Virus record (IMG/VR): IMGVR_UViG_3300044941_000276 | Span: 41,642-105,641 of that record | Length of the DNA stretch: 64,000 bases | Reading direction: 5' to 3' (one strand) | Source: a virus | In this document: positions 1 through 64,000 of the stretch, in pieces | Layout of the letters: each line of letters begins with the position of its first letter | Position numbering within the stretch: the stretch's first letter is position 1 | Translations under genes and position numbers: made by a program | Notes under the pieces: model-generated | Seen by the model: the letters and a program-made list of their open reading frames with translations, nothing else | What the model was told of the DNA's origin: nothing | Databases searched by the model: none

Positions 1-21
1 ATACTGTAATTTTAAAGTCTC

Positions 22-381
22 TCATCGTTTTAACAAACAAACTCCGTTAATATCACATTGATTATCTGACAAATTATCTATAACAAACTTAGTCAATTTT
101 CCAAGTTGCAATAGTACCATAGGACATTTACAATCATTATACTCATCAACTAAGCGATTTATTTCTTTTGCGTAGTTATCCCTGATAATAATTTCACCTA
201 CTTCTATTTCAGCAATTTTAAGTTGATTATCGTATCGAGTTGTTTCTATTGGTACTAAAGGGATACCTTTGTCACCAATGTTATTCCTTTCTCTATGCAA
301 TACACCTGCAGTAATTATACCGCCAATCTCATATTTTCGTTTCAGTGTACTAGTAATATTTTTAAATACCAATCCCCCCAT
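22..381 (-). CDS. Hypothetical protein, 119 aa
   Basis: I do not recognise this protein. It starts at ATG 381, facing away from the plus-strand gene that begins at 439, so the 58-bp gap between them is a small divergent promoter region. The sequence is soluble-looking and mixed alpha/beta. A Cys-x-Cys pair lies near residue 84 and two further cysteines lie near the C-terminus, so metal binding is possible but unproven. Confidence 0.6.
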   Translation of the reverse strand: MGGLVFKNITSTLKRKYEIGGIITAGVLHRERNNIGDKGIPLVPIETTRYDNQLKIAEIEVGEIIIRDNYAKEINRLVDEYNDCKCPMVLLQLGKLTKFVIDNLSDNQCDINGVCLLKR

Positions 382-438
382 TGCGAACTATAATGATTTT
401 TTATAAATTTGTATGTAATAATTAATCGACACAAATAT

Positions 439-684
439 ATGAAAACTTTAATTTTAACAACTATATTATTTATTTCTTCTTCAGTTATAGAATTATATTA
501 TAACGCTATTAATGTTTATCGTCTTTTAAATGATCAGAATGAACTATACTATGCTGAAAACATGGATACAAAAGGTATTGAGCCAATAGTAGCAGAAGAA
601 TTTGACATTGATGATCGCTATTTAAAAGATGCCGATAGCGTAAAGATAGTTTATGATTCTGTGTTTTATGTTTATTTGAAGTAA
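439..684 (+). CDS. Small secreted or membrane-anchored protein, 81 aa
   Basis: I chose ATG 439 (MKTLILTTILF) over an upstream ATG at 409 because it places a Lys residue directly before a hydrophobic stretch, as in a signal peptide or N-terminal anchor. The rest is acidic and Tyr-rich with no recognised domain. The gene ends one base before the start of the next secreted-protein gene at 686, so the two are probably co-transcribed and may act together in the host envelope. That role is inferred. Confidence 0.55.
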   Translation: MKTLILTTILFISSSVIELYYNAINVYRLLNDQNELYYAENMDTKGIEPIVAEEFDIDDRYLKDADSVKIVYDSVFYVYLK

Positions 685-685
685 T

Positions 686-1033
686 ATGAAAAAAATACTT
701 ATAGTTTTTGGATTCTTAATCTTTGCTTTGAAAGGTGTTGCGCAAACTTCTTTACCTGTAGAAGACTTAAAAAACACTTTATCTAAGTATGCAAAAGTAG
801 AATATAGCTATTCAGAAGACGACTTCTTTTCAGTAGATGAAAACAATTCTTATTTTTATAGTTTAAAGTTTCATTTAAACAGCCAAAAAGAAGTATATGA
901 ACAATATAAAAATAAGTTAGTGGAAATGACAAAACAATACAAAAAAATAAAAATCTACAACAGCAATAAAACACTAGTTGAACATAAATCAGAACCTTAT
1001 TACAGTTGGACACATTTTATGTTTTATAATTAA
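686..1033 (+). CDS. Small exported protein, 115 aa
   Basis: The N-terminus (MKKILIVFGFLIFALKGVAQ) is a textbook Bacteroidota signal peptide: two lysines, a hydrophobic core and cleavage after A-Q. The mature part is Lys/Tyr/Ser-rich and unrecognised. It is coupled to the 439-684 gene and ends at a strong bidirectional terminator shared with the convergent 1094-2080 gene. A periplasmic role, for example envelope modification or superinfection exclusion, is possible but only inferred. Confidence 0.6.
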   Translation: MKKILIVFGFLIFALKGVAQTSLPVEDLKNTLSKYAKVEYSYSEDDFFSVDENNSYFYSLKFHLNSQKEVYEQYKNKLVEMTKQYKKIKIYNSNKTLVEHKSEPYYSWTHFMFYN

Positions 1034-1057
1034 CTTCTCATCTTATAAATTATAAAT

Positions 1058-1096
1058 AAAAAAATAAGCCTCTACTTGATAGAGGCTTATTTTTTA
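1058..1096. terminator. Bidirectional intrinsic terminator
   Basis: A 13-bp perfect inverted repeat (AAATAAGCCTCTA, loop cttga, 1062-1092) has an A tract on the left and a T tract on the right. It lies between convergent genes ending at 1033 and 1094, so it can stop transcription from both sides. Confidence 0.85.
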
Positions 1097-2080
1097 TTTA
1101 CCGTAGTTTTTTCCTGGTTGTATTTGCCCTTTGTTTACTTTTCTAAAATTATTTCCTGGACCTATACCTTCTTTTGTTTTTCCTTCCATTTCAGCAGAAT
1201 AAGGCGCTAATCGTTCGCTATTCAAAGTTTCATCAAATTCTGGAAGCCTAATTAGTTTACCAGTTTCTTCATCTTTGTAATATGCTTCTTTTACACCAGG
1301 ATAATTCTCAACACCCATGTAAGATCTACCTTTCCAAGTTAGTGGAATTCTGCGACTACCAGAATTTTTAATTACGAAATAGTTAGGTTTATATTGTTCA
1401 GTAGGTGGAGGTGGGGGCGGAGGCGGAACAATTTTTGGTTGTTGGTTAACTACTCCAAGATCATATTCCATATCTGAAGTTAAATTGTCAAAACCTCTGA
1501 AACTGCGATTTTTTTCTTTTGCTTTTTTTGCAAGATAGTTATTAAGTTCATCGCGATACGCTGTTATTGCACCGTTTTCTTTTAAATCAAACGTAATGCC
1601 AGTGACATCATCTTTATATTTTGGAGTTATTTTACCTTGTTGACCAAGCTCTCTTGCTCTTTCAATAGCAATTGCTTGTATCAATAGCTGAGCTTCATAC
1701 GGTTTAATTCTACCAGCATCGAGAAGATCTATTATCTGCTGTTGACTATTTACTTCTGGAAACCTTGATCTAATTGTAGCTAAAGCTTGATTGTTTTTAT
1801 TTACTTGCGCTTGAGTTTGAGCGCGTCCACGACGAACATAGTTGCTTTTTTTACCAACTATATCAACGGTATTAAGATTAAAGTTAACATCGTTTGTTGT
1901 TTGAGAACCAGTGTTTTGATTTTTTGGAACAGTACTTCCTCCTTGTTGATACATCATCGGGTTCATACCTCCATTTCTAAATGATGGAAGTACACCGCCA
2001 ACTTGAAAACTATATCCCAAAGCAGTTGGAGATTTTAGTATATCTATAGCGGGTCTCGGAATCAATCTTTTCTTTCTCAT
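1094..2080 (-). CDS. Putative internal virion (cargo-like) protein with GG motifs, 328 aa
   Basis: The basic N-terminus (MRKKRLIPRP) is followed within 45 residues by three motifs of the form [F/Y]xxGG (FQVGG, FRNGG, YQQGG). The same kind of motif occurs in most of the following minus-strand genes up to 11.3 kb, which suggests a shared packaging or processing signal. The middle is Gln/Asn-rich, and a poly-proline run lies near residue 220. No enzyme domain is recognised. Its place downstream of the muzzle-like gene fits the cargo proteins known from crAss-like virions; the assignment is by context. Confidence 0.55.
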   Translation of the reverse strand: MRKKRLIPRPAIDILKSPTALGYSFQVGGVLPSFRNGGMNPMMYQQGGSTVPKNQNTGSQTTNDVNFNLNTVDIVGKKSNYVRRGRAQTQAQVNKNNQALATIRSRFPEVNSQQQIIDLLDAGRIKPYEAQLLIQAIAIERARELGQQGKITPKYKDDVTGITFDLKENGAITAYRDELNNYLAKKAKEKNRSFRGFDNLTSDMEYDLGVVNQQPKIVPPPPPPPPTEQYKPNYFVIKNSGSRRIPLTWKGRSYMGVENYPGVKEAYYKDEETGKLIRLPEFDETLNSERLAPYSAEMEGKTKEGIGPGNNFRKVNKGQIQPGKNYGK

Positions 2081-2091
2081 TTTCTACTTAA

Positions 2092-2107
2092 TATTTGTAC
2101 GTACAAA
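2092..2107. promoter_or_regulatory. 16-bp palindrome upstream of 1094-2080
   Basis: ATTTGTACGTACAAAT is a perfect palindrome about 12 bp upstream of the ATG at 2080. It could be an operator or part of a late promoter. I see no second copy in the window. Confidence 0.35.
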
Positions 2108-2249
2108 TTTTTATTGTTAGCTAATGTATTTAGTTTTATTTTTAAAAAAAATTCTTTTTAAATAAATATTGTATAATTATAATAATCGCGCGCTATTCTT
2201 ATATATTAATCGTCGTAAAACAAAATAAAATTATTTTTTTGTTTTATTT

Positions 2250-2295
2250 AAAATAAAAATTAAAAGAGTTTCTATTATACAGAAACTCTTTTAAT
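2250..2295 (-). terminator. Terminator after 2319-2786
   Basis: A 14-bp perfect inverted repeat (TTAAAAGAGTTTCT, 7-nt loop, 2260-2294) is followed on the minus strand by a T-rich tract. It lies just past the stop of the 2319-2786 gene. Confidence 0.75.
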
Positions 2296-2318
2296 TTATT
2301 GATTGTAAAAAACTATTA

Positions 2319-2786
2319 TTATCTATCTTGTTTGAATTTACCACCAGAAGCAATACTTTTTAATTTAGCGTACTGAGCGTCTGTTAGTTGACTCATTCCT
2401 TGAGGATTTGCTCCAATTGACTCTAAGTAATCTACTATAGCCATAAAGTTTGGATGATTTGGACCTATTTCCATGTCTTGTGAATGACGGGTATTGTTAC
2501 CATAAAGATTATTATAAGTCATTTTTTTTCCTGCTATTATACTTCTAATGCCTCTAGATCCATTTTGGATATGTACATAATTTTGTTCAACTTCAGGTAC
2601 TCCAACTCCTTGTTTATTAGTCCAAATGGAAGGTTTTCCAGTCTCGCCACGATACCTCAAATCTTCTTGTTGTCTTTGGCTAGGAGACATCGGAAACATG
2701 CCTCCGTCTTGATAAAAAGAAAGTCCCAACGGGGTAAATTCTGAAAGAATAGATCTTTTTCTTCTAGGTATAAGTTGTTTTTTCAT
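2319..2786 (-). CDS. Small GG-motif protein, probable virion component, 155 aa
   Basis: The N-terminus (MKKQLIPRRKRSILSEFTP, then LGLSFYQDGG) parallels that of the 1094-2080 protein: a basic leader with LIPR, then an aromatic-x-x-GG motif. The two are probably related at their N-termini, which would fit a common virion-targeting leader. The rest is unrecognised. The gene is a separate unit, with its own candidate promoter (2852-2859) and terminator. Confidence 0.55.
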   Translation of the reverse strand: MKKQLIPRRKRSILSEFTPLGLSFYQDGGMFPMSPSQRQQEDLRYRGETGKPSIWTNKQGVGVPEVEQNYVHIQNGSRGIRSIIAGKKMTYNNLYGNNTRHSQDMEIGPNHPNFMAIVDYLESIGANPQGMSQLTDAQYAKLKSIASGGKFKQDR

Positions 2787-2851
2787 AATTTTAAAATAAA
2801 TTGTTTAAACGTTTATTTAGTTGAATTAAATAATTATTTATTATAACATAA

Positions 2852-2859
2852 CAAATGTA
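2852..2859 (-). promoter_or_regulatory. Candidate Bacteroidota -7 box
   Basis: On the minus strand this reads TACATTTG, which fits the TAnnTTTG -7 consensus of Bacteroidota sigma factors. It lies 66 bp upstream of the ATG at 2786. No convincing -33 element was seen, so the call is tentative. Confidence 0.4.
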
Positions 2860-2975
2860 CATTAAAGTAATAATATTAGAAATAATAAGTGTAATCAGTA
2901 AAGAAAAAATATTTCATCGTATTTTATTTTAAAAATTAAACTTGTCATCTAATATTTTACATACTTCACTCACAT

Positions 2976-3350
2976 TTATTTTCCAATTGACGCTAAGTAA
3001 TTATAATAATCAATATCTTTTTCTTGCGAACCAAAAAATTGATTTATTACCGTTCTGTTTTCTGGATCATCTTTTGCATAAAATAAAGATTCTTGTTCAG
3101 CCAATGACTTTAAATGCTGATGTTCTGGTTTAAAATCTACAGACAAACACCAAACTTGTTGGTAATTATATAAACGATTATCGTTTAATTCAAACACTAA
3201 CTCGTTTATTTTAGTGGCGTTCCAAAAAGACAGATGTCCAATTTCATCTCTTGGTACAGAATTTAAAACTTCTATAAAAGTTGAAATCTTATCCAATCCA
3301 AATACATAAATAGTTGGTGCTCTTTCTATTTGTTCAATCTCTTCACTCAT
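2976..3350 (-). CDS. Hypothetical protein, 124 aa
   Basis: I do not recognise it. It is acidic and soluble with no membrane segment. It is the last gene of the 8.1-3.0 kb receptor-binding and cargo run, 18 bp after the lectin-like 3369-4217 gene, so it could be a chaperone or tip component for those proteins. That is inferred from position only. Confidence 0.55.
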   Translation of the reverse strand: MSEEIEQIERAPTIYVFGLDKISTFIEVLNSVPRDEIGHLSFWNATKINELVFELNDNRLYNYQQVWCLSVDFKPEHQHLKSLAEQESLFYAKDDPENRTVINQFFGSQEKDIDYYNYLASIGK

Positions 3351-3368
3351 ATCGTTTAACTTATAATA

Positions 3369-4217
3369 TTACAAAGAATAAAAATCTGCGTATGTAGTGC
3401 CTGCTGTGTCTGGCGTTGTGTTGTTATACGGTGTAACAGTTAATTGTCTTGTGCTTGGGCGACAAATGGGTGCTTGCCCGTTCACACGGTTGAAGTCTAT
3501 ACTGATAAGATTCTTTAAGTCTGATATAGCTACTTTACCAGCTTGGTGAGCAGCGTAAATTGTTCCATAATTATGAATAGCACGTAACTCTTCTGATGAA
3601 CATTCTTTTTCTAACAAAATTTCAAAACTGCGGATATATCCTAAAAACGCGTTTTGTGCTTCTCTTGGCACAGGCCCTAACCTGCGATTTGGATAAGCTC
3701 CAATAGCGGCAAAATTACTTGTTGTATTTCTTCTTACATTAAAATTGTATTGCTGTGTGTATCGTCTACCGTTGAAAGTATTATTTGGATTTTCTACAAT
3801 CGGATTTGAATTATATGCAACAGAAAAAATAGAACGTCTGTTTGATGTATTAATATTTACTCCCACTGATTTTCGCCCTGTTAATACAGTAGATGGATGT
3901 AAAGCTAATGAAATTTGCGAAAGGAGTTCAGTCCCAGCATAAAGAATGTATAAATTTACTCTTCCTTCCCCTGATACCCAATCGCTCAGCCCCTGATTAA
4001 ATATTACGTTGCCGCCATCATTAAAGCTAACTGGCTCCGTCCTTTGATTAAAAAATGCTACCGAAACTGTTAAAGGTATCTGCAAAAACGGCAAAGTATC
4101 TGCGCCGTCGCCAAGCAATATCCACCTGTTTACGTTAAACAACATTGCATTGCCCGCCAATGCGCTGCGGTGAAATTGGTTATCTCTATCGCCTAAAACT
4201 TTAACTAATCTACTCAT
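3369..4217 (-). CDS. Putative receptor-binding protein with ConA/LamG-like domain, 282 aa
   Basis: The protein is beta-rich with many Asn, Thr and Ser residues. Its C-terminal half contains a GYIRSFEILLEKECSSEEL segment, which resembles the last strand and following helix of concanavalin A/laminin G-like lectin domains. It overlaps the upstream gene by ATGA (4214-4217), so the two are translationally coupled. With 4214-5065 and 5069-6361 it forms a set of likely adhesins at the tail tip. Role inferred. Confidence 0.5.
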   Translation of the reverse strand: MSRLVKVLGDRDNQFHRSALAGNAMLFNVNRWILLGDGADTLPFLQIPLTVSVAFFNQRTEPVSFNDGGNVIFNQGLSDWVSGEGRVNLYILYAGTELLSQISLALHPSTVLTGRKSVGVNINTSNRRSIFSVAYNSNPIVENPNNTFNGRRYTQQYNFNVRRNTTSNFAAIGAYPNRRLGPVPREAQNAFLGYIRSFEILLEKECSSEELRAIHNYGTIYAAHQAGKVAISDLKNLISIDFNRVNGQAPICRPSTRQLTVTPYNNTTPDTAGTTYADFYSL

Positions 4218-5065
4218 ATTTTATTTACAACAAACGTTCCTATTGCACTAGTATTACTTCCTGAATAATTAACCCAAACTTGAACAGCATATGGTTGATT
4301 TGCAGGTACAGCATTAATCGCTGAGTTCAAAGCTGCTAAAGTTGTCAAATCCCCAACTGTAAAATCATTTACATCGTTATTTATTATCAAATTATAAACA
4401 AACGTACTACCATTATTGCTTGTGGCTGATACAAATTGATATTTTGCAGAACCATCAAAATATAAAACAACATCTTGTGAAATACCTTGAAAGTTATATT
4501 GAAAATTAGCAGGAAGAAAAGTTGATGCGTAGTTTAAACAGATACCACAATCTGTTCCTTGTGTGTAATCTTGTACAGTGATTCTAAGAGAATAAGGTAA
4601 AGAAGTTGTACCAAGAGCAGATATAAGTTGAGCTTGGGTTAATTGAGGAATACCCGTCCAGTTAGTTATACCTAATCCTGATGCTAATTGATATTGAATA
4701 CCTACACAAGAATTGAAAACATTTACAAATGATGGATTGTTTAATCTAACGTTAGATTCAAATACTAATGATTTACTTTGTCCTCTAAAATGAAAAGAAA
4801 CCCACTGTTCTATGAATAATTCAGGTAATATATCAATAATTTCTTTAGGACAAGATTCTCCGTTGTTATCTACGATCAGCCGCACTCTGATAGTTATTTC
4901 ACCTGTAACTTCGTTATCTGGTATATTAGCAGATATTGTTAGAGTATTAACAGTTTCAGTAAGAGTACTTGATCTTACAACATTACCTACTAAAACCTCT
5001 GCGGTTTTAGTAAAAGGTAAACCTGAAGAATTAGTAAAAGTATATGTTTTATTTAATACTGGCAT
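4214..5065 (-). CDS. Putative beta-sandwich virion protein, 283 aa
   Basis: It begins MPVLNKTYTF, closely matching MPIVNKTYNL at the start of the small 6361-6582 protein, so the two share an N-terminal attachment or assembly segment. The body is rich in Thr, Ser, Asn and Val and looks like repeated Ig-like beta domains. It is probably part of the tail-tip adhesin set; no catalytic motif is visible. Confidence 0.5.
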   Translation of the reverse strand: MPVLNKTYTFTNSSGLPFTKTAEVLVGNVVRSSTLTETVNTLTISANIPDNEVTGEITIRVRLIVDNNGESCPKEIIDILPELFIEQWVSFHFRGQSKSLVFESNVRLNNPSFVNVFNSCVGIQYQLASGLGITNWTGIPQLTQAQLISALGTTSLPYSLRITVQDYTQGTDCGICLNYASTFLPANFQYNFQGISQDVVLYFDGSAKYQFVSATSNNGSTFVYNLIINNDVNDFTVGDLTTLAALNSAINAVPANQPYAVQVWVNYSGSNTSAIGTFVVNKI

Positions 5066-5068
5066 CTA

Positions 5069-6361
5069 CTATGTTATAGTTAATCTTGGAAAACTTAAAA
5101 ACGGATTTTCTCCATATATATAAGGATAACTCGACACCATATCAAATTGACCTCTTATGTTTGTACTATTATTAAATAAGACTAAGGGTCTAGTACCTTC
5201 TGGTAAACTTAAATTACATGATATTAGAATAGGTCTTGTGTTATATCCGCCTGTTATAAAAGGAGATATATATTGATTATCGTGTAGTGTATTATAAGTA
5301 TGAGAAAATCTATTACCATAATTAAACTCTACGTGATTTGTAGCTGAATTAAAATTGAAAGTTAAAAGGTCAGATAGTTCTAATATTATGCTACCACAAG
5401 AAAGATTAAAAGGTCCCTCAAATGGAAGAAATGAATCGGTATATACACAAGTAGTTCTTTTTTTAATCTTATACCAAGCTCTAAACTTTGTGAAACGACT
5501 GTCAGGTAACATAGATACATTTAATTTTAGACCCGCGTATGTCATACTACCTATTTGCACATTATACGTTACAAACGCATCAAAAGAAGCATCCATTTCT
5601 TCCCTTGTTAATTCAAAAAGGTATCCATAAAATCCACAAAATGCATCTTCTTCGTTATAATTATTAGGGTTTGTTGGTACTCCCACAAAACGAGGAGTAC
5701 AATCATACCAGTTACATCTACGGTGTCCATGCTCAAGATATAACCACCAAGATTTAGTTAGATTTGAATTAAAAAATGCTACTAATAAACCTCCGTCTAA
5801 TGGAGGCACTCTTAATGTATTAGTTAAATTATCACTGACTGCATCAGTTCTAAGTCTATAATTTTCATCTGTATATATAATGTTTGGAAATCTAGCAAGA
5901 TAACTTTCTGGATTAAATGCGCAATTAGGATAACCGTGAAAAAAAGCACCTTGCCCCCATCCTATATGTTTAATATTTACTATTAAATTTCTTCCATAAA
6001 AATATGAGGCGTTTTCGGGACGAGAAGCATTTCTAAGCATAGATGATTGTCTACTAGAGCCACTGGTTAGACTCATATAAGGAAAATTAAATCGATATAA
6101 CCCAGATTCTTCTGAATAATATTGATTCATATTAAGGCTATTGTTACTATATTGTGTGTAACAAACAGCTGGTAAACCTAAACCTTCAAAATTATCTTCG
6201 TCTGTGTATCTCCTATTATTATCACTAGGAACAAAAAGCGCACCGCCACCGGCTACACCTTGCATTCTTATTCTTTCACTTGGCGATGAGAAATTGATTC
6301 TATTACTCTCCGAATAACTGATATTATCAGTTATTGTTTTATTACATTCAATACAAGCCAT
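5069..6361 (-). CDS. Putative receptor-binding/adhesin protein, 430 aa
   Basis: I placed the start at ATG 6361, which overlaps the stop of the upstream gene (TGATG), rather than at a TTG nine bases earlier. The protein is aromatic- and Asn-rich. A GYLFELTREEMDASFDAFV segment resembles the end of a ConA-like lectin fold, as in 3369-4217. Cys residues occur in a YDC context. It is probably a host-surface-binding protein; this is inferred from composition and neighbours. Confidence 0.5.
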   Translation of the reverse strand: MACIECNKTITDNISYSESNRINFSSPSERIRMQGVAGGGALFVPSDNNRRYTDEDNFEGLGLPAVCYTQYSNNSLNMNQYYSEESGLYRFNFPYMSLTSGSSRQSSMLRNASRPENASYFYGRNLIVNIKHIGWGQGAFFHGYPNCAFNPESYLARFPNIIYTDENYRLRTDAVSDNLTNTLRVPPLDGGLLVAFFNSNLTKSWWLYLEHGHRRCNWYDCTPRFVGVPTNPNNYNEEDAFCGFYGYLFELTREEMDASFDAFVTYNVQIGSMTYAGLKLNVSMLPDSRFTKFRAWYKIKKRTTCVYTDSFLPFEGPFNLSCGSIILELSDLLTFNFNSATNHVEFNYGNRFSHTYNTLHDNQYISPFITGGYNTRPILISCNLSLPEGTRPLVLFNNSTNIRGQFDMVSSYPYIYGENPFLSFPRLTIT

Positions 6362-6582
6362 CAGGGACAATAATCTATACTGTTTATACTAATCTTTATT
6401 TGATAATCACCAACATTCCCAATAGGAAGTGAGCCGCTACTAACTGTTATTGTTGTTGGAGTAGTAGTTACAATCAAAGGTATAACTGTAGATCCTTGAA
6501 CAAAATCAGCTGATATTATATAATCAGACAATTTAGATGGATCAGATATATTGAGATTATATGTTTTATTTACAATTGGCAT
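6361..6582 (-). CDS. Small beta-rich protein sharing an N-terminus with 4214-5065, 73 aa
   Basis: The start at ATG 6582 (MPIVNKTYNL) was preferred over ATG 6594 because it matches the N-terminus of the 4214-5065 protein and begins just after the upstream stop. The sequence has alternating Val, Ile and Thr, typical of one Ig-like beta-sandwich. It may be a single-domain version of its neighbour. Confidence 0.5.
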   Translation of the reverse strand: MPIVNKTYNLNISDPSKLSDYIISADFVQGSTVIPLIVTTTPTTITVSSGSLPIGNVGDYQIKISINSIDYCP

Positions 6583-6587
6583 AATTT

Positions 6588-7301
6588 TTACCATTTAACG
6601 CGATCAGACCAGAACGCAGCACTCATTTTACCCTTTGCTATATTTTTAGCATGACGTGCTTTAAACGCTTCTCTTCTTTTACGATAACTTTCTGATTCAC
6701 CCTCTTTTTTAGGTGAACCTTTTACACCTTGTTGACCAAATCTAATCAGTTTTTGTTTTCCTCCTTCACAAGCCAATACAACATGGGACTTGGTTTTATG
6801 ATCAGGGGTACGCTTTGGAGTATTGCATTTTAATGCTCCACCTTGTTTAAAATATCCAACTCTTTTTTTAAAGTTTTCAATATCAGTGGATATGTTTTCT
6901 CTTTTAAATTGAGCTATTACATCATCGGTAATATCTCTTCTATTCTTTTTATCTCTAATTTTTCTTATGATATTAACGATACCATCAACCATAGCTTTAT
7001 CTTGTTTGTTTACAGTACCGCCGCTTTTCATTTTAGAATACAGATTTTTTCCATATTGCTTCATTCCAGAAATGTCATCTACTGGTCTAAGATAACCTCG
7101 TACAGAAGATTTATTGTCGCGACGTAGTTTACCGTTCACTAACTTGTATCCGTCTAAGGTGTGATCTCTATTAGTCTTGGTTCTTACAAATTCCATAGGT
7201 CTATCGCCTTGATTTAAAGTTCCTCCCTTTTTTAAAATCGCAGCAATCCAATTGGAACCATTGCAAGATTTTTTATTTTTTTTATACCTGATGCCTGCCA
7301 T
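6588..7301 (-). CDS. Basic virion-associated protein with GG motifs and conserved C-terminal module, 237 aa
   Basis: The protein is Lys/Arg-rich. LKKGG, MKSGG and FKQGG motifs precede a C-terminal module with FGQQGVKGSPKK, then FKARHAKNIAKGKMSAAFW and a final VKW. I recognise this C-terminal module as one that recurs in many large phages and giant viruses (DUF5872-like); its function is unknown. The high charge suits DNA binding or packaging inside the head. It is coupled to the topoisomerase gene by a 20-bp overlap. Confidence 0.6.
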   Translation of the reverse strand: MAGIRYKKNKKSCNGSNWIAAILKKGGTLNQGDRPMEFVRTKTNRDHTLDGYKLVNGKLRRDNKSSVRGYLRPVDDISGMKQYGKNLYSKMKSGGTVNKQDKAMVDGIVNIIRKIRDKKNRRDITDDVIAQFKRENISTDIENFKKRVGYFKQGGALKCNTPKRTPDHKTKSHVVLACEGGKQKLIRFGQQGVKGSPKKEGESESYRKRREAFKARHAKNIAKGKMSAAFWSDRVKW

Positions 7302-8103
7302 ATATTAATCCTCCATACTCTTTCTTTTCTTTATCCCATTGATCTTCACTGCCCCAATTATACACAAAAAGATCGGGATCGATATAACTAGTTTTAACTA
7401 CTTGAGGTGTGTTATTTAGTTTTTTTGAAACCATAGTACACACATATTTTACTGATTCTTTGTATGTTTTCTTATCGGTAGGTGTCGGCAAAGACATAAG
7501 ATACCTATATCCGTAAACGTTAGCTCTAAATGTTCTAAAATCTTTAGATGAGAAATATGGAGACGTTTCATCTTTAATAAATTTAGTAAGAGTATAATCA
7601 TCTATATTAAAAACAGGATCATATCCCGATTGATAAATAGATATAACATATTGACTAAGCTCTTTATCAAGAACAAAATGATTATCTACATGCTTTTTGC
7701 CAATAAAATCAAACGATACAATACCATTGGGAGATATTTTTATGTGATTTCGCTCCATAGTAGTAAGACCATAAGTCTTAGCAAGAACTCTCTTACCTTT
7801 TTCTTTGTATTCGGAATAGAAACCCTCAGCGCTATCTTCATTTCCTATTCTGATACCAGTTTTTAATATAATCAATGTTGCTACTGCACAATTATATCTT
7901 ATTGATGTTGGGATTGATTTACTGCTATTAATAATATTTCTTAGTTTATTAACAATTTCGGTATATCTGCTAGCAATCATAGCAACCCTGTTAAATTTTA
8001 CATCGGTTGACCCATTTACATTCCCGTAAAAACCTACTTCTCGTCCATCTATTAAAAAACGATGACTATATTTAACATCTCCTCCCTTTTTAAATCCTAT
8101 CAT
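7282..8103 (-). CDS. Type IB DNA topoisomerase, 273 aa
   Basis: The catalytic residues of the poxvirus/bacterial TopIB family are all recognisable: Arg in GIRIGNE (about residue 85), Lys in IGKKH (about 136), Arg in KDFRTFRAN (about 190) and the nucleophilic Tyr in TSYIDP (about 240). Such enzymes nick and rejoin one strand through a 3'-phosphotyrosine and relax supercoils. The start at ATG 8103 overlaps the upstream stop (ATGA). Unusually, the N-terminus is MIGFKKGG, the same motif as in the neighbouring virion-type proteins, and the gene lies in the structural module. That suggests it may be packaged in the virion, which is inference. Confidence 0.88.
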   Translation of the reverse strand: MIGFKKGGDVKYSHRFLIDGREVGFYGNVNGSTDVKFNRVAMIASRYTEIVNKLRNIINSSKSIPTSIRYNCAVATLIILKTGIRIGNEDSAEGFYSEYKEKGKRVLAKTYGLTTMERNHIKISPNGIVSFDFIGKKHVDNHFVLDKELSQYVISIYQSGYDPVFNIDDYTLTKFIKDETSPYFSSKDFRTFRANVYGYRYLMSLPTPTDKKTYKESVKYVCTMVSKKLNNTPQVVKTSYIDPDLFVYNWGSEDQWDKEKKEYGGLIYGRHQV

Positions 8104-8345
8104 TTCCAATTAACGTTTTTACCCATCGACTTTTTTCTTTTAATTGCTTCAAGTTTATTATTATCAGGACAATCAGATAGAGTTGGTCGGCATAATCTTT
8201 TCTTTCCAGCTCTATCTCCACCACACGGACCTCGTGATATACAATCTACCCAACCTTTTCCGCCATTTCTACTAAACCATCCACGCAGTCCTTGCTCTCT
8301 TTCTTTATCAAAGATACCGCCTTTTTTAAACTTTAATCCCTTCAT
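8100..8345 (-). CDS. Small Cys-containing FKKGG protein, 81 aa
   Basis: It starts MKGLKFKKGGIFDKE and continues with LRGWFSRNGGKGWVDC, GPCGGDRAGKK and CRPTLSDC. This W-x-x-C/GPCG/C-R-P-T arrangement recurs in small basic proteins of large viruses (DUF5872-like). Four cysteines could bind zinc or form a stapled core. It is coupled at both ends: it overlaps the 8342-8500 gene and the topoisomerase gene by ATGA-type junctions. Confidence 0.6.
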   Translation of the reverse strand: MKGLKFKKGGIFDKEREQGLRGWFSRNGGKGWVDCISRGPCGGDRAGKKRLCRPTLSDCPDNNKLEAIKRKKSMGKNVNWK

Positions 8346-8500
8346 GACTTTTTCTTTCTACATTTAGACATGTACCCAGAACGATAAGCGCTGGTTTTTG
8401 GACCATATATCTCTACAGCTTTGCGATAACAATCATCCTTAGTACCAGAACCTTTATATCGAGGTATCGATTTGCTCTTTTTAAACTTTAATCCTCCCAT
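8342..8500 (-). CDS. Small basic FKK protein, 52 aa
   Basis: A short reading frame fills the gap between 8345 and 8500. It starts at ATG 8500, overlapping the upstream stop (TAATG), and ends in TGA overlapping the next ATG. The product begins MGGLKFKKSKS and ends SAYRSGYMSKCRKKKS. It shares the LKFKK leader with its neighbour and has two cysteines. Tight coupling on both sides supports it as a real gene of the cargo-like cluster. Confidence 0.65.
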   Translation of the reverse strand: MGGLKFKKSKSIPRYKGSGTKDDCYRKAVEIYGPKTSAYRSGYMSKCRKKKS

Positions 8501-10305
8501 TATTTTTTAAATCCTTTTAAAGTCTTTGCCAAATTACAACGTTGTTTACTCTTAGTTGAAAGATTAGATTGCGCACAATATTCTGATATACTCATACCAG
8601 CACGTTTAGCCGATGCTGTTAAAGCACCAGGTTTCTTGATTGCATTTTTAATCCAGCCACCTTTTTTGAAAGACAATGGTTTCTTTTTTTTATTTTCTTG
8701 TGCTTGTTTATGTAATCCCAATCCTAATGTTGCTCCGACAACTGCTTTATGAATATTAGGATCATCCCAGTTCCATTTTGCAAGATGTTCACGAAATAGT
8801 GATTTTACATAATTTGGATAAAATGTTGCTATTTGAGGTTCTGCGTAGTTCAAATCATTAACAACAACTTTCATATTATCATATCCTTTTTTTATAGAAT
8901 CTTTAATAGATTTACTCATTGCTGTACTATTATATGGAGGAATAACATCTTTATTATTTGGTAGCAAAGATTCGTAATACTCTTGAACATTTCTTCTATT
9001 ATTATTTTTAGTTAGTAATGGGAATATAGTAGGAGAAAATTTTCTATTTTTTGGAAATGCAAAACGACTATAATCTTTCGCAACTTTTTTAAAAGGTGTT
9101 GTGAATATAGCTGGTTCTGGTGCAGTTATATCAATGTTAAATTCGTCACCATCTAATCTTTCAACCCCTGTACCATGATACTCTAAATTATCAGTTGCTT
9201 CTTTTAAACCTTTTCTGGCTTGTTCGGTTTTAGTTGATAACCATAAACCATCAGCTATTTGTTGATCAGATAATTTTGGATTTATTTTTTGAAAATAAGT
9301 ATTTGACTTTTCATCATAAATAGCGTTTCTTTTTTTCCAAAATGATTCGGCAGCTTCGCTTCTGAGATTATCTGATTGCAGTCCTTTACTAGAACTATAG
9401 TTGCTAATAATATTATTTAATCTATTATAAACTTCATTTGTAATTCCTTTTCTTTGATATTCTGGTTTTAGATTTGCCATTTTTATTTGGGAGGCTCCTT
9501 GCCCAACAAAATATTCTCCAACTCTACTTCCGTTTTTATCTTTTAATATTATAGAAAATTCACCGTCAGGTTGTTTTTTAATTTTTACTACAATGTCATC
9601 TTTAAAGTTAGAAAATTCTTTTATTAAATCTTCTTCTATATTATTTGTTGCAACGCTGTTATTAAAATCTTTATAATATTTTCTTGCTCCTGGTACTTCT
9701 TCCAATATTTGTTTGTACAGATTACTTTCTCTATTGACTTTTATTCCTTGTTCTTCTGCCTGTTTTATTATATCTAAAAACATTTCGGTGCTATTACGGT
9801 ATTCTTTTATTACTGGTTTAAACACTTTTGCAGCATCACCAGCAATACCTAACACAGGCAATATTGCAGCAATAGATATTGGACTAACTGTTCCTTTTGA
9901 TTTATATTCATTCCAAACATCATAAAGTCCTTTTATATCTCCAATACCAGGTATAAAATCAATACCTCCTGTTATAGTTTTACTCAGCCCTCGAGCATTG
10001 GTTGCTTCTTGTTTATTAGAATACCCTGTGTATCTTCTAACTGGTTTTCCATAACCAAATCCCCCATCATTTGTTGTTTGAGCAGTGGGTATAAAGCTAC
10101 TCTTGATTTCCACCTCTGGTAAAGTAGCTCCTTCGTATATACCATACTTATATTTTAATTCTTTTGCTTTTTCAGGATTCTTTTCTTGATATGATTTCCA
10201 CATCAATCTGCCTTGATTTGTACTTAAATCAAAAGGAAAACCTCTATCATATCCTACTATTTTTTTAGGACTAGGAATATTATTGCCTTTTTGAAATCGT
10301 AACAT
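8500..10305 (-). CDS. Large GG-motif protein with GNAT-like and ART-like segments, 601 aa
   Basis: The N-terminus is MLRFQKGN. A Gly/Ile/Ala-rich segment near residues 105-160 could be a membrane-active stretch. A segment near 280 (LKPEYQRKGITNEVYNRL) resembles the acetyl-CoA-binding motif A of GNAT acetyltransferases. A later part (YHGTGVERLDGDEF, then AIFTTPFKKVAKDY) resembles ADP-ribosyltransferase folds seen in phage cargo and toxins. The C-terminal tail carries FKKGGWIKNAIKKPGAL, a basic module common in large phages. It may be delivered with the DNA to modify host proteins; this needs a structure-based search. Confidence 0.55.
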   Translation of the reverse strand: MLRFQKGNNIPSPKKIVGYDRGFPFDLSTNQGRLMWKSYQEKNPEKAKELKYKYGIYEGATLPEVEIKSSFIPTAQTTNDGGFGYGKPVRRYTGYSNKQEATNARGLSKTITGGIDFIPGIGDIKGLYDVWNEYKSKGTVSPISIAAILPVLGIAGDAAKVFKPVIKEYRNSTEMFLDIIKQAEEQGIKVNRESNLYKQILEEVPGARKYYKDFNNSVATNNIEEDLIKEFSNFKDDIVVKIKKQPDGEFSIILKDKNGSRVGEYFVGQGASQIKMANLKPEYQRKGITNEVYNRLNNIISNYSSSKGLQSDNLRSEAAESFWKKRNAIYDEKSNTYFQKINPKLSDQQIADGLWLSTKTEQARKGLKEATDNLEYHGTGVERLDGDEFNIDITAPEPAIFTTPFKKVAKDYSRFAFPKNRKFSPTIFPLLTKNNNRRNVQEYYESLLPNNKDVIPPYNSTAMSKSIKDSIKKGYDNMKVVVNDLNYAEPQIATFYPNYVKSLFREHLAKWNWDDPNIHKAVVGATLGLGLHKQAQENKKKKPLSFKKGGWIKNAIKKPGALTASAKRAGMSISEYCAQSNLSTKSKQRCNLAKTLKGFKK

Positions 10306-10310
10306 TTTAA

Positions 10311-11321
10311 TTATTTTTTACTTTTTTCCCATTGTTTAATAAAATCAGCTACTCTTTTATCTATTGACATCACATAACTTCTAAGATTCATATTATCAGG
10401 CACGCTATATTTAAGTAGCATTTTTACTTTATTACTATAAGGTGTGTTTTCAGGTAAATTTATTCTCTTTAAAACTAAATTAAATAGTTTTTTATTCATT
10501 GCGTAAAATACATCGGTGTCAAGCCCGTCTTTATCCTTAGTGCAACCACATTTTGATTTTGGTATCATAGCTCCCTTTTTAGCATAAGTTCCAAAAGCAG
10601 GATTAAGAGCTACTCTTTGCAATCGATTAGCCTCTGCCATAGCTTCAGCTTTCTTTTGATTAAGTTGATTACTATAATCAAATCTATTCAAAGATGAAAT
10701 GTTTGCAAGATTGATCTTTCTGTTATTTATATCATCTTGTATTCCATATATTTTTCCAATAGGTGTACTTGCAAATATACTAGACGCTACATCTTTAGCG
10801 CTATGACCCTTGCCTATATTTTTTAAAGAATTAACAAAATCTTGTACATTACCAGCAAAAGATAAAGCATCGGCTTTATTTTTCTTTTTTAAACATTGAC
10901 CTGTTGTAGGATCTATCATAGGCTCTCCTGTAATAGGATCAAGGACGCAATCATCTTTTGCAAGAGCTGTTTCTCCTATGCTAATAAGATTACCTACCGT
11001 TTCTCCTACCATTCCTCCAAGAGGTCCAAAAGCTGCGTTACCTGCTGTACTTAATATTTGTTTTCTAGTACCTTGAACGAAATGAGCGGTTGGATTATTT
11101 TTATTAAAATCGGGATCGATTTTATTTTGAGCTTTAACAGTCAAGATATTTGCTAAATCCGATCCCATGCTCATAGCATCTTGTTTCAATAAATTTTTAC
11201 CAATATCTCCTTTATATTTTTCTAACCCGCCTAATCCACCGCTCATAAAATTTTCTAGAAAAGGTACAGATCCGATACCTGATTTTCCTTTTATATGTCT
11301 CTTTGTACGTTTTTTAAGCAT
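10311..11321 (-). CDS. Putative internal virion protein, 336 aa
   Basis: A basic N-terminus is followed by a Gly-rich amphipathic region (SGGLGG, then GNAAFGPLGGMVGETVGNLI near residues 95-115) that could insert into membranes. A short Cys cluster (KCGC) lies near residue 250, next to KKGAMIPK, a variant of the local KKGG motif. It lies directly downstream of the muzzle-like gene and overlaps it by 8 bp, a position that in crAss-like phages holds proteins stored in the capsid or tail. Confidence 0.5.
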   Translation of the reverse strand: MLKKRTKRHIKGKSGIGSVPFLENFMSGGLGGLEKYKGDIGKNLLKQDAMSMGSDLANILTVKAQNKIDPDFNKNNPTAHFVQGTRKQILSTAGNAAFGPLGGMVGETVGNLISIGETALAKDDCVLDPITGEPMIDPTTGQCLKKKNKADALSFAGNVQDFVNSLKNIGKGHSAKDVASSIFASTPIGKIYGIQDDINNRKINLANISSLNRFDYSNQLNQKKAEAMAEANRLQRVALNPAFGTYAKKGAMIPKSKCGCTKDKDGLDTDVFYAMNKKLFNLVLKRINLPENTPYSNKVKMLLKYSVPDNMNLRSYVMSIDKRVADFIKQWEKSKK

Positions 11322-14300
11322 CGCTTCTTCTCATTAATGTTAATATATTTTTAATATACAAATATTGGTTAGTTTTATAAGTGATCCGTATTTTACAATA
11401 TTTGTCTCTAATTCTTCTGTTTATAAAGTTAGATAATTTTCTTGTATCGCTCTCATCTTTTATTACTGTTATATACATGCGATCTTCTTTATATACAGCA
11501 TCATAAGTAAATAAAGAATTGGCAGGATTTTGTAAAAAAGGTTTTGATCCATTATCTACTACGTTTCTGGGACGTATTGTTTGTATATAAGTACCACTGT
11601 CAGTAGTATATTCTATGGTATGAGGATATATATGATTGCCAATTATAATAAGATTGTCTATTATTACTTGTGTTTGAGCATCAAGAGATGCAACAAATTC
11701 AATTACTGTATCGTATTGATTACCATAATAATTGGAATGATCTTCTGACACATAATGTTGATATATCAGAGAGTCTTTGATACCATATATCTCATCTCTT
11801 ATATTAAACATTATATCGGGATATATAGGTTTAAAACTTAACCACCTACCTATCGGCATTTCATTATACAATAATGATTGCGATACACCATCAGCTAAAA
11901 ACGAAAACCATATATTTTGTTTAAATGTATCGTAAGTAGCTCTTATTTGTGTGGTTTGATATACATCGGGAACATCTATAAACTTTTCGCTTATTGATCT
12001 AAGATACTTTTGAACCCTAAGATCAGATATTAGTTCCAATTGATTTCCTCCTACTCTCCATATTTTACTTCTATCAATATCTACCCCATATACAGTATTA
12101 TCGCTAGCTACTACTGAAGCTTGCCAACGAGATCCATATCGTTCTGATAAATAATTAATTGCTCCTTCTGGTGGAAGAACTCCAGCTGATTGAAAAAACA
12201 CAGCGCCTGCGCTGTCTCCAGTTTGAGCAATGCGTTGATTTACAGGAATCATAGCTACCCCGTGAGAAAACACTACGATTAAACCTTGACCGTTATAAGG
12301 TCTTATAGCTACTATATCTCCTACGTGATTTGGATAATCTCTATAATTTAACCCAGAGAATCTTCTATATCCATTATCAAATGATTTTGAAACAAATAAC
12401 TCAGAATATTGTATACGTGTTGAAAAATCAGTTTGTATAAAAGGTATGCGATTTCCTAATGATTTATATATGGTATCGCCTTTTACTCTATTATAACCAG
12501 TATTGTAATTATCTGATTCTAAAAATTGATATTGTCTCCAAGTATTTTTATTACCAGTCCATTCTATCTGTTCATATGGAGGGTTGGGTTTAGTATAATA
12601 TGGAGCCCATTCTCTTATACCTTCTGCTACATCAAATATCTGTTGGTTTCTAATATTTATGTTTACATTACTATCTGAAGCAAATGATATCGTAGGTCCC
12701 AATCTAACATATCGAGATAAGTTGCCATCGTTCACAAGAGGATCGAGTTGATTTTTATATAATCTTCTAAAAGTAATCGATACAAAATTATCTCCATTGT
12801 AACCTTCTATTTTACCATTGGTAAGTACTTGACTACTAGCCGATCCTTGATTTTCAGAAATCGATTGTTGATTCCAATATGTCCAATGAGTTATTGGCAT
12901 ATAATCCTCTGCTTCTGGAAGATGGGTATCGATAAGAGCTTTACCATCAACTGGACCAAATCTTGGATATATATTAGCGTGGGCCGCTACTACTCTTCTT
13001 GTAGTTTTTACACTAGCTCCGAACATTTCATATTCTTCATTGGGTGTATCGCTTTTACTAGATATAAAAAATCCAGACTCAGCATTACCTACTCTTGATG
13101 AATAAAAACTGTTATTGTAACCATTAAAAGGAGATAATAAATTTTCATTACTAGTATCGATTGTTACACCTACATAATCATTATATGATAAAGGATGATA
13201 GCTGTAAGCACCTGATCGATCTCTATTTCCAGTAGCAAACATGACTTTATTGAAAGCTTGAAATAAAGCTCTACCTGTGAATCTATTTTTAGTAACAGTC
13301 GACGAATCTTTATCTATAAACTCAAGCTCTGCACTCTTAATAGTGAGAGTGCGTGTGTTAGTCGATACCTCTTTATACAGACTAAACATTGAAGGTAATG
13401 GTTCAAAATCTCCTCTTGATATACCACTTTCAAAATCTTCAAAGCTATCCATGTTTCTAGAACCGGCTATATTAGGTTGCGTCACACTATATACAAATTG
13501 ACTATTTTCATATACTAGCAAACCTTTATCTCTTCCACTTAATCTTTGAGAAAATATACCTTTTTCCCCCATAAAATCAGGGCTGATAAAAGCATATCTT
13601 TTATTAATATACAATGGTATAGAAGCGTTTTGAGGATAAGCTGCATTATTAAGATCTCTTACATAATTATTATTATTCATTAAAAACTTTACAGCTTCTA
13701 CCGAATAACTATATATCGTATCGGTTCTATTAATTTGTCTACCGTTATTTGATTGATTTGCTTTGTATATACCTGCCGATTCCAGTATGTATTCTGGTGC
13801 AGGTATAAACTTAGAATTTAATTCACTATATCCTCTTTTTGACTGATCGGGTATATTATTATAAGTAGTTAATTCTCCACCTCCGTCTCCGTTTCCCATT
13901 TTTTTATAAGAAGTATCAACATAATCGTTTTCTGGTATAATAAAAGTGTTTATTATTATACCTGATGATATCGCATCGCGTTTTCTTTCTTTTGCTCTGT
14001 GAATACGAAAACCCACAGTGTTTTCCTTTATATAATCAGAGACTTCGGGAATGTTAAATATCGGATGGATTATCCCAACACTTCCATTTTCAAGAATCTT
14101 ATTCAAATAACTTCTTAACGGAAATCGATATATACCTCTTACATTTTCGTAATTATTACGTTCATCATAATCAATATCTCCGCTAAGATCAGACATATTA
14201 TATGACGCATCGTTATATATATTATCGATACCTCTAATTGGAAATACAGGACTCAACGAACCATTTTTAAACATATATTGTATACCAAACATATAGGGTT

Positions 14301-15675
14301 CTCCTGGCCAATATCCAAGCCTGTCATGTACATTTCTTGGATTGGCATAACCCGATGGATAGCCATCAAATCCTGCTCCTGATGTTATGGGGTCATATAT
14401 ATCAGAGATCACATTGTCAAAAGTAGCACCCTTTACGCCCAATCGTTTTTGTGCATAATCTATTGTAACTTTATTAGAAAATTTTTTAAGTTCGTTATAA
14501 TCAAAACCTGCTGTTTTAATATTACCTACAAACAATCTACCTTGTAATTCTGCACCTGTACGATAAGTCAAAATGTTAGACGTTGTTAGTGAGAGATTGT
14601 TTATATTAATTTGATTCGCTATTTCTGTACCTCTATGAGTATAAGATACTTCGGTTTTACCATCTATTACTATTTCTTGTTGTACTTCAAATAATGATGG
14701 TTGAGGTTCTACATCTTGCCCCGATACATAAGTATAATATAACTTTAAAGCGTAATAATCAGGATCTATATTATGAAATACTAGTTGATTAGCTTTTGTT
14801 GTTAATTCATTTGGTACACCGCCTCTAATATCAGCTACAGTATTTCCAAAAAATACAGGAATTGAAAACGATTGACATATCACATCAGTAAGATTACCAT
14901 CTCTAGTGCTATATCGTATATAGTAAGTATATGTACCAACTGGCAATCTACCTGAGTTATCTTGTCCTAAAAACTCTATCCATCCCAATCGGTTAGATGT
15001 AATAATATGATTAAGATTGGAGTCAAAATCAGAAGCTTCATATCGATTATCATCGGTTGCGCCAATGCGATTTACCATAACATATCGATTGTTAGGCATA
15101 ACGGAAAACCCACTATTTATTAACCGAGGTTTATTGTAATTATCTGTGAATATAACATTAACTGACCCATCGTAGCTTGGTTGTATAGCTACTATCTCGC
15201 AATGGTTTGTTTCTTTAAAATTAAACAAGTCGGTATTAAAATCACCGTAACTTCCTATTTTATTATCTCCATCTTTATAATTTTTAAAAGGTTGATATCG
15301 ATTGACCATTTCTCCCAATCGCGAACAATTATCGACATCATTTCCTCCAATACACGATTCGAGAGTATAATTATCATAATCTGGACTAGGATAACTACCT
15401 ATCTCTCCTCTACCTGTAAACACACCATTGATACTCTCTGCTGAAATTATATAACATACGTTACCGTATGTTTTCCAAGCAATAGGATGATAATTTTGTT
15501 TTAATTCCGATCGCAATAGAGTACCTTTTTCATTTTGAAGTATAAGCTCGTTTCCATTATGAGAAACAAAAGTAACGTTCTCAGCATAAGTATATACGTT
15601 ATCAGGGGTAGCATATATTGCGCTATCGGTAGTTAACCCATCGTTAAATACATTATTTTTTACTTCTTTTGACAT
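11314..15675 (-). CDS. crAss-like muzzle/tail protein, 1453 aa
   Basis: This is the largest gene in the window. The N-terminus (NVFNDGLTTDSAIYATPDNV, then NGNELILQNEKG) matches what I know of the large tail-muzzle protein of crAss-like phages (also annotated as a stabilization protein), which caps the short tail and gates DNA release. The body is a long run of beta-rich, Tyr/Asn/Gly-rich sequence with no enzyme motif. It follows the ring/connector genes and precedes the cargo-like genes, the usual crAss order. The assignment rests on the N-terminal pattern, size and order. Confidence 0.75.
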   Translation of the reverse strand: MSKEVKNNVFNDGLTTDSAIYATPDNVYTYAENVTFVSHNGNELILQNEKGTLLRSELKQNYHPIAWKTYGNVCYIISAESINGVFTGRGEIGSYPSPDYDNYTLESCIGGNDVDNCSRLGEMVNRYQPFKNYKDGDNKIGSYGDFNTDLFNFKETNHCEIVAIQPSYDGSVNVIFTDNYNKPRLINSGFSVMPNNRYVMVNRIGATDDNRYEASDFDSNLNHIITSNRLGWIEFLGQDNSGRLPVGTYTYYIRYSTRDGNLTDVICQSFSIPVFFGNTVADIRGGVPNELTTKANQLVFHNIDPDYYALKLYYTYVSGQDVEPQPSLFEVQQEIVIDGKTEVSYTHRGTEIANQININNLSLTTSNILTYRTGAELQGRLFVGNIKTAGFDYNELKKFSNKVTIDYAQKRLGVKGATFDNVISDIYDPITSGAGFDGYPSGYANPRNVHDRLGYWPGEPYMFGIQYMFKNGSLSPVFPIRGIDNIYNDASYNMSDLSGDIDYDERNNYENVRGIYRFPLRSYLNKILENGSVGIIHPIFNIPEVSDYIKENTVGFRIHRAKERKRDAISSGIIINTFIIPENDYVDTSYKKMGNGDGGGELTTYNNIPDQSKRGYSELNSKFIPAPEYILESAGIYKANQSNNGRQINRTDTIYSYSVEAVKFLMNNNNYVRDLNNAAYPQNASIPLYINKRYAFISPDFMGEKGIFSQRLSGRDKGLLVYENSQFVYSVTQPNIAGSRNMDSFEDFESGISRGDFEPLPSMFSLYKEVSTNTRTLTIKSAELEFIDKDSSTVTKNRFTGRALFQAFNKVMFATGNRDRSGAYSYHPLSYNDYVGVTIDTSNENLLSPFNGYNNSFYSSRVGNAESGFFISSKSDTPNEEYEMFGASVKTTRRVVAAHANIYPRFGPVDGKALIDTHLPEAEDYMPITHWTYWNQQSISENQGSASSQVLTNGKIEGYNGDNFVSITFRRLYKNQLDPLVNDGNLSRYVRLGPTISFASDSNVNINIRNQQIFDVAEGIREWAPYYTKPNPPYEQIEWTGNKNTWRQYQFLESDNYNTGYNRVKGDTIYKSLGNRIPFIQTDFSTRIQYSELFVSKSFDNGYRRFSGLNYRDYPNHVGDIVAIRPYNGQGLIVVFSHGVAMIPVNQRIAQTGDSAGAVFFQSAGVLPPEGAINYLSERYGSRWQASVVASDNTVYGVDIDRSKIWRVGGNQLELISDLRVQKYLRSISEKFIDVPDVYQTTQIRATYDTFKQNIWFSFLADGVSQSLLYNEMPIGRWLSFKPIYPDIMFNIRDEIYGIKDSLIYQHYVSEDHSNYYGNQYDTVIEFVASLDAQTQVIIDNLIIIGNHIYPHTIEYTTDSGTYIQTIRPRNVVDNGSKPFLQNPANSLFTYDAVYKEDRMYITVIKDESDTRKLSNFINRRIRDKYCKIRITYKTNQYLYIKNILTLMRRSDA

Positions 15676-15970
15676 CTCGATATAATTTTTCTAATTTACT
15701 ACTGTCAAGGTTTTCTCCTAAAACCGTTATAGGGGATTCTCTTAACTTTGTTAAAAAATCCCACATTGTGGAACGAGGTACTAATAAAAAATCTTCTTTT
15801 AATCGAGTTCCTATTTTTACTATAATACGATAAACTATTGCAAAAGATATAACAGTATCTACTGCAAATATTAATATTTTTGCTTGTTTACGAGTCATTC
15901 CTGGATAATATCCCATCATTATATCGTAGTAATCACTAGGTCTTTTAAAAAATAGCGACTTTTTTTTCAT
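15653..15970 (-). CDS. Small membrane-segment protein, 105 aa
   Basis: It is unrecognised. A hydrophobic stretch near residues 30-48 (ILIFAVDTVISFAIVYRII) could be one membrane helix, flanked by basic ends. It overlaps both neighbours (15945-16394 and the muzzle gene), so it is translated as part of the tail operon and may be a minor tail or assembly protein. Confidence 0.5.
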   Translation of the reverse strand: MKKKSLFFKRPSDYYDIMMGYYPGMTRKQAKILIFAVDTVISFAIVYRIIVKIGTRLKEDFLLVPRSTMWDFLTKLRESPITVLGENLDSSKLEKLYRDVKRSKK

Positions 15971-16394
15971 CTATTGTTTTATCTAAACGGTCCATATATT
16001 CTTTTTTAAGTAATAATTCTGATCTGACATTACTTCTTATAAACAATATACAATACATCTTAAAATTTCTTTTAATTATATTACCTTTATAATAAGGCAT
16101 AAGTCTTTTAGCTGTTTTTTCGTGTCTAGCAGCTATCCTGATTTGATATCCGTTACCTCTATATATTTTACCTTCATCTATTACGTCTTCTATAACATGA
16201 CTCATGTATCGTCTAGCAAATTCGGAAAGAAATTCGCTATAAGTACTATACTTCCCCCATTTTCTTATACCTATTTTGGCAGAAGTTAATATTTTTAATT
16301 TTAATTTTGAAAACAATTGTATAAAACTTATAGACCCCAAATCAAGCAGAGCTATAAAAGTTTTAGCTGATCGTATACGGTTTATAAGGTACAT
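15945..16394 (-). CDS. Basic tail-module protein of unknown function, 149 aa
   Basis: It lies between a ring-protein candidate and the muzzle gene. It is very rich in Lys and Arg and predicted helical. The start overlaps the upstream gene by 32 bp; no better internal start is seen. It could be an assembly factor or a small connector protein; no domain is recognised. Confidence 0.5.
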   Translation of the reverse strand: MYLINRIRSAKTFIALLDLGSISFIQLFSKLKLKILTSAKIGIRKWGKYSTYSEFLSEFARRYMSHVIEDVIDEGKIYRGNGYQIRIAARHEKTAKRLMPYYKGNIIKRNFKMYCILFIRSNVRSELLLKKEYMDRLDKTIDEKKVAIF

Positions 16395-17067
16395 TGAATC
16401 TTTTTCTATTAGATGATGATAATACGTCTAGATATTGATTCATAAAGTTTTGACTAAATCCTTCACTTATATCTACTCGCGCTTGATTAACCGCCTTGTT
16501 TTTATCTTTTTCTACTAGTGGTAGTATACTCATAGCAAGTTGATTACCTTGATATAATTTTCTTCTAGTATCAATCCATTTCCACCAATAAGCACAAGCT
16601 TCAGCCTCCGATTCTGTGATCATCGGTAAACCTTCATCATCGTGTACAAAAGTTCTATATATCACTTGAAGATTAGTATTAGGAGTGGATATTATATGAT
16701 CTCCATAAAACTCATATCGATTATAAAATCCTCTACCGTGAAGGTTAGAACTATTTATCCACAAAGAATCCTCTATTCTATCAACAACTGTAGGTACAGT
16801 TACCGATTCTATTTTAAAAGCTCTGACAGGCAAACATAATTTACCCTGATTATCAGTTTTGCCGTTTATTGCTTCTATTCTAGGATACATATTACCTATT
16901 TGACGTAGACAATTTAATGCGTTGTCTAGATAATCATCTACCGAAGGATTATCGCCAAATAGATAATTTATTTTAGTCATTCCCATATAAATAGAATGAA
17001 GATCATATGATGAGTTGTTTTCTACAACCATCATAGGTCTGCTATGGTTTGGAAAATTATTACCCAT
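16363..17067 (-). CDS. Ring/tail-connector protein, 234 aa
   Basis: Size, position and composition fit the ring-type proteins that build the collar below the portal in crAss-like phages: an N-terminal helical part, beta-rich middle, then an Ala/Trp-rich helix (EAEACAYWWKWIDTRRKL near residue 160). It starts exactly at the last base of the 17067-17732 gene, so the two are coupled and probably assemble together. The distinction between ring subtypes is not certain. Confidence 0.6.
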   Translation of the reverse strand: MGNNFPNHSRPMMVVENNSSYDLHSIYMGMTKINYLFGDNPSVDDYLDNALNCLRQIGNMYPRIEAINGKTDNQGKLCLPVRAFKIESVTVPTVVDRIEDSLWINSSNLHGRGFYNRYEFYGDHIISTPNTNLQVIYRTFVHDDEGLPMITESEAEACAYWWKWIDTRRKLYQGNQLAMSILPLVEKDKNKAVNQARVDISEGFSQNFMNQYLDVLSSSNRKRFNVPYKPYTIS

Positions 17068-17732
17068 TAGATTTGACTATTTGCGTTATACTTACTAAAT
17101 CTGTAATACCAATTTGCCCAATTACTTGTTATTTCATTTATTATCATATTAACCATCTCAGGAGATACTGGAAATCTGTCTGTTTCTGGATTTAACGGAC
17201 AGCAACCATATCGATTTACCTCAAATGGGTTTTCTAAAATCATAGAAGCCGATATATATTCAATATTAAAAGTTGGAGGGTTTATTAAAAATCCATGATT
17301 AACTCCGTCTTTTCTACGTAACCATACGTAGGGTCGATTTCTTAAAGCTTGATTCCTATACTGATGATAATTCCACATTTCATCAGTATATATTTTAAAT
17401 TCAATAGTTCTATGAGGAGTTCCTATAAAATCAAGCTCTAGATAATTGGGTAATATAAAATGAAGAGCTGTTTGCTTACTAGGATCACAACATAAACTTA
17501 ACGATTCACAATCAAGAGGAATGCAATTTATTTCTTGCATCATACCAAATTTATTCAATTGTCCGTTCAGTTTTTGTTTTTCGTATAACTCATTTCTTAC
17601 AGCGATAACAGTATGTTCCAACTGTTCTATACTAAAAGGATAACCATTGCTGGTTTTCATACCTGCTTCAAGGTTGTTTTGAACAGCCGATACAATTTTA
17701 GCTAATGTCCAAGTTCCTAAAAAATCACTCAT
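17067..17732 (-). CDS. Ring/head-tail adaptor protein, 221 aa
   Basis: The N-terminal helices contain EQLEHTVIAVRNELYEKQKL, followed by a beta domain and a C-terminal helix (MVNMIINEITSNWANWYYRF). This layout is typical of connector proteins that dock onto the portal. It contains a CC pair and another Cys in the middle. It is coupled to the next ring candidate (16363-17067). Confidence 0.6.
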   Translation of the reverse strand: MSDFLGTWTLAKIVSAVQNNLEAGMKTSNGYPFSIEQLEHTVIAVRNELYEKQKLNGQLNKFGMMQEINCIPLDCESLSLCCDPSKQTALHFILPNYLELDFIGTPHRTIEFKIYTDEMWNYHQYRNQALRNRPYVWLRRKDGVNHGFLINPPTFNIEYISASMILENPFEVNRYGCCPLNPETDRFPVSPEMVNMIINEITSNWANWYYRFSKYNANSQI

Positions 17733-17761
17733 ATTTTTTTAATTTGCCAATAAATATAAAT

Positions 17762-17795
17762 AAAAAAGTCGCTCTTTATGGGAGCGACTTTTTTT
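17762..17795. terminator. Bidirectional terminator
   Basis: A stem with GTCGCTC and GAGCGAC cores plus flanking A and T tracts (17762-17794, 7-nt loop) lies 15 bp past the stop of 17809-18789. It separates the capsid-side transcript from the ring/tail genes. Confidence 0.8.
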
Positions 17796-17808
17796 AATTT
17801 AATTACTA

Positions 17809-18789
17809 TTAAGCGTTTGTCTTAAATTGTGCTACAGTAGCTGTATCTTTAACATATGTACCAGAAACCACAGCGCTAAATTGTGTACCTGGAACTTGAT
17901 TAAAGAAATCAGCAAGGTTATCGATCAATGGTTCACAAGAAGACTCCTTGATATACAATACCATAGTAGGACGATTGCTCAAACGAGATGATTTTGGATC
18001 AGGTCGGTTAGATACATCATATCCCCAATAGATTTCAGTATATAACTCGGTTTCATGAGGAATATCTGCAAAATCAAAACCATATGGTATATTGTTATTT
18101 CCTGTAACTTTTTCTCTAAATTCTACATCGCTACCATAACCAATACCTTCACTGCTATTTTGTATACGAGTAGGGTTAAAAATAGTTACATAATTACTAG
18201 GTGAACCGTTATCATTGGTTACACGGAAACTTTCAATATAGCTACCACGTTCCAGCAGTTCAATTTCTAACTCAGTTAATGTAGTAGCTACATCATTAGC
18301 ACTGATAGTACCAGCAGTACCAGAACCAGGTGCAATAAATAAATCACGATTTTTATCGTTACGTAGCGTTACAATTGAGTTGTACAATTTTGCTAAGAAG
18401 GTGTTAGCTGTTTCGCCAGTAGATAACATCACTGAGAAGGTGAAAGTACGACCAAATTCGTATTCTGGACGAGCAAGAGCCAGTGCTCTACGGCTACTTC
18501 TTACTACCATCTCTACGTGAACATAGGTATTATTTGGAATAGGACCAGAGATAGTAATCTCTGAGGGCGTAGCGGCGGTTAACGACCACTTTTCAGTTGT
18601 TGGAAATTGACCGCGAGTTAGACGAGCACCAAAAATGTTACTTAAACGGAAACGACCGTAACCTTGTATATCAAGTTGAGTAGCTGTAGCAGCTGCAGTC
18701 ACATTGTTGTTATTGTCTAAGAAACGGAAATTATATCTTGTTGGGCTGTTTATAATCCGGGTCTTATCTTCTAATCTAAATTCTGACAT
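17809..18789 (-). CDS. Virion structural protein, possibly auxiliary capsid or collar, 326 aa
   Basis: The sequence is beta-rich with Thr, Ser and Ala runs and a balanced, higher-GC codon pattern like that of the major capsid gene. This suggests high expression. It lies between the connector gene 18816-19562 and a terminator. I cannot identify it exactly; candidates are an auxiliary capsid protein or a collar protein. Confidence 0.55.
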   Translation of the reverse strand: MSEFRLEDKTRIINSPTRYNFRFLDNNNNVTAAATATQLDIQGYGRFRLSNIFGARLTRGQFPTTEKWSLTAATPSEITISGPIPNNTYVHVEMVVRSSRRALALARPEYEFGRTFTFSVMLSTGETANTFLAKLYNSIVTLRNDKNRDLFIAPGSGTAGTISANDVATTLTELEIELLERGSYIESFRVTNDNGSPSNYVTIFNPTRIQNSSEGIGYGSDVEFREKVTGNNNIPYGFDFADIPHETELYTEIYWGYDVSNRPDPKSSRLSNRPTMVLYIKESSCEPLIDNLADFFNQVPGTQFSAVVSGTYVKDTATVAQFKTNA

Positions 18790-18815
18790 GGTTTTTTATA
18801 TTTTTATTTAAACTA

Positions 18816-19562
18816 TTATGTAGGTTGAGTTGGTGGTATTGTAGGTTGGACGGTGGTCAAAGAAGCATGAGTTGCATATCTTTGATCCATATTTCTTTCC
18901 ATCACTCTCCTAATTACCATCTTAAGTATATGATTACAACTTATTTCATCAAATTCTAATTCTTGAGATGTGTCGGTTCCTTCTTGTTCTACCTGATCAT
19001 ATGTAAGAGCTATGCGTTCTGGGGTTTTAATGTAATCAATATTAACTTCTACCAGTTCTACGGGAGCTCCACTTCCAACTAATCCTGTGTCAGGTCCAAG
19101 AAAGACTTCACATTCGTTACCAATAATACTATATTTTGGAGCAAAAAACCTAGGGCGTAAAAAGTAATTTCTTACCAATGAAGCTTCGAGATTTGGACTT
19201 TGAAGTTGTGCTCCAAAATGAATAATGCTAGGTGATGGTGGATAACAGCGATCCCTGATTTCTTTAACTACTCTTATTCCTACAATCACATTGCTCATGT
19301 GACGATAATCATCGGGTAAAGTAAATTTAAAAGATCTTTTTAAAGAAGGTCTAAACTCTTCTATTTTTTTATATCGTTTTACCGACTTTATAGTATCAAG
19401 AATTTTTTGATCCTGTTCTACTCTAAATGTCAATACTTGATTGTCAATCCATTCGTTTATAACTTGATTGACATAATGATTAAATTCTCTAAGGTGAAAG
19501 TGAGGTGATTCTTCTTTAATTACCTCAATTAACACACCTTCAAATAGTTCTCTTGCTGTCAT
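18816..19562 (-). CDS. Head-tail connector/ring protein, 248 aa
   Basis: An N-terminal helical adaptor-like part (VNQVINEWIDNQVLTFRVEQ, near residue 32) is followed by a beta domain. The C-terminus has a helix (ISCNHILKMVIRRVMERNMD) and a Pro/Thr tail. The fold pattern matches the portal-adaptor family in tailed phages. It overlaps the upstream gene by 4 bp (ATGA). Confidence 0.55.
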   Translation of the reverse strand: MTARELFEGVLIEVIKEESPHFHLREFNHYVNQVINEWIDNQVLTFRVEQDQKILDTIKSVKRYKKIEEFRPSLKRSFKFTLPDDYRHMSNVIVGIRVVKEIRDRCYPPSPSIIHFGAQLQSPNLEASLVRNYFLRPRFFAPKYSIIGNECEVFLGPDTGLVGSGAPVELVEVNIDYIKTPERIALTYDQVEQEGTDTSQELEFDEISCNHILKMVIRRVMERNMDQRYATHASLTTVQPTIPPTQPT

Positions 19563-20371
19563 CGTTTATTTAATTCTTCATTAAGCATGTAAAGAAGGTC
19601 TTTATCTGCCTCATTAGCGTTTTCTCGAGAAGCTGTATCTAAGAATGTAATGAAGGCTTCTCTGCTAGGGAAAGATTTATCTTTAAATTTAATTTCACCT
19701 GTTTTGCTAACAACTTTAATTACACCTTTCTCTATTAACCTAGAGGCTAGATCTTTGAAATCTGCGTTTTTATCTGCCAATACATCTAGTATCGCTTTGG
19801 AATTACTAGTTGCAACTTCATAAAGCATTATGCGAATATCTCCTGGGTCTTTATCAGCTACATTAAGTCCTAACAATCGAGCGTATTTAGCAAGATATGC
19901 TTCTGGTAAACTAGCAACCGCATCCATAGCAGCACGATATGTTTCAAATTTAGTAAGCTGTGTTTTTTGAGCTGTTGTTTTATCATATATAAAATATTTT
20001 TTGTTAGGATCACTCTGTCCCTCTTCGTAAGATAATGCTAATTCGTCTGTTTCAACTAACCATTTTAAAATTAATCTGTTAGATTCATCGCTCAAATCCA
20101 TTCTAGAACCATGACTTATTGTATATCTACTAAGAGTGTTATTTTCATCAAATGGATCTACAAAAGGTTTTCCTGATTCTTTATATTCTCTGCTAACGCG
20201 ATCTACGCCTAAAAACCATCCTGATTTATCAGGCACAGGACACGCGCTCCAACCTTTATCTCCACGACGAGTGTGTCCATAATAAGAGTGAAATTCAATT
20301 TCACCCGATTTCATTTTCAATAATTGTTCTTTTAACGCTTTTCTTACACTTTCCATATTAATATATTTCAT
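19559..20371 (-). CDS. Capsid-module protein of unknown function, 270 aa
   Basis: It lies between the major capsid gene and the connector gene. It is charged, mostly helical in the second half, and contains no membrane segment. A Met at residue 6 is an alternative start. Its place suggests a structural or assembly role in the head; no motif is recognised. Confidence 0.5.
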   Translation of the reverse strand: MKYINMESVRKALKEQLLKMKSGEIEFHSYYGHTRRGDKGWSACPVPDKSGWFLGVDRVSREYKESGKPFVDPFDENNTLSRYTISHGSRMDLSDESNRLILKWLVETDELALSYEEGQSDPNKKYFIYDKTTAQKTQLTKFETYRAAMDAVASLPEAYLAKYARLLGLNVADKDPGDIRIMLYEVATSNSKAILDVLADKNADFKDLASRLIEKGVIKVVSKTGEIKFKDKSFPSREAFITFLDTASRENANEADKDLLYMLNEELNKR

Positions 20372-20410
20372 TATTTAAACTATTTCCCATTTAAATTATT
20401 TCCCTAATTA

Positions 20411-20438
20411 AAGGGAGGGAGAGATCCTCTCTCCCTCT
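20411..20438 (-). terminator. Hairpin after the major capsid gene
   Basis: GGGAGAGA and TCTCTCCC form an 8-bp stem with a 3-nt loop (20417-20435), extended by flanking G/C and A/T pairs. It sits 14 bp past the capsid stop. The following minus-strand sequence is T-containing but not a long T tract, so it may be an attenuator or an mRNA-stabilising hairpin. Confidence 0.6.
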
Positions 20439-20451
20439 TATTTTGTTTTAA

Positions 20452-21957
20452 TTATCGAGCTACGTTCTCTACCATGATAGTAGCAGCATATGGGTTCATT
20501 ACGCGTATACCGCGCCATCCTACCACTTCATAGCGAGATGCGTCCAAAGCTGTAGCTACAGGTCCATTGCTGCCGCCTGTTGCACCACCCATACCATAGA
20601 TATAGTTGGCTACAAGACTACGACTCTTCAAAGTCATCAAGCTAATAGCTGGAGTAGTACCACTATCAGTTTCATATATACCAGTATCAATAAAGATAGC
20701 GTATCCACGATCTTGATAGTAGTTGGTCAAGGCTTCATCGACTACAAATGTAATAGTGTTGCCTTCATATATATAAGAATTAAACGTTGCGCCTACTGTA
20801 ACTTCATTAGCCATTACTCTATTTGTCTTCTTGGCTTTAGTTATAGGATCGGTCATATTTAGACGATCTTTTGTAAAGAACCATGCACCGTAAGGGTTAA
20901 TGTTAAACACTTCTTGTTGCAAAGCGCGAGCTTTTTGACGAGAGAATCTACGATTACACAATACAGTGATATGGTTTCCAGTTGACATACCGCGACGTTC
21001 AGCTACGTTTTCAACAGCATCTTGGAACTGCTTAACTGTTAACGTATTATTGGTATAGTTAATATAGTGAGCATAACGCTCATATTGAGCAATAAGACCA
21101 TCGCCAGCAATTACATCTTGCATGTTTTCTGTTTGCAACATGCTACGACCATTTTCTTCGTTCATTGCGCTACGACCGAAAATAAGGGCCGCGTTAGCGC
21201 TACGAGTAAAATGTTCCATTACTTGTTGCTCAATAGAATTGAGAGAGTAGATGCGGTATTGACCACCATTAGCTCTCTCTGCTTTTTTCAAATCAGCCTC
21301 AGTCATGAAGAACTTATCTGACAACACGCGCAAATCAGAGCTATATTGTTGACCGGCTCTGATTTTCATCAGCCAGTTAATATGCTCTTCCATATTGTAC
21401 CATTGTTTGTTGGTACCATACTCAGAAAGTTCAGGTTGCAAGTTATATACATAACGAGCAGTTGAGTTGATTTGAGTAAACGCTGTGTTAAGACGTTCAG
21501 TTGGCTTGTTAGTTACTAATTTACACTCATACAAATATTCATTTCCTGAAATTCGTTGAGGTTCACTAATTACATACAACAACTGAGTGTTTTGCAACGC
21601 AAACACATCATATTTGCTGAAGAAACGGTCATCGAGATAAATGTTAAGAATCTCTCCGTTTGTTCCACTTTGAGTGCATGGACGTTTAAAACGCAGTGTT
21701 GGAATTTGACTAGTGTCAATGCGCCACTTGAAAGAGTAGCTATCGATTTCTGAAAGACGAGTAAAAGATTTTTCATCTTCCATATAAATGTTACCTACTA
21801 ACTCGGTGATAGTCAAAAGACCTAAGTCCTTTTGCTTGCTAAGACGCACGTAACCAGGAATCAATGCGGGTTGTTGACCCATAAGATTCATGAAACGTTC
21901 TACCGTATAGTCAGTGTTTGAAAATTTAGCAATTGTTTCTTTTTGTACTAAACGCAT
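20452..21957 (-). CDS. Major capsid protein, 501 aa
   Basis: I recognise the crAss-like HK97-fold capsid protein by length, by its place between scaffold-like and connector genes, and by composition. The gene has more GC-rich, optimised codons than its neighbours and its own downstream hairpin, as expected for the most abundant virion protein. It is transcribed with the acidic 22004-23017 gene directly upstream. Confidence 0.8.
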   Translation of the reverse strand: MRLVQKETIAKFSNTDYTVERFMNLMGQQPALIPGYVRLSKQKDLGLLTITELVGNIYMEDEKSFTRLSEIDSYSFKWRIDTSQIPTLRFKRPCTQSGTNGEILNIYLDDRFFSKYDVFALQNTQLLYVISEPQRISGNEYLYECKLVTNKPTERLNTAFTQINSTARYVYNLQPELSEYGTNKQWYNMEEHINWLMKIRAGQQYSSDLRVLSDKFFMTEADLKKAERANGGQYRIYSLNSIEQQVMEHFTRSANAALIFGRSAMNEENGRSMLQTENMQDVIAGDGLIAQYERYAHYINYTNNTLTVKQFQDAVENVAERRGMSTGNHITVLCNRRFSRQKARALQQEVFNINPYGAWFFTKDRLNMTDPITKAKKTNRVMANEVTVGATFNSYIYEGNTITFVVDEALTNYYQDRGYAIFIDTGIYETDSGTTPAISLMTLKSRSLVANYIYGMGGATGGSNGPVATALDASRYEVVGWRGIRVMNPYAATIMVENVAR

Positions 21958-22003
21958 GGTTAATTTAATTAAATTTTAAATATTATTTCTCCTATTATTT
22001 TTT

Positions 22004-23017
22004 CTAAATATCTACTCCGAAAAAGAAATCGGATACATCTTCTACTTCTTCATCTAATTTACTATTATATCGCTGTTTGCTATTATAATTGTTTTTATCA
22101 TCTACAACAACTCTTTTCTTTTTTAATTCTGCAATTTCGTCAGTTAACTTATTTACATATCCAGCGATTTTAGGTAATATTGCATAAGCTGTAGCTATTT
22201 CGAGTAATCCTTCTCTTGTATCGAGTAGATCTATTAATTCTGATCTGCCATTGTTGCTAAATATAAGTTGCCTTACATTATTTTTTACATCATCATCTAC
22301 AATAAAATTATGGATGTGACTTATATTATCTATGAGCTCATCAACTACTTGATATTCTTCTCTAATTTTAGACATTTTGAGCTCATTAACTTCGTCTTCT
22401 TCCTCCCTAATTTTACGTTCAATCATATCAGATAACTCTCTTCTAGCCTGATTGAGTTTATATTCATAATTAGGAGACTCTTTTAATAATTCTATCTCCA
22501 TTGCTATTTGAGATTCATCAAAATCAGGATACATATCGGACAATTTCCAAAAAAGTACCTCATCATCGGTATATTCCTCATCGTATTCTCCAACATATCC
22601 TAAAAGTTTTTCAATAGTTTCAGTATCTCCAGAACGATAAGCGTTTATAAGATCTATTTCAAATGAATCAAGATCATCTTCGGAATCATAATCTTCAAAA
22701 TTATCGTTAGCTTCACTATATCTTAATACGTCTAGCAATTGTTTATTATTAAGATCTGATAACGGTATTTGAATAGGATCTTCATCTGTTCCACTGATAA
22801 TATACTCACTTCCTATTTTAGATCTTACATAACCAAGTAAGTTAGAATCGGGACCCATACCACCATAGGATTCTCTTGCTTTTCGATCTAATCTTTCTAT
22901 TGGATCTTCCTTAATAATGTTAAAAAAAGGATCAAGTTGATTATTGTTATCTACACTTATAGGTTCTTGATTAACATTTACAAGAACTTCATCATCATAA
23001 TTATCAAAATTTGTCAT
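22004..23017 (-). CDS. Putative scaffolding protein, 337 aa
   Basis: The protein is strongly acidic in its first half (runs of Asp/Glu near residues 105-175) and has a helical, coiled-coil-prone part near 195-230 (Glu/Lys heptads). A second helix with Lys/Glu lies near 290. This composition and its place directly upstream of the major capsid gene are typical of internal scaffolds that shape the procapsid and are later lost or cut. No protease domain is seen. Confidence 0.6.
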   Translation of the reverse strand: MTNFDNYDDEVLVNVNQEPISVDNNNQLDPFFNIIKEDPIERLDRKARESYGGMGPDSNLLGYVRSKIGSEYIISGTDEDPIQIPLSDLNNKQLLDVLRYSEANDNFEDYDSEDDLDSFEIDLINAYRSGDTETIEKLLGYVGEYDEEYTDDEVLFWKLSDMYPDFDESQIAMEIELLKESPNYEYKLNQARRELSDMIERKIREEEDEVNELKMSKIREEYQVVDELIDNISHIHNFIVDDDVKNNVRQLIFSNNGRSELIDLLDTREGLLEIATAYAILPKIAGYVNKLTDEIAELKKKRVVVDDKNNYNSKQRYNSKLDEEVEDVSDFFFGVDI

Positions 23018-23035
23018 AACGCTCGTTATATTTTA

Positions 23036-24205
23036 TCATAAACTAATTGTAATTGTATTTCCACTCATATTGGTTGTTATATCATCGCAATCTAGTGCTC
23101 TAATTCCTTCTATATATATAGTATAATCTCTATCTATGCAAGGTATTGTATAAACACCGCCTATATTTTTATTATTAAAAACTTGATTCCAAGTAACGTC
23201 GGATAAACCAGATTGTCCGTTCACTAAAAATTCTGTAATTTCATGTATATTATTTATACCTTGCCAAGCTATGTTTATTTGAGAACAATAAGTTCCAACT
23301 TGATTTATTCCTACTTGAAACTGTCCTAATATTTGAATATTTCCTGTAACATTTGGTCCTAGTTCTATTATAACAAGATACGGTAAGGTAGATACTGTTC
23401 TATTAATAGTAAATGAACCAGCACAATTTGAAACAGTCATTGTTATATTGTAACTAGTGTTTAAATTTAGTCCCGTAAAAGTAACAGTTCCTGTTGGTTC
23501 TACCAAATTTATAGTTTGACTACCCAATGTTATAGTACCAGTAGCTTGAGGATTTTGTAAAACGTAAGACAAAGTAATACTAGATGTAGTTACAGCAATC
23601 ACATCTAAAAAAGGAGGATTAACTGATGAATATTGACAACAATCAGGAGAATCGAGTTGAACTATTCTAGTATTAAATAAATTGGTGGCCCAAGGATCAG
23701 GTATACCCAAAGCTATTATATCAGCAATAGTTGCATTATAAGGTATATTTATTATAGATTCTACACCATCAATAACAGATCTAACTTTATATCTTATAAC
23801 ATCTCCTTGATAACAAGTATCAATATTGTACCATTGATAAGAAGTTGTTCCACATGTGGGTATAGAATTTTCAAATAAAGCAATCAATTCTCTAGATCGA
23901 GGGTTACTGCATATCAAAGGACAATCAATTAAAAACTTTGTCTTAGATTTTTCTATTTCTTCTTGTGTAAGACAAGATTTACCACAAACAAGCAAATGAT
24001 TATCAATATATTCTAACCACTCGACTAGTCTATAAAGTTCATAAAAATAATTATTAATAAGAGTTCTTAAATCTTTTTGATGATCTCCATATCGTTCATA
24101 GTGAACTATATCGTCGAAATAACTTAACATATAGGGTTCAAGTATACGATAGCCCTTTTCTATTAAGTTATTATATCGACTATGGTAAGGATAAGTATTA
24201 CACAT
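23036..24205 (-). CDS. Ig/FN3-like surface protein, 389 aa
   Basis: The start at ATG 24205 overlaps the upstream stop (TGATG). An N-terminal helical segment of about 100 residues, which may anchor it to the particle, is followed by FN3-like beta domains with repeated TSITLSY and NTSYNITMTV strands. Cys residues are spread through the protein. It is likely a head fibre or decoration protein that binds the gut or host surface; role inferred from fold and place. Confidence 0.55.
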   Translation of the reverse strand: MCNTYPYHSRYNNLIEKGYRILEPYMLSYFDDIVHYERYGDHQKDLRTLINNYFYELYRLVEWLEYIDNHLLVCGKSCLTQEEIEKSKTKFLIDCPLICSNPRSRELIALFENSIPTCGTTSYQWYNIDTCYQGDVIRYKVRSVIDGVESIINIPYNATIADIIALGIPDPWATNLFNTRIVQLDSPDCCQYSSVNPPFLDVIAVTTSSITLSYVLQNPQATGTITLGSQTINLVEPTGTVTFTGLNLNTSYNITMTVSNCAGSFTINRTVSTLPYLVIIELGPNVTGNIQILGQFQVGINQVGTYCSQINIAWQGINNIHEITEFLVNGQSGLSDVTWNQVFNNKNIGGVYTIPCIDRDYTIYIEGIRALDCDDITTNMSGNTITISL

Positions 24206-26037
24206 CAATTTAACGTTTTAGTTACTATAGTACCTACTGTAAAAGTACCTATTAATCTCCTGAACGCAAAGTCAGAGTTACCAAATATACGAGTAGATGT
24301 ATTATTTTTCACTTGTAATTGAGAACCCGATATACGACCTTGTAAATTAAAAGTGCCTTCTTGACTAACCAATGTAAAGTTTTGCCAGTTGGTTGTAAAC
24401 CCAAAACCTGAAAAAGAATTAGGATTGGGATTATACCCTGGTACATTATAAGGTGAAGGCGATATTCTCATATTCACTGTTGTTACTGATACAGTACCTC
24501 CTGAATATCTATTAAAGACACCTCCTGATATAGGAGGGCTGCTTGGAGACTTAGCGTTAAATTGAAATCCCGATAGAAGTAAATTTGTTGTTGGCGAAGG
24601 CCAAGTACTTTGTCCTCCTGATAATAGAGTGATTGTATAATCGGCACCAAATATAGGATTTAATTCTTGAGTGATGTATTGATTTAACGCTGCTTCTATT
24701 CCAGCAGTTGTAGTGGATGATAATTTAATATATACCTCGGTTGCAGGATCAAATGATCGAGGTGGTGTGGCTTCACTAGGAGAATTAACCGTGCCTATAG
24801 ATAATCTTCTTGGAGATACAAGTTGTCCTCTGTAGTTTGCAGTTAAAGCTATATGGGTAGCATAATTGATATTTGCTCCAGGAGAAGTTGCTGATATATT
24901 GCTAGTCGTATAATACACCTCTCTTTCTTCTGTAACGGTGACTTGATTCATTTCTACATTAGGTCCATTATCTACAACACAAGTAGAACCTTGTTGTATA
25001 TAACCTTGTGGACAAGATGATACACAAGTACCTGAGAAACAGAATAATCCAGAACAACAAACGCCTGATGTACAGCTACCACCTTGACCAATACATGGAT
25101 TTTCTGTACATTGTCCATTTCTACAAGTACGATTATTACCACAAGGTAATCCTTCTCTTATATTAACAGTGGTTGTTTCTGTAGAATCTACACATTGTCC
25201 TCCAACACATATCTGTCTAACCGACGATTGTATACAATCGTTAGGTTGTGGAGGGATCAATCTTTCTCTACATTCTGGATTACATGGTCGATCAATACAT
25301 ATACCGTTTTGACAAATCTGTCCCGATGGGCAAGATTTAGGTTGACATCTTCCATTTCTACATTCGGTACAAGGATCTTGACAAGAACCGTTAGGACAAT
25401 CGAGAGAACAAGGTGCGTTTTGACAATTTATTTTACATGAACCATTTACGCAGTTATAACCGGCTGGACATGAACCTTGAGGACAAGATGGACTACATGT
25501 CGTACAAGGTTGAACACATTTATTTCCATCGCAATTACCAGTACATACAAAATACGGTTCACTTGTATCAACACATTGACCGTTTACACAACGAGTATTT
25601 CTTCTAAATTCTCCACAAATGACTGTACTGACAACTCTATAGTCGGTACATCCAACACAAGACTGAGATGTACATGTACCAAGTTGATTAGCTGTAGCTT
25701 GAGCTATACGACGAAATTCTTCTTCTGCTTGTCTATTGGCATCCTCTTGAGATATCGACGATCTATATCTTCCAGCAGGAATATTAACTGTAACAAGCGA
25801 TCCTACTGCTGGAAAAACACATTCCTTTCTTACTTGTCTTGATATCGCTACGTTAAAATAAGTATTGCAACTTTCATCAGGTACAATGCGAGTATTTAAT
25901 AAATTTATAGCGTCTTCTAAACTTATATCGGGTATAAGTAAGGTTAATTCATAAGGTGTTATGTTTACAGGAACACTGTAAGTAGCTTTAGGTTTTCCAC
26001 AACATCCCCCCCATTCTATTGTTGTATATCTTATCAT
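24205..26037 (-). CDS. Cys-rich EGF-like repeat protein, 610 aa
   Basis: Residues of about 120-365 carry dozens of cysteines in repeats such as CVNGQC, CPSGQICQNGIC and CRNGRCQPKSC. The pattern resembles EGF or other knottin-type disulfide modules of extracellular proteins and is odd for a phage protein made in a reducing cytoplasm. The first 110 residues and the C-terminal 240 are beta-rich. The start at ATG 26037 overlaps the previous stop (ATGA). It is probably a surface appendage. Confidence 0.6.
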   Translation of the reverse strand: MIRYTTIEWGGCCGKPKATYSVPVNITPYELTLLIPDISLEDAINLLNTRIVPDESCNTYFNVAISRQVRKECVFPAVGSLVTVNIPAGRYRSSISQEDANRQAEEEFRRIAQATANQLGTCTSQSCVGCTDYRVVSTVICGEFRRNTRCVNGQCVDTSEPYFVCTGNCDGNKCVQPCTTCSPSCPQGSCPAGYNCVNGSCKINCQNAPCSLDCPNGSCQDPCTECRNGRCQPKSCPSGQICQNGICIDRPCNPECRERLIPPQPNDCIQSSVRQICVGGQCVDSTETTTVNIREGLPCGNNRTCRNGQCTENPCIGQGGSCTSGVCCSGLFCFSGTCVSSCPQGYIQQGSTCVVDNGPNVEMNQVTVTEEREVYYTTSNISATSPGANINYATHIALTANYRGQLVSPRRLSIGTVNSPSEATPPRSFDPATEVYIKLSSTTTAGIEAALNQYITQELNPIFGADYTITLLSGGQSTWPSPTTNLLLSGFQFNAKSPSSPPISGGVFNRYSGGTVSVTTVNMRISPSPYNVPGYNPNPNSFSGFGFTTNWQNFTLVSQEGTFNLQGRISGSQLQVKNNTSTRIFGNSDFAFRRLIGTFTVGTIVTKTLN

Positions 26038-28184
26038 ATGCAAGTACCGTTTGACCAATTAAAACATTTAGGACAATTTAGTCTACATACATCGCAATAT
26101 TTTAATAAAGCCTCTTTTAATTTATCCCACTCTGCAAAATCATCAAGCTGATTAGTGATGTCAATTGCAGTATATCTATAATTTGCACGTATGTTATAAT
26201 ATTCTAATTTATTTAAAAACAATTGATATATAGGTTGTATAGTAGCTAATCGACCATTCATCAGCTCTCTGTCATCACAACAACCACTGGTGGTGGTTTT
26301 ACACAATTGCTCTTTTAACAATTTATTGTAACACTCATTTATTTTGCAAAATATAGGAAGTATAACATTTTTATCTCCGTAAGTTATTATATAAATATTA
26401 TCTTCTTTAAATCGATGAGTTTGTTTGCTTAATGGATTTATAGTATAAGTTTGAATCGTTTGATTTGTTTTTGATAATTTTATATTAACTGTTTGAGGTG
26501 TAGTACAATTATTTATTATTTCATATACATCACATTCGCTACATTTTTCTATGCTTTTACACACAGGCCTTACTTGTAAACATTCACATATATCAAATTC
26601 TACTGTTTTTTCTACTGTATCACAACAGTTAGATAACTGAGCTACAACTTTATAAGGAGATAATTGTGTAGGAGTAAATCTAAATACAGCACTATTTGGG
26701 TTATTTGACACTATTATTGTACTATATTCTTCTTCAGGTATCCAAGAAGAAGTATCAATATCATAACGATAAGCTTGATAAGATATAGATTGATTTGTTT
26801 CAGAGAAAGTAGCAAAATGATTGGGATCAAAGTTTTGAGGATTAAAACCGCCAGTGAGGGTCAATTGTTCACATAAATCGTTATTTACTTCTACTATGCT
26901 AGGTAATATCGTTACAGTTTCTCCAAGATTTACACAACATGGAGGTTTAGTTAATTCTAATCGAGGGATATACTCTAATACTGTTATTGTATTATATACC
27001 CAAGAAGATAGTAATATTATTCTACTTGTTCCTCCACAATTTACTACTTGTCTAGCAATAAATCTTTTTCTTATATTATATTGACCTGGACCTAATGCAC
27101 AATTACTATAAGTAAATCTATTAGTTCTAGGTATCGATGCCATACGATACCATTCACCAGATATTTCTATTTCATATTCTACTCTACCTCTATTAGCGAG
27201 AGCGGGATTAAAAATATTGGTAGAATCAACAATTTCTATAATATCACTACAAGATTTTTGAACATATGAACTTATTTCAACAGCTACTGATTCTATATCA
27301 ACGCTACTAGACATAAATTGTAGCCCTCCAGTAGAAATCAACAAACCGTTGAAGAATATTTTAGAATAATATTGATATCCAAAGTTTATAGTGTAATAAC
27401 CCTCGGGTAGATTAGATATGGTCAGGGTTTTATTTGCGCTACTATATAATCCTATAACAGGAGTAATGCTTGATGAATGGTACTCAATAGTATATCCTTC
27501 CCCGTCATTTTTTAGCGTTAGTATAAAAGATTGATCTGGGAAAGTTGTAACGATTGAGTTATTAGCATAATATACACCTTCGGTAGAATCTACTGTGTAA
27601 TAGATATTACTTGATTGATATCCTCCAGGTGTAAGTATAAAGGTATCTCCGATAGCTTCCCATTCTATTGTTCCACTTGGAGCATATATTATACGACTTC
27701 TAAGAGTAACTGGCGCAGATGGTTTTACTAAAGCTGTACCAGTTACTTTAAAACTAGCATACGTTTCCCATACTCCAGGACTAACTTCTCGTTCAACTAT
27801 TACCGTCGAGTTTAATAAAATTGGATTTTGTAACCAACTAGTATTGCTTACTGAAACATCTGGGTGAGGATAGGTTTGTACACTTGTTACATCATATAAT
27901 AATATACCTTGAGTGTCAGGTAGTCGTTTGTATATTACTTTTGGAGAAACTACCTCGTAAAAATATTGCTGACTATCTGTACCAGAGGTAAGAGTAGCAG
28001 TTGCTATATAACCAGAGCTATTTATATCAGTGATCCCGTTTATTTGCAAAGAAGCGGGTTGATTTACTACTCCTGGTTGGTCAGATAAAAAATTTATAGT
28101 TCTATTAAATCCTCGCGATACTGTTATATAATTACTATTATAAAATAATCGGATATCACGAGGAGTAGTAATAAATATAGCCAT
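26034..28184 (-). CDS. Large Ig-like surface protein with Cys-rich end, 716 aa
   Basis: The protein is a chain of beta-sandwich-like segments over the first 500 residues, followed by Cys-rich modules (CNCC-type and CSEC motifs) and a short helical tail ending CRLNCPKCFNW. The helical tail resembles the N-terminal helical part of the 23036-24205 protein, suggesting partner docking. It begins at the last base of the fibre gene 28184-29602. Likely part of a head or tail appendage. Confidence 0.5.
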   Translation of the reverse strand: MAIFITTPRDIRLFYNSNYITVSRGFNRTINFLSDQPGVVNQPASLQINGITDINSSGYIATATLTSGTDSQQYFYEVVSPKVIYKRLPDTQGILLYDVTSVQTYPHPDVSVSNTSWLQNPILLNSTVIVEREVSPGVWETYASFKVTGTALVKPSAPVTLRSRIIYAPSGTIEWEAIGDTFILTPGGYQSSNIYYTVDSTEGVYYANNSIVTTFPDQSFILTLKNDGEGYTIEYHSSSITPVIGLYSSANKTLTISNLPEGYYTINFGYQYYSKIFFNGLLISTGGLQFMSSSVDIESVAVEISSYVQKSCSDIIEIVDSTNIFNPALANRGRVEYEIEISGEWYRMASIPRTNRFTYSNCALGPGQYNIRKRFIARQVVNCGGTSRIILLSSWVYNTITVLEYIPRLELTKPPCCVNLGETVTILPSIVEVNNDLCEQLTLTGGFNPQNFDPNHFATFSETNQSISYQAYRYDIDTSSWIPEEEYSTIIVSNNPNSAVFRFTPTQLSPYKVVAQLSNCCDTVEKTVEFDICECLQVRPVCKSIEKCSECDVYEIINNCTTPQTVNIKLSKTNQTIQTYTINPLSKQTHRFKEDNIYIITYGDKNVILPIFCKINECYNKLLKEQLCKTTTSGCCDDRELMNGRLATIQPIYQLFLNKLEYYNIRANYRYTAIDITNQLDDFAEWDKLKEALLKYCDVCRLNCPKCFNWSNGTCI

Positions 28185-29602
28185 TATATAGACGTTGTTA
28201 ATTTAGTTGCCAATTCATTCACTCTATCTTGAAGGTTTTTAACTACACGTATCAAAGTATCAAGTTCGTTTTTATTAGCAAACCCCCAAGGAGACGTATT
28301 AGTTGTATCGGTGATAACAAAATCATTTGTACCAGTTAAAGCTGTAACAGTAATTGTGGTTAGAGCAGTGTTAACCATCGGACTAGTTGAAATAGCACTT
28401 AATTTGTTATCGTTAGCTACTGTAAATACACGATTATTAGTACCGTTAACATGATTGTCCACATTACGAGCAGCTACCAATTCAGTATTAATCTTACTTG
28501 CTGACCACAAATGGGTGATAGAAGTAGAAGAATCGTTAATCTGTCTATGAATAGTAGAGTCGGCAATGTGCGCATCTATCTGAGTATGGTTATTTATCCC
28601 TGCACCTGATAAACTTTGATGGGGTATATTTTCTGGTGATACTTGTATCGCAACATGATCAGGTTGATCTGAAACACTCAATGTTGTATTACCAGCTCTA
28701 ATTCTTTTAAATTGTAAATCTACACCTGATTTACCTGCAAAAATAATAGCACCTGTTCCAGCTAAATTACTACCAGTGTTAACTTCACCAATATCGGCAG
28801 ACCATTCCAATCCACTCAAAGTAGAACTATTAGCTTTAAGTACTTGACCATTAGATCCTGGCGTTAAAGATACATAGTTCACACCATCGTGTACGAGAAT
28901 ATGACCTTTTGCTGGTGTTAGTGATGCAGCTGAAACTACTTGATTAATTGTAGTACTGTGCGGGTTAATTGTAGATGCTATATGGGCATCTATTTGAGCG
29001 TGGGTGTTAGATCCCCTATTATTAATAAAATTGTGGTCTATGTCTGCTTGTGTAAAGTGAATAGAATTATTTGCTATATGTGTGTCTATTTGAGCATGAG
29101 TATTGGTACCGCGATTAATTATATTGTTGTGGTCAATTTGACTTTGAGTAAAGTGGATATTATTATTATCCAAGTGTACTCTAATCGCAGATACCTGAGT
29201 TTCATTAGGCGACCCTTGAGCTATCACTTGAACTTGAGAAGGGTTAGGTAAATTATCAATCAAGTTTTTCAACAATTGACCTTGAGCAGCAGACAATGGG
29301 CTATCAACCGAATTGGATAAAAGATTGTTTACCACATTGGCTCGTTTAAGTATAGTAGGATCGGCGTTTTCTTTTCCAGCAATTGCTGCAGACAATCCGC
29401 TAATCGATGCGATAGACAAACCATCGATTTTATTATAACTACTATCAACAAGATTTTGTATAACACTTTGTAATACTGTAAATATCTCGTTAACAGTACT
29501 TGGTATAATTAACGGAGAAGTATTATCCATCTTAGTATCAAGCTCGTTAGCTTTCCATGTACTAAGTTGGGTTGATATTTGAGACGAACTAAGTATAGCC
29601 AT
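28184..29602 (-). CDS. Phage fibre protein with His/Asp repeats, 472 aa
   Basis: Near residues 125-215 it has tandem repeats of the form HIANNSIHFTQADIDH and NTHAQIDAHIA. These are typical of trimeric phage fibre shafts, where His residues often hold metal ions. The N-terminus is helical and Ser-rich, and the C-terminus is a helix (LIRVVKNLQDRVNELATKL) suited to trimerisation. It lies between the portal-side gene and the Ig-like proteins, so head fibre or tail fibre are both possible. Confidence 0.7.
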   Translation of the reverse strand: MAILSSSQISTQLSTWKANELDTKMDNTSPLIIPSTVNEIFTVLQSVIQNLVDSSYNKIDGLSIASISGLSAAIAGKENADPTILKRANVVNNLLSNSVDSPLSAAQGQLLKNLIDNLPNPSQVQVIAQGSPNETQVSAIRVHLDNNNIHFTQSQIDHNNIINRGTNTHAQIDTHIANNSIHFTQADIDHNFINNRGSNTHAQIDAHIASTINPHSTTINQVVSAASLTPAKGHILVHDGVNYVSLTPGSNGQVLKANSSTLSGLEWSADIGEVNTGSNLAGTGAIIFAGKSGVDLQFKRIRAGNTTLSVSDQPDHVAIQVSPENIPHQSLSGAGINNHTQIDAHIADSTIHRQINDSSTSITHLWSASKINTELVAARNVDNHVNGTNNRVFTVANDNKLSAISTSPMVNTALTTITVTALTGTNDFVITDTTNTSPWGFANKNELDTLIRVVKNLQDRVNELATKLTTSI

Positions 29603-29611
29603 ATATTAATA

Positions 29612-30037
29612 TTAAAAAGGATTCCAATAAAATTCACTAATTGGTTTTAAATGTAAGAGTTTTTTATAATTATCTAATAAGTTTTGTAGTTTCTCTTTTC
29701 CAAACTTATCAACCCATCGCGATTTAAATAATTGCCCCTCTCTTATAAAATAAACAGTGTGAGGATCTGATCGCACAGGTATCAATAATTCTTGATTGTT
29801 ATCTTTTTTTTCTACTTTTTGATTTTTTAGTAGAGTCGTATATCTAAGTCGAGTAATTCTAATAGTTTCTTCATCATATTGGTCACAATTATCCAATATT
29901 GATTTATATTCTTCTAGCTTTTTTAACTCGGCTGCTTTTTTTTCTTCTTTTTCTTGAAGCCTTCTTGTTTGATATCTTTTAGAATAAACGTTCCAACGTT
30001 CTCCATCAAACTTATATCTTTTTGTACGTTGAGCCAT
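29612..30037 (-). CDS. Charged helical protein, 141 aa
   Basis: The Lys/Glu-rich N-terminal 55 residues (RRLQEKEEKKAAELKKLEEY) form a probable coiled coil. The rest is mixed. It starts at the last base of the portal gene, so it is translationally coupled to it, and it may help portal or scaffold assembly. Not otherwise recognised. Confidence 0.5.
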   Translation of the reverse strand: MAQRTKRYKFDGERWNVYSKRYQTRRLQEKEEKKAAELKKLEEYKSILDNCDQYDEETIRITRLRYTTLLKNQKVEKKDNNQELLIPVRSDPHTVYFIREGQLFKSRWVDKFGKEKLQNLLDNYKKLLHLKPISEFYWNPF

Positions 30038-32412
30038 TATATCATGTTAAAATTAATACTATTATTATTAGGATTATTATCCTTAATCTGTAATTTTTCT
30101 ACATTGAGCGCCTCTTCTTTAATAGCTCTATTGTCATTAATCTGTTTGTTTTTAAGTTCAAGCTCTTTTAGTTTAGTTTCTTTTTCCAAATTTAACTTTT
30201 CGCGCTCAAGTTTAAGTTTTTCTTCTTGTATTAAAGCTTCTTTGCCTCCTAATTTTTGAATTGTTGCTTGCAACTCTTCAATTTGTTTTTGTAATTGTTC
30301 ATTTTCTTGTTGCATGTTAGCCAGTTGCGTCATAGCCGATTGTTCAATTGCCGCAACACCTTGATCAATAACTTGTTTCCTTCTACTTATAGATCGAGAC
30401 ATCAATGTATTAAATGCAGTTTGAAGATCTACTAAGTTGTTATCAAGCGCTCTCAATAATAACTCATCGGCTCTTTTTAATTTTTCTGTATCTTCAAGGT
30501 CATCGCTTATAAATACACCATAATCAGCTAAACTATATCGCTCTGCATCTATTGAAAATATTTTATGAGTATCTCCAACAGTAACACTACCTACCCAGTT
30601 ATCCATGACAGTTAATCTTGATAAGTTAACAACATTGGTCAAAGTTTGTTTGATTAACATTCCATTAAGATAATATAAATCTTTTGTAATAACTTCTCCT
30701 TGTTTTATTGCCATGGTAGTAGTAGATTTACCATCTTGTTCTTCTATTTGACCTAACAGTTGTCTATTTAAGCCAACAATATTCATTGCTTGTTCTCTTA
30801 GTATCTCAAGATAGTTCATATAAGCTTGAAGTAATCCTCCATCAAGGTTAGAAGGGTAACTTCCAAAGTTATTAAAAGCATATTGACCTTCCATGCCTTC
30901 TTGAGAAAGCGATACTATTTGATCCATTCCTGCTTTTTTATAAGCTGCGTTTTTAATAATTCTTTCGTGAACTTTATCTCCAAATTGTTTAGGTATGTGT
31001 TCAAGAGGTATGATTACTCCACCTGGACGAGCCATAGAAAATAAGTTATTTAATTGAAAATATGTGATATCGTACATATTTTGTATGTCTCTTGTTGCCC
31101 ATACTAAAGAATAGGGCTTGCTATTACGTCCGCGATATAATAACCCATTGTATGATAATTTACATTCATAGGGATTATCGTGTTCTCTATTAACATAAGC
31201 ACACTTACCATATCCAAAATATAAACCTCTTCCAATATCTATCTTATAACATTCATATCGATCTTTTCTTCTACGTTTTTTAGAATTGATATTATCTCTT
31301 CCTTTTGTATGAACCAAATCAAGAACGTCATTATCGGCTTCTACTTCATTAGGACTTATCCATTCTACGTGAAATACTGGAATGAGAGCTCTTCTCCATC
31401 TAGCTGTACCTGTAAAGTAAAGATGTTCTTGGTTAGACCGGTTTTCTGAATCAATTTGATTAATAAATACCTGTTCGTTTCTCCATCGACCGTAGTTATT
31501 ATAATAATCTACAAACATCATCTCTAATCGAGTTCTATCCTCCTCAGTAAGATAATGCCCGTATTCTGTTAATATGTCTCCCGATGTCATCCAGCGTCTA
31601 TGTACTACTCTTCTACAATCTTGTAACCACATTTTCTCTTCATTGTAATCAAAAAAAGTTTCTTCGGGATTACATAATTCTACTACTGGATCTTTTCCAA
31701 GTTCTTTTATATAGGTTCTTATATAGGCTTGTCCGGTAACACACAGATCTTGAAAAGCCATATTAAACTTTTGTTTAAGATTATATCGATCAATATAATA
31801 TTGTATATAATCTTGTGCAGCTACTTCGTAATCGGTTTTCCAATTGCTTCCGTATTTTTGACTTATTTTCCTTTTTAAGTCTTCGATCCAAAACATTTTC
31901 TTTTTACTTTCTCTTTCAAGCTCCTCTTTAATACTTTCTGCTTTTTTTGGATCGCGACTCATCAACTTTTGATACTCTTGAACCATTTGAAGGTGTTTGT
32001 TAAAAGTATTCATTACTTCTAGTGATATTTCCTCCAACATGAAGAAGCGTCTCTCATTTTGTTTAATCAAAAGAGCATCGGAGTTTTGACAAGTAACTTG
32101 ATAATCGAGATGATTTTGCAATTGAACGTTAGTTAATGCTTTTATCATTACTCCCATCAAAGGAACAAAAGGTATATCTTGTGGGTGAGATACTCCATAA
32201 TTGTCTACTAAGTGTTGAAATTCACTGTTATCTCTTATACCATTAAAAAAATCATAACATTTACGTTCGTAAATTTTATCTGTTACGAGATCGGCAATGT
32301 GTCTATCACAATTACCTATCAAGTACCGTTCTTTTGATTTATCTTCTTCTTTTACAAAGTCACTTAATTCGCTTATACGATTGTAACCTACTTCTTGAGA
32401 ACCATTAGTCAT
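30037..32412 (-). CDS. Portal protein, 791 aa
   Basis: The size, the helical stem-like middle region, and its place directly after terminase identify the crAss-like portal, the dodecameric ring through which DNA enters the head. The last 120 residues are a long Glu/Lys/Gln coiled coil (ENEQLQKQIEELQATIQKL and following), which would extend into the capsid as a barrel. It overlaps the terminase gene by 8 bp. Confidence 0.8.
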   Translation of the reverse strand: MTNGSQEVGYNRISELSDFVKEEDKSKERYLIGNCDRHIADLVTDKIYERKCYDFFNGIRDNSEFQHLVDNYGVSHPQDIPFVPLMGVMIKALTNVQLQNHLDYQVTCQNSDALLIKQNERRFFMLEEISLEVMNTFNKHLQMVQEYQKLMSRDPKKAESIKEELERESKKKMFWIEDLKRKISQKYGSNWKTDYEVAAQDYIQYYIDRYNLKQKFNMAFQDLCVTGQAYIRTYIKELGKDPVVELCNPEETFFDYNEEKMWLQDCRRVVHRRWMTSGDILTEYGHYLTEEDRTRLEMMFVDYYNNYGRWRNEQVFINQIDSENRSNQEHLYFTGTARWRRALIPVFHVEWISPNEVEADNDVLDLVHTKGRDNINSKKRRRKDRYECYKIDIGRGLYFGYGKCAYVNREHDNPYECKLSYNGLLYRGRNSKPYSLVWATRDIQNMYDITYFQLNNLFSMARPGGVIIPLEHIPKQFGDKVHERIIKNAAYKKAGMDQIVSLSQEGMEGQYAFNNFGSYPSNLDGGLLQAYMNYLEILREQAMNIVGLNRQLLGQIEEQDGKSTTTMAIKQGEVITKDLYYLNGMLIKQTLTNVVNLSRLTVMDNWVGSVTVGDTHKIFSIDAERYSLADYGVFISDDLEDTEKLKRADELLLRALDNNLVDLQTAFNTLMSRSISRRKQVIDQGVAAIEQSAMTQLANMQQENEQLQKQIEELQATIQKLGGKEALIQEEKLKLEREKLNLEKETKLKELELKNKQINDNRAIKEEALNVEKLQIKDNNPNNNSINFNMI

Positions 32413-34612
32413 ATATCCAAGTTTTTGTTTTTACATTATATATACGTTCCTTTATCTGTTCTTGTACTATAAAATCATTATTGCGTCCAGGAACACCAAA
32501 ATGCTTAGCTCCATTGGGAAGTCGATACCATACGGGAAGCTCCAAAGTGTCTTTTGTAGATACTATCTCTTTTGCTATTTTATTTGAATACTCGGCTTCT
32601 AATATTTCTGTCATTCCCATTGCAGCTACTATGTCAAACTTTCCTTTTTCTTCTCTTGTGTAAGAAGTTAACTGTTTAACTTGAGCACTAAAATAAAGAT
32701 TCTCACCATAATCAGTAAGATATTGAGTTATTTTCTCAATATAAAAGTTAACAACTACATGGGTAGCTCTTATTCCATATTTATTTTTGTTAGCGCGATA
32801 ACTATTATCTGATCGAGATAAAGCGTCGGGTTCTTTAGAAAGGTATCTTAAAAATCCATTATCTCTAAAATAATCCAATATATTTATACGAGTATATTCT
32901 AGCAAAGCTATACCATTAAAGTACATCAAAGCATAAGCTATTTGTTTATATCCTTCTCTAACATCATCGGGGCGATGATTGTACAAACAAACATAAGTGT
33001 TGTTATAAACATCTCTAGGATTATTAGGATCGATGCGTTTTTTTATAACCATTGATAATTTGGAAGCTTTTCCTCCACTTTCTGAATCGACACCTCCCTG
33101 ATCTATACTATCAATACCCCCTATATATAGATGACTTATATTTTGATTAGATAATAACGATTCATACGCACCATAGGGCTGTTTTATGACCCACGATGGA
33201 TGATCCAATATATGTATCAGACCAGCGGGATCCTCTATAAATTTTATTCCTATTAACTGACCCTCTCTATTTCTTATTTCTGAGAAATAACCGCGTTGTA
33301 TATTAGGTTTTATAAGGCCAGTTTCCAAATCTACAAGCTGCCTAGCTAACTTATTAGAACTAAATACTCTACCTGTGGTTTTAATAAGAGCCTCTTCTAT
33401 TGTAAAAGGGTGATCGGCAATGTAAGCCATAGCATCTTGATCAGATTGACCAGAAAGAACTTTGGCTCTTCCTTGTTTTAATCTTCTTAATGACTCAGAT
33501 CTTAGTGGATTTCCGTCAACATCTCGCAAAGCGACATCATAAGCTGGAACAAACCATCCTACACCCGATCCTTTTTCATAATACTCGGGACTATTATGAT
33601 CAATTATTATAGATAAAGGATCGGTAGGTATTGATTCTATAAATTCCTCGGTTATTACTCCTTCAGGAGGGGCCCACACATTCCTAAATTTTACCATATT
33701 AAAACCATTGGGGTTATATATAATAGATTTTAACCCTTCGGCTGCTTGTTCTTCTACGTTGGATGTTCCCCACGCAATGATAGTTCCTATTACTTGAGTA
33801 CCACTGTTAAGTTCTACAAGAGGTCTAGAAATATTTATTTGATTTACAAGATTTTTATTAGTACCAGCTTCTTCATAATATAATTTATAACCGCGTTTAC
33901 CTCGTACTTTATCTACTTTATCTACAACTACACCTTCTATTACACCCGATGTTTTAGTACGAGTACCATCTTTTTTGATTATACCGCCTTGTCTTTTATA
34001 ATCGGCTACTTTATCTGCAATCTTGAAGTGCTTTTTAAATCTACCATCGGTGTGGTTATTGAGATAGTCCATAGCATTAAAAGCTTTTGTTATGATACCA
34101 TCGCCTCCGAGATATTGGTCATAACTAGCAAAATAAAAGCTATTTCTTTCTATTATTTCTTTTGATGATGGGTCATAATCGGTTATCATTATATCACGCG
34201 CTCCCATAGCTGCACACTTTTCGCTATAACCACACCCTCTAACTTTAACAGCTCCAAGATGAAGTCCATTTTTTTCACAATATTCTACTATACGAAAAAA
34301 TTGCCAATCGATAAACCAAAAATCAGGATGTCCTTGTACCCTATCGGGACTACCGTTGCGCATAATAATTTTAGGTATAGGATAATAATTAAGATAAAAA
34401 TAATGATATCCTGTTATTCTTACCTCGCCTACTTGGTAACCTTCTAAACATCTACGTTTTTCCTCATCCCAAAAAGCAGCCCAGGCTTTTGAGCCTGGGA
34501 CTTCCAATGTGTATCTGCCATGGGCTAACTTAAATTGGGCAGCTTTATTAAAATGATGGGTGTTTTTTATATACCCTCGATCATCAAAATAAGGAACATT
34601 CTTTTTACTCAT
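32405..34612 (-). CDS. terL: Terminase large subunit, 735 aa
   Basis: The ATPase P-loop is a variant Walker A, KVRGCGYSEK (about residues 123-132), followed by a Walker B-like KLYYEEAG (about 243-250). A C-terminal RNase H-like nuclease is signalled by IGGIDSIDQGG (about residue 495) with further acidic residues downstream. The degenerate R-G-x-G-x-S loop is typical of crAss-like terminases. It cuts concatemers and pumps DNA through the portal encoded next door. Confidence 0.88.
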   Translation of the reverse strand: MSKKNVPYFDDRGYIKNTHHFNKAAQFKLAHGRYTLEVPGSKAWAAFWDEEKRRCLEGYQVGEVRITGYHYFYLNYYPIPKIIMRNGSPDRVQGHPDFWFIDWQFFRIVEYCEKNGLHLGAVKVRGCGYSEKCAAMGARDIMITDYDPSSKEIIERNSFYFASYDQYLGGDGIITKAFNAMDYLNNHTDGRFKKHFKIADKVADYKRQGGIIKKDGTRTKTSGVIEGVVVDKVDKVRGKRGYKLYYEEAGTNKNLVNQINISRPLVELNSGTQVIGTIIAWGTSNVEEQAAEGLKSIIYNPNGFNMVKFRNVWAPPEGVITEEFIESIPTDPLSIIIDHNSPEYYEKGSGVGWFVPAYDVALRDVDGNPLRSESLRRLKQGRAKVLSGQSDQDAMAYIADHPFTIEEALIKTTGRVFSSNKLARQLVDLETGLIKPNIQRGYFSEIRNREGQLIGIKFIEDPAGLIHILDHPSWVIKQPYGAYESLLSNQNISHLYIGGIDSIDQGGVDSESGGKASKLSMVIKKRIDPNNPRDVYNNTYVCLYNHRPDDVREGYKQIAYALMYFNGIALLEYTRINILDYFRDNGFLRYLSKEPDALSRSDNSYRANKNKYGIRATHVVVNFYIEKITQYLTDYGENLYFSAQVKQLTSYTREEKGKFDIVAAMGMTEILEAEYSNKIAKEIVSTKDTLELPVWYRLPNGAKHFGVPGRNNDFIVQEQIKERIYNVKTKTWIYD

Positions 34613-35177
34613 CGCCGATAATTAATTTTTCTTCCCATCCAAGATCAAGATCTCCTTTTGTAGCGGTTTCTTGTTTAAGTTCTTCAAGAGCTCTCTTTTC
34701 AAGACGTTTAATAGAATCAATAACAAACTCTGCTTGTTTCATAATAGCTATAAGTTCTTTAGGATCATGAAGAAGCGTGCCTTTTCTAGCACCACTATCT
34801 ACTTTTTCAATAAAATTGACTGTATCAAAATAATCTTCTAGTGATTTCATTCCCTTTTCCATTTTTTTAATCATTCTTAGTACTGGAGTGGAATATTTTA
34901 TACTATGATATTTTTCAGCAGCTATTTTTACATAATCGGGGACTTCTTTTAACGATATATCGGAAAGAGCTTGCGCTTCTGCTTCTACTCTTGTAAAATT
35001 CACATAGGGACTTTCTGGATCTTGAGTAAGGTATATATAGGTAAAGTATTTAAACGCTTGACCTTTATCTTTAGATTTATCATTATCTATTATTTTTTTA
35101 AATTCCTCTATTAAAAGTAACTCGGGTATATTAAGAGTTAATTTAAAATTATTATAACTAAATATCTTCAGTTTCAT
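34605..35177 (-). CDS. Helical protein upstream of terminase, 190 aa
   Basis: It is all-helical and charged, with a C-terminal coiled-coil-like stretch (SIKRLEKRALEELKQE). It overlaps terL by 8 bp. A small terminase subunit is a fair guess from position, but no HTH or known terS signature is visible. Confidence 0.5.
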   Translation of the reverse strand: MKLKIFSYNNFKLTLNIPELLLIEEFKKIIDNDKSKDKGQAFKYFTYIYLTQDPESPYVNFTRVEAEAQALSDISLKEVPDYVKIAAEKYHSIKYSTPVLRMIKKMEKGMKSLEDYFDTVNFIEKVDSGARKGTLLHDPKELIAIMKQAEFVIDSIKRLEKRALEELKQETATKGDLDLGWEEKLIIGDE

Positions 35178-35493
35178 CTATTACTTCACAATTGTTTTCT
35201 TTACAATAATCAGCCAACATTTCAGACGCATATCTGACCCAAATTTGAGGAATATCAATCATACATTGATCCTCACCATCAATACCTCGATATATTCTAT
35301 TACCATCGGTAATTTCAAGAGTAAAATTACCTAATCGAGGGAATATTCTATATCCCAACCCGTTGGTAAAATTTCCTTGAGCCCAACCATTATACAAACC
35401 GTTACCTCCATATTGATCAGGAGATCGATAAAAGTTAGACAATATGCGTATTGTCTTAGCTATATCTTCTGGAGAAGAATATGTAGATTTCAT
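35158..35493 (-). CDS. Hypothetical protein, 111 aa
   Basis: Unrecognised, with conserved-looking Gly/Tyr/Asn-rich middle (QYGGNGLYNGWAQGN) and a C-terminal acidic helix. It overlaps neighbours on both sides, so it belongs to the packaging operon. Confidence 0.5.
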   Translation of the reverse strand: MKSTYSSPEDIAKTIRILSNFYRSPDQYGGNGLYNGWAQGNFTNGLGYRIFPRLGNFTLEITDGNRIYRGIDGEDQCMIDIPQIWVRYASEMLADYCKENNCEVIDETEDI

Positions 35494-35912
35494 GGATTAA
35501 GGGATAATAAATAAACATATCGAGCTATAAAACCTTCAAGCTCATCGAGTACATTTTTTATTGATCCAACAGTTTCAGGAAATTCCATAATATACTCTAA
35601 CATTGTTTGAAGAATAGTTATAGCTTCTTTTTTAGAATGATAATCGGTTAATTTATCAACTATCATTGGAGATATAGGTGATGAGGTAATACCTATGTAT
35701 ATCTCGGCTAAAGTATCGGCATACTTGGCAAATCCATCGACAATTTCATCATAATATTTATGCTCAGTAGAAGACTGAGTATTCCAATGATAAAATTTAA
35801 ACTGGGTTTCAAGAAATTTTAAATCGCTTATCAATTGTACGATAGGATCGACTTCTTGAACTTGTTCTTCTGCAGAACTTTTGCTATCATGAATTGATTC
35901 TATTAAGTTCAT
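35490..35912 (-). CDS. Ferritin-like (DUF5856-type) protein, 140 aa
   Basis: I chose ATG 35912 (MNLIESIHDSK) rather than a far upstream ATG that would overlap the Cys-rich gene by 150 bp. The segment FLETQFKFYHWNTQSSTEH, then YYDEIVDGFAKYADTLAE, matches small ferritin/Dps-like helical proteins of phages (DUF5856-like), with His and Glu at the usual spacing. Whether it binds iron is not known. Confidence 0.6.
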   Translation of the reverse strand: MNLIESIHDSKSSAEEQVQEVDPIVQLISDLKFLETQFKFYHWNTQSSTEHKYYDEIVDGFAKYADTLAEIYIGITSSPISPMIVDKLTDYHSKKEAITILQTMLEYIMEFPETVGSIKNVLDELEGFIARYVYLLSLNP

Positions 35913-36342
35913 CTTGTTTTTTAATATATTGTTCAAATAAAGTTTTATTCCATCGACCCATCGGGCAAGGTCCTGTTCCATCTTTCTTCTCAAGTTCTGA
36001 TTCTTCAAAATAATGATTGGGTTTATTAGGCGTGCCGTCAGCATTTAATATAGGACAACCACATCCTCTATAATATACTTTGTTATTATCAATTACTAAT
36101 CGAATAACACCAAAACTATCAGTAACGTTGATATATTTATCAGCGTTGATTATATCTATAGTATCTCCGTCTTCAGATTTTAATACATTGGGATCACATA
36201 CTCTATCATTTAATAAAGGACATGATTTGCATTGAGAAACCCTAAAAGATACAACATCAGGATCGGGTCGACCATTAATAAGAGTATTAAACTTGGTAGA
36301 TACCAAGTTTAATGCTCCTTTTACTAAGAATTTATTTTCCAT
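35887..36342 (-). CDS. Cys-rich zinc-ribbon-like protein, 151 aa
   Basis: Cysteines occur as CKSCPLLNDRVC (about residues 38-49), YRGCGCP (about 95) and GPCPMGRW (about 127), a layout that suggests a zinc-binding fold. Similar small proteins are common in crAss-like phages; function unknown. The start at ATG 36342 (TTGATG, overlapping the upstream gene) was preferred over the TTG three bases before. Confidence 0.6.
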   Translation of the reverse strand: MENKFLVKGALNLVSTKFNTLINGRPDPDVVSFRVSQCKSCPLLNDRVCDPNVLKSEDGDTIDIINADKYINVTDSFGVIRLVIDNNKVYYRGCGCPILNADGTPNKPNHYFEESELEKKDGTGPCPMGRWNKTLFEQYIKKQDELNRINS

Positions 36343-36682
36343 CAAAGTAATAAATAATATTATGGGTAATCATCATAATATACTCACCTCGATATTCTTT
36401 AAGATCAGCTACTTCAAACTTTTGGAAAGTGCTCATAGTTGACCAAAATACTAACATACCGGGCAAAATATCTTTATCGTTAGATGCAAGTACATAACCA
36501 CAAGGTAATTTATCTCCAACCATAGAAGGAGCTACATATATACCTTTTTCATTTTTCTCATTAATATCGATAGGTTTAACAATTACCTGACGAGTGTCGG
36601 TAATATTTGGAAATTTAGCAAGAGCAAAATAATCATATTCTGCTTGTGCTGGTTTTTTTGTTTTTATAGTTTCTAATTTCAT
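36332..36682 (-). CDS. GroES-like co-chaperonin, 116 aa
   Basis: The pattern KGIYVAPSMVGDKLPCGYVL, then DILPGMLVFW, then EYIMMITHNIIYYF follows the GroES fold: mobile-loop region, GxVL strand, PGD-like turn and the closing strand before the C-terminus. Phages such as T4 (gp31) carry such proteins to fold capsid subunits on the host GroEL. The resemblance is moderate, so a structure prediction would decide. Confidence 0.6.
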   Translation of the reverse strand: MKLETIKTKKPAQAEYDYFALAKFPNITDTRQVIVKPIDINEKNEKGIYVAPSMVGDKLPCGYVLASNDKDILPGMLVFWSTMSTFQKFEVADLKEYRGEYIMMITHNIIYYFDGK

Positions 36683-37047
36683 AACATTTCTAATATTTCA
36701 TTTATACGTTTAATTATTTCACTATTGCCATACAAAGCATCTTTTGCCAATTGTAAATAATATTCACCTGTACGACTTTCTTTTACAAGATCTCTTGAGT
36801 CAAAGTTTTTTTCAATGTATTCTCCTTCGGTTGTATGACCCATGGGATCGGTATACTTGGTATACCAACCACACTGGATACCTTTTAATACATTGTTTTC
36901 GACTTTTTCTCCGTTTTCTAATTCTACTACTCTCTTTTTAAGAGATCCATCAGGATTGGTGTCCCATATGATACCAGTAACTCTCATACTTGGAGATTGA
37001 TCGAAAGGAACTCCTTTCAATTTAACTGTATCGTTTATATGAAACAT
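36679..37047 (-). CDS. Hypothetical protein, 122 aa
   Basis: The start at ATG 37047 (MFHINDTVKLKGVP) overlaps the upstream stop as TGATG, a better fit than ATG 37083. The first 60 residues (NDTVKLKGVPFDQSPSMRVT then ELENGEKV) look like a small SH3/KOW-like barrel. The C-terminus is helical. It is coupled to the GroES-like gene. Confidence 0.5.
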   Translation of the reverse strand: MFHINDTVKLKGVPFDQSPSMRVTGIIWDTNPDGSLKKRVVELENGEKVENNVLKGIQCGWYTKYTDPMGHTTEGEYIEKNFDSRDLVKESRTGEYYLQLAKDALYGNSEIIKRINEILEML

Positions 37048-37508
37048 CACTTTTCTTTTTTTGTTGCTCTTATTGCTTTCCATTCTTCGTAAATTGATTC
37101 TCCTATTATAATATAATTAACATTGACTATGTTGTAAGAAGCTTGTCCTTTATACGATAATCTATACAACAGCGCAAAGATATCGGGGTTTTCTTTACAA
37201 AACAAATAACAACTTAGATAACTTATAAAATGAGCTATAGTTCTATTTGAATAAAACACACCTCGATAATTAAAAGCTCCTTGATTATTATATATCCTTT
37301 TACCTACTTTAAGAGGTATAGTAAGATATACGTTTTCTTTATAATAATATCCAAAAGATATACCATCGACATTATATATACCGCGCGTATTATTTTCTAC
37401 TTTACCTGTAAATACTTCACCATAACATGATGATTTTACTACAGGTACCCACGGGTTATATAACGATAATACCTCGGTAACAATATCACTAGGAGTCGTT
37501 ACTTCCAT
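37047..37508 (-). CDS. Hypothetical protein, 153 aa
   Basis: Not recognised. It is Tyr-rich with alternating beta segments, a CYLFCKEN stretch near residue 103 and a basic tail. It overlaps both the nuclease gene and the next gene, so it is co-translated. Confidence 0.5.
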   Translation of the reverse strand: MEVTTPSDIVTEVLSLYNPWVPVVKSSCYGEVFTGKVENNTRGIYNVDGISFGYYYKENVYLTIPLKVGKRIYNNQGAFNYRGVFYSNRTIAHFISYLSCYLFCKENPDIFALLYRLSYKGQASYNIVNVNYIIIGESIYEEWKAIRATKKEK

Positions 37509-38245
37509 ATTACAGATACATCTATCTTATCAGCATCTACTATTGTAAATCGATCCCGATCTATGTGAATTAATTTTAATTCATCTACCTCATAACCGAC
37601 TTTCGTTAATATATGTCGATATATAGATAATTGTATAGAGTATCGGGAATGGTTCGTATTAGGAAGATAGTCAAAAGGAGGTCGCAATTTAAAATTGGTC
37701 TTTTTTTCTTTTCCTGTTTTTTTATCAATATAAGTATCTCTTAGTATAGGCTTTCCAGTTTTATAATCGAGCAAAGCAAGACGATTGGTTTCAAGATTGT
37801 AAGCAAGTACATCACATGTACCCGACACTCTGAGATCTGGATCGTACATGCGCAACTCGGAACATATAATCTTATATCGCCCAGCAAGATGTCTATACAA
37901 CGATATCAATGTTGATCGATACTCTTTTATATCAATACCTTTTACTGGTAAATTAAGGCTCTTATTTTCAAGATATTTATGAACCAATGAACCTTTCTCG
38001 GTAGCTATTTTTGACTTTTTATCCCATTCTTTGATAACTTCTTCTTGAGTCATATTATACTCATCGGCCTTCTTTTTAGACCAGTAATCACGGTCAAAAT
38101 TCTCATAGCGTTTTACTATACTAGTAGCAGATGTTAATTCTACATCGGGTTGAGTAGCTAAGTAATATTTATGATTAACTTCATCAAATATAAGATCCTT
38201 AAATAACTCTTCTATCTCTGCGCGCAGTTTCTTTTTATTTATCAT
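37499..38245 (-). CDS. PD-(D/E)XK nuclease, RecB/Cas4-like, 248 aa
   Basis: The catalytic core is visible: KGSLVHKYLE (motif I, about residue 85), GTCDVLAYN with the metal-binding Asp (about 138), LLDYKTGK with D-x-K (about 158-164) and YSIQLSIYRHIL with the Gln/Tyr motif (about 203). These are RecB-family exonuclease features. In phages of this size such enzymes act in recombination, repair or packaging clean-up. It lies near the end of the minus-strand operon next to regulatory genes. Confidence 0.8.
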   Translation of the reverse strand: MINKKKLRAEIEELFKDLIFDEVNHKYYLATQPDVELTSATSIVKRYENFDRDYWSKKKADEYNMTQEEVIKEWDKKSKIATEKGSLVHKYLENKSLNLPVKGIDIKEYRSTLISLYRHLAGRYKIICSELRMYDPDLRVSGTCDVLAYNLETNRLALLDYKTGKPILRDTYIDKKTGKEKKTNFKLRPPFDYLPNTNHSRYSIQLSIYRHILTKVGYEVDELKLIHIDRDRFTIVDADKIDVSVIWK

Positions 38246-38423
38246 ATGTTACAGGAATAACTTCTTCAATTGTATAATCGTCATAATCGATACCCAAATC
38301 TTCAAATTTTTTTATAGCTTGTTCTTTCCCCCAAGCTTCTATCAACAAAGTCTCTGTTATAAATCGTCCACGATCATTAAAACGATAATACAGATAATAA
38401 AATATCTTATAAGTTTTCATCAT
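38235..38423 (-). CDS. Small hypothetical protein, 62 aa
   Basis: The sequence (KTYKIFYYLYYRF, then EAWGKEQAIKKFEDLGID) looks like a small alpha/beta protein. Similar short proteins with an xKEQAIKKF helix occur in many phages, function unknown. It overlaps both neighbours. Confidence 0.55.
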   Translation of the reverse strand: MMKTYKIFYYLYYRFNDRGRFITETLLIEAWGKEQAIKKFEDLGIDYDDYTIEEVIPVTYDK

Positions 38424-38577
38424 TTCTTGTAAAAGAATAAAGTAAAAATATAATAGAAACCATTAATAATGATAAATCAAGTATACTGATATTTAATCTC
38501 ATTATACTATAAGTAGTATTTATCACTACAAGTAAAAATATAATAGCAGCTAACCAAAATAAATATTTATTTTTCAT
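38407..38577 (-). CDS. Small two-helix membrane protein, 56 aa
   Basis: A short frame starting ATG 38577 (an in-frame ATG lies also at 38580) encodes MKNKYLFWLAAIIFLLVVIN followed by a second hydrophobic helix (LLMVSIIFLLYSF) and a short charged end. It overlaps the genes on both sides. The two clean membrane helices make a real gene likely; possible roles are superinfection exclusion or a spanin/holin-like helper. Confidence 0.6.
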   Translation of the reverse strand: MKNKYLFWLAAIIFLLVVINTTYSIMRLNISILDLSLLMVSIIFLLYSFTRNDENL

Positions 38578-38779
38578 CATCTTTATGTTTTAATCTTCCA
38601 AAACTAATATTGGGCAAAACTCTCATGTCTGTATGAGTCCATTGCCATATCTCGCCAGACTCTTGTATCACAGTATATAGAGTATCGGTCTCTGTTCCAT
38701 ACTCGGTTACTAACCATATCACACCTTCGCCCTTAGGTGTCAAAACATAAACCCTATTTTGAGGTTCAAATATTCTCAT
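38567..38779 (-). CDS. Small hypothetical protein, 70 aa
   Basis: Beta-rich (NRVYVLTPKGEGVIWLV, then TDTLYTVIQESGEIWQW), resembling a small SH3-like barrel. It overlaps the winged-helix gene by ATG within its stop region and is part of the same early unit. Confidence 0.5.
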   Translation of the reverse strand: MRIFEPQNRVYVLTPKGEGVIWLVTEYGTETDTLYTVIQESGEIWQWTHTDMRVLPNISFGRLKHKDDEK

Positions 38780-39231
38780 TGTATCTTATCTCTGTATTTC
38801 TTTATACGATTACCTTGAAAAAACATATCGGGATTTATCCAAAAAACATCTTTTATTACTGTTGGAGAAATAAATCCATATCGGATCAATTCATCTCTTG
38901 CTTTAGTGTAAGTGTTATAAGATAAATTTTGTTCTTTAAGATAGCGATCTTTATTAATATAAACCCAATCACAACCCTCATCTATTTCAAATATTAACCA
39001 AAGAAAAAGTCTTTGAGAACATGAGGATAGATCGTTTACAATCTTTCTACGTTCACTCGAAACAAATATTTTAGTAAAACGCGTAGCTTCCAACTCTATA
39101 ATCTCTTTTACTAAAACATCATCATCCATCACATAATTTTTTCCTTTTATTTTATTTACAGGAATGGATAAAGAGTTAACAAAAGGATTTTTACCTAATA
39201 AAGATTGATCTATTGATTTATTCTTTTTCAT
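38776..39231 (-). CDS. Winged-helix protein, RepL-like or repressor, 151 aa
   Basis: The C-terminal half (SYNTYTKARDELIRYGFISPT, then DVFWINPDMFFQGNR) matches the winged-helix domain of RepL-type plasmid replication proteins, where the last part reads W-x-N-P-x-x-F-F-x-G. It is the first gene of the long minus-strand operon and lies next to a control region with palindromic sites (39353-39368 and 39543-39558). It may bind them as a regulator or initiator. DNA binding is inferred. Confidence 0.65.
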   Translation of the reverse strand: MKKNKSIDQSLLGKNPFVNSLSIPVNKIKGKNYVMDDDVLVKEIIELEATRFTKIFVSSERRKIVNDLSSCSQRLFLWLIFEIDEGCDWVYINKDRYLKEQNLSYNTYTKARDELIRYGFISPTVIKDVFWINPDMFFQGNRIKKYRDKIQ

Positions 39232-39236
39232 TTGTG

Positions 39237-39244
39237 CAAAGCTA
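39237..39244 (-). promoter_or_regulatory. Candidate -7 box, near-leaderless start
   Basis: The minus strand reads TAGCTTTG, fitting TAnnTTTG, only 5 bp before ATG 39231. If used, the mRNA of the winged-helix gene would be almost or fully leaderless. No clear -33 box seen. Confidence 0.35.
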
Positions 39245-39352
39245 ACACATATATGTATATTATCATATAGTTATCATATAGATATTATCAAAATTTTGTG
39301 AGTTTTATAAAATACTATACATCTCACAAATGAGCGGTCACAAAAAATAGGG

Positions 39353-39368
39353 TCACAAAAAATTGTGA
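39353..39368. promoter_or_regulatory. Operator palindrome, copy 1
   Basis: TCACAAAAAATTGTGA: 6-bp half-sites TCACAA and TTGTGA with a 4-bp spacer. The identical sequence recurs at 39543. Confidence 0.65.
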
Positions 39369-39542
39369 AATCGAAAAAGTCAAAAAATTGCTTAATCAGA
39401 TATATGAGAGTAACAAAAAATGACAAAAAAAATTCAAAAAAGAACCGTCTTATAGCTTTAAGGGTATACTCGAGTAGGTCAATTTTTGGTCAAAAAACGA
39501 TTGATGAGCTATATAAAAGTAAACTTTTCTCTTTTTTTCTAC

Positions 39543-39558
39543 TCACAAAAAATTGTGA
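39543..39558. promoter_or_regulatory. Operator palindrome, copy 2
   Basis: Second exact copy of TCACAAAAAATTGTGA, 190 bp from the first, followed by another half-site (TGTGAG) at 39565-39570 and by a -7-like TAATGTTG about 20 bp further on (39579-39586). Sits upstream of the plus-strand genes. Confidence 0.65.
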
Positions 39559-39715
39559 GAAAAATGTGAGATGGGTTCTCTAATGTTGTTTAAAGTACAT
39601 CAAACGAATTTTTTTATTTTTTTATTTTTTTATTTTTTGTTTTTTGTTGAGGGAATATTTGGTCTGTACCCCCATCCTGCCCCGCTTGGGTTTGCAACTA
39701 AACACCATAAATTAT

Positions 39716-40006
39716 ATGAAATCTTACGAATTTGAATCCGGTGCTGAGTTCACCGGAGGCTCGCTCTTAGGGCGTATTGAAGTACAAGTTGAAACCTCGA
39801 CGAAAGGGTCAGGTCTTAACAAAGGCAAGTGGCGCAATACTATAAAGCCGGTTGAAGTAATCCTCACAAATAAGAAGACTGGGAAGAAAACGGCGTCTAT
39901 CCGTGAGGCGTTCAATTCAAAGACTAAATTGGACGCCGGCACCTACACAGTAGGTGTCTATGAAGCGGACATCAACAACAAATTGACAGCCTACCTGGCT
40001 TTGTAA
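39716..40006 (+). CDS. Small beta-rich protein in the hairpin element, 96 aa
   Basis: The start at ATG 39716 (MKSYEFESGAEFTGG) lies just after the T-tract region; an in-frame frame upstream lacks a sensible start. Alternating beta strands (IEVQVETSTKGSG, then KPVEVILTNKKTGKK) and no membrane segment. Not recognised. Its mRNA contains hairpins such as CCGGTG/CACCGG (39738-39756) and CACCTA/TAGGTG near the 3' end. Confidence 0.55.
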   Translation: MKSYEFESGAEFTGGSLLGRIEVQVETSTKGSGLNKGKWRNTIKPVEVILTNKKTGKKTASIREAFNSKTKLDAGTYTVGVYEADINNKLTAYLAL

Positions 40007-40271
40007 GTCGGGTAGGTCCCCCTTCGGGGGTAAGTGTGCCTCAATCATTAGCCACATGATGAGAGGCACAACCATACACTCGCCACACGGTGTATGGTAA
40101 GTAGCAAGTGTGGGCATATTTTCATTGTCTTGGTTGAAAATATGCTTCCCCAGATATCTGGGAGTGGGTTTTTTTAAAAAATCCAAGACATCCACCCCTC
40201 AGTCCGAGTGAGGGAGAGTGTGACCAAGTTGTTGTAACCATCCGACAACTTGGCACACGAGGTGGATTATG

Positions 40272-40292
40272 TAGGCAAATTGAAGACGCCTA
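40272..40292 (+). repeat. AATTGAAG-loop hairpin 1
   Basis: TAGGC and GCCTA pair across the loop AAATTGAAGAC. Confidence 0.6.
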
Positions 40293-40330
40293 ATCTCGGA
40301 ACGGGGTAAGCCGAAAACTCATAAAAAGAG

Positions 40331-40353
40331 TAGGCGTAAATTGAAAACGACTA
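40331..40353 (+). repeat. AATTGAAA-loop hairpin 2 (variant)
   Basis: TAGgCGT pairs with ACGaCTA (one mismatch) across a loop containing AAATTGAAA. It ends 4 bp before the ATG of the 40358 gene. Confidence 0.5.
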
Positions 40354-40357
40354 GTTT

Positions 40358-40615
40358 ATGACCAGGACTATCATATCGGAGGTGAACACAGCTCACCTTC
40401 ATATGATCAAAGAAAGATTTGATCATGAGTACCCGCTACCAAACGGAGGGTACGTACTATATTCGTTTTGCTCGTCGACATCAAAAGATATTGAAGCTTT
40501 AATCATTGTAGTAAAGAAAGAAAAGCTCATCAAATCGAGAGCTTTTCTTTTCACGGGGGAGGTTCTCCAATTGGAAAATTTCCTCGCTAAACATGGGATT
40601 GAAATATCCCTTTAG
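40358..40615 (+). CDS. Small hypothetical protein in the hairpin element, 85 aa
   Basis: ATG 40358 follows AATTGAA-loop hairpin 2. The product (MTRTIISEVNTAHLHMIKERF, Lys-rich middle, LENFLAKHGIEISL end) is soluble and unrecognised. The coding sequence itself is folded: AAAGAAAAGCTC/GAGCTTTTCTTT is a 12-bp stem, AGGTGA/TCACCT and TGATCAAA/TTTGATCA are others, and its stop lies in a 9-bp stem (CCTCGCTAAA/TTTAGCGAGG). Confidence 0.55.
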   Translation: MTRTIISEVNTAHLHMIKERFDHEYPLPNGGYVLYSFCSSTSKDIEALIIVVKKEKLIKSRAFLFTGEVLQLENFLAKHGIEISL

Positions 40616-41271
40616 CGAGGTCTCCCCTTTTTTCCCCTTGCTGCCATTTAATGGGTAAAACGGCAAGGGGGTTTTAAAGCCCTGTCAGGCGAAATTGAAG
40701 ATGACAGGGCATCTTTCTCCCTACCTTGGGTAAGTAGGGAGATATTTTATACCCATCGTCGAGAGAGGATTCGACCCGTGTAAGCGAAGTGCTCTGGCCG
40801 GTCGCAGCACGGGTTGTTATCCATTTTTTACTCCTCACCTTGAGCAAGTGAGGGTGGGTGTTTGCTCACGTCCCTCAATCGGACTGCAAATGTAACGTCG
40901 TTATTTGATGGTTACTCAAGCCGGTTCGATGAGGGACACTTATTTGACTAAGACGGGGTCAGATAAGTAAAAATTAAACCGTCTCTGCCGAAAAGCTCGC
41001 GACGCGTTTTGCTCGCTGAGCATTGGCAGATTCCCCGAAAGGGGAAATTAGCGCCCCTTAAGTGGGGCTTTAGCTTGTCCGTACCATACCGGACTTAAAC
41101 ATAGTATGGTAAGCCTTTGTACTAGGCTTTGATTGAGGGGTAAAACCCAAGAGAAGGTACAAAGACCGTCACCTAGCATCGCTTTTTATGGCTTTAATCA
41201 TGCTATAGGTAGAATCAGAAGACGGCGCGCACAGGGTTCTTTATGAGCTTCTTACCTGTGCAAAATAAGTT
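40616..41271 (+). ncRNA. Structured non-coding segment B, upstream of tRNA-Arg
   Basis: These 656 bases lack a gene and form about a dozen stems in a row, for example CCCCTTGC[C]G/CGGCAAGGGG, GCCCTGTCA/TGACAGGGC (40679-40710), CTCCCTAC/GTAGGGAG, CCTCACC/GTGAGG, GTCCCTCA/TGAGGGAC enclosing inner stems, TTCCCCGAAAGGGGAA, GTCCG/CGGAC with a loop complementary to GTATGGTA just downstream (possible pseudoknot), and GCACAGG/CCTGTGC just before the tRNA. The density and the adjacent tRNA recall large ornate phage RNAs such as GOLLD or ROOL, but I cannot match a family by eye. Confidence 0.6.
40679..40710 (+). repeat. AATTGAAG-loop hairpin 3
   Basis: A 9-bp perfect stem GCCCTGTCA/TGACAGGGC closes a loop with AAATTGAAGA. 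Confidence 0.65.
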
Positions 41272-41345
41272 ACTCCCATAGCTCAACTGGATAGAGCAAC
41301 TGCCTTCTAAGCAGTAGGTTGCAAGTTCGAATCTTGCTAGGGGTA
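41272..41345 (+). tRNA. tRNA-Arg (TCT)
   Basis: Cloverleaf visible: D stem GCTC/GAGC, anticodon stem ACTGC/GCAGT with loop CTTCTAA (anticodon TCT), T stem GCAAG/CTTGC with loop TTCGAAT. The acceptor ACTCCCA/TAGGGGT has one C-A mismatch at its sixth pair. Arg-AGA is a codon favoured in AT-rich phage genes. CCA is not encoded. Confidence 0.85.
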
Positions 41346-41387
41346 CGATTAAAAAACCTAATCACAATTAAAAAAACAAAAAACGTT

Positions 41388-41804
41388 ATGAACAAGAACA
41401 CATTCGTTTTTGTGATCACCATGTTGGTGGTCACAATCTTTTTGGCTGCCGCTGCGGTAGCCAAGCCCCGCCCGAAATGGGTGCGGGTTAGCCACTCTAT
41501 CTTATCAACCGTTGACCGTATCGACCGAGATACGGTTGCAATTAAGCTCACCTTCGTCCGCTTTGACGGCGAAGGTCGTCCTACTATTGGTCAAAATTTG
41601 GGTCACTTTATTATAGAAGTGGCCTTCACAGTCGACCGCTCAGAGGCGGTACGCATTTTAAACGGCGGGCAGTTGTCCGCCAACGGGCATGTCCTCGCCC
41701 GTATAAGCGAGGGCACCAAAATAATTCGTGACCCTGAGGGTCGCGAAATCCGCCGTATGAAAGCGGCGGATATCTGCAAGATCCTTTATGGGTCTTCAGA
41801 GTAA
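41388..41804 (+). CDS. Exported or membrane-anchored protein in the hairpin element, 138 aa
   Basis: ATG 41388 gives MNKNTFVFVITMLVVTIFLA, then AAAAVAKPRPKW: a signal peptide or N-terminal anchor. The mature part is beta-rich. It looks like a paralog of the 51592-51963 protein: both have Lys-x-x-F, a hydrophobic TIF segment, A-x-PR-x-x-W after it, a Thr-Val-rich core and an R-x-M-x-x-x-D-[I/L] C-terminal helix. Stems fill the coding region (GTGATCACC/GGTGGTCAC, ACCGTAT/ATACGGT, TCCGCC/GGCGGA). Confidence 0.6.
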   Translation: MNKNTFVFVITMLVVTIFLAAAAVAKPRPKWVRVSHSILSTVDRIDRDTVAIKLTFVRFDGEGRPTIGQNLGHFIIEVAFTVDRSEAVRILNGGQLSANGHVLARISEGTKIIRDPEGREIRRMKAADICKILYGSSE

Positions 41805-41808
41805 AAAA

Positions 41809-41842
41809 GACAAGGCGGTTTCTATGAAATCGCCTTGTTTTT
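41809..41842 (+). terminator. Intrinsic terminator after 41388-41804
   Basis: GACAAGGCGgTTTC pairs with GAAAtCGCCTTG over a short loop (41809-41836) and is followed by TTTTTT. Confidence 0.8.
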
Positions 41843-42461
41843 TATCAGGGTGAGAATCCCTGACAAGCCTGTGGGGCTCATGTCTTGCTAAGGCATTGTT
41901 GCACTTGTATAGGGGAAGAGTAGTAAAGTCGAGTAATATTGCTGCGTTAGGTAATACTATAAGCATTATGAAAGAGGAATATCTATTTTGACTATATGGC
42001 GCAATGTCTGATCAAGCATTAGTGCGGACTCAAAAATCAGGCAGTGGTACAGCCTTAATCTGTACAAATCTTTGTTTATCAAAGATTAACAAGGAAATAA
42101 CCAATACCTTGTCCTAACTATGGGTAAAATAGTAGTCGTCCTTTTTTTAAATGTATTTTTTAAACCTGTACTATCGTCCCCGGATAGTACATCAATAGTG
42201 GCACAAGGAGGCCGCGAGGGGCGAAGACATATGGTCTTCAATGTTTAACAAATCGTGGTATTGAGCTAGACCACGTTGAAATAGTTAGCTCGCCTGTCCA
42301 CAAACACGGAGGTGTGACAGGTTCATGGGAGAAGAAGAGGCCGTCAATATTAAACGACGTGTCTCTAAAGAGAAAAGGGTTTCCGTGTTGCGACTGAATC
42401 TCATGTCGCACAAGTTAACGACTTGACCCGAGATATATGTAGCTCTATACATTAACAATAA

Positions 42462-42482
42462 CTACGTCAACAATAGATGTAG
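42462..42482 (+). repeat. AACAATA-loop hairpin 1
   Basis: CTACGTC pairs with GATGTAG (one G-U pair) across AACAATA. Confidence 0.55.
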
Positions 42483-42712
42483 GGAGTGGTGTATATCTAT
42501 ATATGTACGATTTGAGACTGGACAACTCAAATCAATATGTACAATGTCCAATAGCCGTACGCCACAACGGCTATGATATCTTAAGATATAGGTCGATATT
42601 AAAAGACCTTATCTTAGATATAATTATTTTAGTCAAGGGCATGAATCGGGGTTGACATCCCGATAAGGGTATGGAGTAAAGACCATACTTGAAAACGTCA
42701 GCGTCCGATAAT

Positions 42713-42731
42713 CAAATCAACAATAGATTTG
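42713..42731 (+). repeat. AACAATA-loop hairpin 2
   Basis: CAAATC pairs with GATTTG across the identical loop AACAATA. Confidence 0.55.
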
Positions 42732-42744
42732 AGGAGGACGTTAA

Positions 42745-42761
42745 GGCGAATTGAAGTCGCC
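42745..42761 (+). repeat. ATTGAAG-loop hairpin 4
   Basis: GGCGA/TCGCC with the 7-nt loop ATTGAAG. Confidence 0.6.
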
Positions 42762-42941
42762 GTCATTTTTCTATCCTGTACGGATAGTTGTCAAAGTCGA
42801 CCATGGGACTAAGACGTAAAAACAGAAAGAAGCCTAAGTCGTGCGATGCTTCGCATCGATATGGTGAGCGCTCATGGTTATAGTAGGAGACTACGACAAT
42901 GTCGTATGTCGTTATTACTACTGAATAAGTCCGAAAGGACT

Positions 42942-42997
42942 CTGTCGTCTATGTGCGTGGCTGTGCATAGGCCTGATGAGGGGTTAACCCGAAACAG
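42942..42997 (+). ncRNA. Hammerhead ribozyme, type III arrangement
   Basis: All conserved parts are present in order: CTGT then C (cleavage expected after C42946), stem I GTCTATG/CATAGGC (42947-42953 with 42966-42972, closed by a 12-nt loop), the core CTGATGA (42973-42979), stem II GGG/CCC with a short loop (42980-42990), GAAA (42991-42994) and the closing strand ACAG (42994-42997) that pairs with CTGT as a 4-bp stem III. A GAAA-capped hairpin (42928-42941) abuts stem III and could stack on it. Cleavage would give the AAA+ mRNA a 5' end about 140 nt before its ATG. The short stem III means activity must be tested. Confidence 0.85.
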
Positions 42998-43072
42998 TAT
43001 TGCCCGCGTAAAATAAGACTGCGTTAAGGTCTTGTGAGTGATGCGTGCCCACTCAGAACGGCATTAATTTTT

Positions 43073-43094
43073 TATCCAAAATTGAAGATGGATA
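43073..43094 (+). promoter_or_regulatory. AATTGAAG-loop hairpin 5 over the AAA+ start codon
   Basis: TATCCA (43073-43078) pairs with TGGATA (43089-43094) across AAATTGAAGA. The ATG at 43088-43090 lies at the base of the loop and in the stem, so the start codon is sequestered. The same stem and loop occur at 46140-46164. Confidence 0.65.
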
Positions 43095-44212
43095 GAAAAT
43101 TAATTAACGCCCTAGAATGCGAAAAGTATATACAGAAAAAACTTTTCGCGTTCAACGCCGGCAAGACGCTGGCTAGGGCGTGGAACGCGGGGGAAAATTG
43201 TCTTCTTACCGGACCTGGTGGGTACGGTAAGACGGACGGAGCTGCTTTGTTCTTTGAGTATCTCAAAGAACAAGGGGCTTTGTCTGACGAACGTCCATAC
43301 GTATTGGCGTTCGGACAGGGCATGACTGAGGAAAGGTTATTCGCTGGGTTGGATATCAAACGCTTTCAGAATGAAGGCGAATTGGTGTACAACCTGAAGA
43401 AGGCCTTCGTATCCTTCGAATATGTAATATTCGAGGAAATGTTCGACGCATTTCCTGGGGTATTGCTTATTCTGAAGGATGTTCTTCAGTCTAAGAGCGT
43501 ACGGTTAGGCGACACCGTATTTCCCTTGCGAACTAAATTTATAGTCGCCTGTACCAACCGTAGCAATGAGGAAGTCGCTACGGATAGAAGTACATGGGCT
43601 CTTTTAGAAAGATTCGTCTTTCAAAAAGAGGTAACCTGGACTTCGTGGGAAAAGTCCGACTACCTCTCGGCTTTCGAGGCAGCCACAGGCCAGAAAGCTG
43701 ATTCCGTAATGGAGGCTGTGGCAAGAATAGCTGCTGCCAGCAGCAAAGGTGAGATGAAGATCTCGCCTCGTACTGCTGGTAAAGGTCTTAAGGCAGTAAA
43801 ACAAAACGGTAACGACATTACCGTTTTGGAAGACATTCTCGGCTTCGATAAGAAGTCGGTAAGAGAAGTCTTCACTGCTATGGAAGGCATAGCAGCAGAC
43901 AAGGCTCAACGTGACCACGTAGCTGCGGTGGTCGCGTTATGTAAGCAGACAGCAGCTACTTCTTCGAATTCCGCCATTAAATTGGCGGTTGCCGCTAAAC
44001 GAGTTCACGTAGAACTCGAAAAACTTAGTGGAATTCAACGTCGTGATGCGAACGTTGAATTGTTCGAGGAAAGCATCATTGTCATAGAGAATCTGAGGGA
44101 GTCTCTATGGCAAAGAGCCAAGTCCCTTATTAACAAGCCACCAGTTGGCAGCTTGGCAGAGTTTATACAAAACTCTAGCACAAGCTCATTCGACTGGAGC
44201 TTGTTGAGATAA
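43088..44212 (+). CDS. MoxR-type AAA+ ATPase, hairpin-rich copy, 374 aa
   Basis: Walker A GPGGYGKT (about residues 42-49), Walker B VIFEEMFDA (about 112), sensor 1 IVACTNRS (about 155), arginine finger LLERF (about 173) and sensor 2 SPRTAGKGL (about 228) mark a MoxR-group AAA+ protein. These form hexamers that remodel partners together with a VWA protein, here encoded directly downstream. Closest relative in the window is 55754-56920. Nearly every segment of the gene is in a hairpin, including the Walker A codons (43205-43231), so synonymous positions seem selected for RNA structure. Confidence 0.85.
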   Translation: MDRKLINALECEKYIQKKLFAFNAGKTLARAWNAGENCLLTGPGGYGKTDGAALFFEYLKEQGALSDERPYVLAFGQGMTEERLFAGLDIKRFQNEGELVYNLKKAFVSFEYVIFEEMFDAFPGVLLILKDVLQSKSVRLGDTVFPLRTKFIVACTNRSNEEVATDRSTWALLERFVFQKEVTWTSWEKSDYLSAFEAATGQKADSVMEAVARIAAASSKGEMKISPRTAGKGLKAVKQNGNDITVLEDILGFDKKSVREVFTAMEGIAADKAQRDHVAAVVALCKQTAATSSNSAIKLAVAAKRVHVELEKLSGIQRRDANVELFEESIIVIENLRESLWQRAKSLINKPPVGSLAEFIQNSSTSSFDWSLLR

Positions 44213-44290
44213 TCGTTAACCCAATCTCTTGGGTTTGACTTGCATATAAGGTTAATCGTAAAAGCAAGGTAGTTATAATTTTATGGGGTT

Positions 44291-45520
44291 ATGAAAAAAA
44301 GAACCATACCCCACCATCTGTACGTTGAGCCTACGCGGCGAGACGTACAAGAAAGATTTAAGGAGTTAGGTTTTGATAAAACCTACTCTTATGATCTCGT
44401 ACGGGATATTGCTAATGCGATGTCTCACGTACAGAATGGTGGGAAAGTCACTGACGCAATGACCAACGTCAGTGATTGGGTTCTTCCTTCTGACTATAAG
44501 TCAGAGAGGGAATATCAAAGAGCACTCTCGTATCACGAGAATGTTCAAAGATTTATTTCTTCTCTTGACTTTGACAAGTTCAGTGGCAATACTCCGCTTG
44601 CAAAAGCGGCAAGTGTTGTAGCTGCACTGTCTAGTCAAGAAGGGGGACAAGGCGAGGAGGGTGATGGTCAACCCTTGCCAATCTTCCGAGGTTCGTCAGA
44701 ATCTATGGAAGAAAAGGCTAAAAAGTTGGAAGAGGCAGTTGATCAAACTGTCGAGGCCAATAAAAGCCTTGCGAGGTACATCATCAATCCTGATGAGGCC
44801 TCCCCAGAGGTGGCTCTCGCGACCTTGAACAGCGAGAATCGGGACCTCTTAGCCAAGTTAGCGCTACTTGGTGACAGGGGTAAGATACGTTCACAGCGCA
44901 CTTCTCCCACAAACAAACTCACTCAAATGAGTGAGTATTCACAGGTGGGTCGTGTGAATAATATGAGTAGTATGTTTCTCCCAACTTTCGGGTATAAATT
45001 TGCGACCAAGCAATTGGTTGTGAAAGAACCCGAACAATCAACGAGACAAACCCTTGTCTTATTGATTGACAACAGCGGTTCTATGGACGAGACCGACAAA
45101 TTAAGTTGGGTCAAAGCCATAGTAGTTAACAGATTAGACGCTGTTAGTAAGGGAGAAGCTGAGTTGTATATCGGTTGGTTTGAATGTTCTCTTGATGAAG
45201 AGAACATTGTTAAAATTGCCAACAAAAAAGAAGCCATAGCTTTTTTACAAGAAGGCTTCTTGGGTAATTTTAACGGGGGAAAAACTGATATACAACGGGC
45301 CATTGAACAAGTTTGCGAGGGAATCAAACTTGGAAGGCTCGGTAATTATTCCCTCAACGGAGTTAAGCCTCAAATCGTTGTAATGAACGATGGGCAAGAC
45401 TTTGTTGATAGCAATTATAAACCCAGTGTTGTGACTCACGGGTTTATCTTAGGGCGTGACAATGACGGAATGAAGTCAATGATCGCCAATTGCGGAGGTC
45501 ACTATGAGAGATTTTTATAA
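44291..45520 (+). CDS. VWA-domain protein, hairpin-rich copy, 409 aa
   Basis: The N-terminal 230 residues are helical and charged. The C-terminal VWA domain has the MIDAS motif DNSGSM (about residue 261), the Thr of FNGGKTDI (about 335) and a third motif VMNDGQDF (about 370). Such proteins work with MoxR ATPases to insert metals or remodel complexes. Paralog of 56895-58280. Coding hairpins include TAGGTTTT/AAAACCTA, CACTGACG/CGTCAGTG, TCTCGC/GCGAGA, AATGTTCTCTT/AAGAGAACATT (45183-45208) and GAGGGAAT/ATTCCCTC. Confidence 0.85.
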   Translation: MKKRTIPHHLYVEPTRRDVQERFKELGFDKTYSYDLVRDIANAMSHVQNGGKVTDAMTNVSDWVLPSDYKSEREYQRALSYHENVQRFISSLDFDKFSGNTPLAKAASVVAALSSQEGGQGEEGDGQPLPIFRGSSESMEEKAKKLEEAVDQTVEANKSLARYIINPDEASPEVALATLNSENRDLLAKLALLGDRGKIRSQRTSPTNKLTQMSEYSQVGRVNNMSSMFLPTFGYKFATKQLVVKEPEQSTRQTLVLLIDNSGSMDETDKLSWVKAIVVNRLDAVSKGEAELYIGWFECSLDEENIVKIANKKEAIAFLQEGFLGNFNGGKTDIQRAIEQVCEGIKLGRLGNYSLNGVKPQIVVMNDGQDFVDSNYKPSVVTHGFILGRDNDGMKSMIANCGGHYERFL

Positions 45521-45727
45521 TCTTTCTTTTCCCTATGCTCTACTAATAGGGATGTAAAACGATAGTAGCTGGAAGAAAACTACCCTACCTCAGGGTTATG
45601 TGACTATAAGGGTTAATGGGTGCGCTACCATTAGAAATGTCACGCATATAAAAATCCTGCCATTGCAGGTTGAAGCACAAAACCTTACCCAGTTTTGTGT
45701 GTATATAACTCATGGGTAATAAAAGAC
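45521..45727 (+). other. Structured intergenic segment D
   Basis: A 207-bp gap with stems CCCTAT/ATAGGG, GTAGC/GCTAC-type, GTGAC/GTCAC enclosing inner pairs, CCTGC/GCAGG and CACAAAAC/GTTTTGTG. No gene. It continues the hairpin pattern from the VWA gene. Confidence 0.5.
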
Positions 45728-45973
45728 ATGGATAACTTTTTTCTTGAGTTATTTATTATAACTCAACAAGAAAGAATTCAATCCGAGGGATTATTTTCTA
45801 TCCTTTGCCGAATTGAAGAAGGCAAGGATATGAAGAAAATCCCTTTCCATTCTCAAAAAGAGATGGAAGATTTCCTCTGGTTAAACAGAGGGAATTATCT
45901 ATTCATCTCTTTGGAAGAGGCTGGGCTATTAGTGTCCACCTCTCCATTTGAGAATGGATTGGGAGTGAATTGA
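45728..45973 (+). CDS. Small acidic protein after the VWA gene, 81 aa
   Basis: ATG 45728 (MDNFFLELFIIT) was preferred to a GTG 33 bp earlier. The middle (IPFHSQKEMEDFLWLNRGNY, then EEAGLLV) loosely matches a segment of the 58264-58602 protein (YFSSKDDFDVYIASHTGIY, then KSGILV), which also follows a VWA gene, so the whole three-gene unit may be duplicated. Stems CTTGAGTT/AACTCAAG, TATCCTTTGCC/GGCAAGGATA and CCTCTG/CAGAGG lie in the gene. Confidence 0.55.
   Translation: MDNFFLELFIITQQERIQSEGLFSILCRIEEGKDMKKIPFHSQKEMEDFLWLNRGNYLFISLEEAGLLVSTSPFENGLGVN
45799..45830 (+). repeat. AATTGAAG-loop hairpin 6 (inside a gene)
   Basis: TATCCTTTGCC pairs with GGCAAGGATA (one bulged T) across GAATTGAAGAA. 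The outer TATCC/GGATA is the same as in hairpins 5 and 7. Confidence 0.65.
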
Positions 45974-46139
45974 TTGGGGACCACCTGCACTAATCATCGG
46001 TGGGATATAAATAGAGGATTTTTTCTAACCATTCCATTTTGTAATATTACAAATAAAGGTTGAATCTGCGACAGGCATAGGGATATGTGCGAGTAATAGC
46101 AGAAGAGGAAGCCGAAAAGCTAAGTGAGTAGGCAATAAC
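45974..46139 (+). other. Intergenic segment E
   Basis: A 166-bp gap with the perfect palindrome TTTGTAATATTACAAA (46040-46055) and weaker stems. It leads into start-codon hairpin 7. No gene seen. Confidence 0.45.
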
Positions 46140-46164
46140 TATCCAAAAAATTGAAGAATGGATA
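46140..46164 (+). promoter_or_regulatory. AATTGAAG-loop hairpin 7 over a start codon
   Basis: TATCCA (46140-46145) pairs with TGGATA (46159-46164) across AAAAATTGAAGA. The ATG 46158-46160 lies at the edge of the stem, exactly as at 43088. A second ATG at 46164 is in frame. Confidence 0.65.
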
Positions 46165-46475
46165 TGATCAAGTTTTTATTTCCTCAGGTAGCCAAGTCTA
46201 CCTTTGGAAAAAAGATGTTTAATCGCATAGCTCCTATCGTAGAAAGACTATGCGATGAAACATCGATGATCGCAATGCCCTCAATCGCGATGTTTCTTAC
46301 TTACCATCCCGGAGCTTCTGCTCCGCAGCAGATGGTATTTAATTATCTTGCAGAAGTCGCACTGCAAGGCAACTGGAGAGTATTTGTTGCGACGTATGGG
46401 GAACTCATTTCTCCTTCTGACCCATTGGCTGTATTGGGTCAAGACGGAAGAAAACAGTTCTTCCGACCAATGTGA
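46158..46475 (+). CDS. Helical protein in the hairpin element, 105 aa
   Basis: Unrecognised, mostly helical (MIKFLFPQVAKSTFGKKMF, then MVFNYLAEVALQGNWRVFVA). Its start is under hairpin 7. Coding stems include ATCGCATAG/CTATGCGAT (46222-46256), GAAACATCG/CGATGTTTC, CGGAGC/GCTCCG, CTTGCAG/CTGCAAG, GACCCA/TGGGTC and GGAAGAA/TTCTTCC. It overlaps the next gene by GTGA. Confidence 0.55.
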   Translation: MDMIKFLFPQVAKSTFGKKMFNRIAPIVERLCDETSMIAMPSIAMFLTYHPGASAPQQMVFNYLAEVALQGNWRVFVATYGELISPSDPLAVLGQDGRKQFFRPM

Positions 46476-46822
46476 AGCTTTACGTCCTTAACTCTGCGGT
46501 AATGCCAGAAGATGGTTATTATCGCAGAGTTAAGATAAGTAGAGAGAAGGCTTCCGAGATACTCAATACAGCCACAGAAATTGTATCTTCTGTTGGGTAT
46601 CCGGAAGTTTGTCAAATATTACATGAAATATCAGGAGTTGTTGTTCCTCTTGATATTGAAAAGCGAGTAACAACATTTACTGAAGACGAGTGTACTATAT
46701 TAGTATGTAAACTTGTCTTCAGGGAAAAAGCAGAACGAAAAGGAGTTAATCGTCATACCGACATTAACGAATATGAGTTCTGCTTAGTTCATTATAAAAA
46801 AAATAACCCTTTTATCAAATAA
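46472..46822 (+). CDS. Hypothetical protein, last gene of the hairpin element, 116 aa
   Basis: Starts at GTG 46472 overlapping the previous stop. Not recognised; mixed alpha/beta with several cysteines. It carries some of the longest stems: CTTAACTCTGCG/CGCAGAGTTAAG (46487-46534, 12 bp) a few bases after the start, and GAAGACGAGT/ACTTGTCTTC with a G-U pair. The terminator begins within its last codons. Confidence 0.6.
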   Translation: MKLYVLNSAVMPEDGYYRRVKISREKASEILNTATEIVSSVGYPEVCQILHEISGVVVPLDIEKRVTTFTEDECTILVCKLVFREKAERKGVNRHTDINEYEFCLVHYKKNNPFIK

Positions 46823-46843
46823 ATAATAAAAGGGTTATTTTTT
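46801..46843 (+). terminator. Strong terminator closing the hairpin element
   Basis: A 15-bp perfect stem (AAATAACCCTTTTAT with ATAAAAGGGTTATTT, 46801-46840) followed by TTTT. Downstream genes look ordinary in structure. Confidence 0.85.
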
Positions 46844-46876
46844 AATTCATTCAAATCATAATCGTTTATCATTCAT

Positions 46877-47071
46877 ATGGAATTATATCCTATAGTAGAA
46901 TGTTCAACAAAAGAAGGAGCGTCGCTTATTGTTTCTTTCTTTTGTGAAAAAGGTTTTGACTTCTACTTTGTATTTACAGGTAATAAGAAACCTTATCTTG
47001 TAGTTACAAATAAGGAAGGTCTAAAAGCTTTTGAGCAATGGAATCATTCATTAGCAACAATTGTTCATTAG
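46877..47071 (+). CDS. Small hypothetical protein, 64 aa
   Basis: Beta-alpha pattern (ELYPIVECSTKEGASLIVSF, then KEGLKAFEQWN) of a small domain. First gene after the hairpin element, with normal AT-rich codons. Preceded by a TCATTCAT-type leader seen before several plus-strand genes. Confidence 0.5.
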   Translation: MELYPIVECSTKEGASLIVSFFCEKGFDFYFVFTGNKKPYLVVTNKEGLKAFEQWNHSLATIVH

Positions 47072-47124
47072 CAGGTTTCATTAACAACTTATTCACTTTT
47101 CATTAGCAATTTTCATTAGCAATT

Positions 47125-47337
47125 ATGTATCAAGTCACAAAAAATATAAACGGAGTCTATGCTGAGGCTACGTTTAAAACAAGAGAAGAGGCCTTGCGCC
47201 AAGCCACACGTTGGTTCGATTCCATGAACACTGATATTTCAGATTTATGCGGATCGTTCATTAGCCGTATTGTTAGCGGTAAGAATATAACTTATAGATT
47301 TCAAAAAGCATCCTTAACAATAAGACATGAAAAATGA
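47125..47337 (+). CDS. Small hypothetical protein, 70 aa
   Basis: Contains AEATFKTREEALRQATRWF, a strand-helix unit common in small phage proteins. Leader rich in repeated CATTAGCAA units (47090-47122). Overlaps the next gene by 11 bp. Confidence 0.55.
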   Translation: MYQVTKNINGVYAEATFKTREEALRQATRWFDSMNTDISDLCGSFISRIVSGKNITYRFQKASLTIRHEK

Positions 47338-47557
47338 AATCTATGGGTCTTTTTCGTCAATGACATTGACGGAAGAGGGAAAGTTGATTATAAATTTTCT
47401 ATCGGACAATAACGAAAAGTTTATTGTTGAAATAGAATCTTTAATAAAAGAAGATGGTAGCGGAAGAAAATTTTTAATTAATCATAAACATGTAAACTCT
47501 ATTAGCGGCTATGTTGACTTTGCTACTAATAAAGGTTACATAAAAATTAAAAATTAA
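47327..47557 (+). CDS. Small hypothetical protein, 76 aa
   Basis: ATG 47327 lies inside the end of the previous gene. Beta-rich, with GKLIINFLSDNNEKFIVEIE. Not recognised. Confidence 0.5.
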   Translation: MKNEIYGSFSSMTLTEEGKLIINFLSDNNEKFIVEIESLIKEDGSGRKFLINHKHVNSISGYVDFATNKGYIKIKN

Positions 47558-47599
47558 ATTTTTACTTTTGTTGTTATTATAACAGCAAAGGTTTATTTG

Positions 47600-47665
47600 C
47601 GAACTCTTAACTCAATAAGTTAAACTAATTGACTTATAAAGAGTTACAAGTTCGTCTTGTAGAGC
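47600..47665 (+). ncRNA. Closed stem structure before the tRNA-like RNA
   Basis: GAACTCTT (47600-47607) can pair with AAGAGTT and GTTC (47638-47653) around an inner AAGT/ACTT stem. May be part of the precursor of the following RNA. Confidence 0.35.
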
Positions 47666-47687
47666 TCACCATCAAAAATCAGATTTT

Positions 47688-47828
47688 AGAGGTGGCGCTG
47701 GATGCGCCTTGGATGCTGGCAGGCGCGCGACTGTGCAACATCGGTACTGGCAAGAAGCTGAACGACGGTTCAGTGGATGTTAGCAAAGGGCTGCTCCCTT
47801 GAGGCCGGTTCGATTCCGGCCACCTCTA
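47688..47828 (+). ncRNA. tRNA-like RNA 1 with enlarged anticodon arm
   Basis: A 7-bp acceptor AGAGGTG/CACCTCT (47688-47694, 47821-47827), a canonical T arm GCCGG-TTCGATT-CCGGC (47804-47820), a variable arm AAGGG/CCCTT (47786-47800) and a D-like arm GCGCC/GGCGC with a 13-nt loop (47704-47726) are visible. In place of the 17-nt anticodon arm is GCAACATC/GATGTTaGC (47735-47784) holding an inner CTGAAC/GTTCAG hairpin. At 141 nt it cannot decode as a normal tRNA. An intron in the anticodon loop is an alternative. Confidence 0.6.
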
Positions 47829-47842
47829 CTTAAACAAACAAA

Positions 47843-47916
47843 GGGTCCATAGCTCAGCCGGTTAGAGCATCTGACTCATAATCAGGGGGTCGCAAGTTCG
47901 AGCCCTGCTGGACCCA
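47843..47916 (+). tRNA. tRNA with anticodon CAT (Met or Ile2)
   Basis: A clean cloverleaf: acceptor GGGTCCA/TGGACCC, D stem GCTC/GAGC, anticodon stem CTGA/TCAG with loop CTCATAA, T loop TTCGAGC. CAT may decode Met or, if the C is lysidinylated, Ile AUA, which is common in AT-rich phage genes. CCA partly encoded (CCAC). Confidence 0.9.
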
Positions 47917-47957
47917 CAATCGTTCATTCACAAAAACCGCGACTGAGGTATCAGCAA

Positions 47958-48203
47958 ATGGATGAAAGTTCCTTTACAATTATGTATATGATAACGGTAG
48001 AAGTTTATGATTGTGAAAAAGGCACTAATCGCTATGCGATAAAAGCTGCCAACTTCGAAGAAGCTGTTGAAAGATATGAAGATATCAAATCACGCATCAC
48101 CGTAAACTGGACTCGCCATCCAGCAATCACCGAAGAAATTAAACACCTCGATTGTACATACGATTCTTTTAATGAAGGTTGTATAATCATGTCTCGTGTT
48201 TAA
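47958..48203 (+). CDS. Small hypothetical protein, 81 aa
   Basis: Lies between the tRNA and tRNA-like RNA 2. The core (MITVEVYDCEKGTNRYAIKA, then NFEEAVERYEDI) is a strand-strand-helix unit. An in-frame ATG at 47982 or 47988 is an alternative start. Not recognised. Confidence 0.5.
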   Translation: MDESSFTIMYMITVEVYDCEKGTNRYAIKAANFEEAVERYEDIKSRITVNWTRHPAITEEIKHLDCTYDSFNEGCIIMSRV

Positions 48204-48210
48204 AAATATT

Positions 48211-48315
48211 ACCATCTATCGTCTAAGTAAGACGATTTGACAATCGCTTATAACAAAAATTGAAGATTATAAGCAATTGTTAAATAAATACAGGTTCGTA
48301 TCCTGTTAGATGGTC
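48211..48315 (+). ncRNA. tRNA-like RNA 2 with 16-bp anticodon-arm hairpin carrying AATTGAAG
   Basis: Acceptor ACCATCTA/TAGATGGT (48211-48218, 48307-48314), D arm TCGTC-taagtaa-GACGA (48219-48235) and T arm ACAGG-TTCGTAT-CCTGT (48290-48306) are perfect. The anticodon arm is replaced by a 16-bp stem with one mismatch (48238-48253 with 48267-48282) and a 13-nt loop CAAAAATTGAAGA. The loop contains the AATTGAAG motif of the hairpin element. It cannot work as a decoding tRNA; it may be a carrier or decoy with tRNA-like ends. Confidence 0.65.
48238..48282 (+). repeat. AATTGAAG-loop hairpin 8 (arm of tRNA-like RNA 2)
   Basis: Longest stem of the AATTGAAG family, located where a tRNA has its anticodon arm. 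Confidence 0.65.
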
Positions 48316-48319
48316 AATT

Positions 48320-48410
48320 AATCACCTGAGTTTAAGAGATTCACCCTAAGGTAACTGACGTTAAACTTTTTGTCAGGAGAATAAGGTTATGACATAAGTC
48401 ATAGGTGATT
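48320..48410 (+). ncRNA. Closed multibranched RNA candidate
   Basis: AATCACCT (48320-48327) pairs with AGGTGATT (48403-48410), enclosing CTGAC/GTCAG and ATGAC/GTCAT hairpins. It directly follows tRNA-like RNA 2 and precedes the 48434 gene, so it may be a leader element or a small RNA. Confidence 0.45.
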
Positions 48411-48433
48411 TAAGATTTTAAATTATTTATCGT

Positions 48434-48655
48434 ATGAAAGTTTACGTTCATAGGTACCAATTTGAAGGAGTATTAATCGAATTAATATTGCCTCATAACA
48501 AGCCTATTGAAGTTGGTGATGCGATTTCAATTGAAGAAATTGAAATTGAACCAATAAGAATAGAGCACGCAATCTTAGATGCGGTTGTCGTATATTTTTC
48601 TTATAGAAGCAAAGAAAGAAGTGTAATCGTTGACAAATCAAATCTTGAAAAGTAA
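48434..48655 (+). CDS. Small hypothetical protein, 73 aa
   Basis: Beta-rich (KVYVHRYQFEGVLIELILP). Ends TAATG, coupled to the next gene at 48655. Not recognised. Confidence 0.5.
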   Translation: MKVYVHRYQFEGVLIELILPHNKPIEVGDAISIEEIEIEPIRIEHAILDAVVVYFSYRSKERSVIVDKSNLEK

Positions 48656-48906
48656 TGGAAGAAATAATCTTGGCGTTGTTAGACACTTGTCTAATCAGAG
48701 AACGCGACCCGCGACAATTTCCAATATCAGAAGACACTATGTATCGGTATAATATGCCTGAGCAATTATGCGATACTATTGTATCTATTGGTAAATATGT
48801 TGAACCGCAAACAGAAGCAGATCGCTATCGTGAAGCTGCAATTGGTAAAACATATATCGTTGACATTTATCAATTATATAATACAATCATTTCTCATGGA
48901 ATTTAA
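48655..48906 (+). CDS. Small hypothetical protein, 83 aa
   Basis: Helical, acidic, overlapping the previous stop and the next start. Not recognised. Confidence 0.5.
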   Translation: MEEIILALLDTCLIRERDPRQFPISEDTMYRYNMPEQLCDTIVSIGKYVEPQTEADRYREAAIGKTYIVDIYQLYNTIISHGI

Positions 48907-49303
48907 AGTTTTATTCACATCACCTAACGGTTACGCTGTCGATTTAAAAAAACAATCGTTTGGTTATAACCAATATGAGTTTGCCAAACGTTATGTAAAT
49001 CCAATGGAACTCGATCCCCGTGTGGTTTTAGATTACATAGATGAGTTTAAAACCGATATTATCATAGACGTATGTGTAAGTAAAATTAAAGGATGTCTTT
49101 CATCTGTATTTTATGACACTACGTTTGTAAAAGTAATAGTTCCATCAGGAACATTGCGTCGGTATGTAAGTCTCATCCCTGTTGTCGAAAAACATTATGA
49201 TCAAATAACCAGTATAACTTGGAGATACCAAATCAACGATGACAATATATTAGATTCATGGTCGTCAGATGGTTGTCCTTTATACTGGAATCCCATTAAA
49301 TAA
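48896..49303 (+). CDS. Hypothetical protein, 135 aa
   Basis: ATG 48896 (MEFKVLFTSPNGYAVDLKKQ) overlaps the previous gene by 11 bp; the upstream in-frame extension lies wholly inside that gene and is rejected. Mixed alpha/beta, unrecognised. Confidence 0.55.
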   Translation: MEFKVLFTSPNGYAVDLKKQSFGYNQYEFAKRYVNPMELDPRVVLDYIDEFKTDIIIDVCVSKIKGCLSSVFYDTTFVKVIVPSGTLRRYVSLIPVVEKHYDQITSITWRYQINDDNILDSWSSDGCPLYWNPIK

Positions 49304-49331
49304 TCATTCATTCACCTTAAATTTAAAAACC

Positions 49332-49931
49332 ATGTACAAGATCATCTCGGTCGTTTCAAAAAATTCCTTAATTGAAACAGATTATAGAAAAAACATAATC
49401 ACTAAAGAAATTAAAAAGAGAGAGTCGATCATTGCAAACGAAAACCCTTATTGGGTTAACGTATCGTTATATATGGTCGTCGCCAATCTTAAAAGTTATC
49501 CAAAGCGATGGTATTATGTTGTAGATGAAGAAGGTCGGTATAACATTGCTGTTGCTGACAACGTGTCTAAAGCAACTCCTAACATACCATCGTGGGTTAT
49601 TGACGTTTGGTTAAAAGATAACAATGTTCAATTTAATGTTACTTTTGATGAACTTGAACAATTAAACTATGAAGTAGCAAAAGAAGATAATGTTCAATCA
49701 TCAAATTGCTTGGAGGAGGTTGTAGTAACAAAAGAACATTTTGAAGTTATTCAATTAACTAAAAGTAATAACTTTATATTGAGACACATCAAAAAAGGAC
49801 TGATAGTTATACTTGAAAAAAAACATCATAAGAAGTTTTTTGAAGGTTTAAAATTTCAAGTAGAAAAAGAAACTTGGTCCCGATATGGTGATGTTTTTGT
49901 AGTAAGACCGTTCTCTGTTGTAATTTTGTAA
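49332..49931 (+). CDS. Hypothetical protein, 199 aa
   Basis: ATG 49332 (MYKIISVVSKNSL) follows a TCATTCACCTT leader. Middle contains SWVIDVWLKDNNVQF and an acidic linker; the end is Lys/His-rich. Not recognised. Ends at a strong terminator. Confidence 0.55.
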   Translation: MYKIISVVSKNSLIETDYRKNIITKEIKKRESIIANENPYWVNVSLYMVVANLKSYPKRWYYVVDEEGRYNIAVADNVSKATPNIPSWVIDVWLKDNNVQFNVTFDELEQLNYEVAKEDNVQSSNCLEEVVVTKEHFEVIQLTKSNNFILRHIKKGLIVILEKKHHKKFFEGLKFQVEKETWSRYGDVFVVRPFSVVIL

Positions 49932-49936
49932 TATCA

Positions 49937-49965
49937 GTACGCCTCTTGAACAGAGGCGTACTTTA
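49937..49965 (+). terminator. Terminator after 49332-49931
   Basis: A 10-bp perfect stem GTACGCCTCT/AGAGGCGTAC with loop TGAAC (49937-49961), then TTT. Confidence 0.75.
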
Positions 49966-49979
49966 AATCAGTCAAAAAA

Positions 49980-50690
49980 ATGAAAAAGATTCGTAAAAAC
50001 AAAGAACTTTTTGAATTATTTCAAAACAATAAATTCAAAAATAAAAATATAGATTATATTCAAATGCTCATTGATAGGTATCGGTCGATAGTTAATCCAG
50101 TATTCAAATTAGGTAGTTATGATTTTAATATAAATATATCATATCAGTTTTTAGACAGTCGAGATATTAGAACAATAAAATTATTAGTCGAATCATTTGA
50201 AAAAGAAATTAATCGAGTATATGATGATATTAAAAAAAGATATTATCAAGATATACTCGACTGGGGTAATCAATACAAATCGCCAAGATGGAATTTAGAA
50301 AATTTATACGCAATGGCTGATTATATATCAACTATATCTCAGGAAGAATTTAATATAAGCGCCCCTCTCAATTATGATATAAAACACATCAAAGATGTAA
50401 AAGTAAAAGATGTTATTGGTCATTGTGTAATAATCGATGATCAATTTAATTCTTTTCTTACTCAAAATAATTTTGATTTTCATCGATGGTGTGAAAACTT
50501 TACTGGTTTATCAATACACTGCCCAGAATGGATTTGGTGTTTTGGTTCACAATGGGCTAATACAGATAATACACCAATGGGCGCTGCTATAAGAATACTT
50601 TGGCTTATTGAGTGCGGTTTACCTAATAATTGGGAAGCACAAATGAACAATCAGGCACCTTTGTGTTACGAACAATTTTATGACATATGA
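49980..50690 (+). CDS. Protein with WxWCF...DNTPxGAA domain, copy 1, 236 aa
   Basis: The C-terminal 110 residues (VIGHCVIID, WIWCFGSQWANTDNTPMGAA, then RILWLIECGLPNNWEAQM) are clearly homologous to the next gene. Related small domains occur in phages and mobile DNA, function unknown. The N-terminal 125 residues are Lys-rich and helical. It overlaps the next gene by ATGA. Confidence 0.6.
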   Translation: MKKIRKNKELFELFQNNKFKNKNIDYIQMLIDRYRSIVNPVFKLGSYDFNINISYQFLDSRDIRTIKLLVESFEKEINRVYDDIKKRYYQDILDWGNQYKSPRWNLENLYAMADYISTISQEEFNISAPLNYDIKHIKDVKVKDVIGHCVIIDDQFNSFLTQNNFDFHRWCENFTGLSIHCPEWIWCFGSQWANTDNTPMGAAIRILWLIECGLPNNWEAQMNNQAPLCYEQFYDI

Positions 50691-51097
50691 ATAAAAAAAA
50701 TCTTATTTCGATAGCTCGATACTTGCCTACAATAAGACAAGAAAATTTTGACATGTTAAAATTTAGGACTGGTGATAAATCATCTCATGAGTGCAATTCA
50801 ATAGGATGCGTCATTGGTCATTGTACAATATTAGATGACTACGAAAACATACCTCGTACACCTACAGGTCAAATAAATTTTCAATTATGGTCTGAAAAGT
50901 ACACGGGTTTACCTATCGATAGTGAAGAATGGGCTTGGTGCTTTTCTGAACAATGGGCTCATTGGGGAACAGATAATACTCCCATTGGTGCAGCCAAACG
51001 TATAATTTGGTTAATTACCGAAGGACTACCTGAAAATTGGAGAGAACAAATTACAGGTGAAGATCCTTTGTGTTATACGAACATCGAAATATTTTAA
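50687..51097 (+). CDS. Protein with WxWCF...DNTPxGAA domain, copy 2, 136 aa
   Basis: Tandem paralog of the previous gene's C-terminal domain (VIGHCTILD, WAWCFSEQWAHWGTDNTPIG, then RIIWLITEGLPENWREQI) without the Lys-rich N-terminus. Coupled translation suggests the two form a pair. Function unknown. Confidence 0.6.
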   Translation: MNKKNLISIARYLPTIRQENFDMLKFRTGDKSSHECNSIGCVIGHCTILDDYENIPRTPTGQINFQLWSEKYTGLPIDSEEWAWCFSEQWAHWGTDNTPIGAAKRIIWLITEGLPENWREQITGEDPLCYTNIEIF

Positions 51098-51105
51098 ATA
51101 TCACT

Positions 51106-51414
51106 ATGTATACAATTTATTTAGAATTAAAAGACGGTAGTAAAAGCAAACACACCGTCGAATCAAAACAAGATTTTGCAAATTGGTCGCTTAAAAACAT
51201 TAGAAAATTCGATACTATGGGAGTATTTTTAGTTTATCCTGAACATTATTTGTCAATCGATTCTCCTAATAGTTTTTTCGTAACGCCTTTCTTTGTTGAA
51301 GTTATCGACTGGTTTAAAGACATAAATCTTTCTCCTAAAATATACATAAAAATATTTGAAAGAAATGATTACTTAGGAGTAGTAGATTATTTATATAATT
51401 TTTATAAAAAATAA
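51106..51414 (+). CDS. Hypothetical protein, 102 aa
   Basis: ATG 51106 (MYTIYLELKDGSKSKHTV) follows the previous stop by 8 bp. Strand-helix pattern (SKQDFANWSLKNIRKF). Ends upstream of a terminator. Confidence 0.5.
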   Translation: MYTIYLELKDGSKSKHTVESKQDFANWSLKNIRKFDTMGVFLVYPEHYLSIDSPNSFFVTPFFVEVIDWFKDINLSPKIYIKIFERNDYLGVVDYLYNFYKK

Positions 51415-51437
51415 CCAGTTGATTTTGTAGTAACTGT

Positions 51438-51480
51438 ACCCGTGTTGCATCCCGTCAGATCTGCTCGCGGGTCTTTTTTT
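51438..51480 (+). terminator. Terminator after 51106-51414
   Basis: ACCCG (51438-51442) pairs with CGGGT (51468-51472), with inner CAGATCTG, followed by eight T. Confidence 0.6.
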
Positions 51481-51499
51481 TATTTAAATATCAATACAC

Positions 51500-51595
51500 A
51501 TGAACGATACTCAATTGGTAACTGTGATAATACTTTTATCATTTACCCTATTTAAAATATTAAAAAGAATAATTTTTAATTCACTTGAGAAATGA
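51500..51595 (+). CDS. 31-residue membrane peptide
   Basis: ATG 51500 encodes MNDTQLVTVIILLSFTLFKI and a basic tail, a single membrane helix. The stop overlaps the next ATG (ATGA), which supports translation. Could be a small regulator or membrane-active peptide. Confidence 0.5.
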   Translation: MNDTQLVTVIILLSFTLFKILKRIIFNSLEK

Positions 51596-51963
51596 GAAAG
51601 CAAGCGTTTTATATCATCATGATTATCATAACTATTTTTATGGCGGTTATTAGTTATGCGTCGGTTCCTCGATGGAATCTTAAATCTACTACTATTATCA
51701 ATAATCACGACTCTATTGTGACATATAAAACGGTGTATGAAAATAAATCAACCGATAACGATACAGTAATTACTGTAGTATTTCAATTACCTCTTGGTAT
51801 CAATCCAGTAAATGGATTACCCGATCATAAATTTTCAGCTGTATATGTTAAATTTACTGTTCAAGGAGTAGTAACAATATATAGAAAAAAATTTAACGAT
51901 CGATACAGAATCATTTCTTTTAGAAAAATGTCAGTAGACGATTTAAAATTATTAATGAACTGA
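51592..51963 (+). CDS. Exported or anchored protein, paralog of 41388-41804, 123 aa
   Basis: N-terminus MRKQAFYIIMIIITIFMAVI, then SYASVPRWN: anchor or signal peptide followed by A-x-x-P-R-x-W as in 41388-41804. The rest is beta-rich with a final FRKMSVDDLKLL. It is the hairpin-poor counterpart of the gene in the structured element. Confidence 0.55.
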   Translation: MRKQAFYIIMIIITIFMAVISYASVPRWNLKSTTIINNHDSIVTYKTVYENKSTDNDTVITVVFQLPLGINPVNGLPDHKFSAVYVKFTVQGVVTIYRKKFNDRYRIISFRKMSVDDLKLLMN

Positions 51964-51976
51964 ATCACAAAAAAAC

Positions 51977-52357
51977 ATGAAAAAAGGAGATTATGTAAAA
52001 ACCAGTAAAAATAAAACTGGTATAATAAAATCAATAAAATTTATTGTTTACTCTTCTACCGATCCCGATGGAGAAGTTGATGTAAAAGAGATTAGATGTT
52101 TTGAAAACGAAACAGAAGGTTATACTTATATAACAAACCTTGAAAACGATAACCAAGATAGTAATATCTACTACCATATAAAAAAATCTATTATGGTCCA
52201 ACTTGGTAGTAATGAATATGAAATTGGAGAAAACCAATTAAGAACTATCGATTGGTTAACCATCACTATCCCATCGAGTTTTACTCTTGATATAAATAAT
52301 GCTCGAGAGGTACTTGATATGTTATCAAGATATAGAATATATCACACAATCGATTAA
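51977..52357 (+). CDS. Hypothetical protein, 126 aa
   Basis: An SH3/KOW-like start (KKGDYVKTSKNKTGIIKSIK) suggests a small nucleic-acid- or protein-binding barrel. The C-terminal half is helical. Not recognised further. Confidence 0.5.
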   Translation: MKKGDYVKTSKNKTGIIKSIKFIVYSSTDPDGEVDVKEIRCFENETEGYTYITNLENDNQDSNIYYHIKKSIMVQLGSNEYEIGENQLRTIDWLTITIPSSFTLDINNAREVLDMLSRYRIYHTID

Positions 52358-52394
52358 TTATCAAATCGTTCATTCACCTTTTATTTACACAAAA

Positions 52395-52661
52395 ATGAGA
52401 GTAGCACACGTTTATCATCCAACAAAAGATCCCCAAGGCATGTATGAAATCAATAAAAAGCAAATATCGGGTACACGTAAAGTAAAATTATCCGAGGCTT
52501 ACGTTGATTGGTACACTGTTACTGTTCATAAAGCTCAACTTATGGATCAAGATCTTGTAAGATTGTTCTTTTACATTGGAAACCAAGAACAATCTTGCGT
52601 AGCGTTAAGCGATGAGTACTTGAGATTAAAATCAACCGACGATGCAACTATAACAAACTAG
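52395..52661 (+). CDS. Small hypothetical protein, 88 aa
   Basis: ATG 52395 (MRVAHVYHPTKDPQG) follows a TCGTTCATTCACC leader. Beta-rich. Not recognised. Confidence 0.5.
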   Translation: MRVAHVYHPTKDPQGMYEINKKQISGTRKVKLSEAYVDWYTVTVHKAQLMDQDLVRLFFYIGNQEQSCVALSDEYLRLKSTDDATITN

Positions 52662-52664
52662 ACT

Positions 52665-53033
52665 ATGAAAAAGCTGATTTTATTATTAATGTTAGCGATA
52701 AGTTTTTCAACTTATGCGCAAACCCAAGACGTTTTGAAAGACAAGATGTATGAAATGAAGATAGAAGATACTACTATAACTTGTTACAAAGTTATACGTA
52801 AGTATACTATCGCAAATGATTACCGTCCTGTTTACATATACGTTTGGGCATTTGTTCCTGTATCGGCAGCAGAGACTATGAATAGTTATGATCTGTGGCC
52901 TTTTTCATTTGACATGAAAATACAATATTGGTATGGTGTCAAAGTAAAAAATCGTTGGGTAGAAGTTCCTATGGGTAATGTAAAAGACACTGATTGGATA
53001 GATGTTAACCATTACTATCACGGAGAAAGATAA
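52665..53033 (+). CDS. Exported protein, 122 aa
   Basis: Signal peptide MKKLILLLMLAISFSTYAQ with A-Q cleavage, as in 686-1033. Mature part beta-rich with Trp (YVWAFVPVSAAET, then YWYGVKVKNRWVEVPMG). Probably periplasmic; function unknown. Directly followed by the Fic-like gene. Confidence 0.6.
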   Translation: MKKLILLLMLAISFSTYAQTQDVLKDKMYEMKIEDTTITCYKVIRKYTIANDYRPVYIYVWAFVPVSAAETMNSYDLWPFSFDMKIQYWYGVKVKNRWVEVPMGNVKDTDWIDVNHYYHGER

Positions 53034-53636
53034 ATGACAAAGTCACAAATCATCTTAGAGGTTGAAACGAGTGATTTTCAACCTCGTTTTTCATTCACAG
53101 ACGATATCGATTCTGTTGTAGATGATATTAATCGCCCGCATGAAGATTATTTTCTTGGATTCAATGATAAAGTTAAAGAAATAATCCAACGTGAAATCGA
53201 GTACGCTCAGTCAGTTGATAATTATTCTATACTTTTTGCTGATGTCTGCAATTGGCAAAAAGAATTGTTTGAGTACAAAAAAGAAAAAATATATCAACTG
53301 CAAAATAATAGTGATGACAAACTCAAAGAAAAAGCAATCGGGTTGCCAAATCAACATATTAACCTCGGTCTTAGACAAGTTAGTGTAAAAGTTGGTCGAT
53401 GGACACCACCTGGGCCTATCTTTCTTGAAGAGTTAAAGTCAATGAACTTCCCTATTTCAGTTGAGATTGTAAAGTCTTTGTGTGATTCTGACGAAGATGT
53501 AAGACTTTATCTTACTGATTGGTATAAAATCTTTCAAACTATTCACATGTTTGAAGATTTCAATGGACGATTAGGAGGTATAGTAATTAACATACTGTCC
53601 TATATCGTAAACGGTCACTACCTTATTAGACTATGA
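53034..53636 (+). CDS. Fic-like protein, 200 aa
   Basis: The segment HMFEDFNGRLGG (about residues 171-182) matches the Fic active-site motif HxFx[D/E]GNGRxxR with His, Asp, Asn, Gly and the first Arg kept, Gly replaced by Phe and the last Arg by Gly. Upstream, RQVSVKVGRWTPPGPIFLEEL fits the Fic flap and following helix, and EDVRLYLTDWYKIFQTIH the helix into the motif. Fic proteins transfer AMP or other groups to target proteins. The changed motif may mean altered substrate or lost activity. It is coupled to the next gene by ATGA. Confidence 0.65.
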   Translation: MTKSQIILEVETSDFQPRFSFTDDIDSVVDDINRPHEDYFLGFNDKVKEIIQREIEYAQSVDNYSILFADVCNWQKELFEYKKEKIYQLQNNSDDKLKEKAIGLPNQHINLGLRQVSVKVGRWTPPGPIFLEELKSMNFPISVEIVKSLCDSDEDVRLYLTDWYKIFQTIHMFEDFNGRLGGIVINILSYIVNGHYLIRL

Positions 53637-53995
53637 GTATCAATGAAGAACAACTGAAACAAGTAGTACCTCATATGAATGAGGTACTACAGCGTTGGTC
53701 AGTACCGTATAACATGAAGAATGTAAACGATACTATGAAAAGTTTTATTCTTGCATGTATTTATTATAATGACCGAAAGGAACATTATATAGCTAAAAGA
53801 TTAAAAAAATCTTTTGATGTAAACTTAGATTTGACCTTTGATGGTAAAATCAAACAAGTTAATATCGTAAATCATTTGAAACCATTTGAGCTAGGTACTG
53901 CTTATGAAAATATAATTGATGCTTTACAAACCTTCTTTTCTTTTAAGATAGAAGAGCTTGATTATGAAAAAATTAATAGTATAACATTTCCATAA
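53633..53995 (+). CDS. Hypothetical protein coupled to the Fic-like gene, 120 aa
   Basis: ATG overlaps the Fic-like stop. Helical and Lys-rich (MKSFILACIYYNDRKEHYIA, then KRLKKSFDV). It could be a partner or inhibitor of the Fic-like protein; inferred from coupling only. Confidence 0.5.
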   Translation: MSINEEQLKQVVPHMNEVLQRWSVPYNMKNVNDTMKSFILACIYYNDRKEHYIAKRLKKSFDVNLDLTFDGKIKQVNIVNHLKPFELGTAYENIIDALQTFFSFKIEELDYEKINSITFP

Positions 53996-54001
53996 ACCAT
54001 T

Positions 54002-54385
54002 ATGACAGAAGAAAAAAAGTTTTATGATGCTTTAGCCAAGTTAGATGCTATTATGAAAGGAACACTTAATCGTAAAGATAAAGTAAGATCCGACTCATTA
54101 AATAGCATTGTTGATCAATTGATCGCGGAACAACAACAAGCTGTAGCTGAAAAGGTAAAAGAACATCTTAGACAACTTGTAAAAGCAAAAGCAGACTTTG
54201 ACAGAGTAATGAAAGAAGAAGAAGACAAGTTGAAAGCTCTAAGAGAAAAGAAAATGAAGGAGTTTGTTTCATCTGTTCAAAAGCTTCAATCTATGATAGA
54301 AGATGTTTCAAAAGTAGAAGACAGTTATAAAAGTACTGTAGAAGCTATTTCAAAAGAACAACCAGAAGATAATACTGAAAACTAA
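54002..54385 (+). CDS. Coiled-coil protein, 127 aa
   Basis: Nearly all charged heptads (AEKVKEHLRQLVKAKADFDR, then EEEDKLKALREKKMKEFV). No other domain. Probably oligomeric; could be a scaffold or anti-host factor. Confidence 0.55.
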   Translation: MTEEKKFYDALAKLDAIMKGTLNRKDKVRSDSLNSIVDQLIAEQQQAVAEKVKEHLRQLVKAKADFDRVMKEEEDKLKALREKKMKEFVSSVQKLQSMIEDVSKVEDSYKSTVEAISKEQPEDNTEN

Positions 54386-54405
54386 TCACTTAAAAAATTA
54401 ATCAC

Positions 54406-54609
54406 ATGGAATTATTAATAATAGGAGCAATAGTATTAATATTAGCATTATTGTTCGTAGATGCAAGAGACATTCTTTATTGGATAAGAGTAACAGCTTT
54501 TATCGCATTGTTATTATTTCTCGTAGCAGACATTAGCAATTTTATCATATATGTTATTTTATTTGGTACGGTTATTTACGTATCTACTATTTTATTAAAA
54601 ACAGTATAA
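54406..54609 (+). CDS. Small membrane protein, 67 aa
   Basis: Three hydrophobic segments (ELLIIGAIVLILALLFV, then TAFIALLLFLVADISNF, then YVILFGTVIYVSTILL) with few charges. Integral membrane protein of unknown role. Confidence 0.6.
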   Translation: MELLIIGAIVLILALLFVDARDILYWIRVTAFIALLLFLVADISNFIIYVILFGTVIYVSTILLKTV

Positions 54610-54612
54610 ACG

Positions 54613-54831
54613 ATGATAGTTGTAGAATGGGAAGTGTTATCAAAAGAAAAAGAATGTCGTAGTTTTTATTCATGGGTGTCAGCTTGGGCGTACTTCCGTT
54701 CATTATTTAATCGATGGAGCGAAATAGTTCCATCGATTAAATATATCATTAATGATGATGCTATTTTCATTATGTATCAAGATGGTTATATATCGTTAAA
54801 ATTAAATCATAACGAAAAAGCATTAACATGA
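54613..54831 (+). CDS. Small hypothetical protein, 72 aa
   Basis: Contains SFYSWVSAWAYFRSLFNRW, an aromatic helix, then a beta strand pair. Overlaps a 30-codon frame by ATGA. Confidence 0.5.
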   Translation: MIVVEWEVLSKEKECRSFYSWVSAWAYFRSLFNRWSEIVPSIKYIINDDAIFIMYQDGYISLKLNHNEKALT

Positions 54832-54920
54832 TAAAGTTTATCCAGGAATACAATCAACGCTTATACCAAAGTAAAGTCAACGATCAGAGGTTGGATCGAA
54901 AACAGTTATATCAATTATAA
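54828..54920 (+). CDS. 30-residue peptide
   Basis: ATG 54828 overlaps the previous stop (ATGA) and encodes MIKFIQEYNQRLYQSKVNDQ and ten more residues. Coupling supports translation, but the length makes it tentative. A TTGGTT/AACCAA hairpin follows at 54948-54965. Confidence 0.35.
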   Translation: MIKFIQEYNQRLYQSKVNDQRLDRKQLYQL

Positions 54921-54998
54921 ACTTGTTTTAATCTACGGTGAGGGCTAGTTGGTTTAGTAACCAAGTAAAATAATTATCCACAAAAAAAAACAATCTGT

Positions 54999-55529
54999 AT
55001 GAATAATTTAGAAGTAGCTGTATTACTAAAAATATTAAAAGCTATAAAATCAAATATCGATCCTCTTGATATTATAAAAGAGATGTGTTTAAAAATGGCT
55101 AAGTTTTATGCTCTGGTCAGAGACATTGAAGACAGTAACGATATTGTTTTACCAAAAGAATATATTGAGTTAATGTATGTTATGTATAAAATAAAAGAAA
55201 ATCTCGACTTGCCATGTTTTGACACATCTCCTGAGGCTTGTGATGATAATCCTCCTAGACTATTATCTGATAGTATGATTAGATTTGGGGGTATATTGCT
55301 ATTACAACAACAAGAAGAAGAACAACAACAAGAAGAAGACAAAAGCGTTGATAATCAATATCAAAAATATATTGATGCTGCTTTAAAAGTACAATTTATG
55401 AATTTGATATGCGCTGTCGATTCTAATAGCATTAGTACCGATACTATTACAAACATTATGATACAAGTAAGAACTTTCAAATCCATGGGATTTTCTCGGT
55501 TAATGTATACAAAAGAACTGTTTGAATAA
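54999..55529 (+). CDS. Hypothetical protein with Gln/Glu tract, 176 aa
   Basis: Helical protein with a low-complexity LLQQQEEEQQQEEDKS tract near residue 100. Directly upstream of two more genes and the AAA+/VWA pair, with no gap, so it may be in the same operon. Not recognised. Confidence 0.55.
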   Translation: MNNLEVAVLLKILKAIKSNIDPLDIIKEMCLKMAKFYALVRDIEDSNDIVLPKEYIELMYVMYKIKENLDLPCFDTSPEACDDNPPRLLSDSMIRFGGILLLQQQEEEQQQEEDKSVDNQYQKYIDAALKVQFMNLICAVDSNSISTDTITNIMIQVRTFKSMGFSRLMYTKELFE

Positions 55530-55751
55530 ATGATTGAAGCAATACTTGATATTAAATTAAAACTTGGTATAGCTTACGCATATATCATTTATTTAGAAGA
55601 AGATGAAATTAAAACATGGTTAATTGAAGAGTATTCTAATAAAGATAGAGATGTCTCATCCGACTGCATGATCTTGTTTACTAAAGAATATACTCAATTA
55701 TCTTATAATGTTTTGCTATCAAATCAAATCTTTAATTTTAAAACTTTATAA
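55530..55751 (+). CDS. Small hypothetical protein, 73 aa
   Basis: Starts at the base after the previous stop and ends 2 bp before the AAA+ gene, so it is part of the same unit. Mixed alpha/beta, unrecognised. Confidence 0.5.
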   Translation: MIEAILDIKLKLGIAYAYIIYLEEDEIKTWLIEEYSNKDRDVSSDCMILFTKEYTQLSYNVLLSNQIFNFKTL

Positions 55752-55753
55752 TA

Positions 55754-56920
55754 ATGACAAAGATAAATCTCACAGAACTACAAAATTATTTTAATGAACG
55801 CATGTATGGTTTTGATGCCAAAATATTTGGTATTGCTTGGAATAGTAATCAAAATGTATTACTGACAGGTCCAGGTGGATATGGTAAAACATACAGCGCT
55901 CAATTATTTTATGATTTTTTAGTACATAAAGGTATATTTCCAGAAGGTAGTAAACCTTTCGTTCAATCATTAAATCCCGATACTACCACTGAAAAGATCT
56001 TTGGCGGTACTAACATTAAAGAATTTACCGAAAACGGAGCTATGGTTTATAATTGCCATAATAGCTTTGCTAACGCGCCTTTTGTTATCTTTGAGGAGTT
56101 TCTTGACGCACCATCATCTTCTTTGATGGCTCTTAAAGATGCTCTTACTTCTGGATATGTCAGAGATGGTCTTTATACCTATGAGGTAAAAACAAAGATG
56201 ATAATTGCTTGTACTAATCTTTCAGCAGATGAATTTGCGGAAGATGATGCTACACAAGCTTTATTAGAGCGTTTTAGATTTCAAATGGTTGTACGATGGA
56301 ACAGTCATACAGAAGACGATTATATAAAGTCCTATGAAATAGCAACTGGTAATAAAGGAGACAATATCATTGTTAAAGCAGTAGCCAATGCGGCAGCTGC
56401 TTCTTACGGTGTAGGTGGAGATCGTCCAGTAAGTCCTCGTACTTATATGACAGCGGTTGAAGCTTGTAAAGGATGTGATAAAGATATAGATCCTTTGACT
56501 CCGTTGTATTATATGGATTATCCTGGTGGGTTCAAACCAGCAGCTGTTAAAACTGCTAGCGCTAATCTTGCAGCTTTAAGAAAAGTTATGGAAGATCTTG
56601 AAAGATTAGCCAATTATCAAAGCATGTGGGATACTTATAAAGAGAACTTTAAGACTACGGCTAAAAATATTAACGAAGAAAACTTAATCAAGTTATATAA
56701 TATGGCCGCTAAACTTAAAGAAACTTTAAGCGAGGTCTCGCTTATTAAAGTTACAGATAACGCTTTACCTAACTATCGTAAACTTCTTAGTAGCTATAAA
56801 AGTTTATATACTAGTTGGTATGAGTTTATCGCAAATAAAGTCAAAGAAGACCCATCAATTACTAACGAAAATCTTTTAAAATTATCCAATAGTAGTGTTG
56901 AAAGATATGAATTCAATTGA
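55754..56920 (+). CDS. MoxR-type AAA+ ATPase, ordinary copy, 388 aa
   Basis: Walker A GPGGYGKT (about residue 38), Walker B VIFEEFLDA (about 113), sensor 1 IIACTNLS (about 155), LLERFRF arginine finger (about 174) and SPRTYM sensor 2 (about 227). The architecture and many residues match 43088-44212. It overlaps the VWA gene by 26 bp. Unlike the other copy, its coding sequence shows only sporadic hairpins, which makes it the natural control for the structured gene. Confidence 0.85.
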   Translation: MTKINLTELQNYFNERMYGFDAKIFGIAWNSNQNVLLTGPGGYGKTYSAQLFYDFLVHKGIFPEGSKPFVQSLNPDTTTEKIFGGTNIKEFTENGAMVYNCHNSFANAPFVIFEEFLDAPSSSLMALKDALTSGYVRDGLYTYEVKTKMIIACTNLSADEFAEDDATQALLERFRFQMVVRWNSHTEDDYIKSYEIATGNKGDNIIVKAVANAAAASYGVGGDRPVSPRTYMTAVEACKGCDKDIDPLTPLYYMDYPGGFKPAAVKTASANLAALRKVMEDLERLANYQSMWDTYKENFKTTAKNINEENLIKLYNMAAKLKETLSEVSLIKVTDNALPNYRKLLSSYKSLYTSWYEFIANKVKEDPSITNENLLKLSNSSVERYEFN

Positions 56921-58280
56921 GCCTAGAGTGATTAAACACAGCTCATATGATTATCTTTCCGATAGCTTAATCAACGCCCGCTTTGATGGAGTGGGCGTTG
57001 TTGAAGCTAAAAGAGAGAAAATGAGCTACGATCTAATAAGAGATCTTGCATATTATCACAGTTACTTTTTCATGGGGGAAGACCCTAAAAAAGCATTGAT
57101 AGATGCACATACTGCTTATAAAAGAGAAGACTTCAATAGCGATGAAGAGTATTGGGAGCGTATAGCTTATCACAATAATATTATCAATTTTATAAGAGAT
57201 ATAAATATCAACATATTTACAGGTAATACTCCAGCCCAAAAAGCGGCATCGGTAATGTTGTCTATTTTAGCAATGGATAATGAAAAAGATAATAGTGAAA
57301 AAAATGGCGCTATGATGGACTTCTTTAAACCTACCGATGAAGAAATTGATAAAGCTAAAGAAGGAAAGCTAAACAATGGCAGAGAAATCCCTACAGAAAC
57401 AAAGAAGAATAATAAAGAAAGTGTCAATGGTAGTGTTGCTGGTGGACAAGGAAGGGCTGATAGGGTTACTTTACTTGAAGACTATGTTCACACTACAATC
57501 AATTATGCTATCGATAGTCCTATTGCAAGTGAATATTTTAATACCACTACTACTAATGGAGAATTGGCTTTATTTAATATGACTAATGAACAAAAAATAT
57601 TAATAAACCAACTTTCCATTGTTTCTTCTATGGGAAAACTCAATACTAGAAAAAAGAGACCTGGTAAATGCTATGGTTTAATGAATGACATAGGTGATAT
57701 AGTACACGCTTCTCCACGATCTCAGTTATTATCTCCTATACTTCCTATAAAATTAATAGAGAAGACTCTTACCACTAGTAAATCAAAACAAGGAGGAAAG
57801 CAAATACTTATATATCTTATTGATGATAGTGGATCAATGAGCGTTATAGAAAAAGTACGTTGGGTTAAAACTTTGATGATTAATCGTCTTGATGCTGTAG
57901 CAAAGAATAAAGCAGAATTATATGTAGCTTGGTATATAGAAGATATTATACCTAAGTCAATTATTCATATTAAGAATAAAGCACAAGCAATAGAATTTTC
58001 TAAAAAACAATTCTTTGGCAATTTTAACGGAGGTGGTACTAATATAGCAAGAGCTATTGAAAGTACTGTTAATAGCATCAAAAGTAATAACTTTTACGGT
58101 AACCCTATTAAAGGTGTAAATCCTCAAATAGTTTTGATTAACGATGGTCAAGATTTTATAGATAAAAATTACGAAGTAGGTAAGGGAATTACACTTAATA
58201 GTTTTATTTTAGGGGGTGATAATAAAAACTTAGAAATTGTTACACGAAGATCTGGAGGGACTTATGTTAGATTCTTATAG
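56895..58280 (+). CDS. VWA-domain protein, ordinary copy, 461 aa
   Basis: The start (an ATG at 56907, MNSIEPRV, is an alternative) overlaps the AAA+ gene. The helical N-terminal part includes a charged Lys/Glu linker (about residues 140-180). The VWA domain has IYLIDDSGSM (MIDAS, about 312), FNGGGTNIARAI (about 383) and LINDGQDF (about 422). One clear coding hairpin (AACGCCCGC/GTGGGCGTT near 56974-57000) is present, but not the dense pattern of 44291-45520. Confidence 0.85.
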   Translation: MLKDMNSIEPRVIKHSSYDYLSDSLINARFDGVGVVEAKREKMSYDLIRDLAYYHSYFFMGEDPKKALIDAHTAYKREDFNSDEEYWERIAYHNNIINFIRDININIFTGNTPAQKAASVMLSILAMDNEKDNSEKNGAMMDFFKPTDEEIDKAKEGKLNNGREIPTETKKNNKESVNGSVAGGQGRADRVTLLEDYVHTTINYAIDSPIASEYFNTTTTNGELALFNMTNEQKILINQLSIVSSMGKLNTRKKRPGKCYGLMNDIGDIVHASPRSQLLSPILPIKLIEKTLTTSKSKQGGKQILIYLIDDSGSMSVIEKVRWVKTLMINRLDAVAKNKAELYVAWYIEDIIPKSIIHIKNKAQAIEFSKKQFFGNFNGGGTNIARAIESTVNSIKSNNFYGNPIKGVNPQIVLINDGQDFIDKNYEVGKGITLNSFILGGDNKNLEIVTRRSGGTYVRFL

Positions 58281-58602
58281 CGATTACGTTACTCCTAAAA
58301 TATTAGAACAAGTAAATATACTTACTGCTCTTTTAAAGATATTAAGTAATCAATATTATTCTATTATATCTAAAAGAGTTTATCACGATAATGAAGAAAC
58401 GTATGAAACAGTAATATATTTTTCATCTAAAGATGATTTCGATGTATATATAGCTTCCCATACTGGAATATACGCAGCTGCATTTCGTGATAAAAGTGGT
58501 ATACTTGTTATTAATAAAGCTGATTATTATCAAGTTTTAGATTTTAAAACTGTCAGTACCAAATCATTTCGTTCTTTGTTTGAAACTATAATATTAAACT
58601 AA
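58264..58602 (+). CDS. Small protein after the VWA gene, 112 aa
   Basis: ATG 58264 (MLDSYSDYVTPKI) lies inside the end of the VWA gene. The middle (VIYFSSKDDFDVYIASHTG) resembles a part of 45728-45973, which follows the other VWA gene. A third component of the AAA+/VWA unit is a reasonable guess. Confidence 0.55.
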   Translation: MLDSYSDYVTPKILEQVNILTALLKILSNQYYSIISKRVYHDNEETYETVIYFSSKDDFDVYIASHTGIYAAAFRDKSGILVINKADYYQVLDFKTVSTKSFRSLFETIILN

Positions 58603-58645
58603 GAACAGATTAAATTAAATATTCACATCTTAAAAAAATAAAACA

Positions 58646-59746
58646 GTGGCATACTTTATTAAAACCGAAGATGAGTTAAAAAAATCAGGAGCATGGAATT
58701 ATTCTACTAATGTTCCTGTTGGATTTCCAAAAGATGGAAGTAAAAATTCGATGATTGGTAGTGTTTTACCTACTCATTTAATTCCAAAGTGTAAATCTGG
58801 AAAACCATTTACTTATAATAAAGTAAAACTTTCACCAAAACATTTAAAACAGGTAAACATGAAATATAGATTTATAACTGAAAAAGAGCTAGTAACCGAG
58901 TTCAAGTATAAAATCATATATCGTGTACCAATTCCAGCATTTAAATGTAAACATGCTTTTTACAATGATGGAAGTAATCATAAATATTTTGGGGCTTTTT
59001 GTACCGAAGATGTTAATAAACAAATTGAAAAAGGTAACTCGATAATAGTTATTGATAATTACGAGTGGAGTAATGTATTTTTCAAACCAATAGCCGATGG
59101 TGAATTACCTATGGCTAGAAATAAAACACTTCAAGAACTCATAAGAGATGGGGCTACAATTACTGGACCTAATCTTACTTATTTAGATAAAACCATTTTA
59201 ATCGATAGCTATTATAAAATTTCAGGTAGATGTCCTGCAGAAACTCATCAAGACATACAAGATAAATTTTACAAATTGGGAGAGACCGATTGGTTGACTA
59301 ACCGTAGCATATTTGACGTTGTCAATAAGCCTATTGAAACAGGTGATTTTGTTAAGGTAACATCAGGACCTAATGCTGGAAAAGTTATACAAGTAAAAAA
59401 AGCTAACGATTTAATTTATTTTAACGTTGAAAATGATGAATATTATAGTTTCGCTGATATAACACACGTGTCAGACGAAGAAAAAGAATCAATACTTAAA
59501 ACGATTCAAGATGAAGTTAATCTTGTTGAAAACACTCAAGGTATTCATTATGTAAAATGTGTTGATACTTTTGTAAAAGGCAATGTTGTGTTTACAAAAA
59601 GCATAATCTATCCCATACTTGATATATATCCTGAAACAGAATCTAATCAAGAAGAATATCTTATCAGTAATGGAAAAGATACACTATTAATATCATCATT
59701 ACATCCAAAGTTTGAGGATTTTTATCGTTACGATATATTTGAATAG
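58646..59746 (+). CDS. KOW/SH3-domain protein, 366 aa
   Basis: Starts at GTG 58646 (MAYFIKTEDELKK). Near residue 230 there is IETGDFVKVTSGPNAGKVIQ, the KOW signature of NusG-, ribosomal- and helicase-type barrels that bind RNA or proteins. The N-terminal 200 residues have repeated strand-helix units. It may act on transcription or the phage RNAs; inferred. Confidence 0.55.
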   Translation: MAYFIKTEDELKKSGAWNYSTNVPVGFPKDGSKNSMIGSVLPTHLIPKCKSGKPFTYNKVKLSPKHLKQVNMKYRFITEKELVTEFKYKIIYRVPIPAFKCKHAFYNDGSNHKYFGAFCTEDVNKQIEKGNSIIVIDNYEWSNVFFKPIADGELPMARNKTLQELIRDGATITGPNLTYLDKTILIDSYYKISGRCPAETHQDIQDKFYKLGETDWLTNRSIFDVVNKPIETGDFVKVTSGPNAGKVIQVKKANDLIYFNVENDEYYSFADITHVSDEEKESILKTIQDEVNLVENTQGIHYVKCVDTFVKGNVVFTKSIIYPILDIYPETESNQEEYLISNGKDTLLISSLHPKFEDFYRYDIFE

Positions 59747-59748
59747 TT

Positions 59749-59934
59749 ATGACTAAAGCTAATCGAGAATTATTAGAAAGAAAAAAGAACATTATAAGAC
59801 ACGTATCTCAATATGAAACTTTTGATTCAATTCCTCGAGACGTATTAAATAATGTAAAATTTACTTACAATGTTAGTACCGATTATGTTAAAACTTTGTT
59901 TGTAAGCTATAAAAGAGGAGAGATATTGTTGTAA
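59749..59934 (+). CDS. Small basic protein, 61 aa
   Basis: Follows the KOW gene by 2 bp. Lys/Arg-rich helix (ANRELLERKKNIIRHVSQY). Not recognised. Confidence 0.5.
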   Translation: MTKANRELLERKKNIIRHVSQYETFDSIPRDVLNNVKFTYNVSTDYVKTLFVSYKRGEILL

Positions 59935-59949
59935 TTAAATTGTTGTGTA

Positions 59950-60120
59950 ATGAAAGCTTGTGAAGGAGTTGATTGTCCAATTAAAGACACATGTCAATTA
60001 TATATGACATACAAAAAATTAAATTACTTTTCAAAACCTACGAAAATAATCTTACCTCCATATGACAAAAAATCAAGAAAGTGTAGCGCCTATGTATTGT
60101 TTCGTAAACCACGTAGCTAA
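59950..60120 (+). CDS. Small Cys-rich protein, 56 aa
   Basis: ATG 59950 encodes MKACEGVDCPIKDTCQLYMT, with Cys-x4-Cys-x5-Cys and one more Cys at residue 45, a likely zinc or Fe-S site. It overlaps the start of the next gene by 59 bp in another frame. The Cys pattern, common in small phage proteins, supports it. Confidence 0.5.
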   Translation: MKACEGVDCPIKDTCQLYMTYKKLNYFSKPTKIILPPYDKKSRKCSAYVLFRKPRS

Positions 60121-60505
60121 TATTGGCAACGTTATATTTTCATCTGATCATGAGTTATATCATGTAATGGATGTGCGTAAAGATTGTGTTTTAGCTAAAC
60201 CTTTAACAAACAATCACAACGAAATATACATATCAAATTATAAAGTAATAGCCAGAGTAGAATTAATTAAACCTCAGGTTGTTAATGTTTATGATACATT
60301 TCTTGTCCCTGATTTTCCATATCCTTTCGATATGCTTTATTTTGTAGAGTTTAAAGATTACATGGGTAAATATAAATGTACCAATTTGGAAAAAGAAATA
60401 TGGGGTATTGATGAAGATATTGTGTTATCTTACGCTTGTAACTATACAAAGAAGCTTTCTGAAATGGATATTTTAGAACTTAAGCGTATAATTTCCGAGT
60501 GGTAA
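60062..60505 (+). CDS. Hypothetical protein, 147 aa
   Basis: Beta-rich first half (GNVIFSSDHELYHVMDVRKD) similar in style to an SH3-like barrel, helical end. Not recognised. Confidence 0.5.
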   Translation: MTKNQESVAPMYCFVNHVANIGNVIFSSDHELYHVMDVRKDCVLAKPLTNNHNEIYISNYKVIARVELIKPQVVNVYDTFLVPDFPYPFDMLYFVEFKDYMGKYKCTNLEKEIWGIDEDIVLSYACNYTKKLSEMDILELKRIISEW

Positions 60506-60520
60506 GTTGTATATTTGCCT

Positions 60521-60549
60521 ATTGTTTATACCCTATGGGTATAAACAAT
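60521..60549. terminator. Long hairpin between genes
   Basis: A 13-bp perfect stem ATTGTTTATACCC/GGGTATAAACAAT with a 3-nt loop, followed by TTTA. Weak T tract, so it may be an attenuator or a regulatory hairpin before the lysozyme-like gene. Confidence 0.55.
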
Positions 60550-60573
60550 TTTAGTGCAACTAATAAAACCAAT

Positions 60574-60996
60574 ATGAAATACATCATGACAATTGTCTTA
60601 TTATTTATTTCAACAACTATTCAAAATAAACCTTGGTTATATCCCGAATTAAAAGTTGTTGATAAAATAGAAGACATAATAATGCCAGATATTATGAATA
60701 AAATAGCATATCAAGAGTCAAGAAATAACTGGTATGCTATTAATCATAATACCAATGGTACAATAGACTTGGGGCGATATCAAATTAATACTGTGGCTTT
60801 TAAAGAACTAAACAATGTGTATAATATGGAAATTCCTGATAAGGATACTTTTTTATCCGACACTTTGTTACAAAAAAAATACGCTCTTGTATTATATGAA
60901 CATAATATTATGATTTTAAAGCGAAGAAAAATACCAGTCAATGATCTGACTATATTATTAGCCTGGAAACACTCTGGTTATAATGTTAATTGGTAA
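60574..60996 (+). CDS. Lytic transglycosylase-like protein, 140 aa
   Basis: ATG 60574 gives an N-terminal hydrophobic leader (MKYIMTIVLLFISTTIQ). IAYQESRNNWYAINHNTNG, then DLGRYQINTVAF, fits the SLT/lysozyme-like fold: catalytic Glu in QES, followed by the GxxQIN motif. It would cleave peptidoglycan, for lysis or entry. The downstream multi-helix gene could be its holin. Confidence 0.7.
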   Translation: MKYIMTIVLLFISTTIQNKPWLYPELKVVDKIEDIIMPDIMNKIAYQESRNNWYAINHNTNGTIDLGRYQINTVAFKELNNVYNMEIPDKDTFLSDTLLQKKYALVLYEHNIMILKRRKIPVNDLTILLAWKHSGYNVNW

Positions 60997-61082
60997 AAAC
61001 ACCGATAATTTTTGATTATAATATTAAACAATTTCGTCCCAAGTATCGTAAAATATTTTATTAACACTATAAAATAAATTAT

Positions 61083-61706
61083 ATGTCTATACAAAAAGTT
61101 ATAGAACGTATTAGGATAGCTTCAAGCTTTTGGGTACCAGTATTTGTCTTTTTGTTACCTTTGGGTTTGATGGTTTTATCTGGAATACTAAATCACAATT
61201 ATGCTACAAGAGTAGCTACTGAACTTGGTCTTGATAGTACTCGTATAAAAGCGGCAGGTTTCTTTATATTGGCTACAGGTTCTTTATTATTTTCTTATCC
61301 TTTTGTATTATCTCATTTTAAAATGGATAATACTCTTGATCCCGCCGAAAAAAAGATGTTATCTATTTTATTATTAGTAGCAATTACTCCTTATAGCGTA
61401 TTAATTTTATTTGATGCTTTCAATAAATATAAACAAGGTACATTATCTAATGTGTCCACTTTATTTGATATAGCTCAAGTAGTAATAGCTATGGGATTTG
61501 AATATGCTGCTGGTATATTGGCATTACCTATTAGAAAATTAATGTTTAGCGATGTAGCTAATAAAGGAGGTGGTGGAAGCTCATCATCTAAAAGTGTTGG
61601 TATCGATGCAAATAAAACCTATGGAGGAGGTAGCGGCTCTAATTCTGGACAAGGAGGAGATAATAAGCAAAATCCTCCTGTTGCTCCAAAATCAGGGCCT
61701 ACTTAA
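61083..61706 (+). CDS. Multi-helix membrane protein, holin candidate, 207 aa
   Basis: Four hydrophobic segments (about residues 15-36, 58-78, 90-110, 128-150) are followed by a Gly/Ser/Asn-rich disordered tail (GGGGSSSSKS, GGGSGSNSGQGG). Position after the lysozyme-like gene suggests a holin, though it is larger than most. A virion membrane protein is an alternative. Confidence 0.5.
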   Translation: MSIQKVIERIRIASSFWVPVFVFLLPLGLMVLSGILNHNYATRVATELGLDSTRIKAAGFFILATGSLLFSYPFVLSHFKMDNTLDPAEKKMLSILLLVAITPYSVLILFDAFNKYKQGTLSNVSTLFDIAQVVIAMGFEYAAGILALPIRKLMFSDVANKGGGGSSSSKSVGIDANKTYGGGSGSNSGQGGDNKQNPPVAPKSGPT

Positions 61707-61727
61707 ACATCAGGTAATACCGATATA

Positions 61728-62513
61728 ATGAAAAAAATCAACGAAAGAGATCCTAATTTAAAAGTGGGTCGTCAATTATCCATAGGATATCAATCAAATA
61801 ATTATAGAAAGCTTATGCGATTGGTAAATGATAAATCAATTCCTGACAAATCTATTGAAGAGTTAACTCTTGAGATTGAGATGGTTATGAATATGGGAGA
61901 AGTTGACGACCCCGATCAGGATTTCCAAGCTGAATATAGAGAGTTAAAAGTAACAGCTATTGATAGATTACAAAAAATAATCGATTCTAAAAAAAGAGTA
62001 AATACTCCTTTAGTATTACCAAATACTGATTATTTTAAAGAAGATTTATTTGATAGAGCAGGTAAAGTATCTAAACTGTTAAAAATAAATTATACACGTT
62101 TAGTACAAAAAATAGAAAATGACATAGGTTTGACTATGGAATTTATAAAACTAGCTGATAATTATATAGGAAATACTACTAGTATAATAGCTAGAACCGA
62201 CTTGATTAAATTTTTAGGTACTATTGGAATATCTCAATCTACAAGTGATAATTTACAATCGGAATTTATCAATACTGTTTGTTTTTTACTTATCGATTAC
62301 ATTACTTATGAACTTGGGGTGGTAGAAGAAAATAGCTACAAAGAAGCAAGATTATTACTCGAGGATGCTTTTACAATACCTGGCTTTGAAGATACTGTCA
62401 GAGATGCTTATTACAACTTATCAGGTGAAGAATTAATAAATCAATTTATAAAAATATTAATTCACTTTGATGTAGTTAAACCAAACATTTACGATTATAT
62501 AAAAGATGAATAA
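61728..62513 (+). CDS. Helical hypothetical protein, 261 aa
   Basis: All-helical, charged, no membrane segment. Overlaps the next gene by 8 bp. Not recognised. Confidence 0.5.
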   Translation: MKKINERDPNLKVGRQLSIGYQSNNYRKLMRLVNDKSIPDKSIEELTLEIEMVMNMGEVDDPDQDFQAEYRELKVTAIDRLQKIIDSKKRVNTPLVLPNTDYFKEDLFDRAGKVSKLLKINYTRLVQKIENDIGLTMEFIKLADNYIGNTTSIIARTDLIKFLGTIGISQSTSDNLQSEFINTVCFLLIDYITYELGVVEENSYKEARLLLEDAFTIPGFEDTVRDAYYNLSGEELINQFIKILIHFDVVKPNIYDYIKDE

Positions 62514-62988
62514 ATCTTCTTTAGATTTGATATATGAAAATTTATTAAACAACTCGTTTTCTAACATAATTAAAGAATCAAAACCTGGTTCATTTCCTAA
62601 AAGAAAGCCTGGACATATTGATCTTGGTGTAGTAATATACAATATATTAAGAGAGAGATTTGATAAGAATAATCCCGATGCAACAAGTACAGTCAGAAAA
62701 AGTTTTTATTGTCATCTTAAAAACTTTTTATTAGAACTTGATGGAAATAATCAAGTACCTTGTGAACCTGTTATAGATGTCATAGAAGCTCATAGTTACA
62801 GTAGCTCTAGAAGAAATCAAGACTCTATTAATATATCGGTGTATACTAGCGACAAGTACAAAAGAGTATATTATCCCGATCCTAATTTTAAAATTAGTAA
62901 CGGTAGTGATAATAGTGTTATGATTGGAAGAAAGTTAGTAAACGATGGTTATAAAAACATAATGACAAGTGTTGATGTGTGCGTATAA
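62506..62988 (+). CDS. Hypothetical protein, 160 aa
   Basis: Contains GSFPKRKPGHIDLGVVIYNI and a Ser/Arg-rich middle. Not recognised. Coupled to its neighbours. Confidence 0.5.
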   Translation: MNKSSLDLIYENLLNNSFSNIIKESKPGSFPKRKPGHIDLGVVIYNILRERFDKNNPDATSTVRKSFYCHLKNFLLELDGNNQVPCEPVIDVIEAHSYSSSRRNQDSINISVYTSDKYKRVYYPDPNFKISNGSDNSVMIGRKLVNDGYKNIMTSVDVCV

Positions 62989-63001
62989 TAAGTTAAACAT
63001 T

Positions 63002-63586
63002 ATGTCTGGAGAGTCAATAAACAAGACTATGAAAAATAAATTGAAAATAGGTATCATTAAATTTACTCCATCGGCGACAAATCCTGATGGAAAATTAGCA
63101 CACGTAGAATGCGTTAATATTCATACTATGAAACGATTTACCAAAAAACTATCCAATATGTATAGACAAGGGTCTATAGGAGAAAAGGTAGAATATAATG
63201 GTCGAGTCGTAGTAATAACTGGTGTAAGATATCACGATGGTGTTAATTATTACACCGTAGCTGATCTTGAAAATTTAGATCATACTTTTGAGGTAACCAA
63301 TGTAAAATGGTTATCTAAAAAAGCAACTATTAATGAAGGCGATCTCTGGTACGTTGAAGAAGTAGGAGACTATGTTTATCTTGTTAAAAAATCAAAATCC
63401 AAGTTAGTGAAAGAACGTTGGCAAAGTAAAAGTCCATCGTTACGAGTAGCATGTTTAGAAGAACATCCTCATCTTTCTTTTGTATCAGAAAATGATGTTG
63501 TGGTAGCAGGTGGAGAGAGTATACCGTTATATACTTTACTTGCAAATGCCAATAAAAATAAAAATATTAACTATCCAAGAAAGTAA
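63002..63586 (+). CDS. Hypothetical beta-rich protein, 194 aa
   Basis: ATG 63002 (MSGESINKTMKNKLK) was preferred to an upstream ATG within the previous gene. Repeated strand pairs (GEKVEYNGRVVVITGVRYHD, then GDLWYVEEVGDYVYLVKK) suggest one or two small barrels. The next gene starts inside its end. Confidence 0.5.
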   Translation: MSGESINKTMKNKLKIGIIKFTPSATNPDGKLAHVECVNIHTMKRFTKKLSNMYRQGSIGEKVEYNGRVVVITGVRYHDGVNYYTVADLENLDHTFEVTNVKWLSKKATINEGDLWYVEEVGDYVYLVKKSKSKLVKERWQSKSPSLRVACLEEHPHLSFVSENDVVVAGGESIPLYTLLANANKNKNINYPRK

Positions 63587-64000
63587 AAACAATCAGGGTG
63601 GTAAAGTAAAAATATTATTTCCTGCTCGTATAGAAGCAATAGAAGCTACTAATAACCCCAATGTGTTATCAGTAAAATTATCTTGCGAAGTATATACTTT
63701 TTATGAAGGATATAATCGTAATGATTACGGATGGACTCTGCAAAAAGAACATCTACGATCTATAGGCATACCAGAACCATATGTTAATTGGATTACTTAC
63801 GAACCAGAAGTAAGATATGCTACCGATAACATATCAAAATTTATTGCTAGACGATTAGATCTTGAAGAAGGTATGTATATTGATGGAACGTTTATAGATA
63901 AATTAAAATTAAAAGATCCTCCTTTTGACGGATGTCCTCAGGTTATATATTTTAAAGTCGATGATCAAATTTATCATACTGTTAATCGTACAGGTATAAA
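63546..64000 (+). CDS. Hypothetical protein, partial, at least 151 aa
   Basis: ATG 63546 lies inside the previous gene and the frame runs past the window end. The product (MPIKIKILTIQESKNNQGGK) has the strand-helix style of its neighbours and shares an opening with 63002 (lysine/isoleucine strand). Not recognised. Confidence 0.5.
   Translation, partial: MPIKIKILTIQESKNNQGGKVKILFPARIEAIEATNNPNVLSVKLSCEVYTFYEGYNRNDYGWTLQKEHLRSIGIPEPYVNWITYEPEVRYATDNISKFIARRLDLEEGMYIDGTFIDKLKLKDPPFDGCPQVIYFKVDDQIYHTVNRTGI

Follow-up and report, generated by a model that had tools for sequence, protein, structure and literature searches.

Large folded RNAs such as ROOL, GOLLD, OLE, and HEARO are known, and they are sometimes found in phages. 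In RNA viruses, pervasive ordered structure (GORS) of the genome is already on record, in an account that leaves its mechanism undetermined (PMC3695492). In the open-licence literature, at the level of titles and abstract openings, no description of whole-message folding in a DNA phage was found.

Here we analysed a window of 64,000 nucleotides from a crAss-like phage in which positions 39860..46843 on the plus strand were predicted to be folded over nearly their whole length, in genes and non-coding DNA. All RNA structure reported below is predicted. The block gave no Rfam match to ROOL, GOLLD, OLE, or HEARO and, unlike those RNAs, its folded RNA is mostly protein-coding. It resembles GORS in that genes and non-coding DNA alike fold more strongly than controls for composition and coding would predict; however, GORS belongs to positive-strand RNA virus genomes (PMC3695492), whereas the present feature occupies a single presumed transcription block in a dsDNA phage. 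The energy excess over shuffles in 300-nt windows was 41.0% (23 windows), far above the 9.1% given for a murine norovirus region, although the programs and shuffles differ (PMC3695492). When the ssRNA phages MS2 and Qbeta were run through the same scripts, their 120-nt z values were -2.69 and -2.57 compared to -3.26 in the block, and their 300-nt excesses were 30.0% and 27.3%. The energy per base of the block (-0.347) was slightly weaker than those of MS2 (-0.383) and Qbeta (-0.359). The likeness is thus one of comparable computed folding excess; the block lies instead in a dsDNA phage near terminase and portal genes, with no replicase, coat, or maturation gene recognised in it.

The phage is a distant crAss-like dsDNA virus of bacteria. 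Crassvirales-type terminase and portal were found (phrog_6681, phrog_6547), and the terminase shared 24-31% identity with the 40 matches listed of 128 records. The phage also encodes an 1881-aa protein with DYDVD and no family match, a candidate giant virion RNA polymerase. The features of the block were as follows.

39860..46843, plus strand: pervasively folded block, presumed one or few plus-strand transcripts, coding and non-coding
39716..40006, plus strand: g1, 96 aa, predicted all-beta, least folded block gene
40272..40292, plus strand: AAUUGAAG loop hairpin 1
40301..40336, plus strand: DUF805b RNA motif, copy 1 (Rfam RF02914, 36.1 bits, cut-off 35.6)
40358..40615, plus strand: g2, 85 aa, cassette-like, homologue in phage L093 (38% identity)
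40679..40710, plus strand: AAUUGAAG loop hairpin 2
41272..41346, plus strand: tRNA-Arg(tct)
41388..41804, plus strand: g3, 138 aa, codon z -6.4, possible paralogue at 51592-51963 (phmmer E 0.004)
41841..42042, plus strand: predicted Hatchet self-cleaving ribozyme (Rfam RF02678, 70.3 bits, cut-off 51)
42107..43080, plus strand: folded non-coding sequence of about 1 kb, by folding z
42745..42761, plus strand: AAUUGAAG loop hairpin 3
43063..43104, plus strand: AAUUGAAG loop hairpin 4, motif then AAA start codon
43088..44212, plus strand: AAA (MoxR-like) ATPase, second copy (Pfam bpMoxR, AAA_5), codon z -10.2
44291..45520, plus strand: VWA-domain protein, second copy (Pfam VWA_2), codon z -10.2
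45728..45973, plus strand: g6, 81 aa, codon z -7.8
45799..45830, plus strand: AAUUGAAG loop hairpin 5
46102..46134, plus strand: DUF805b-like RNA motif, copy 2 (32.1 bits, under the curated cut-off of 35.6)
46140..46164, plus strand: AAUUGAAG loop hairpin 6, motif then g7 start codon
46158..46475, plus strand: g7, 105 aa, codon z -5.4
46472..46822, plus strand: g8, 116 aa, STIV B116-like, AcrIII-1 ring-nuclease fold family (PF08960)
46798..46843, plus strand: hairpin with T run at the right block edge (inverted match; z drops at 46811)

Extent and edges of the folding

RNA folding was calculated in 120-nt windows against 25 dinucleotide shuffles each on both strands (533 windows in total, one of which lay between the two sets and was assigned to neither). 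Inside the block, the mean z was -3.26 on the plus strand and -2.81 on the minus strand (60 windows), compared to -0.50 and -0.52 outside (472 windows). The strand difference within the block was marginal (paired Wilcoxon p 0.052). With codon-preserving shuffles, the z values of all eight block genes ranged from -3.4 to -10.2. An earlier note, made from the letters alone, had described some 7 kb of hairpin-rich coding and non-coding DNA here, and both kinds of shuffle confirmed it, z being far from zero in the block and, with dinucleotide shuffles, -0.50 elsewhere. The stems it had singled out were present: 43247-43273 has 12 complementary bp, of which the folding program closes 11, around a 3-nt loop, 43802-43828 has 11 bp, and 46487-46534 has 12 bp and extends beyond.

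To the right of the block, the 300-nt energy excess was 11.1% (14 windows), and minus-strand windows to its left gave 5.9% (17 windows). Perfect stems (Watson-Crick only, at least 8 bp, loop of 30 or less) numbered 10, 4, 4, 9, 7, 7, and 7 in the 1-kb bins 40-46, compared to 0-6 in every other bin and 0.1-1.4 in mononucleotide shuffles. Furthermore, the best ratio of observed to (expected+1) 8-bp stems per 5 kb was 12.3 here and 5.0 in a background of 120 loci (1.70 Mb).

The edges agreed in part with the earlier description, in which the pattern began just past the control region and stopped at a terminator. The left edge was found at about 39.86 kb, within g1, and the windows starting at 39681-39801 reached only -0.5 to -1.1. 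Within the control region, the windows at 39471 and 39501 did reach -3.1 and -2.6. The right edge did coincide with the hairpin at 46798-46843, but the folding stepped down rather than stopped; it was intermediate over 46.9-54 kb and peaked locally around 46.93 and 47.3 kb. This hairpin is probably a terminator; it was not picked up by a terminator pattern scan with a loop limit of 8, and the same scan gave terminator-like hairpins within the block. Strong folding was missing from most other early plus-strand genes of the phage. The minus-strand gene at 20452-21957, probably the major capsid gene, had a codon z of -9.35 and a dinucleotide z of only -1.12. The block adjoins a divergent control region and a flip in GC skew.

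Misassembly, odd base composition, or chance might produce such a pattern, and the block is indeed GC-richer (0.36-0.47 in bins 40-46 kb, 0.27-0.38 in the other bins). However, composition was controlled by the dinucleotide and codon shuffles, and a second virus record from a close relative, L002, carries the same block with 96-97% identity over long aligned stretches. An artefact is extremely improbable, and refuted as far as the L002 match and the shuffle tests reach.

Genes, RNA motifs, and start sites

The AAA ATPase and the VWA protein have paralogues about 12 kb away, at 55754-56920 (41% identity over 253 residues) and 56895-58280 (31% identity), from which the earlier note had considered the hairpins to be absent. 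This was true of the AAA paralogue (codon z -1.1); the VWA paralogue showed a reduced excess instead, with a codon z of -3.8 on the plus strand and -1.0 on the minus strand. The codon z of g1 was -3.4 in one run and -2.76 in another. Its structure models reached a best pLDDT of 78 (33-61 for the other four), with a weak resemblance to OB folds (Foldseek best E 0.57; VIA best Z 4.3, within noise). The non-coding stretch 42107..43080 had no match in the phage collection. The predicted Hatchet ribozyme lies within a 266-nt stretch (41841-42106) that L002 lacks.

In phage L093, the DUF805b motif leads a cassette of three genes, which includes a g2 homologue and has a similar terminator hairpin. 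Unlike the block, DUF805b-led genes elsewhere were on average just mildly folded: 94 such ORFs in other phages had a z of -0.71 compared to -0.35 for 310 controls, a weak form of the feature. The full feature is present only in two phages, close relatives of each other.

The hairpin-loop motif AAUUGAAG occurs on six differing stems in the block. Six copies of AATTGAAG were counted where 0.39 were expected, every one in a hairpin loop. Hairpin 6 was unclosed in a 60-nt fold, and its motif was unpaired at 0.87 in the local partition function. L002 keeps all six motif hairpins and has a seventh copy inside g2, mostly paired (0.29 unpaired). These dispersed loops are candidate binding sites if the RNA is a scaffold coated or packaged by a phage protein, and the folding excess comparable to that of RNA-phage genomes and the OB-like hint in g1 would fit such a role. 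Nevertheless, the OB match is within noise, and Pfam and PHROGs profile searches recognised no coat-like, polymerase/replicase, or maturation gene among the eight block genes; we consider a scaffold quite unlikely. The further proposal, that the transcript is an RNA particle or genome-like module, coated by a phage protein, which either travels in the virion or persists as a long-lived RNP and would program early infection, is very doubtful.

In two of the six hairpins, a start codon (AAA, g7) directly follows the motif. Moreover, several genes have a paired AUG, whereas on average the 10 bases preceding starts are more open (0.53 unpaired, block mean 0.29; in downstream genes 0.44, mean 0.32). 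The folding could set translation, with hairpins that pace ribosomes, couple or uncouple starts, and tune operon doses, and have no protective role. However, gene bodies and 1 kb of non-coding sequence are as strongly structured as the start regions, and such tuning would take few sites, not 7 kb. This explanation is unlikely.

Wobble pairs and divergence between the two phages

The earlier note had taken G-U pairs as a sign of RNA folding rather than DNA cruciforms, and the wobble counts in single sequences support this. Helices of at least 8 bp holding one or two wobbles comprised 62 with G-U and 28 with A-C in the block, and 54 and 32 in the L002 block; outside, the counts were 103 and 106 to the left and 64 and 44 to the right. 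Interior wobbles were 9 G-U to 1 A-C inside the block; the two counts from outside it were 10 to 14 and 8 to 8. Since the block, unlike the DNA to its left, has roughly twice as many G-U as A-C helices, plus-strand RNA is indicated. The substitutions between the two phages were also biased to G-U over A-C (38 to 22 and 38 to 14); however, slid controls showed much of the same bias (147 to 96 and 153 to 106), and we do not take it as support.

The folding excess was also found in L002, where the codon z of the eight shared genes ranged from -1.5 (g1) to -10.8, that of a gene unique to L002 was -6.2, and the 300-nt excess was 37.9%. In the segment 43193-43528, 82 of 336 sites (24%) differ between the two phages, and only 8 confident pairs are common, of 101 and 93. 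The segment is nevertheless heavily folded in both (codon z -5.8 and -4.65); in this one segment, hairpins turned over while their density was kept. In g3, 69 of 110 pairs were kept at 25% divergence.

Double changes that keep Watson-Crick pairing were found in 13 of 1074 stem pairs compared to 15 of 3464 slid pairs, and in the reverse direction in 14 of 1099 compared to 20 of 3523, two- to threefold above the slid controls. When the pairs were defined by pairing probability, pairing survived 14 of 28 double changes, compared to 15 of 58 in the pooled slid set. Single changes in predicted pairs kept pairing in 113 of 236 cases compared to 288 of 605 slid, without excess. The compensatory changes that the earlier note had suggested looking for in relatives were thus enriched as double changes, but not as single ones.

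A cause at the DNA level, either template-switch quasi-palindromes or DNA hairpins serving replication or single-strand promoters, would agree with the low minus-strand z, the marginal strand difference, the fast hairpin turnover in one segment, and the adjoining control region and skew flip. Against it, G-U helices predominate over A-C helices in both blocks but not to the left, and most codon differences within the AAA gene are synonymous (82 to 18), which disfavours a mutation process alone, one of the reasons first proposed. Furthermore, template switching would copy one arm, whereas both arms of the one differing hairpin inspected by eye (43240-43290) had changed. We regard a DNA-level cause as very unlikely.

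A proposed role for the folded message at the start of infection

The explanation that we favour, tentatively and at somewhat less than even confidence, is that a DNA-phage message carries GORS, which may protect a transcript made early. Selection may have caused the folding, and as infection begins the fold would guard the message against ribonucleases and possibly also against RNA-guided immunity. The early genes of crAss-like phages are described as being transcribed by an injected virion RNA polymerase (PMC10136315); therefore, messages may outrun ribosomes and lie bare. The comparatively open bases before the start codons suggest that the message is still meant for translation.

A narrower possibility is that the folding serves to conceal the transcript from RNA-guided immunity (type III CRISPR or Cas13), in a block with an anti-CRISPR-like gene. 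g8 matched PF08960 (AcrIII-1 viral ring nuclease) with 33.2 bits, above the cut-off of 26, and so belongs to the B116/AcrIII-1 fold family. However, in a weak alignment (E 0.001), it has a Tyr in place of the His of the AFV3-109 GH motif, the motif in which, we presume, the AcrIII-1 catalytic H47 sits. In the SIRV1 protein, the catalytic histidine is reported as H47 (PMC7213978). With the worst type III guide in one study, an oligonucleotide was detected about two orders of magnitude better than the transcript at 37 C, which that report ascribes partly to target structure (PMC8682760).

Evasion of RNA-guided nucleases, also raised in the earlier note, was borne out only in part. Opening a 20-nt site of the AAA gene cost 8.9 kcal/mol on average, whereas the means for its codon shuffles and its paralogue were 6.6 and 5.3, and very open sites were rarer in block genes (0.023-0.025) than in the paralogues (0.085-0.111). 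Yet codon shuffles contained hardly more of them (gene/shuffle: AAA 0.025/0.025, g3 0.023/0.025, VWA 0.023/0.034), and most other early genes are unfolded. Hiding from immunity as the main purpose is quite improbable.

Whichever role the folded message may have, the block and its much less folded paralogues form an internal control, with the same host, the same infection, and the same protein families. Because folded and unfolded gene copies occur in one phage, the purpose of whole-message folding is directly testable.

Calculated folding excess over shuffled sequences, with RNA phages for comparison

The earlier note had described some 7 kb of the window (39700-46850) as dense in hairpins, and shuffle controls on both strands bear this out. 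In 120-nt windows with 25 dinucleotide shuffles each, the mean z of predicted folding (more negative meaning more folded) in 39.70-46.85 kb was -3.26 on the + strand and -2.81 on the - strand (60 windows), compared to -0.50 and -0.52 elsewhere in the window (472 windows). Hairpin density was also unequal: each of the 1-kb bins 40-46 held 4-10 perfect 8-bp stems, and the other bins held 0-6. When synonymous codons were permuted within each gene, which keeps the protein and the codon usage, the eight genes of the block still folded beyond the shuffles, as did those of L002, the block of a close relative; single z values are noisy, since only 10-80 shuffles were made per sequence.

Codon z (folding relative to synonymous-codon shuffles) of the eight shared genes: gene, window, L002
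g1, -3.4, -1.5
g2, -3.9, -4.9
g3, -6.4, -7.9
AAA, -10.2, -8.1
VWA, -10.2, -10.8
g6, -7.8, -6.1
g7, -5.4, -4.7
g8, -5.1, -5.9

A composition artefact was ruled out by the dinucleotide- and codon-preserving shuffles, neither of which left z near zero. The excess of folding in the block is real; by calculation, neither protein nor codon usage accounts for it in this one block of either of the two closely related phages. Among 22 further + strand genes, codon z lay between +1.2 and -3.3 for 21 and was -4.9 for a short gene at 47327. The 11 minus-strand genes had outliers at 20452 (-9.35) and 22004 (-4.1), the rest ranging from +0.4 to -2.8. The first outlier, whose dinucleotide z was yet mild (-1.12), is listed here.

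20452-21957, - strand: probable major capsid gene, judged from its place; homologue 27% identical in the unannotated record MT835470

Two genes of the block, AAA and VWA, are second copies and encode a MoxR-like ATPase and a VWA protein. The pattern had been said to be missing from the paralogues of these genes. This holds for the AAA paralogue at 55754-56920 (codon z -1.1) but not fully for the VWA paralogue at 56895-58280 (-3.8). The mean unpaired fraction was too similar to tell the block apart from the genes downstream (0.29 vs 0.32), and no enrichment of GNRA/UUCG loops was seen (3 of 12 tetraloops on the + strand, 1 of 12 on the - strand). Energy models were those for 37 C.

By the same script, the 120-nt z was -2.69 for MS2 (29 windows) and -2.57 for Qbeta (35 windows). 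The 300-nt energy excess reached 41.0% in the block and 37.9% in L002 (23 windows each), compared to 30.0% in MS2 (11 windows), 27.3% in Qbeta (14), and 11.1% (14) and 5.9% (17) in the rest of the window. Energy per base was -0.347 in the block, -0.350 in L002, -0.383 in MS2 and -0.359 in Qbeta. In absolute terms, stability is thus slightly higher in the RNA phages; for its composition, the block is the more ordered. The best ratio of observed to (expected + 1) stems in 5 kb was 12.3 in the window, against a maximum of 5.0 among 120 loci (1.70 Mb), which are not a random sample because many were chosen by the DUF805b motif, and which include two stretches from the record that holds the window. 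These 120 were drawn from 151 loci by leaving out 27 under 5 kb and those of the L002 contig (L002, L006, L017, L021).

Genomic setting, relatives and hairpin turnover

The source record has 105,641 bases, of which the window covers 41642-105641. The portal and terminase of the window matched crAss-like families, the terminase being 24-31% identical to phages among the 40 matches listed of 128. Gene direction and GC skew both flip near 39 kb, and the folded block sits where the rightward genes begin.

39350-39570: control region in which two TCACAAAAAATTGTGA palindromes occur along with partial copies; the palindromes are probably operators between the divergent gene blocks

L002, from IMGVR_UViG_3300044940_000357, shares two long stretches of 96-97% identity with the window, and two pieces of 40.3-41.8 kb are 81-83% identical. 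It carries a gene-sized insertion at about 40320, and the inserted gene has a codon z of -6.2. Cross-matching with L002 also showed that two adjacent genes of the window, at 49980-51097, have a repeated domain in common, about 200 bases of which are 67.6% identical at the DNA level.

In segment 43193-43528, 82 of 336 sites differ between the window and L002, and only 8 pairs are in common, of 101 in the window and 93 in L002; nevertheless, both versions exceed codon shuffles (z -5.8 and -4.65). In g3, at equal divergence, 69 of 110 window pairs are common to L002. Some structures are therefore conserved and others exchanged while the folding level is held, the turnover being that of one segment in two sequences.

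No further relative with the full feature was found when virus contigs were scanned with AAA, VWA, AAA plus paralogue, terminase, g2 and g1, and genome contigs scanned with g3 and g2 gave no dense block beyond the L002 contig. A DUF805b pattern scan of virus contigs gave at least 120 matches, and among those listed only the L002 contig had a dense block. A tblastn search of a phage collection with AAA, VWA and g2 gave no match. No dense multi-kb block was present at 10 loci of distant AAA homologues (L007-L016; stems counted in all 10, folding z sampled in 4). L007 had a stem-rich bin near its AAA homologue (4000-5000, 17 perfect 8-bp stems in 1 kb) and L009 and L010 one 1-kb bin each with identical counts (10 stems); z sampled in the L007 and L009 bins was only about -1.1.

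DUF805b-led genes elsewhere give a hint of wider occurrence of folding. One other phage contig (L093/L155) carries the following array.

L093 6058-7152: three consecutive small DUF805b-led genes, with terminator-like hairpins (CCCCTTGCCGCC...GGCAAGGGG) after two of them; resembles a cassette array common to phages

The codon z of these genes was -3.3, -4.5 and -3.7. Four genes from other parts of the contig had values of -1.4 to -1.9, and a neighbour lacking the motif had -1.3. Dinucleotide z on the + strand peaked at the led genes, where three bins had -1.4 to -2.3; among the 14 other bins, it was -1.1 in two and ranged from -0.6 to +0.2 in the remainder. Over 119 loci, length-normalised z was -0.71 for 94 DUF805b-led ORFs vs -0.35 for 310 controls (Mann-Whitney p 8e-6), a small effect, and the folding of some controls equals that of the best led genes.

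Evidence for RNA or DNA as the folding molecule

The hairpins could have arisen at the DNA level, as cruciforms or by template switching. Wobble counts speak against this, as does the synonymous pattern of codon differences. Interior stem mismatches were G-U or A-C in a ratio of 9 : 1 in the block, and 10 : 14 and 8 : 8 outside. For helices of at least 8 bp with 1-2 wobbles, the ratio was 62 : 28 in the block and 54 : 32 in L002, compared to 103 : 106 left and 64 : 44 right of the block; at 11 bp it was 17 : 4, 17 : 5, 8 : 5 and 7 : 3, respectively. These counts support the earlier argument from G-U pairs to RNA. Single substitutions in Watson-Crick stems between the window and L002 led to G-U in 38 cases and A-C in 22 (38 and 14 in the reverse direction), and displaced control pairs (slid pairs) showed a similar bias (147 vs 96; 153 vs 106 in the other direction), so that this bias adds little support for a strand. 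Folding energies were lower on + than on - (p 4e-8), with a contribution of base composition; the difference in composition-corrected z was marginal (p 0.052). Codon z was lower on + in seven of the eight block genes, AAA being the exception.

Compensatory changes, which the note had proposed to look for, appeared among double but not single substitutions. Double changes keeping Watson-Crick pairing were found in 13 of 1074 stem pairs vs 15 of 3464 slid pairs, and in 14 of 1099 vs 20 of 3523 in the other direction, which is not independent, the substitutions being common to both. With probability-based pairs, 14 of 28 double changes were still paired vs 15 of 58 pooled slid ones, and single changes did not differ (113/236 vs 288/605), which weakens the evidence for compensation. 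Evidence for + strand RNA as the folding molecule is therefore moderate, and that for conservation of particular pairs weak. The slid controls for compensation and for substitution bias lower the RNA explanation slightly and raise a DNA-level cause, which is quite unlikely.

Elements of the block and a possible role in the early message

At gathering threshold, the only RNA families in the block were Hatchet, tRNA and DUF805b, and a known large RNA was rejected on this basis; weaker matches (E up to 1) were taken as chance. Elements of the block are listed here.

41841-42042: Hatchet self-cleaving ribozyme (70.3 bits), within a 266-nt stretch (41841-42106) absent from L002
In the block: tRNA-Arg
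In the block: two DUF805b motifs, one below cut-off
40278, 40693, 42749, 43080, 45811 and 46149: AAUUGAAG hairpin loops with differing stems; a possible, putative protein-binding site

If active, the Hatchet would split a presumed transcript of the block in two. An additional AAUUGAAG loop copy lies beyond the block at 48258. The octamer AATTGAAG occurs six times in the block vs 0.39 expected, and three and two times on the two strands in the rest of the window. The six copies are largely left unpaired (0.74-0.95, against a mean of 0.29 for the block) and lie between site-specific complementary arms, and a start codon follows directly at AAA and g7; the g7-site hairpin was left unclosed in a 60-nt fold. 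A seventh copy in L002, inside g2, is mostly paired (0.29 unpaired). Hairpin loops complementary by eye to downstream sequence, at 40114-40189 (GUCUUGG with CCAAGAC) and 42510-42549 (GGAC with GUCC), may form pseudoknots.

The g1 product is predicted to be all-beta; no fold was assigned, OB-like matches being weak and four of five models poor. The g8 product belongs to the B116/AcrIII-1 family, without the His found in its relative AFV3-109. As regards RNA-guided immunity, RNA structure can blunt type III detection, as one article indicates (PMC8682760). In three block genes, opening a 20-nt site was predicted to cost on average 1.6-2.8 kcal/mol more than in codon shuffles, but the most open 20-nt sites in these genes were hardly rarer than in the shuffles.

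A review describes the early and middle genes of crAss-like phages as transcribed, independently of the host, by an injected virion polymerase (PMC10136315). A lead to this enzyme is listed here.

L018 10344-15989, - strand: 1881-aa protein carrying GGDYDVDK, which may be a virion RNA polymerase motif; it matched no family

From this motif, the protein is only a candidate for this phage's virion polymerase. That the block's RNA is packaged or coated appears unlikely. Our best explanation, held tentatively and at slightly less than even confidence, is an ordered + strand RNA structure under selection: selection would act on the + strand RNA, and the early message may be protected by its folding.

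Follow-up and report, generated by a model that had tools for sequence, protein, structure and literature searches.

What are two RNAs that have the acceptor, T arm and D-like arm of a tRNA, that lie in a cluster of phage tRNA genes, and that are not called as tRNAs? The question arises in a window of 64,000 nucleotides (the whole stretch of DNA that was analysed), which belongs to a 105,641-base virus record of a tailed phage with a portal protein of family phrog_6547. A sequence-only reading had noted two tRNA-like RNAs here, and their presence could be confirmed: a strict scan of the 64 kb for a T arm, an acceptor and a D-like arm returned exactly two matches, RNA1 and RNA2, against a mean of 0.075 matches per window in Markov-shuffled windows. 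The folding energy of RNA1 is -62.6 kcal/mol (z -2.9 against shuffles) and that of RNA2 is -35.1 kcal/mol (z -6.5, with 0 of 200 shuffles as good). The sizes first proposed, 105 and 141 nt, were revised to about 104 nt for RNA2 and about 142-144 nt for RNA1. At 47.6-48.3 kb the order is a decayed tRNA, RNA1, a tRNA (CAT), a small ORF and RNA2, with the following features.

47601-47668, + strand: decayed tRNA upstream of RNA1 (17.1 bits)
47687-47828, + strand: RNA1, tRNA-like RNA of family R1 (144.8 bits to the R1 model, which contains its own sequence; covariation)
47687-47693, + strand: RNA1 acceptor, 5' strand, UAGAGGU, partner 47822-47828 (two-sided change in 4 pairs across the family)
47694-47708, + strand: RNA1 D-like arm, GGCGC-UGGAU-GCGCC, with GG in the loop (family alignment)
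47714-47741, + strand: RNA1 inserted hairpin B with a self-complementary GCGC tetraloop (two-sided changes in 9 of 12 pairs)
47747-47783, + strand: RNA1 inserted two-part hairpin C (two-sided changes in 7 pairs)
47764-47767, + strand: invariant GACG loop of hairpin C
47786-47800, + strand: RNA1 anticodon-like arm, AAGGG-CTGCT-CCCTT (5-nt loop, CUGCU)
47803-47821, + strand: RNA1 T arm, GGCCGG-UUCGAUU-CCGGCC (family alignment, covariation)
47822-47828, + strand: RNA1 acceptor, 3' strand (covariation)
47843-47917, + strand: ordinary tRNA, anticodon CAT, for Met or Ile2 (ARAGORN; Rfam tRNA, 65.8 bits)
47958-48203: small ORF, function unassigned
48211-48314, + strand: RNA2, the second tRNA-like RNA (z -6.5)
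48211-48218, + strand: RNA2 acceptor, 5' strand, partner 48307-48314 (sequence, arm scan)
48219-48235, + strand: RNA2 D-like hairpin, loop UAAGUAA without GG (sequence, fold)
48236-48284, + strand: RNA2 long hairpin in the place of the anticodon arm, with AATTGAAG in its loop at 48258-48265 (fold)
48290-48306, + strand: RNA2 T arm, ACAGG-UUCGUAU-CCUGU (fold, arm scan)

Ordinary tRNAs carrying introns, or odd phage tRNAs in decay, might be suspected at such a location, a tRNA cluster with a decaying tRNA among its genes (its counterpart in the near-identical phage L002, at 13331-13400, scores 35.8 bits, above threshold) and in which the tRNA (CAT) starts 15 nt after the end of RNA1. ARAGORN called neither RNA1 nor RNA2, and both fall below the gathering threshold of the Rfam tRNA family (RF00005). 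The T loop of RNA1, UUCGAUU, fits the UUCRANN of tRNAs, whereas the UUCGUAU of RNA2 deviates from it. In the place of the 7-nt anticodon loop with U33 of a tRNA, RNA1 has a 5-nt loop, CUGCU, and its relatives have CNNCUAA (in most of them) or CNNCGCA; since U33 is mostly missing, decoding is unlikely. Nor is a CCA encoded at the 3' end of RNA1, where the next letters are CTTA. The sequence-only reading held that the anticodon arm was replaced by a hairpin in both RNAs; this describes RNA2, but in RNA1 the arm is present and conserved, and the additional ~80 nt form two hairpin domains between the D-like and anticodon-like arms. That insert is a conserved, covarying domain with no match among intron families, what remains around it is non-decoding, and all four changes in paired columns between RNA1 and its near-identical copy in L002 keep or restore the pair. 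The intron that had been considered for RNA1 is thus unlikely, and a reading of these RNAs as interrupted or decaying tRNAs seems to us scarcely tenable.

RNA1 is instead a member of a conserved RNA family uncatalogued in Rfam. BLASTN returned no homologue of RNA1 among annotated phages and plasmids. A T-arm pattern led to an unrelated phage, L011, a two-piece pattern shared with it led to more phages and prophages, and a second pattern, taken from the 3' half of RNA1, added four further members. The resulting family, R1, comprises 12 distinct sequences including RNA1, alignable over their full length; other matches to the RNA1 patterns (L013, L015, L019-L025 and L027) were set aside as chance matches or ordinary tRNAs. 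A covariance model built from eight of the 12 (alignment A2) gave 101-135 bits to the four held-out members (L029-L032), against at most 21.8 bits for chance matches. In the eight-sequence alignment 93% of cells pair, with two-sided changes in 21 of 48 pairs, values equalled by none of 500 shuffles; structures slid along the alignment reach pairing in just 40-48% of cells. The architecture is an acceptor of 7-9 bp, a D-like arm, hairpin B (12 bp), hairpin C, an anticodon-like arm (5 bp) and a T arm, and RNA1 shows this order of arms. The D-like arm of RNA1 is invariant in all eight aligned members and nearly so across the 12, and the tetraloop of hairpin B is self-complementary in 8 of 8, with G-U pairs counted. 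One member, at 8211-8385 of L031 (a contig of 47% GC), has no obvious surrounding gene. Support for RNA1 is thus stronger than the sequence-only reading proposed: the homologues in other phages that it asked to be sought exist, some of them in unrelated phages; RNA2 has a copy in L002 only.

The genomic settings of the R1 members are diverse. In seven phage or prophage sequences (L014, L017, L018, L026, L028, L030 and L032) the element lies in frame within a Mu-type transposase gene, an identity assigned by similarity to L028, where Pfam finds domains of Mu transposases, DDE_2 among them; the element has the same sequence in L017 and L028. It occupies the linker between the N-terminal part of the protein and the rest, and in two other phages the region of the homologous transposase that precedes the common part is shorter by about 72 residues. 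Among the transposase copies the sequence of hairpin B is wholly different and yet pairs, so that it is the RNA that is conserved and not the peptide. In L011 and L016 the element is again in frame, in a gene without a Pfam match that we take, from its sequence, as a phage exonuclease-type recombination gene, and in L029 it lies 26 nt ahead of the start of a gene named recT-like from its sequence.

Such insertions raise the possibility of a passenger, that is, a tRNA-derived mobile or hitch-hiking element that settles in leaders, in tRNA clusters and in linkers of proteins and brings the phage no advantage. A scattered distribution would suit it, with one copy per genome and presence in 2 of 401 sampled genomes of a bacterial family, as would the insertion, in frame, into the linkers of MuA-like and exonuclease-like proteins, at a stretch that homologous transposases lack. 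The strong pair-preserving evolution described above argues against it; moreover, neither terminal repeats outside the acceptor nor a mobility gene were seen. Together with the recurrent position 22-30 nt ahead of start codons, described below, these points make a passenger improbable.

RNA2 is at present known in two near-identical phages only, that of the window and L002, where a single substitution turns a C-G pair of the D-like stem into U-G. A pattern search of viral contigs for RNA2 found no match; the exact pattern would miss L002 too, because of the change in its D-like stem, and the range of RNA2 is accordingly loosely bounded. The sequence-only reading had connected the second RNA to a hairpin element through AATTGAAG in its loop, and this link stood: the octamer occurs in seven + strand hairpin loops with unrelated stem sequences between 40.2 and 48.3 kb (at 40278, 40693, 42749, 43080, 45811, 46149 and 48258), the last being RNA2 and the other six spanning 40.2-46.2 kb, and its copies elsewhere in the window have no convincing hairpin-loop placement. 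We take RNA2 as a probable tRNA-derived RNA that is specific to this phage and similar in use, its anticodon arm being the phage's own AATTGAAG hairpin.

Several other features of the window deserve mention in their own right. The AATTGAAG hairpin at 43080, of 16 pairs, covers the probable start codon (43088) of a MoxR-like AAA ATPase gene (bpMoxR), which is followed by a gene for a VWA-domain protein (43088-45520), an unusual pair for a phage. A DUF805b RNA motif (RF02914) lies among the AATTGAAG hairpins at 40301-40336 and barely passes its threshold (36.1 bits, against 35.6), and a self-cleaving Hatchet ribozyme stands at 41841-42042 (70.3 bits against a threshold of 51), where genes are few, beside a tRNA-Arg. 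The neighbouring genes at 50476-50674 and 50877-51083 share a stretch of 67.6% identity and appear to be a duplicated pair.

A second family came to light with BLASTN, where an R1 member matched an unannotated stretch of Escherichia phage HK75. The HK75 RNA shares the architecture of R1 and consists of an acceptor, AA, a D arm with GG, an insert of about 57 nt, a 5-bp anticodon-like arm with the loop CAGCGCA, and a T arm. Its family, R2, is present in 92 annotated phage records, 170 of 5,426 complete E. coli genomes and 88 IMG/VR contigs (overlapping sets), almost always unannotated, part of it being called tRNA-Ser in one record. Two-sided changes occur in 12 pairs, and this covariation bears out the acceptor, anticodon-like and T stems. 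Outside its own family the R2 model scores the members of R1 highest, every one of them at 22.6-41 bits, while in the same search ordinary tRNAs and odd tRNA-likes stay at or below 20.4 bits; the two families are probably one superfamily. For the sequence of RNA1 alone the link is suggestive only: the R2 model gives it 26.8 bits, the R1 model gives the HK75 RNA 28.1 bits, and beside this weak score stand the tRNA features common to both families. Unannotated tRNA-likes with odd anticodon arms were also seen in Gordonia phage Trax (L040, 1962-2037), in MT838775 (L041, about 1970-2049), where the 5-nt loop CCGCU is much like the CUGCU of RNA1, and in FP_Toutatis (L038, about 1445-1532).

At one fixed position of the insert, each of the 50 distinct R2 sequences has a palindrome of 6 nt, in four versions (ACTAGT, TCTAGA, TCGCGA and ACCGGT) that differ by paired changes. 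Since a palindromic hexamer is unable to pair with itself within a single molecule, the most economical interpretation is a kissing dimer, and the pattern suggests that R2 RNAs form such dimers through the loop hexamer. The GCGCA of the R2 anticodon loop could, in addition, pair with an upstream GCGCG, both being nearly invariant.

Given the T arm and acceptor, a reduced tmRNA-like RNA, or a tmRNA decoy, that binds SmpB or the ribosome has also to be weighed. The tmRNA family (RF00023) is indeed the top sub-threshold Rfam match both of RNA1 (19.9 bits) and of the HK75 RNA (20.2 bits); these scores are well under the threshold of 47 bits and stem from the shared T arm and acceptor, other members have no tmRNA match, and the consensus fold of about 144 nt contains neither a tag region or tag frame nor pseudoknots. 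We regard a tmRNA relative as very improbable. More generally, no Rfam 15 family matches R1 or R2 members at threshold, and ARAGORN and Rfam reject ordinary tRNA, tmRNA, YrlA, permuted tmRNA and introns as identifications.

The position of R2 is informative as to its role. In at least ten lambdoid phages or prophages it ends 22-30 nt before the first codon of N, and in several cases it lies clearly downstream of a boxA or boxB-like site; the N proteins encoded behind it differ among phages, and all match phrog_271 (anti-termination protein N-like). Comparison of the leader of L042 with that of lambda shows near identity up to ..CTTTGGGGTGT, the base of the lambda hairpin, and again from CCACCAAAGCTAACTGACAGGAG on, so that the tRNA-like RNA stands exactly where lambda has its hairpin between nutL and N. 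Lambda-type N leaders hence occur in at least two forms (L139, L042), with the lambda hairpin or with a tRNA-like RNA. In the N-leader copies the acceptor is extended by a helix of 7-13 bp with a bulged A, which may be an RNase III substrate; the ACCA of these copies is part of the extended helix and hence poor evidence for CCA ends. The N protein of lambda represses its own translation via nutL, with Nus factors, across a structured spacer, and this autorepression is modulated by RNase III (PMC5725501, citing Wilson et al. 1997 and 2002). Further settings of R2 are a position about 244 nt upstream of a lambda-type holin gene (many copies), one just upstream of a tRNA in Salmonella phages Skate and Akira, which the arrangement of RNA1 upstream of its tRNA resembles, and one near recombination genes in Pantoea phage PdC23.

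From the fold, the conservation, the placement and the exchange with the lambda hairpin we infer that these RNAs are tRNA-shaped leader, spacer and processing elements of phage transcripts that act in cis, a reading to which we give slightly less than an even chance. RNA1 keeps the tRNA acceptor, the elbow (the GG of the D loop and the T loop) and an anticodon-like arm in a form unlikely to decode, and the domain between the D and anticodon arms may let two molecules pair via their self-complementary loops. An R1-type element would work in cis as a folded leader, or as a spacer and processing element, with host RNase P and RNase Z/E cutting around it and RNase III also cutting where the acceptor runs on into a long helix; such cuts would release the RNA itself as well as the message or tRNA that follows it. 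That host tRNA-processing enzymes are used, as the sequence-only reading had supposed, is plausible given the tRNA-like fold. In lambdoid phages cleavage would part the N ribosome-binding site from the nut/antitermination complex, a separation that the RNase III-modulated hairpin provides in lambda, whereas RNA1, in a tRNA transcription unit, would be matured together with the neighbouring tRNA. Once released, a dimer may also act in trans.

Some observations sit uneasily with this cis-acting role. Where an R1 element lies in frame within a Mu-like transposase or an exonuclease-like gene, the message would be lost to cleavage, unless that is itself regulatory; the many R2 copies about 244 nt from a holin gene are not close to a start codon; and a self-complementary loop is not obviously needed in a processing site.

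Self-complementary loops also count in favour of the main rival, according to which the RNA acts in trans after release: as a dimer it would mimic a tRNA and capture a protein that handles tRNAs, either of the host or of a defence system, such as an anticodon nuclease, a tRNA synthetase, EF-Tu or a RelA-type sensor. Stand-alone copies in or beside phage tRNA genes (in the window, Skate and Akira) agree with a decoy, as do the conserved elbow beside a non-decoding anticodon loop and the occurrence in very different phages and contexts, as for a cargo gene. However, the lambdoid position is fixed to gene leaders and the RNA there is swapped with a cis-acting lambda hairpin, RNA1 has no encoded CCA, and no target was identified. 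A decoy we consider unlikely, and the carrier RNA and EF-Tu binding put forward in the sequence-only reading are conjectural. Somewhat less doubtful, and still to be held only tentatively, is the broader proposal of a new class: a dimerising, non-decoding tRNA mimic, exchanged as a module among the leaders of early genes, where it would take the place of the lambda RNase III site before N, those of late genes, recombination and transposase genes and tRNA clusters, which would use the host's tRNA-maturation enzymes for expression control or for tRNA-based counter-defence.

Although the N leader of lambda is a textbook regulatory region, there is neither annotation nor an Rfam family for this structured RNA, which close relatives of lambda carry and which occurs in about 3% of the complete genomes of E. 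coli. R2 leaders make it possible to ask directly whether phage antitermination is under the control of tRNA maturation enzymes, and both families bear on whether tRNA mimicry and RNA dimerisation are phage tools. Unannotated tRNA-like RNAs extend well beyond the tRNAs reported by phage annotation pipelines.

No description of the R1 or R2 RNAs was found in the open-access literature, the scope of the search (subscription papers lay outside it), and the Pas sRNAs described for lambdoid prophages (PMC13192938) are not the same as these. As a kind, tRNA-like non-coding RNAs are known, and there is a fair chance that R1 and R2 make up a new class of phage regulatory RNA. With phage-encoded tRNAs (RF00005) they share the acceptor, D, anticodon-like and T arms and the gene neighbourhood, and differ from them in the extra domain between the D and anticodon arms, the non-decoding loop and the lack of an ARAGORN call. 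With tmRNA they have in common an acceptor, T arm and D loop set in a larger RNA, but they keep an anticodon-like arm, have an insert of 55-80 nt, and lack the tag frame and the chain of pseudoknots. YrlA, a bacterial Y RNA (RF02553), is likewise a non-coding RNA with a tRNA-like module, although its match here is at chance level (18.9 bits, threshold 69). Retroviral dimer-initiation loops include self-complementary hexamer loops and GACG tetraloops, and so resemble the R2 hexamer and the invariant GACG loop of R1; the RNAs are different ones, and the likeness is one of resemblance only. The RNase III-modulated hairpin of the lambda N leader shares both position and flanks with the R2 RNA of L042, the two lying between the nut site and the ribosome-binding site of N, where RNA1 is not placed; it is a plain long hairpin, whereas R2 has the fold of a tRNA.
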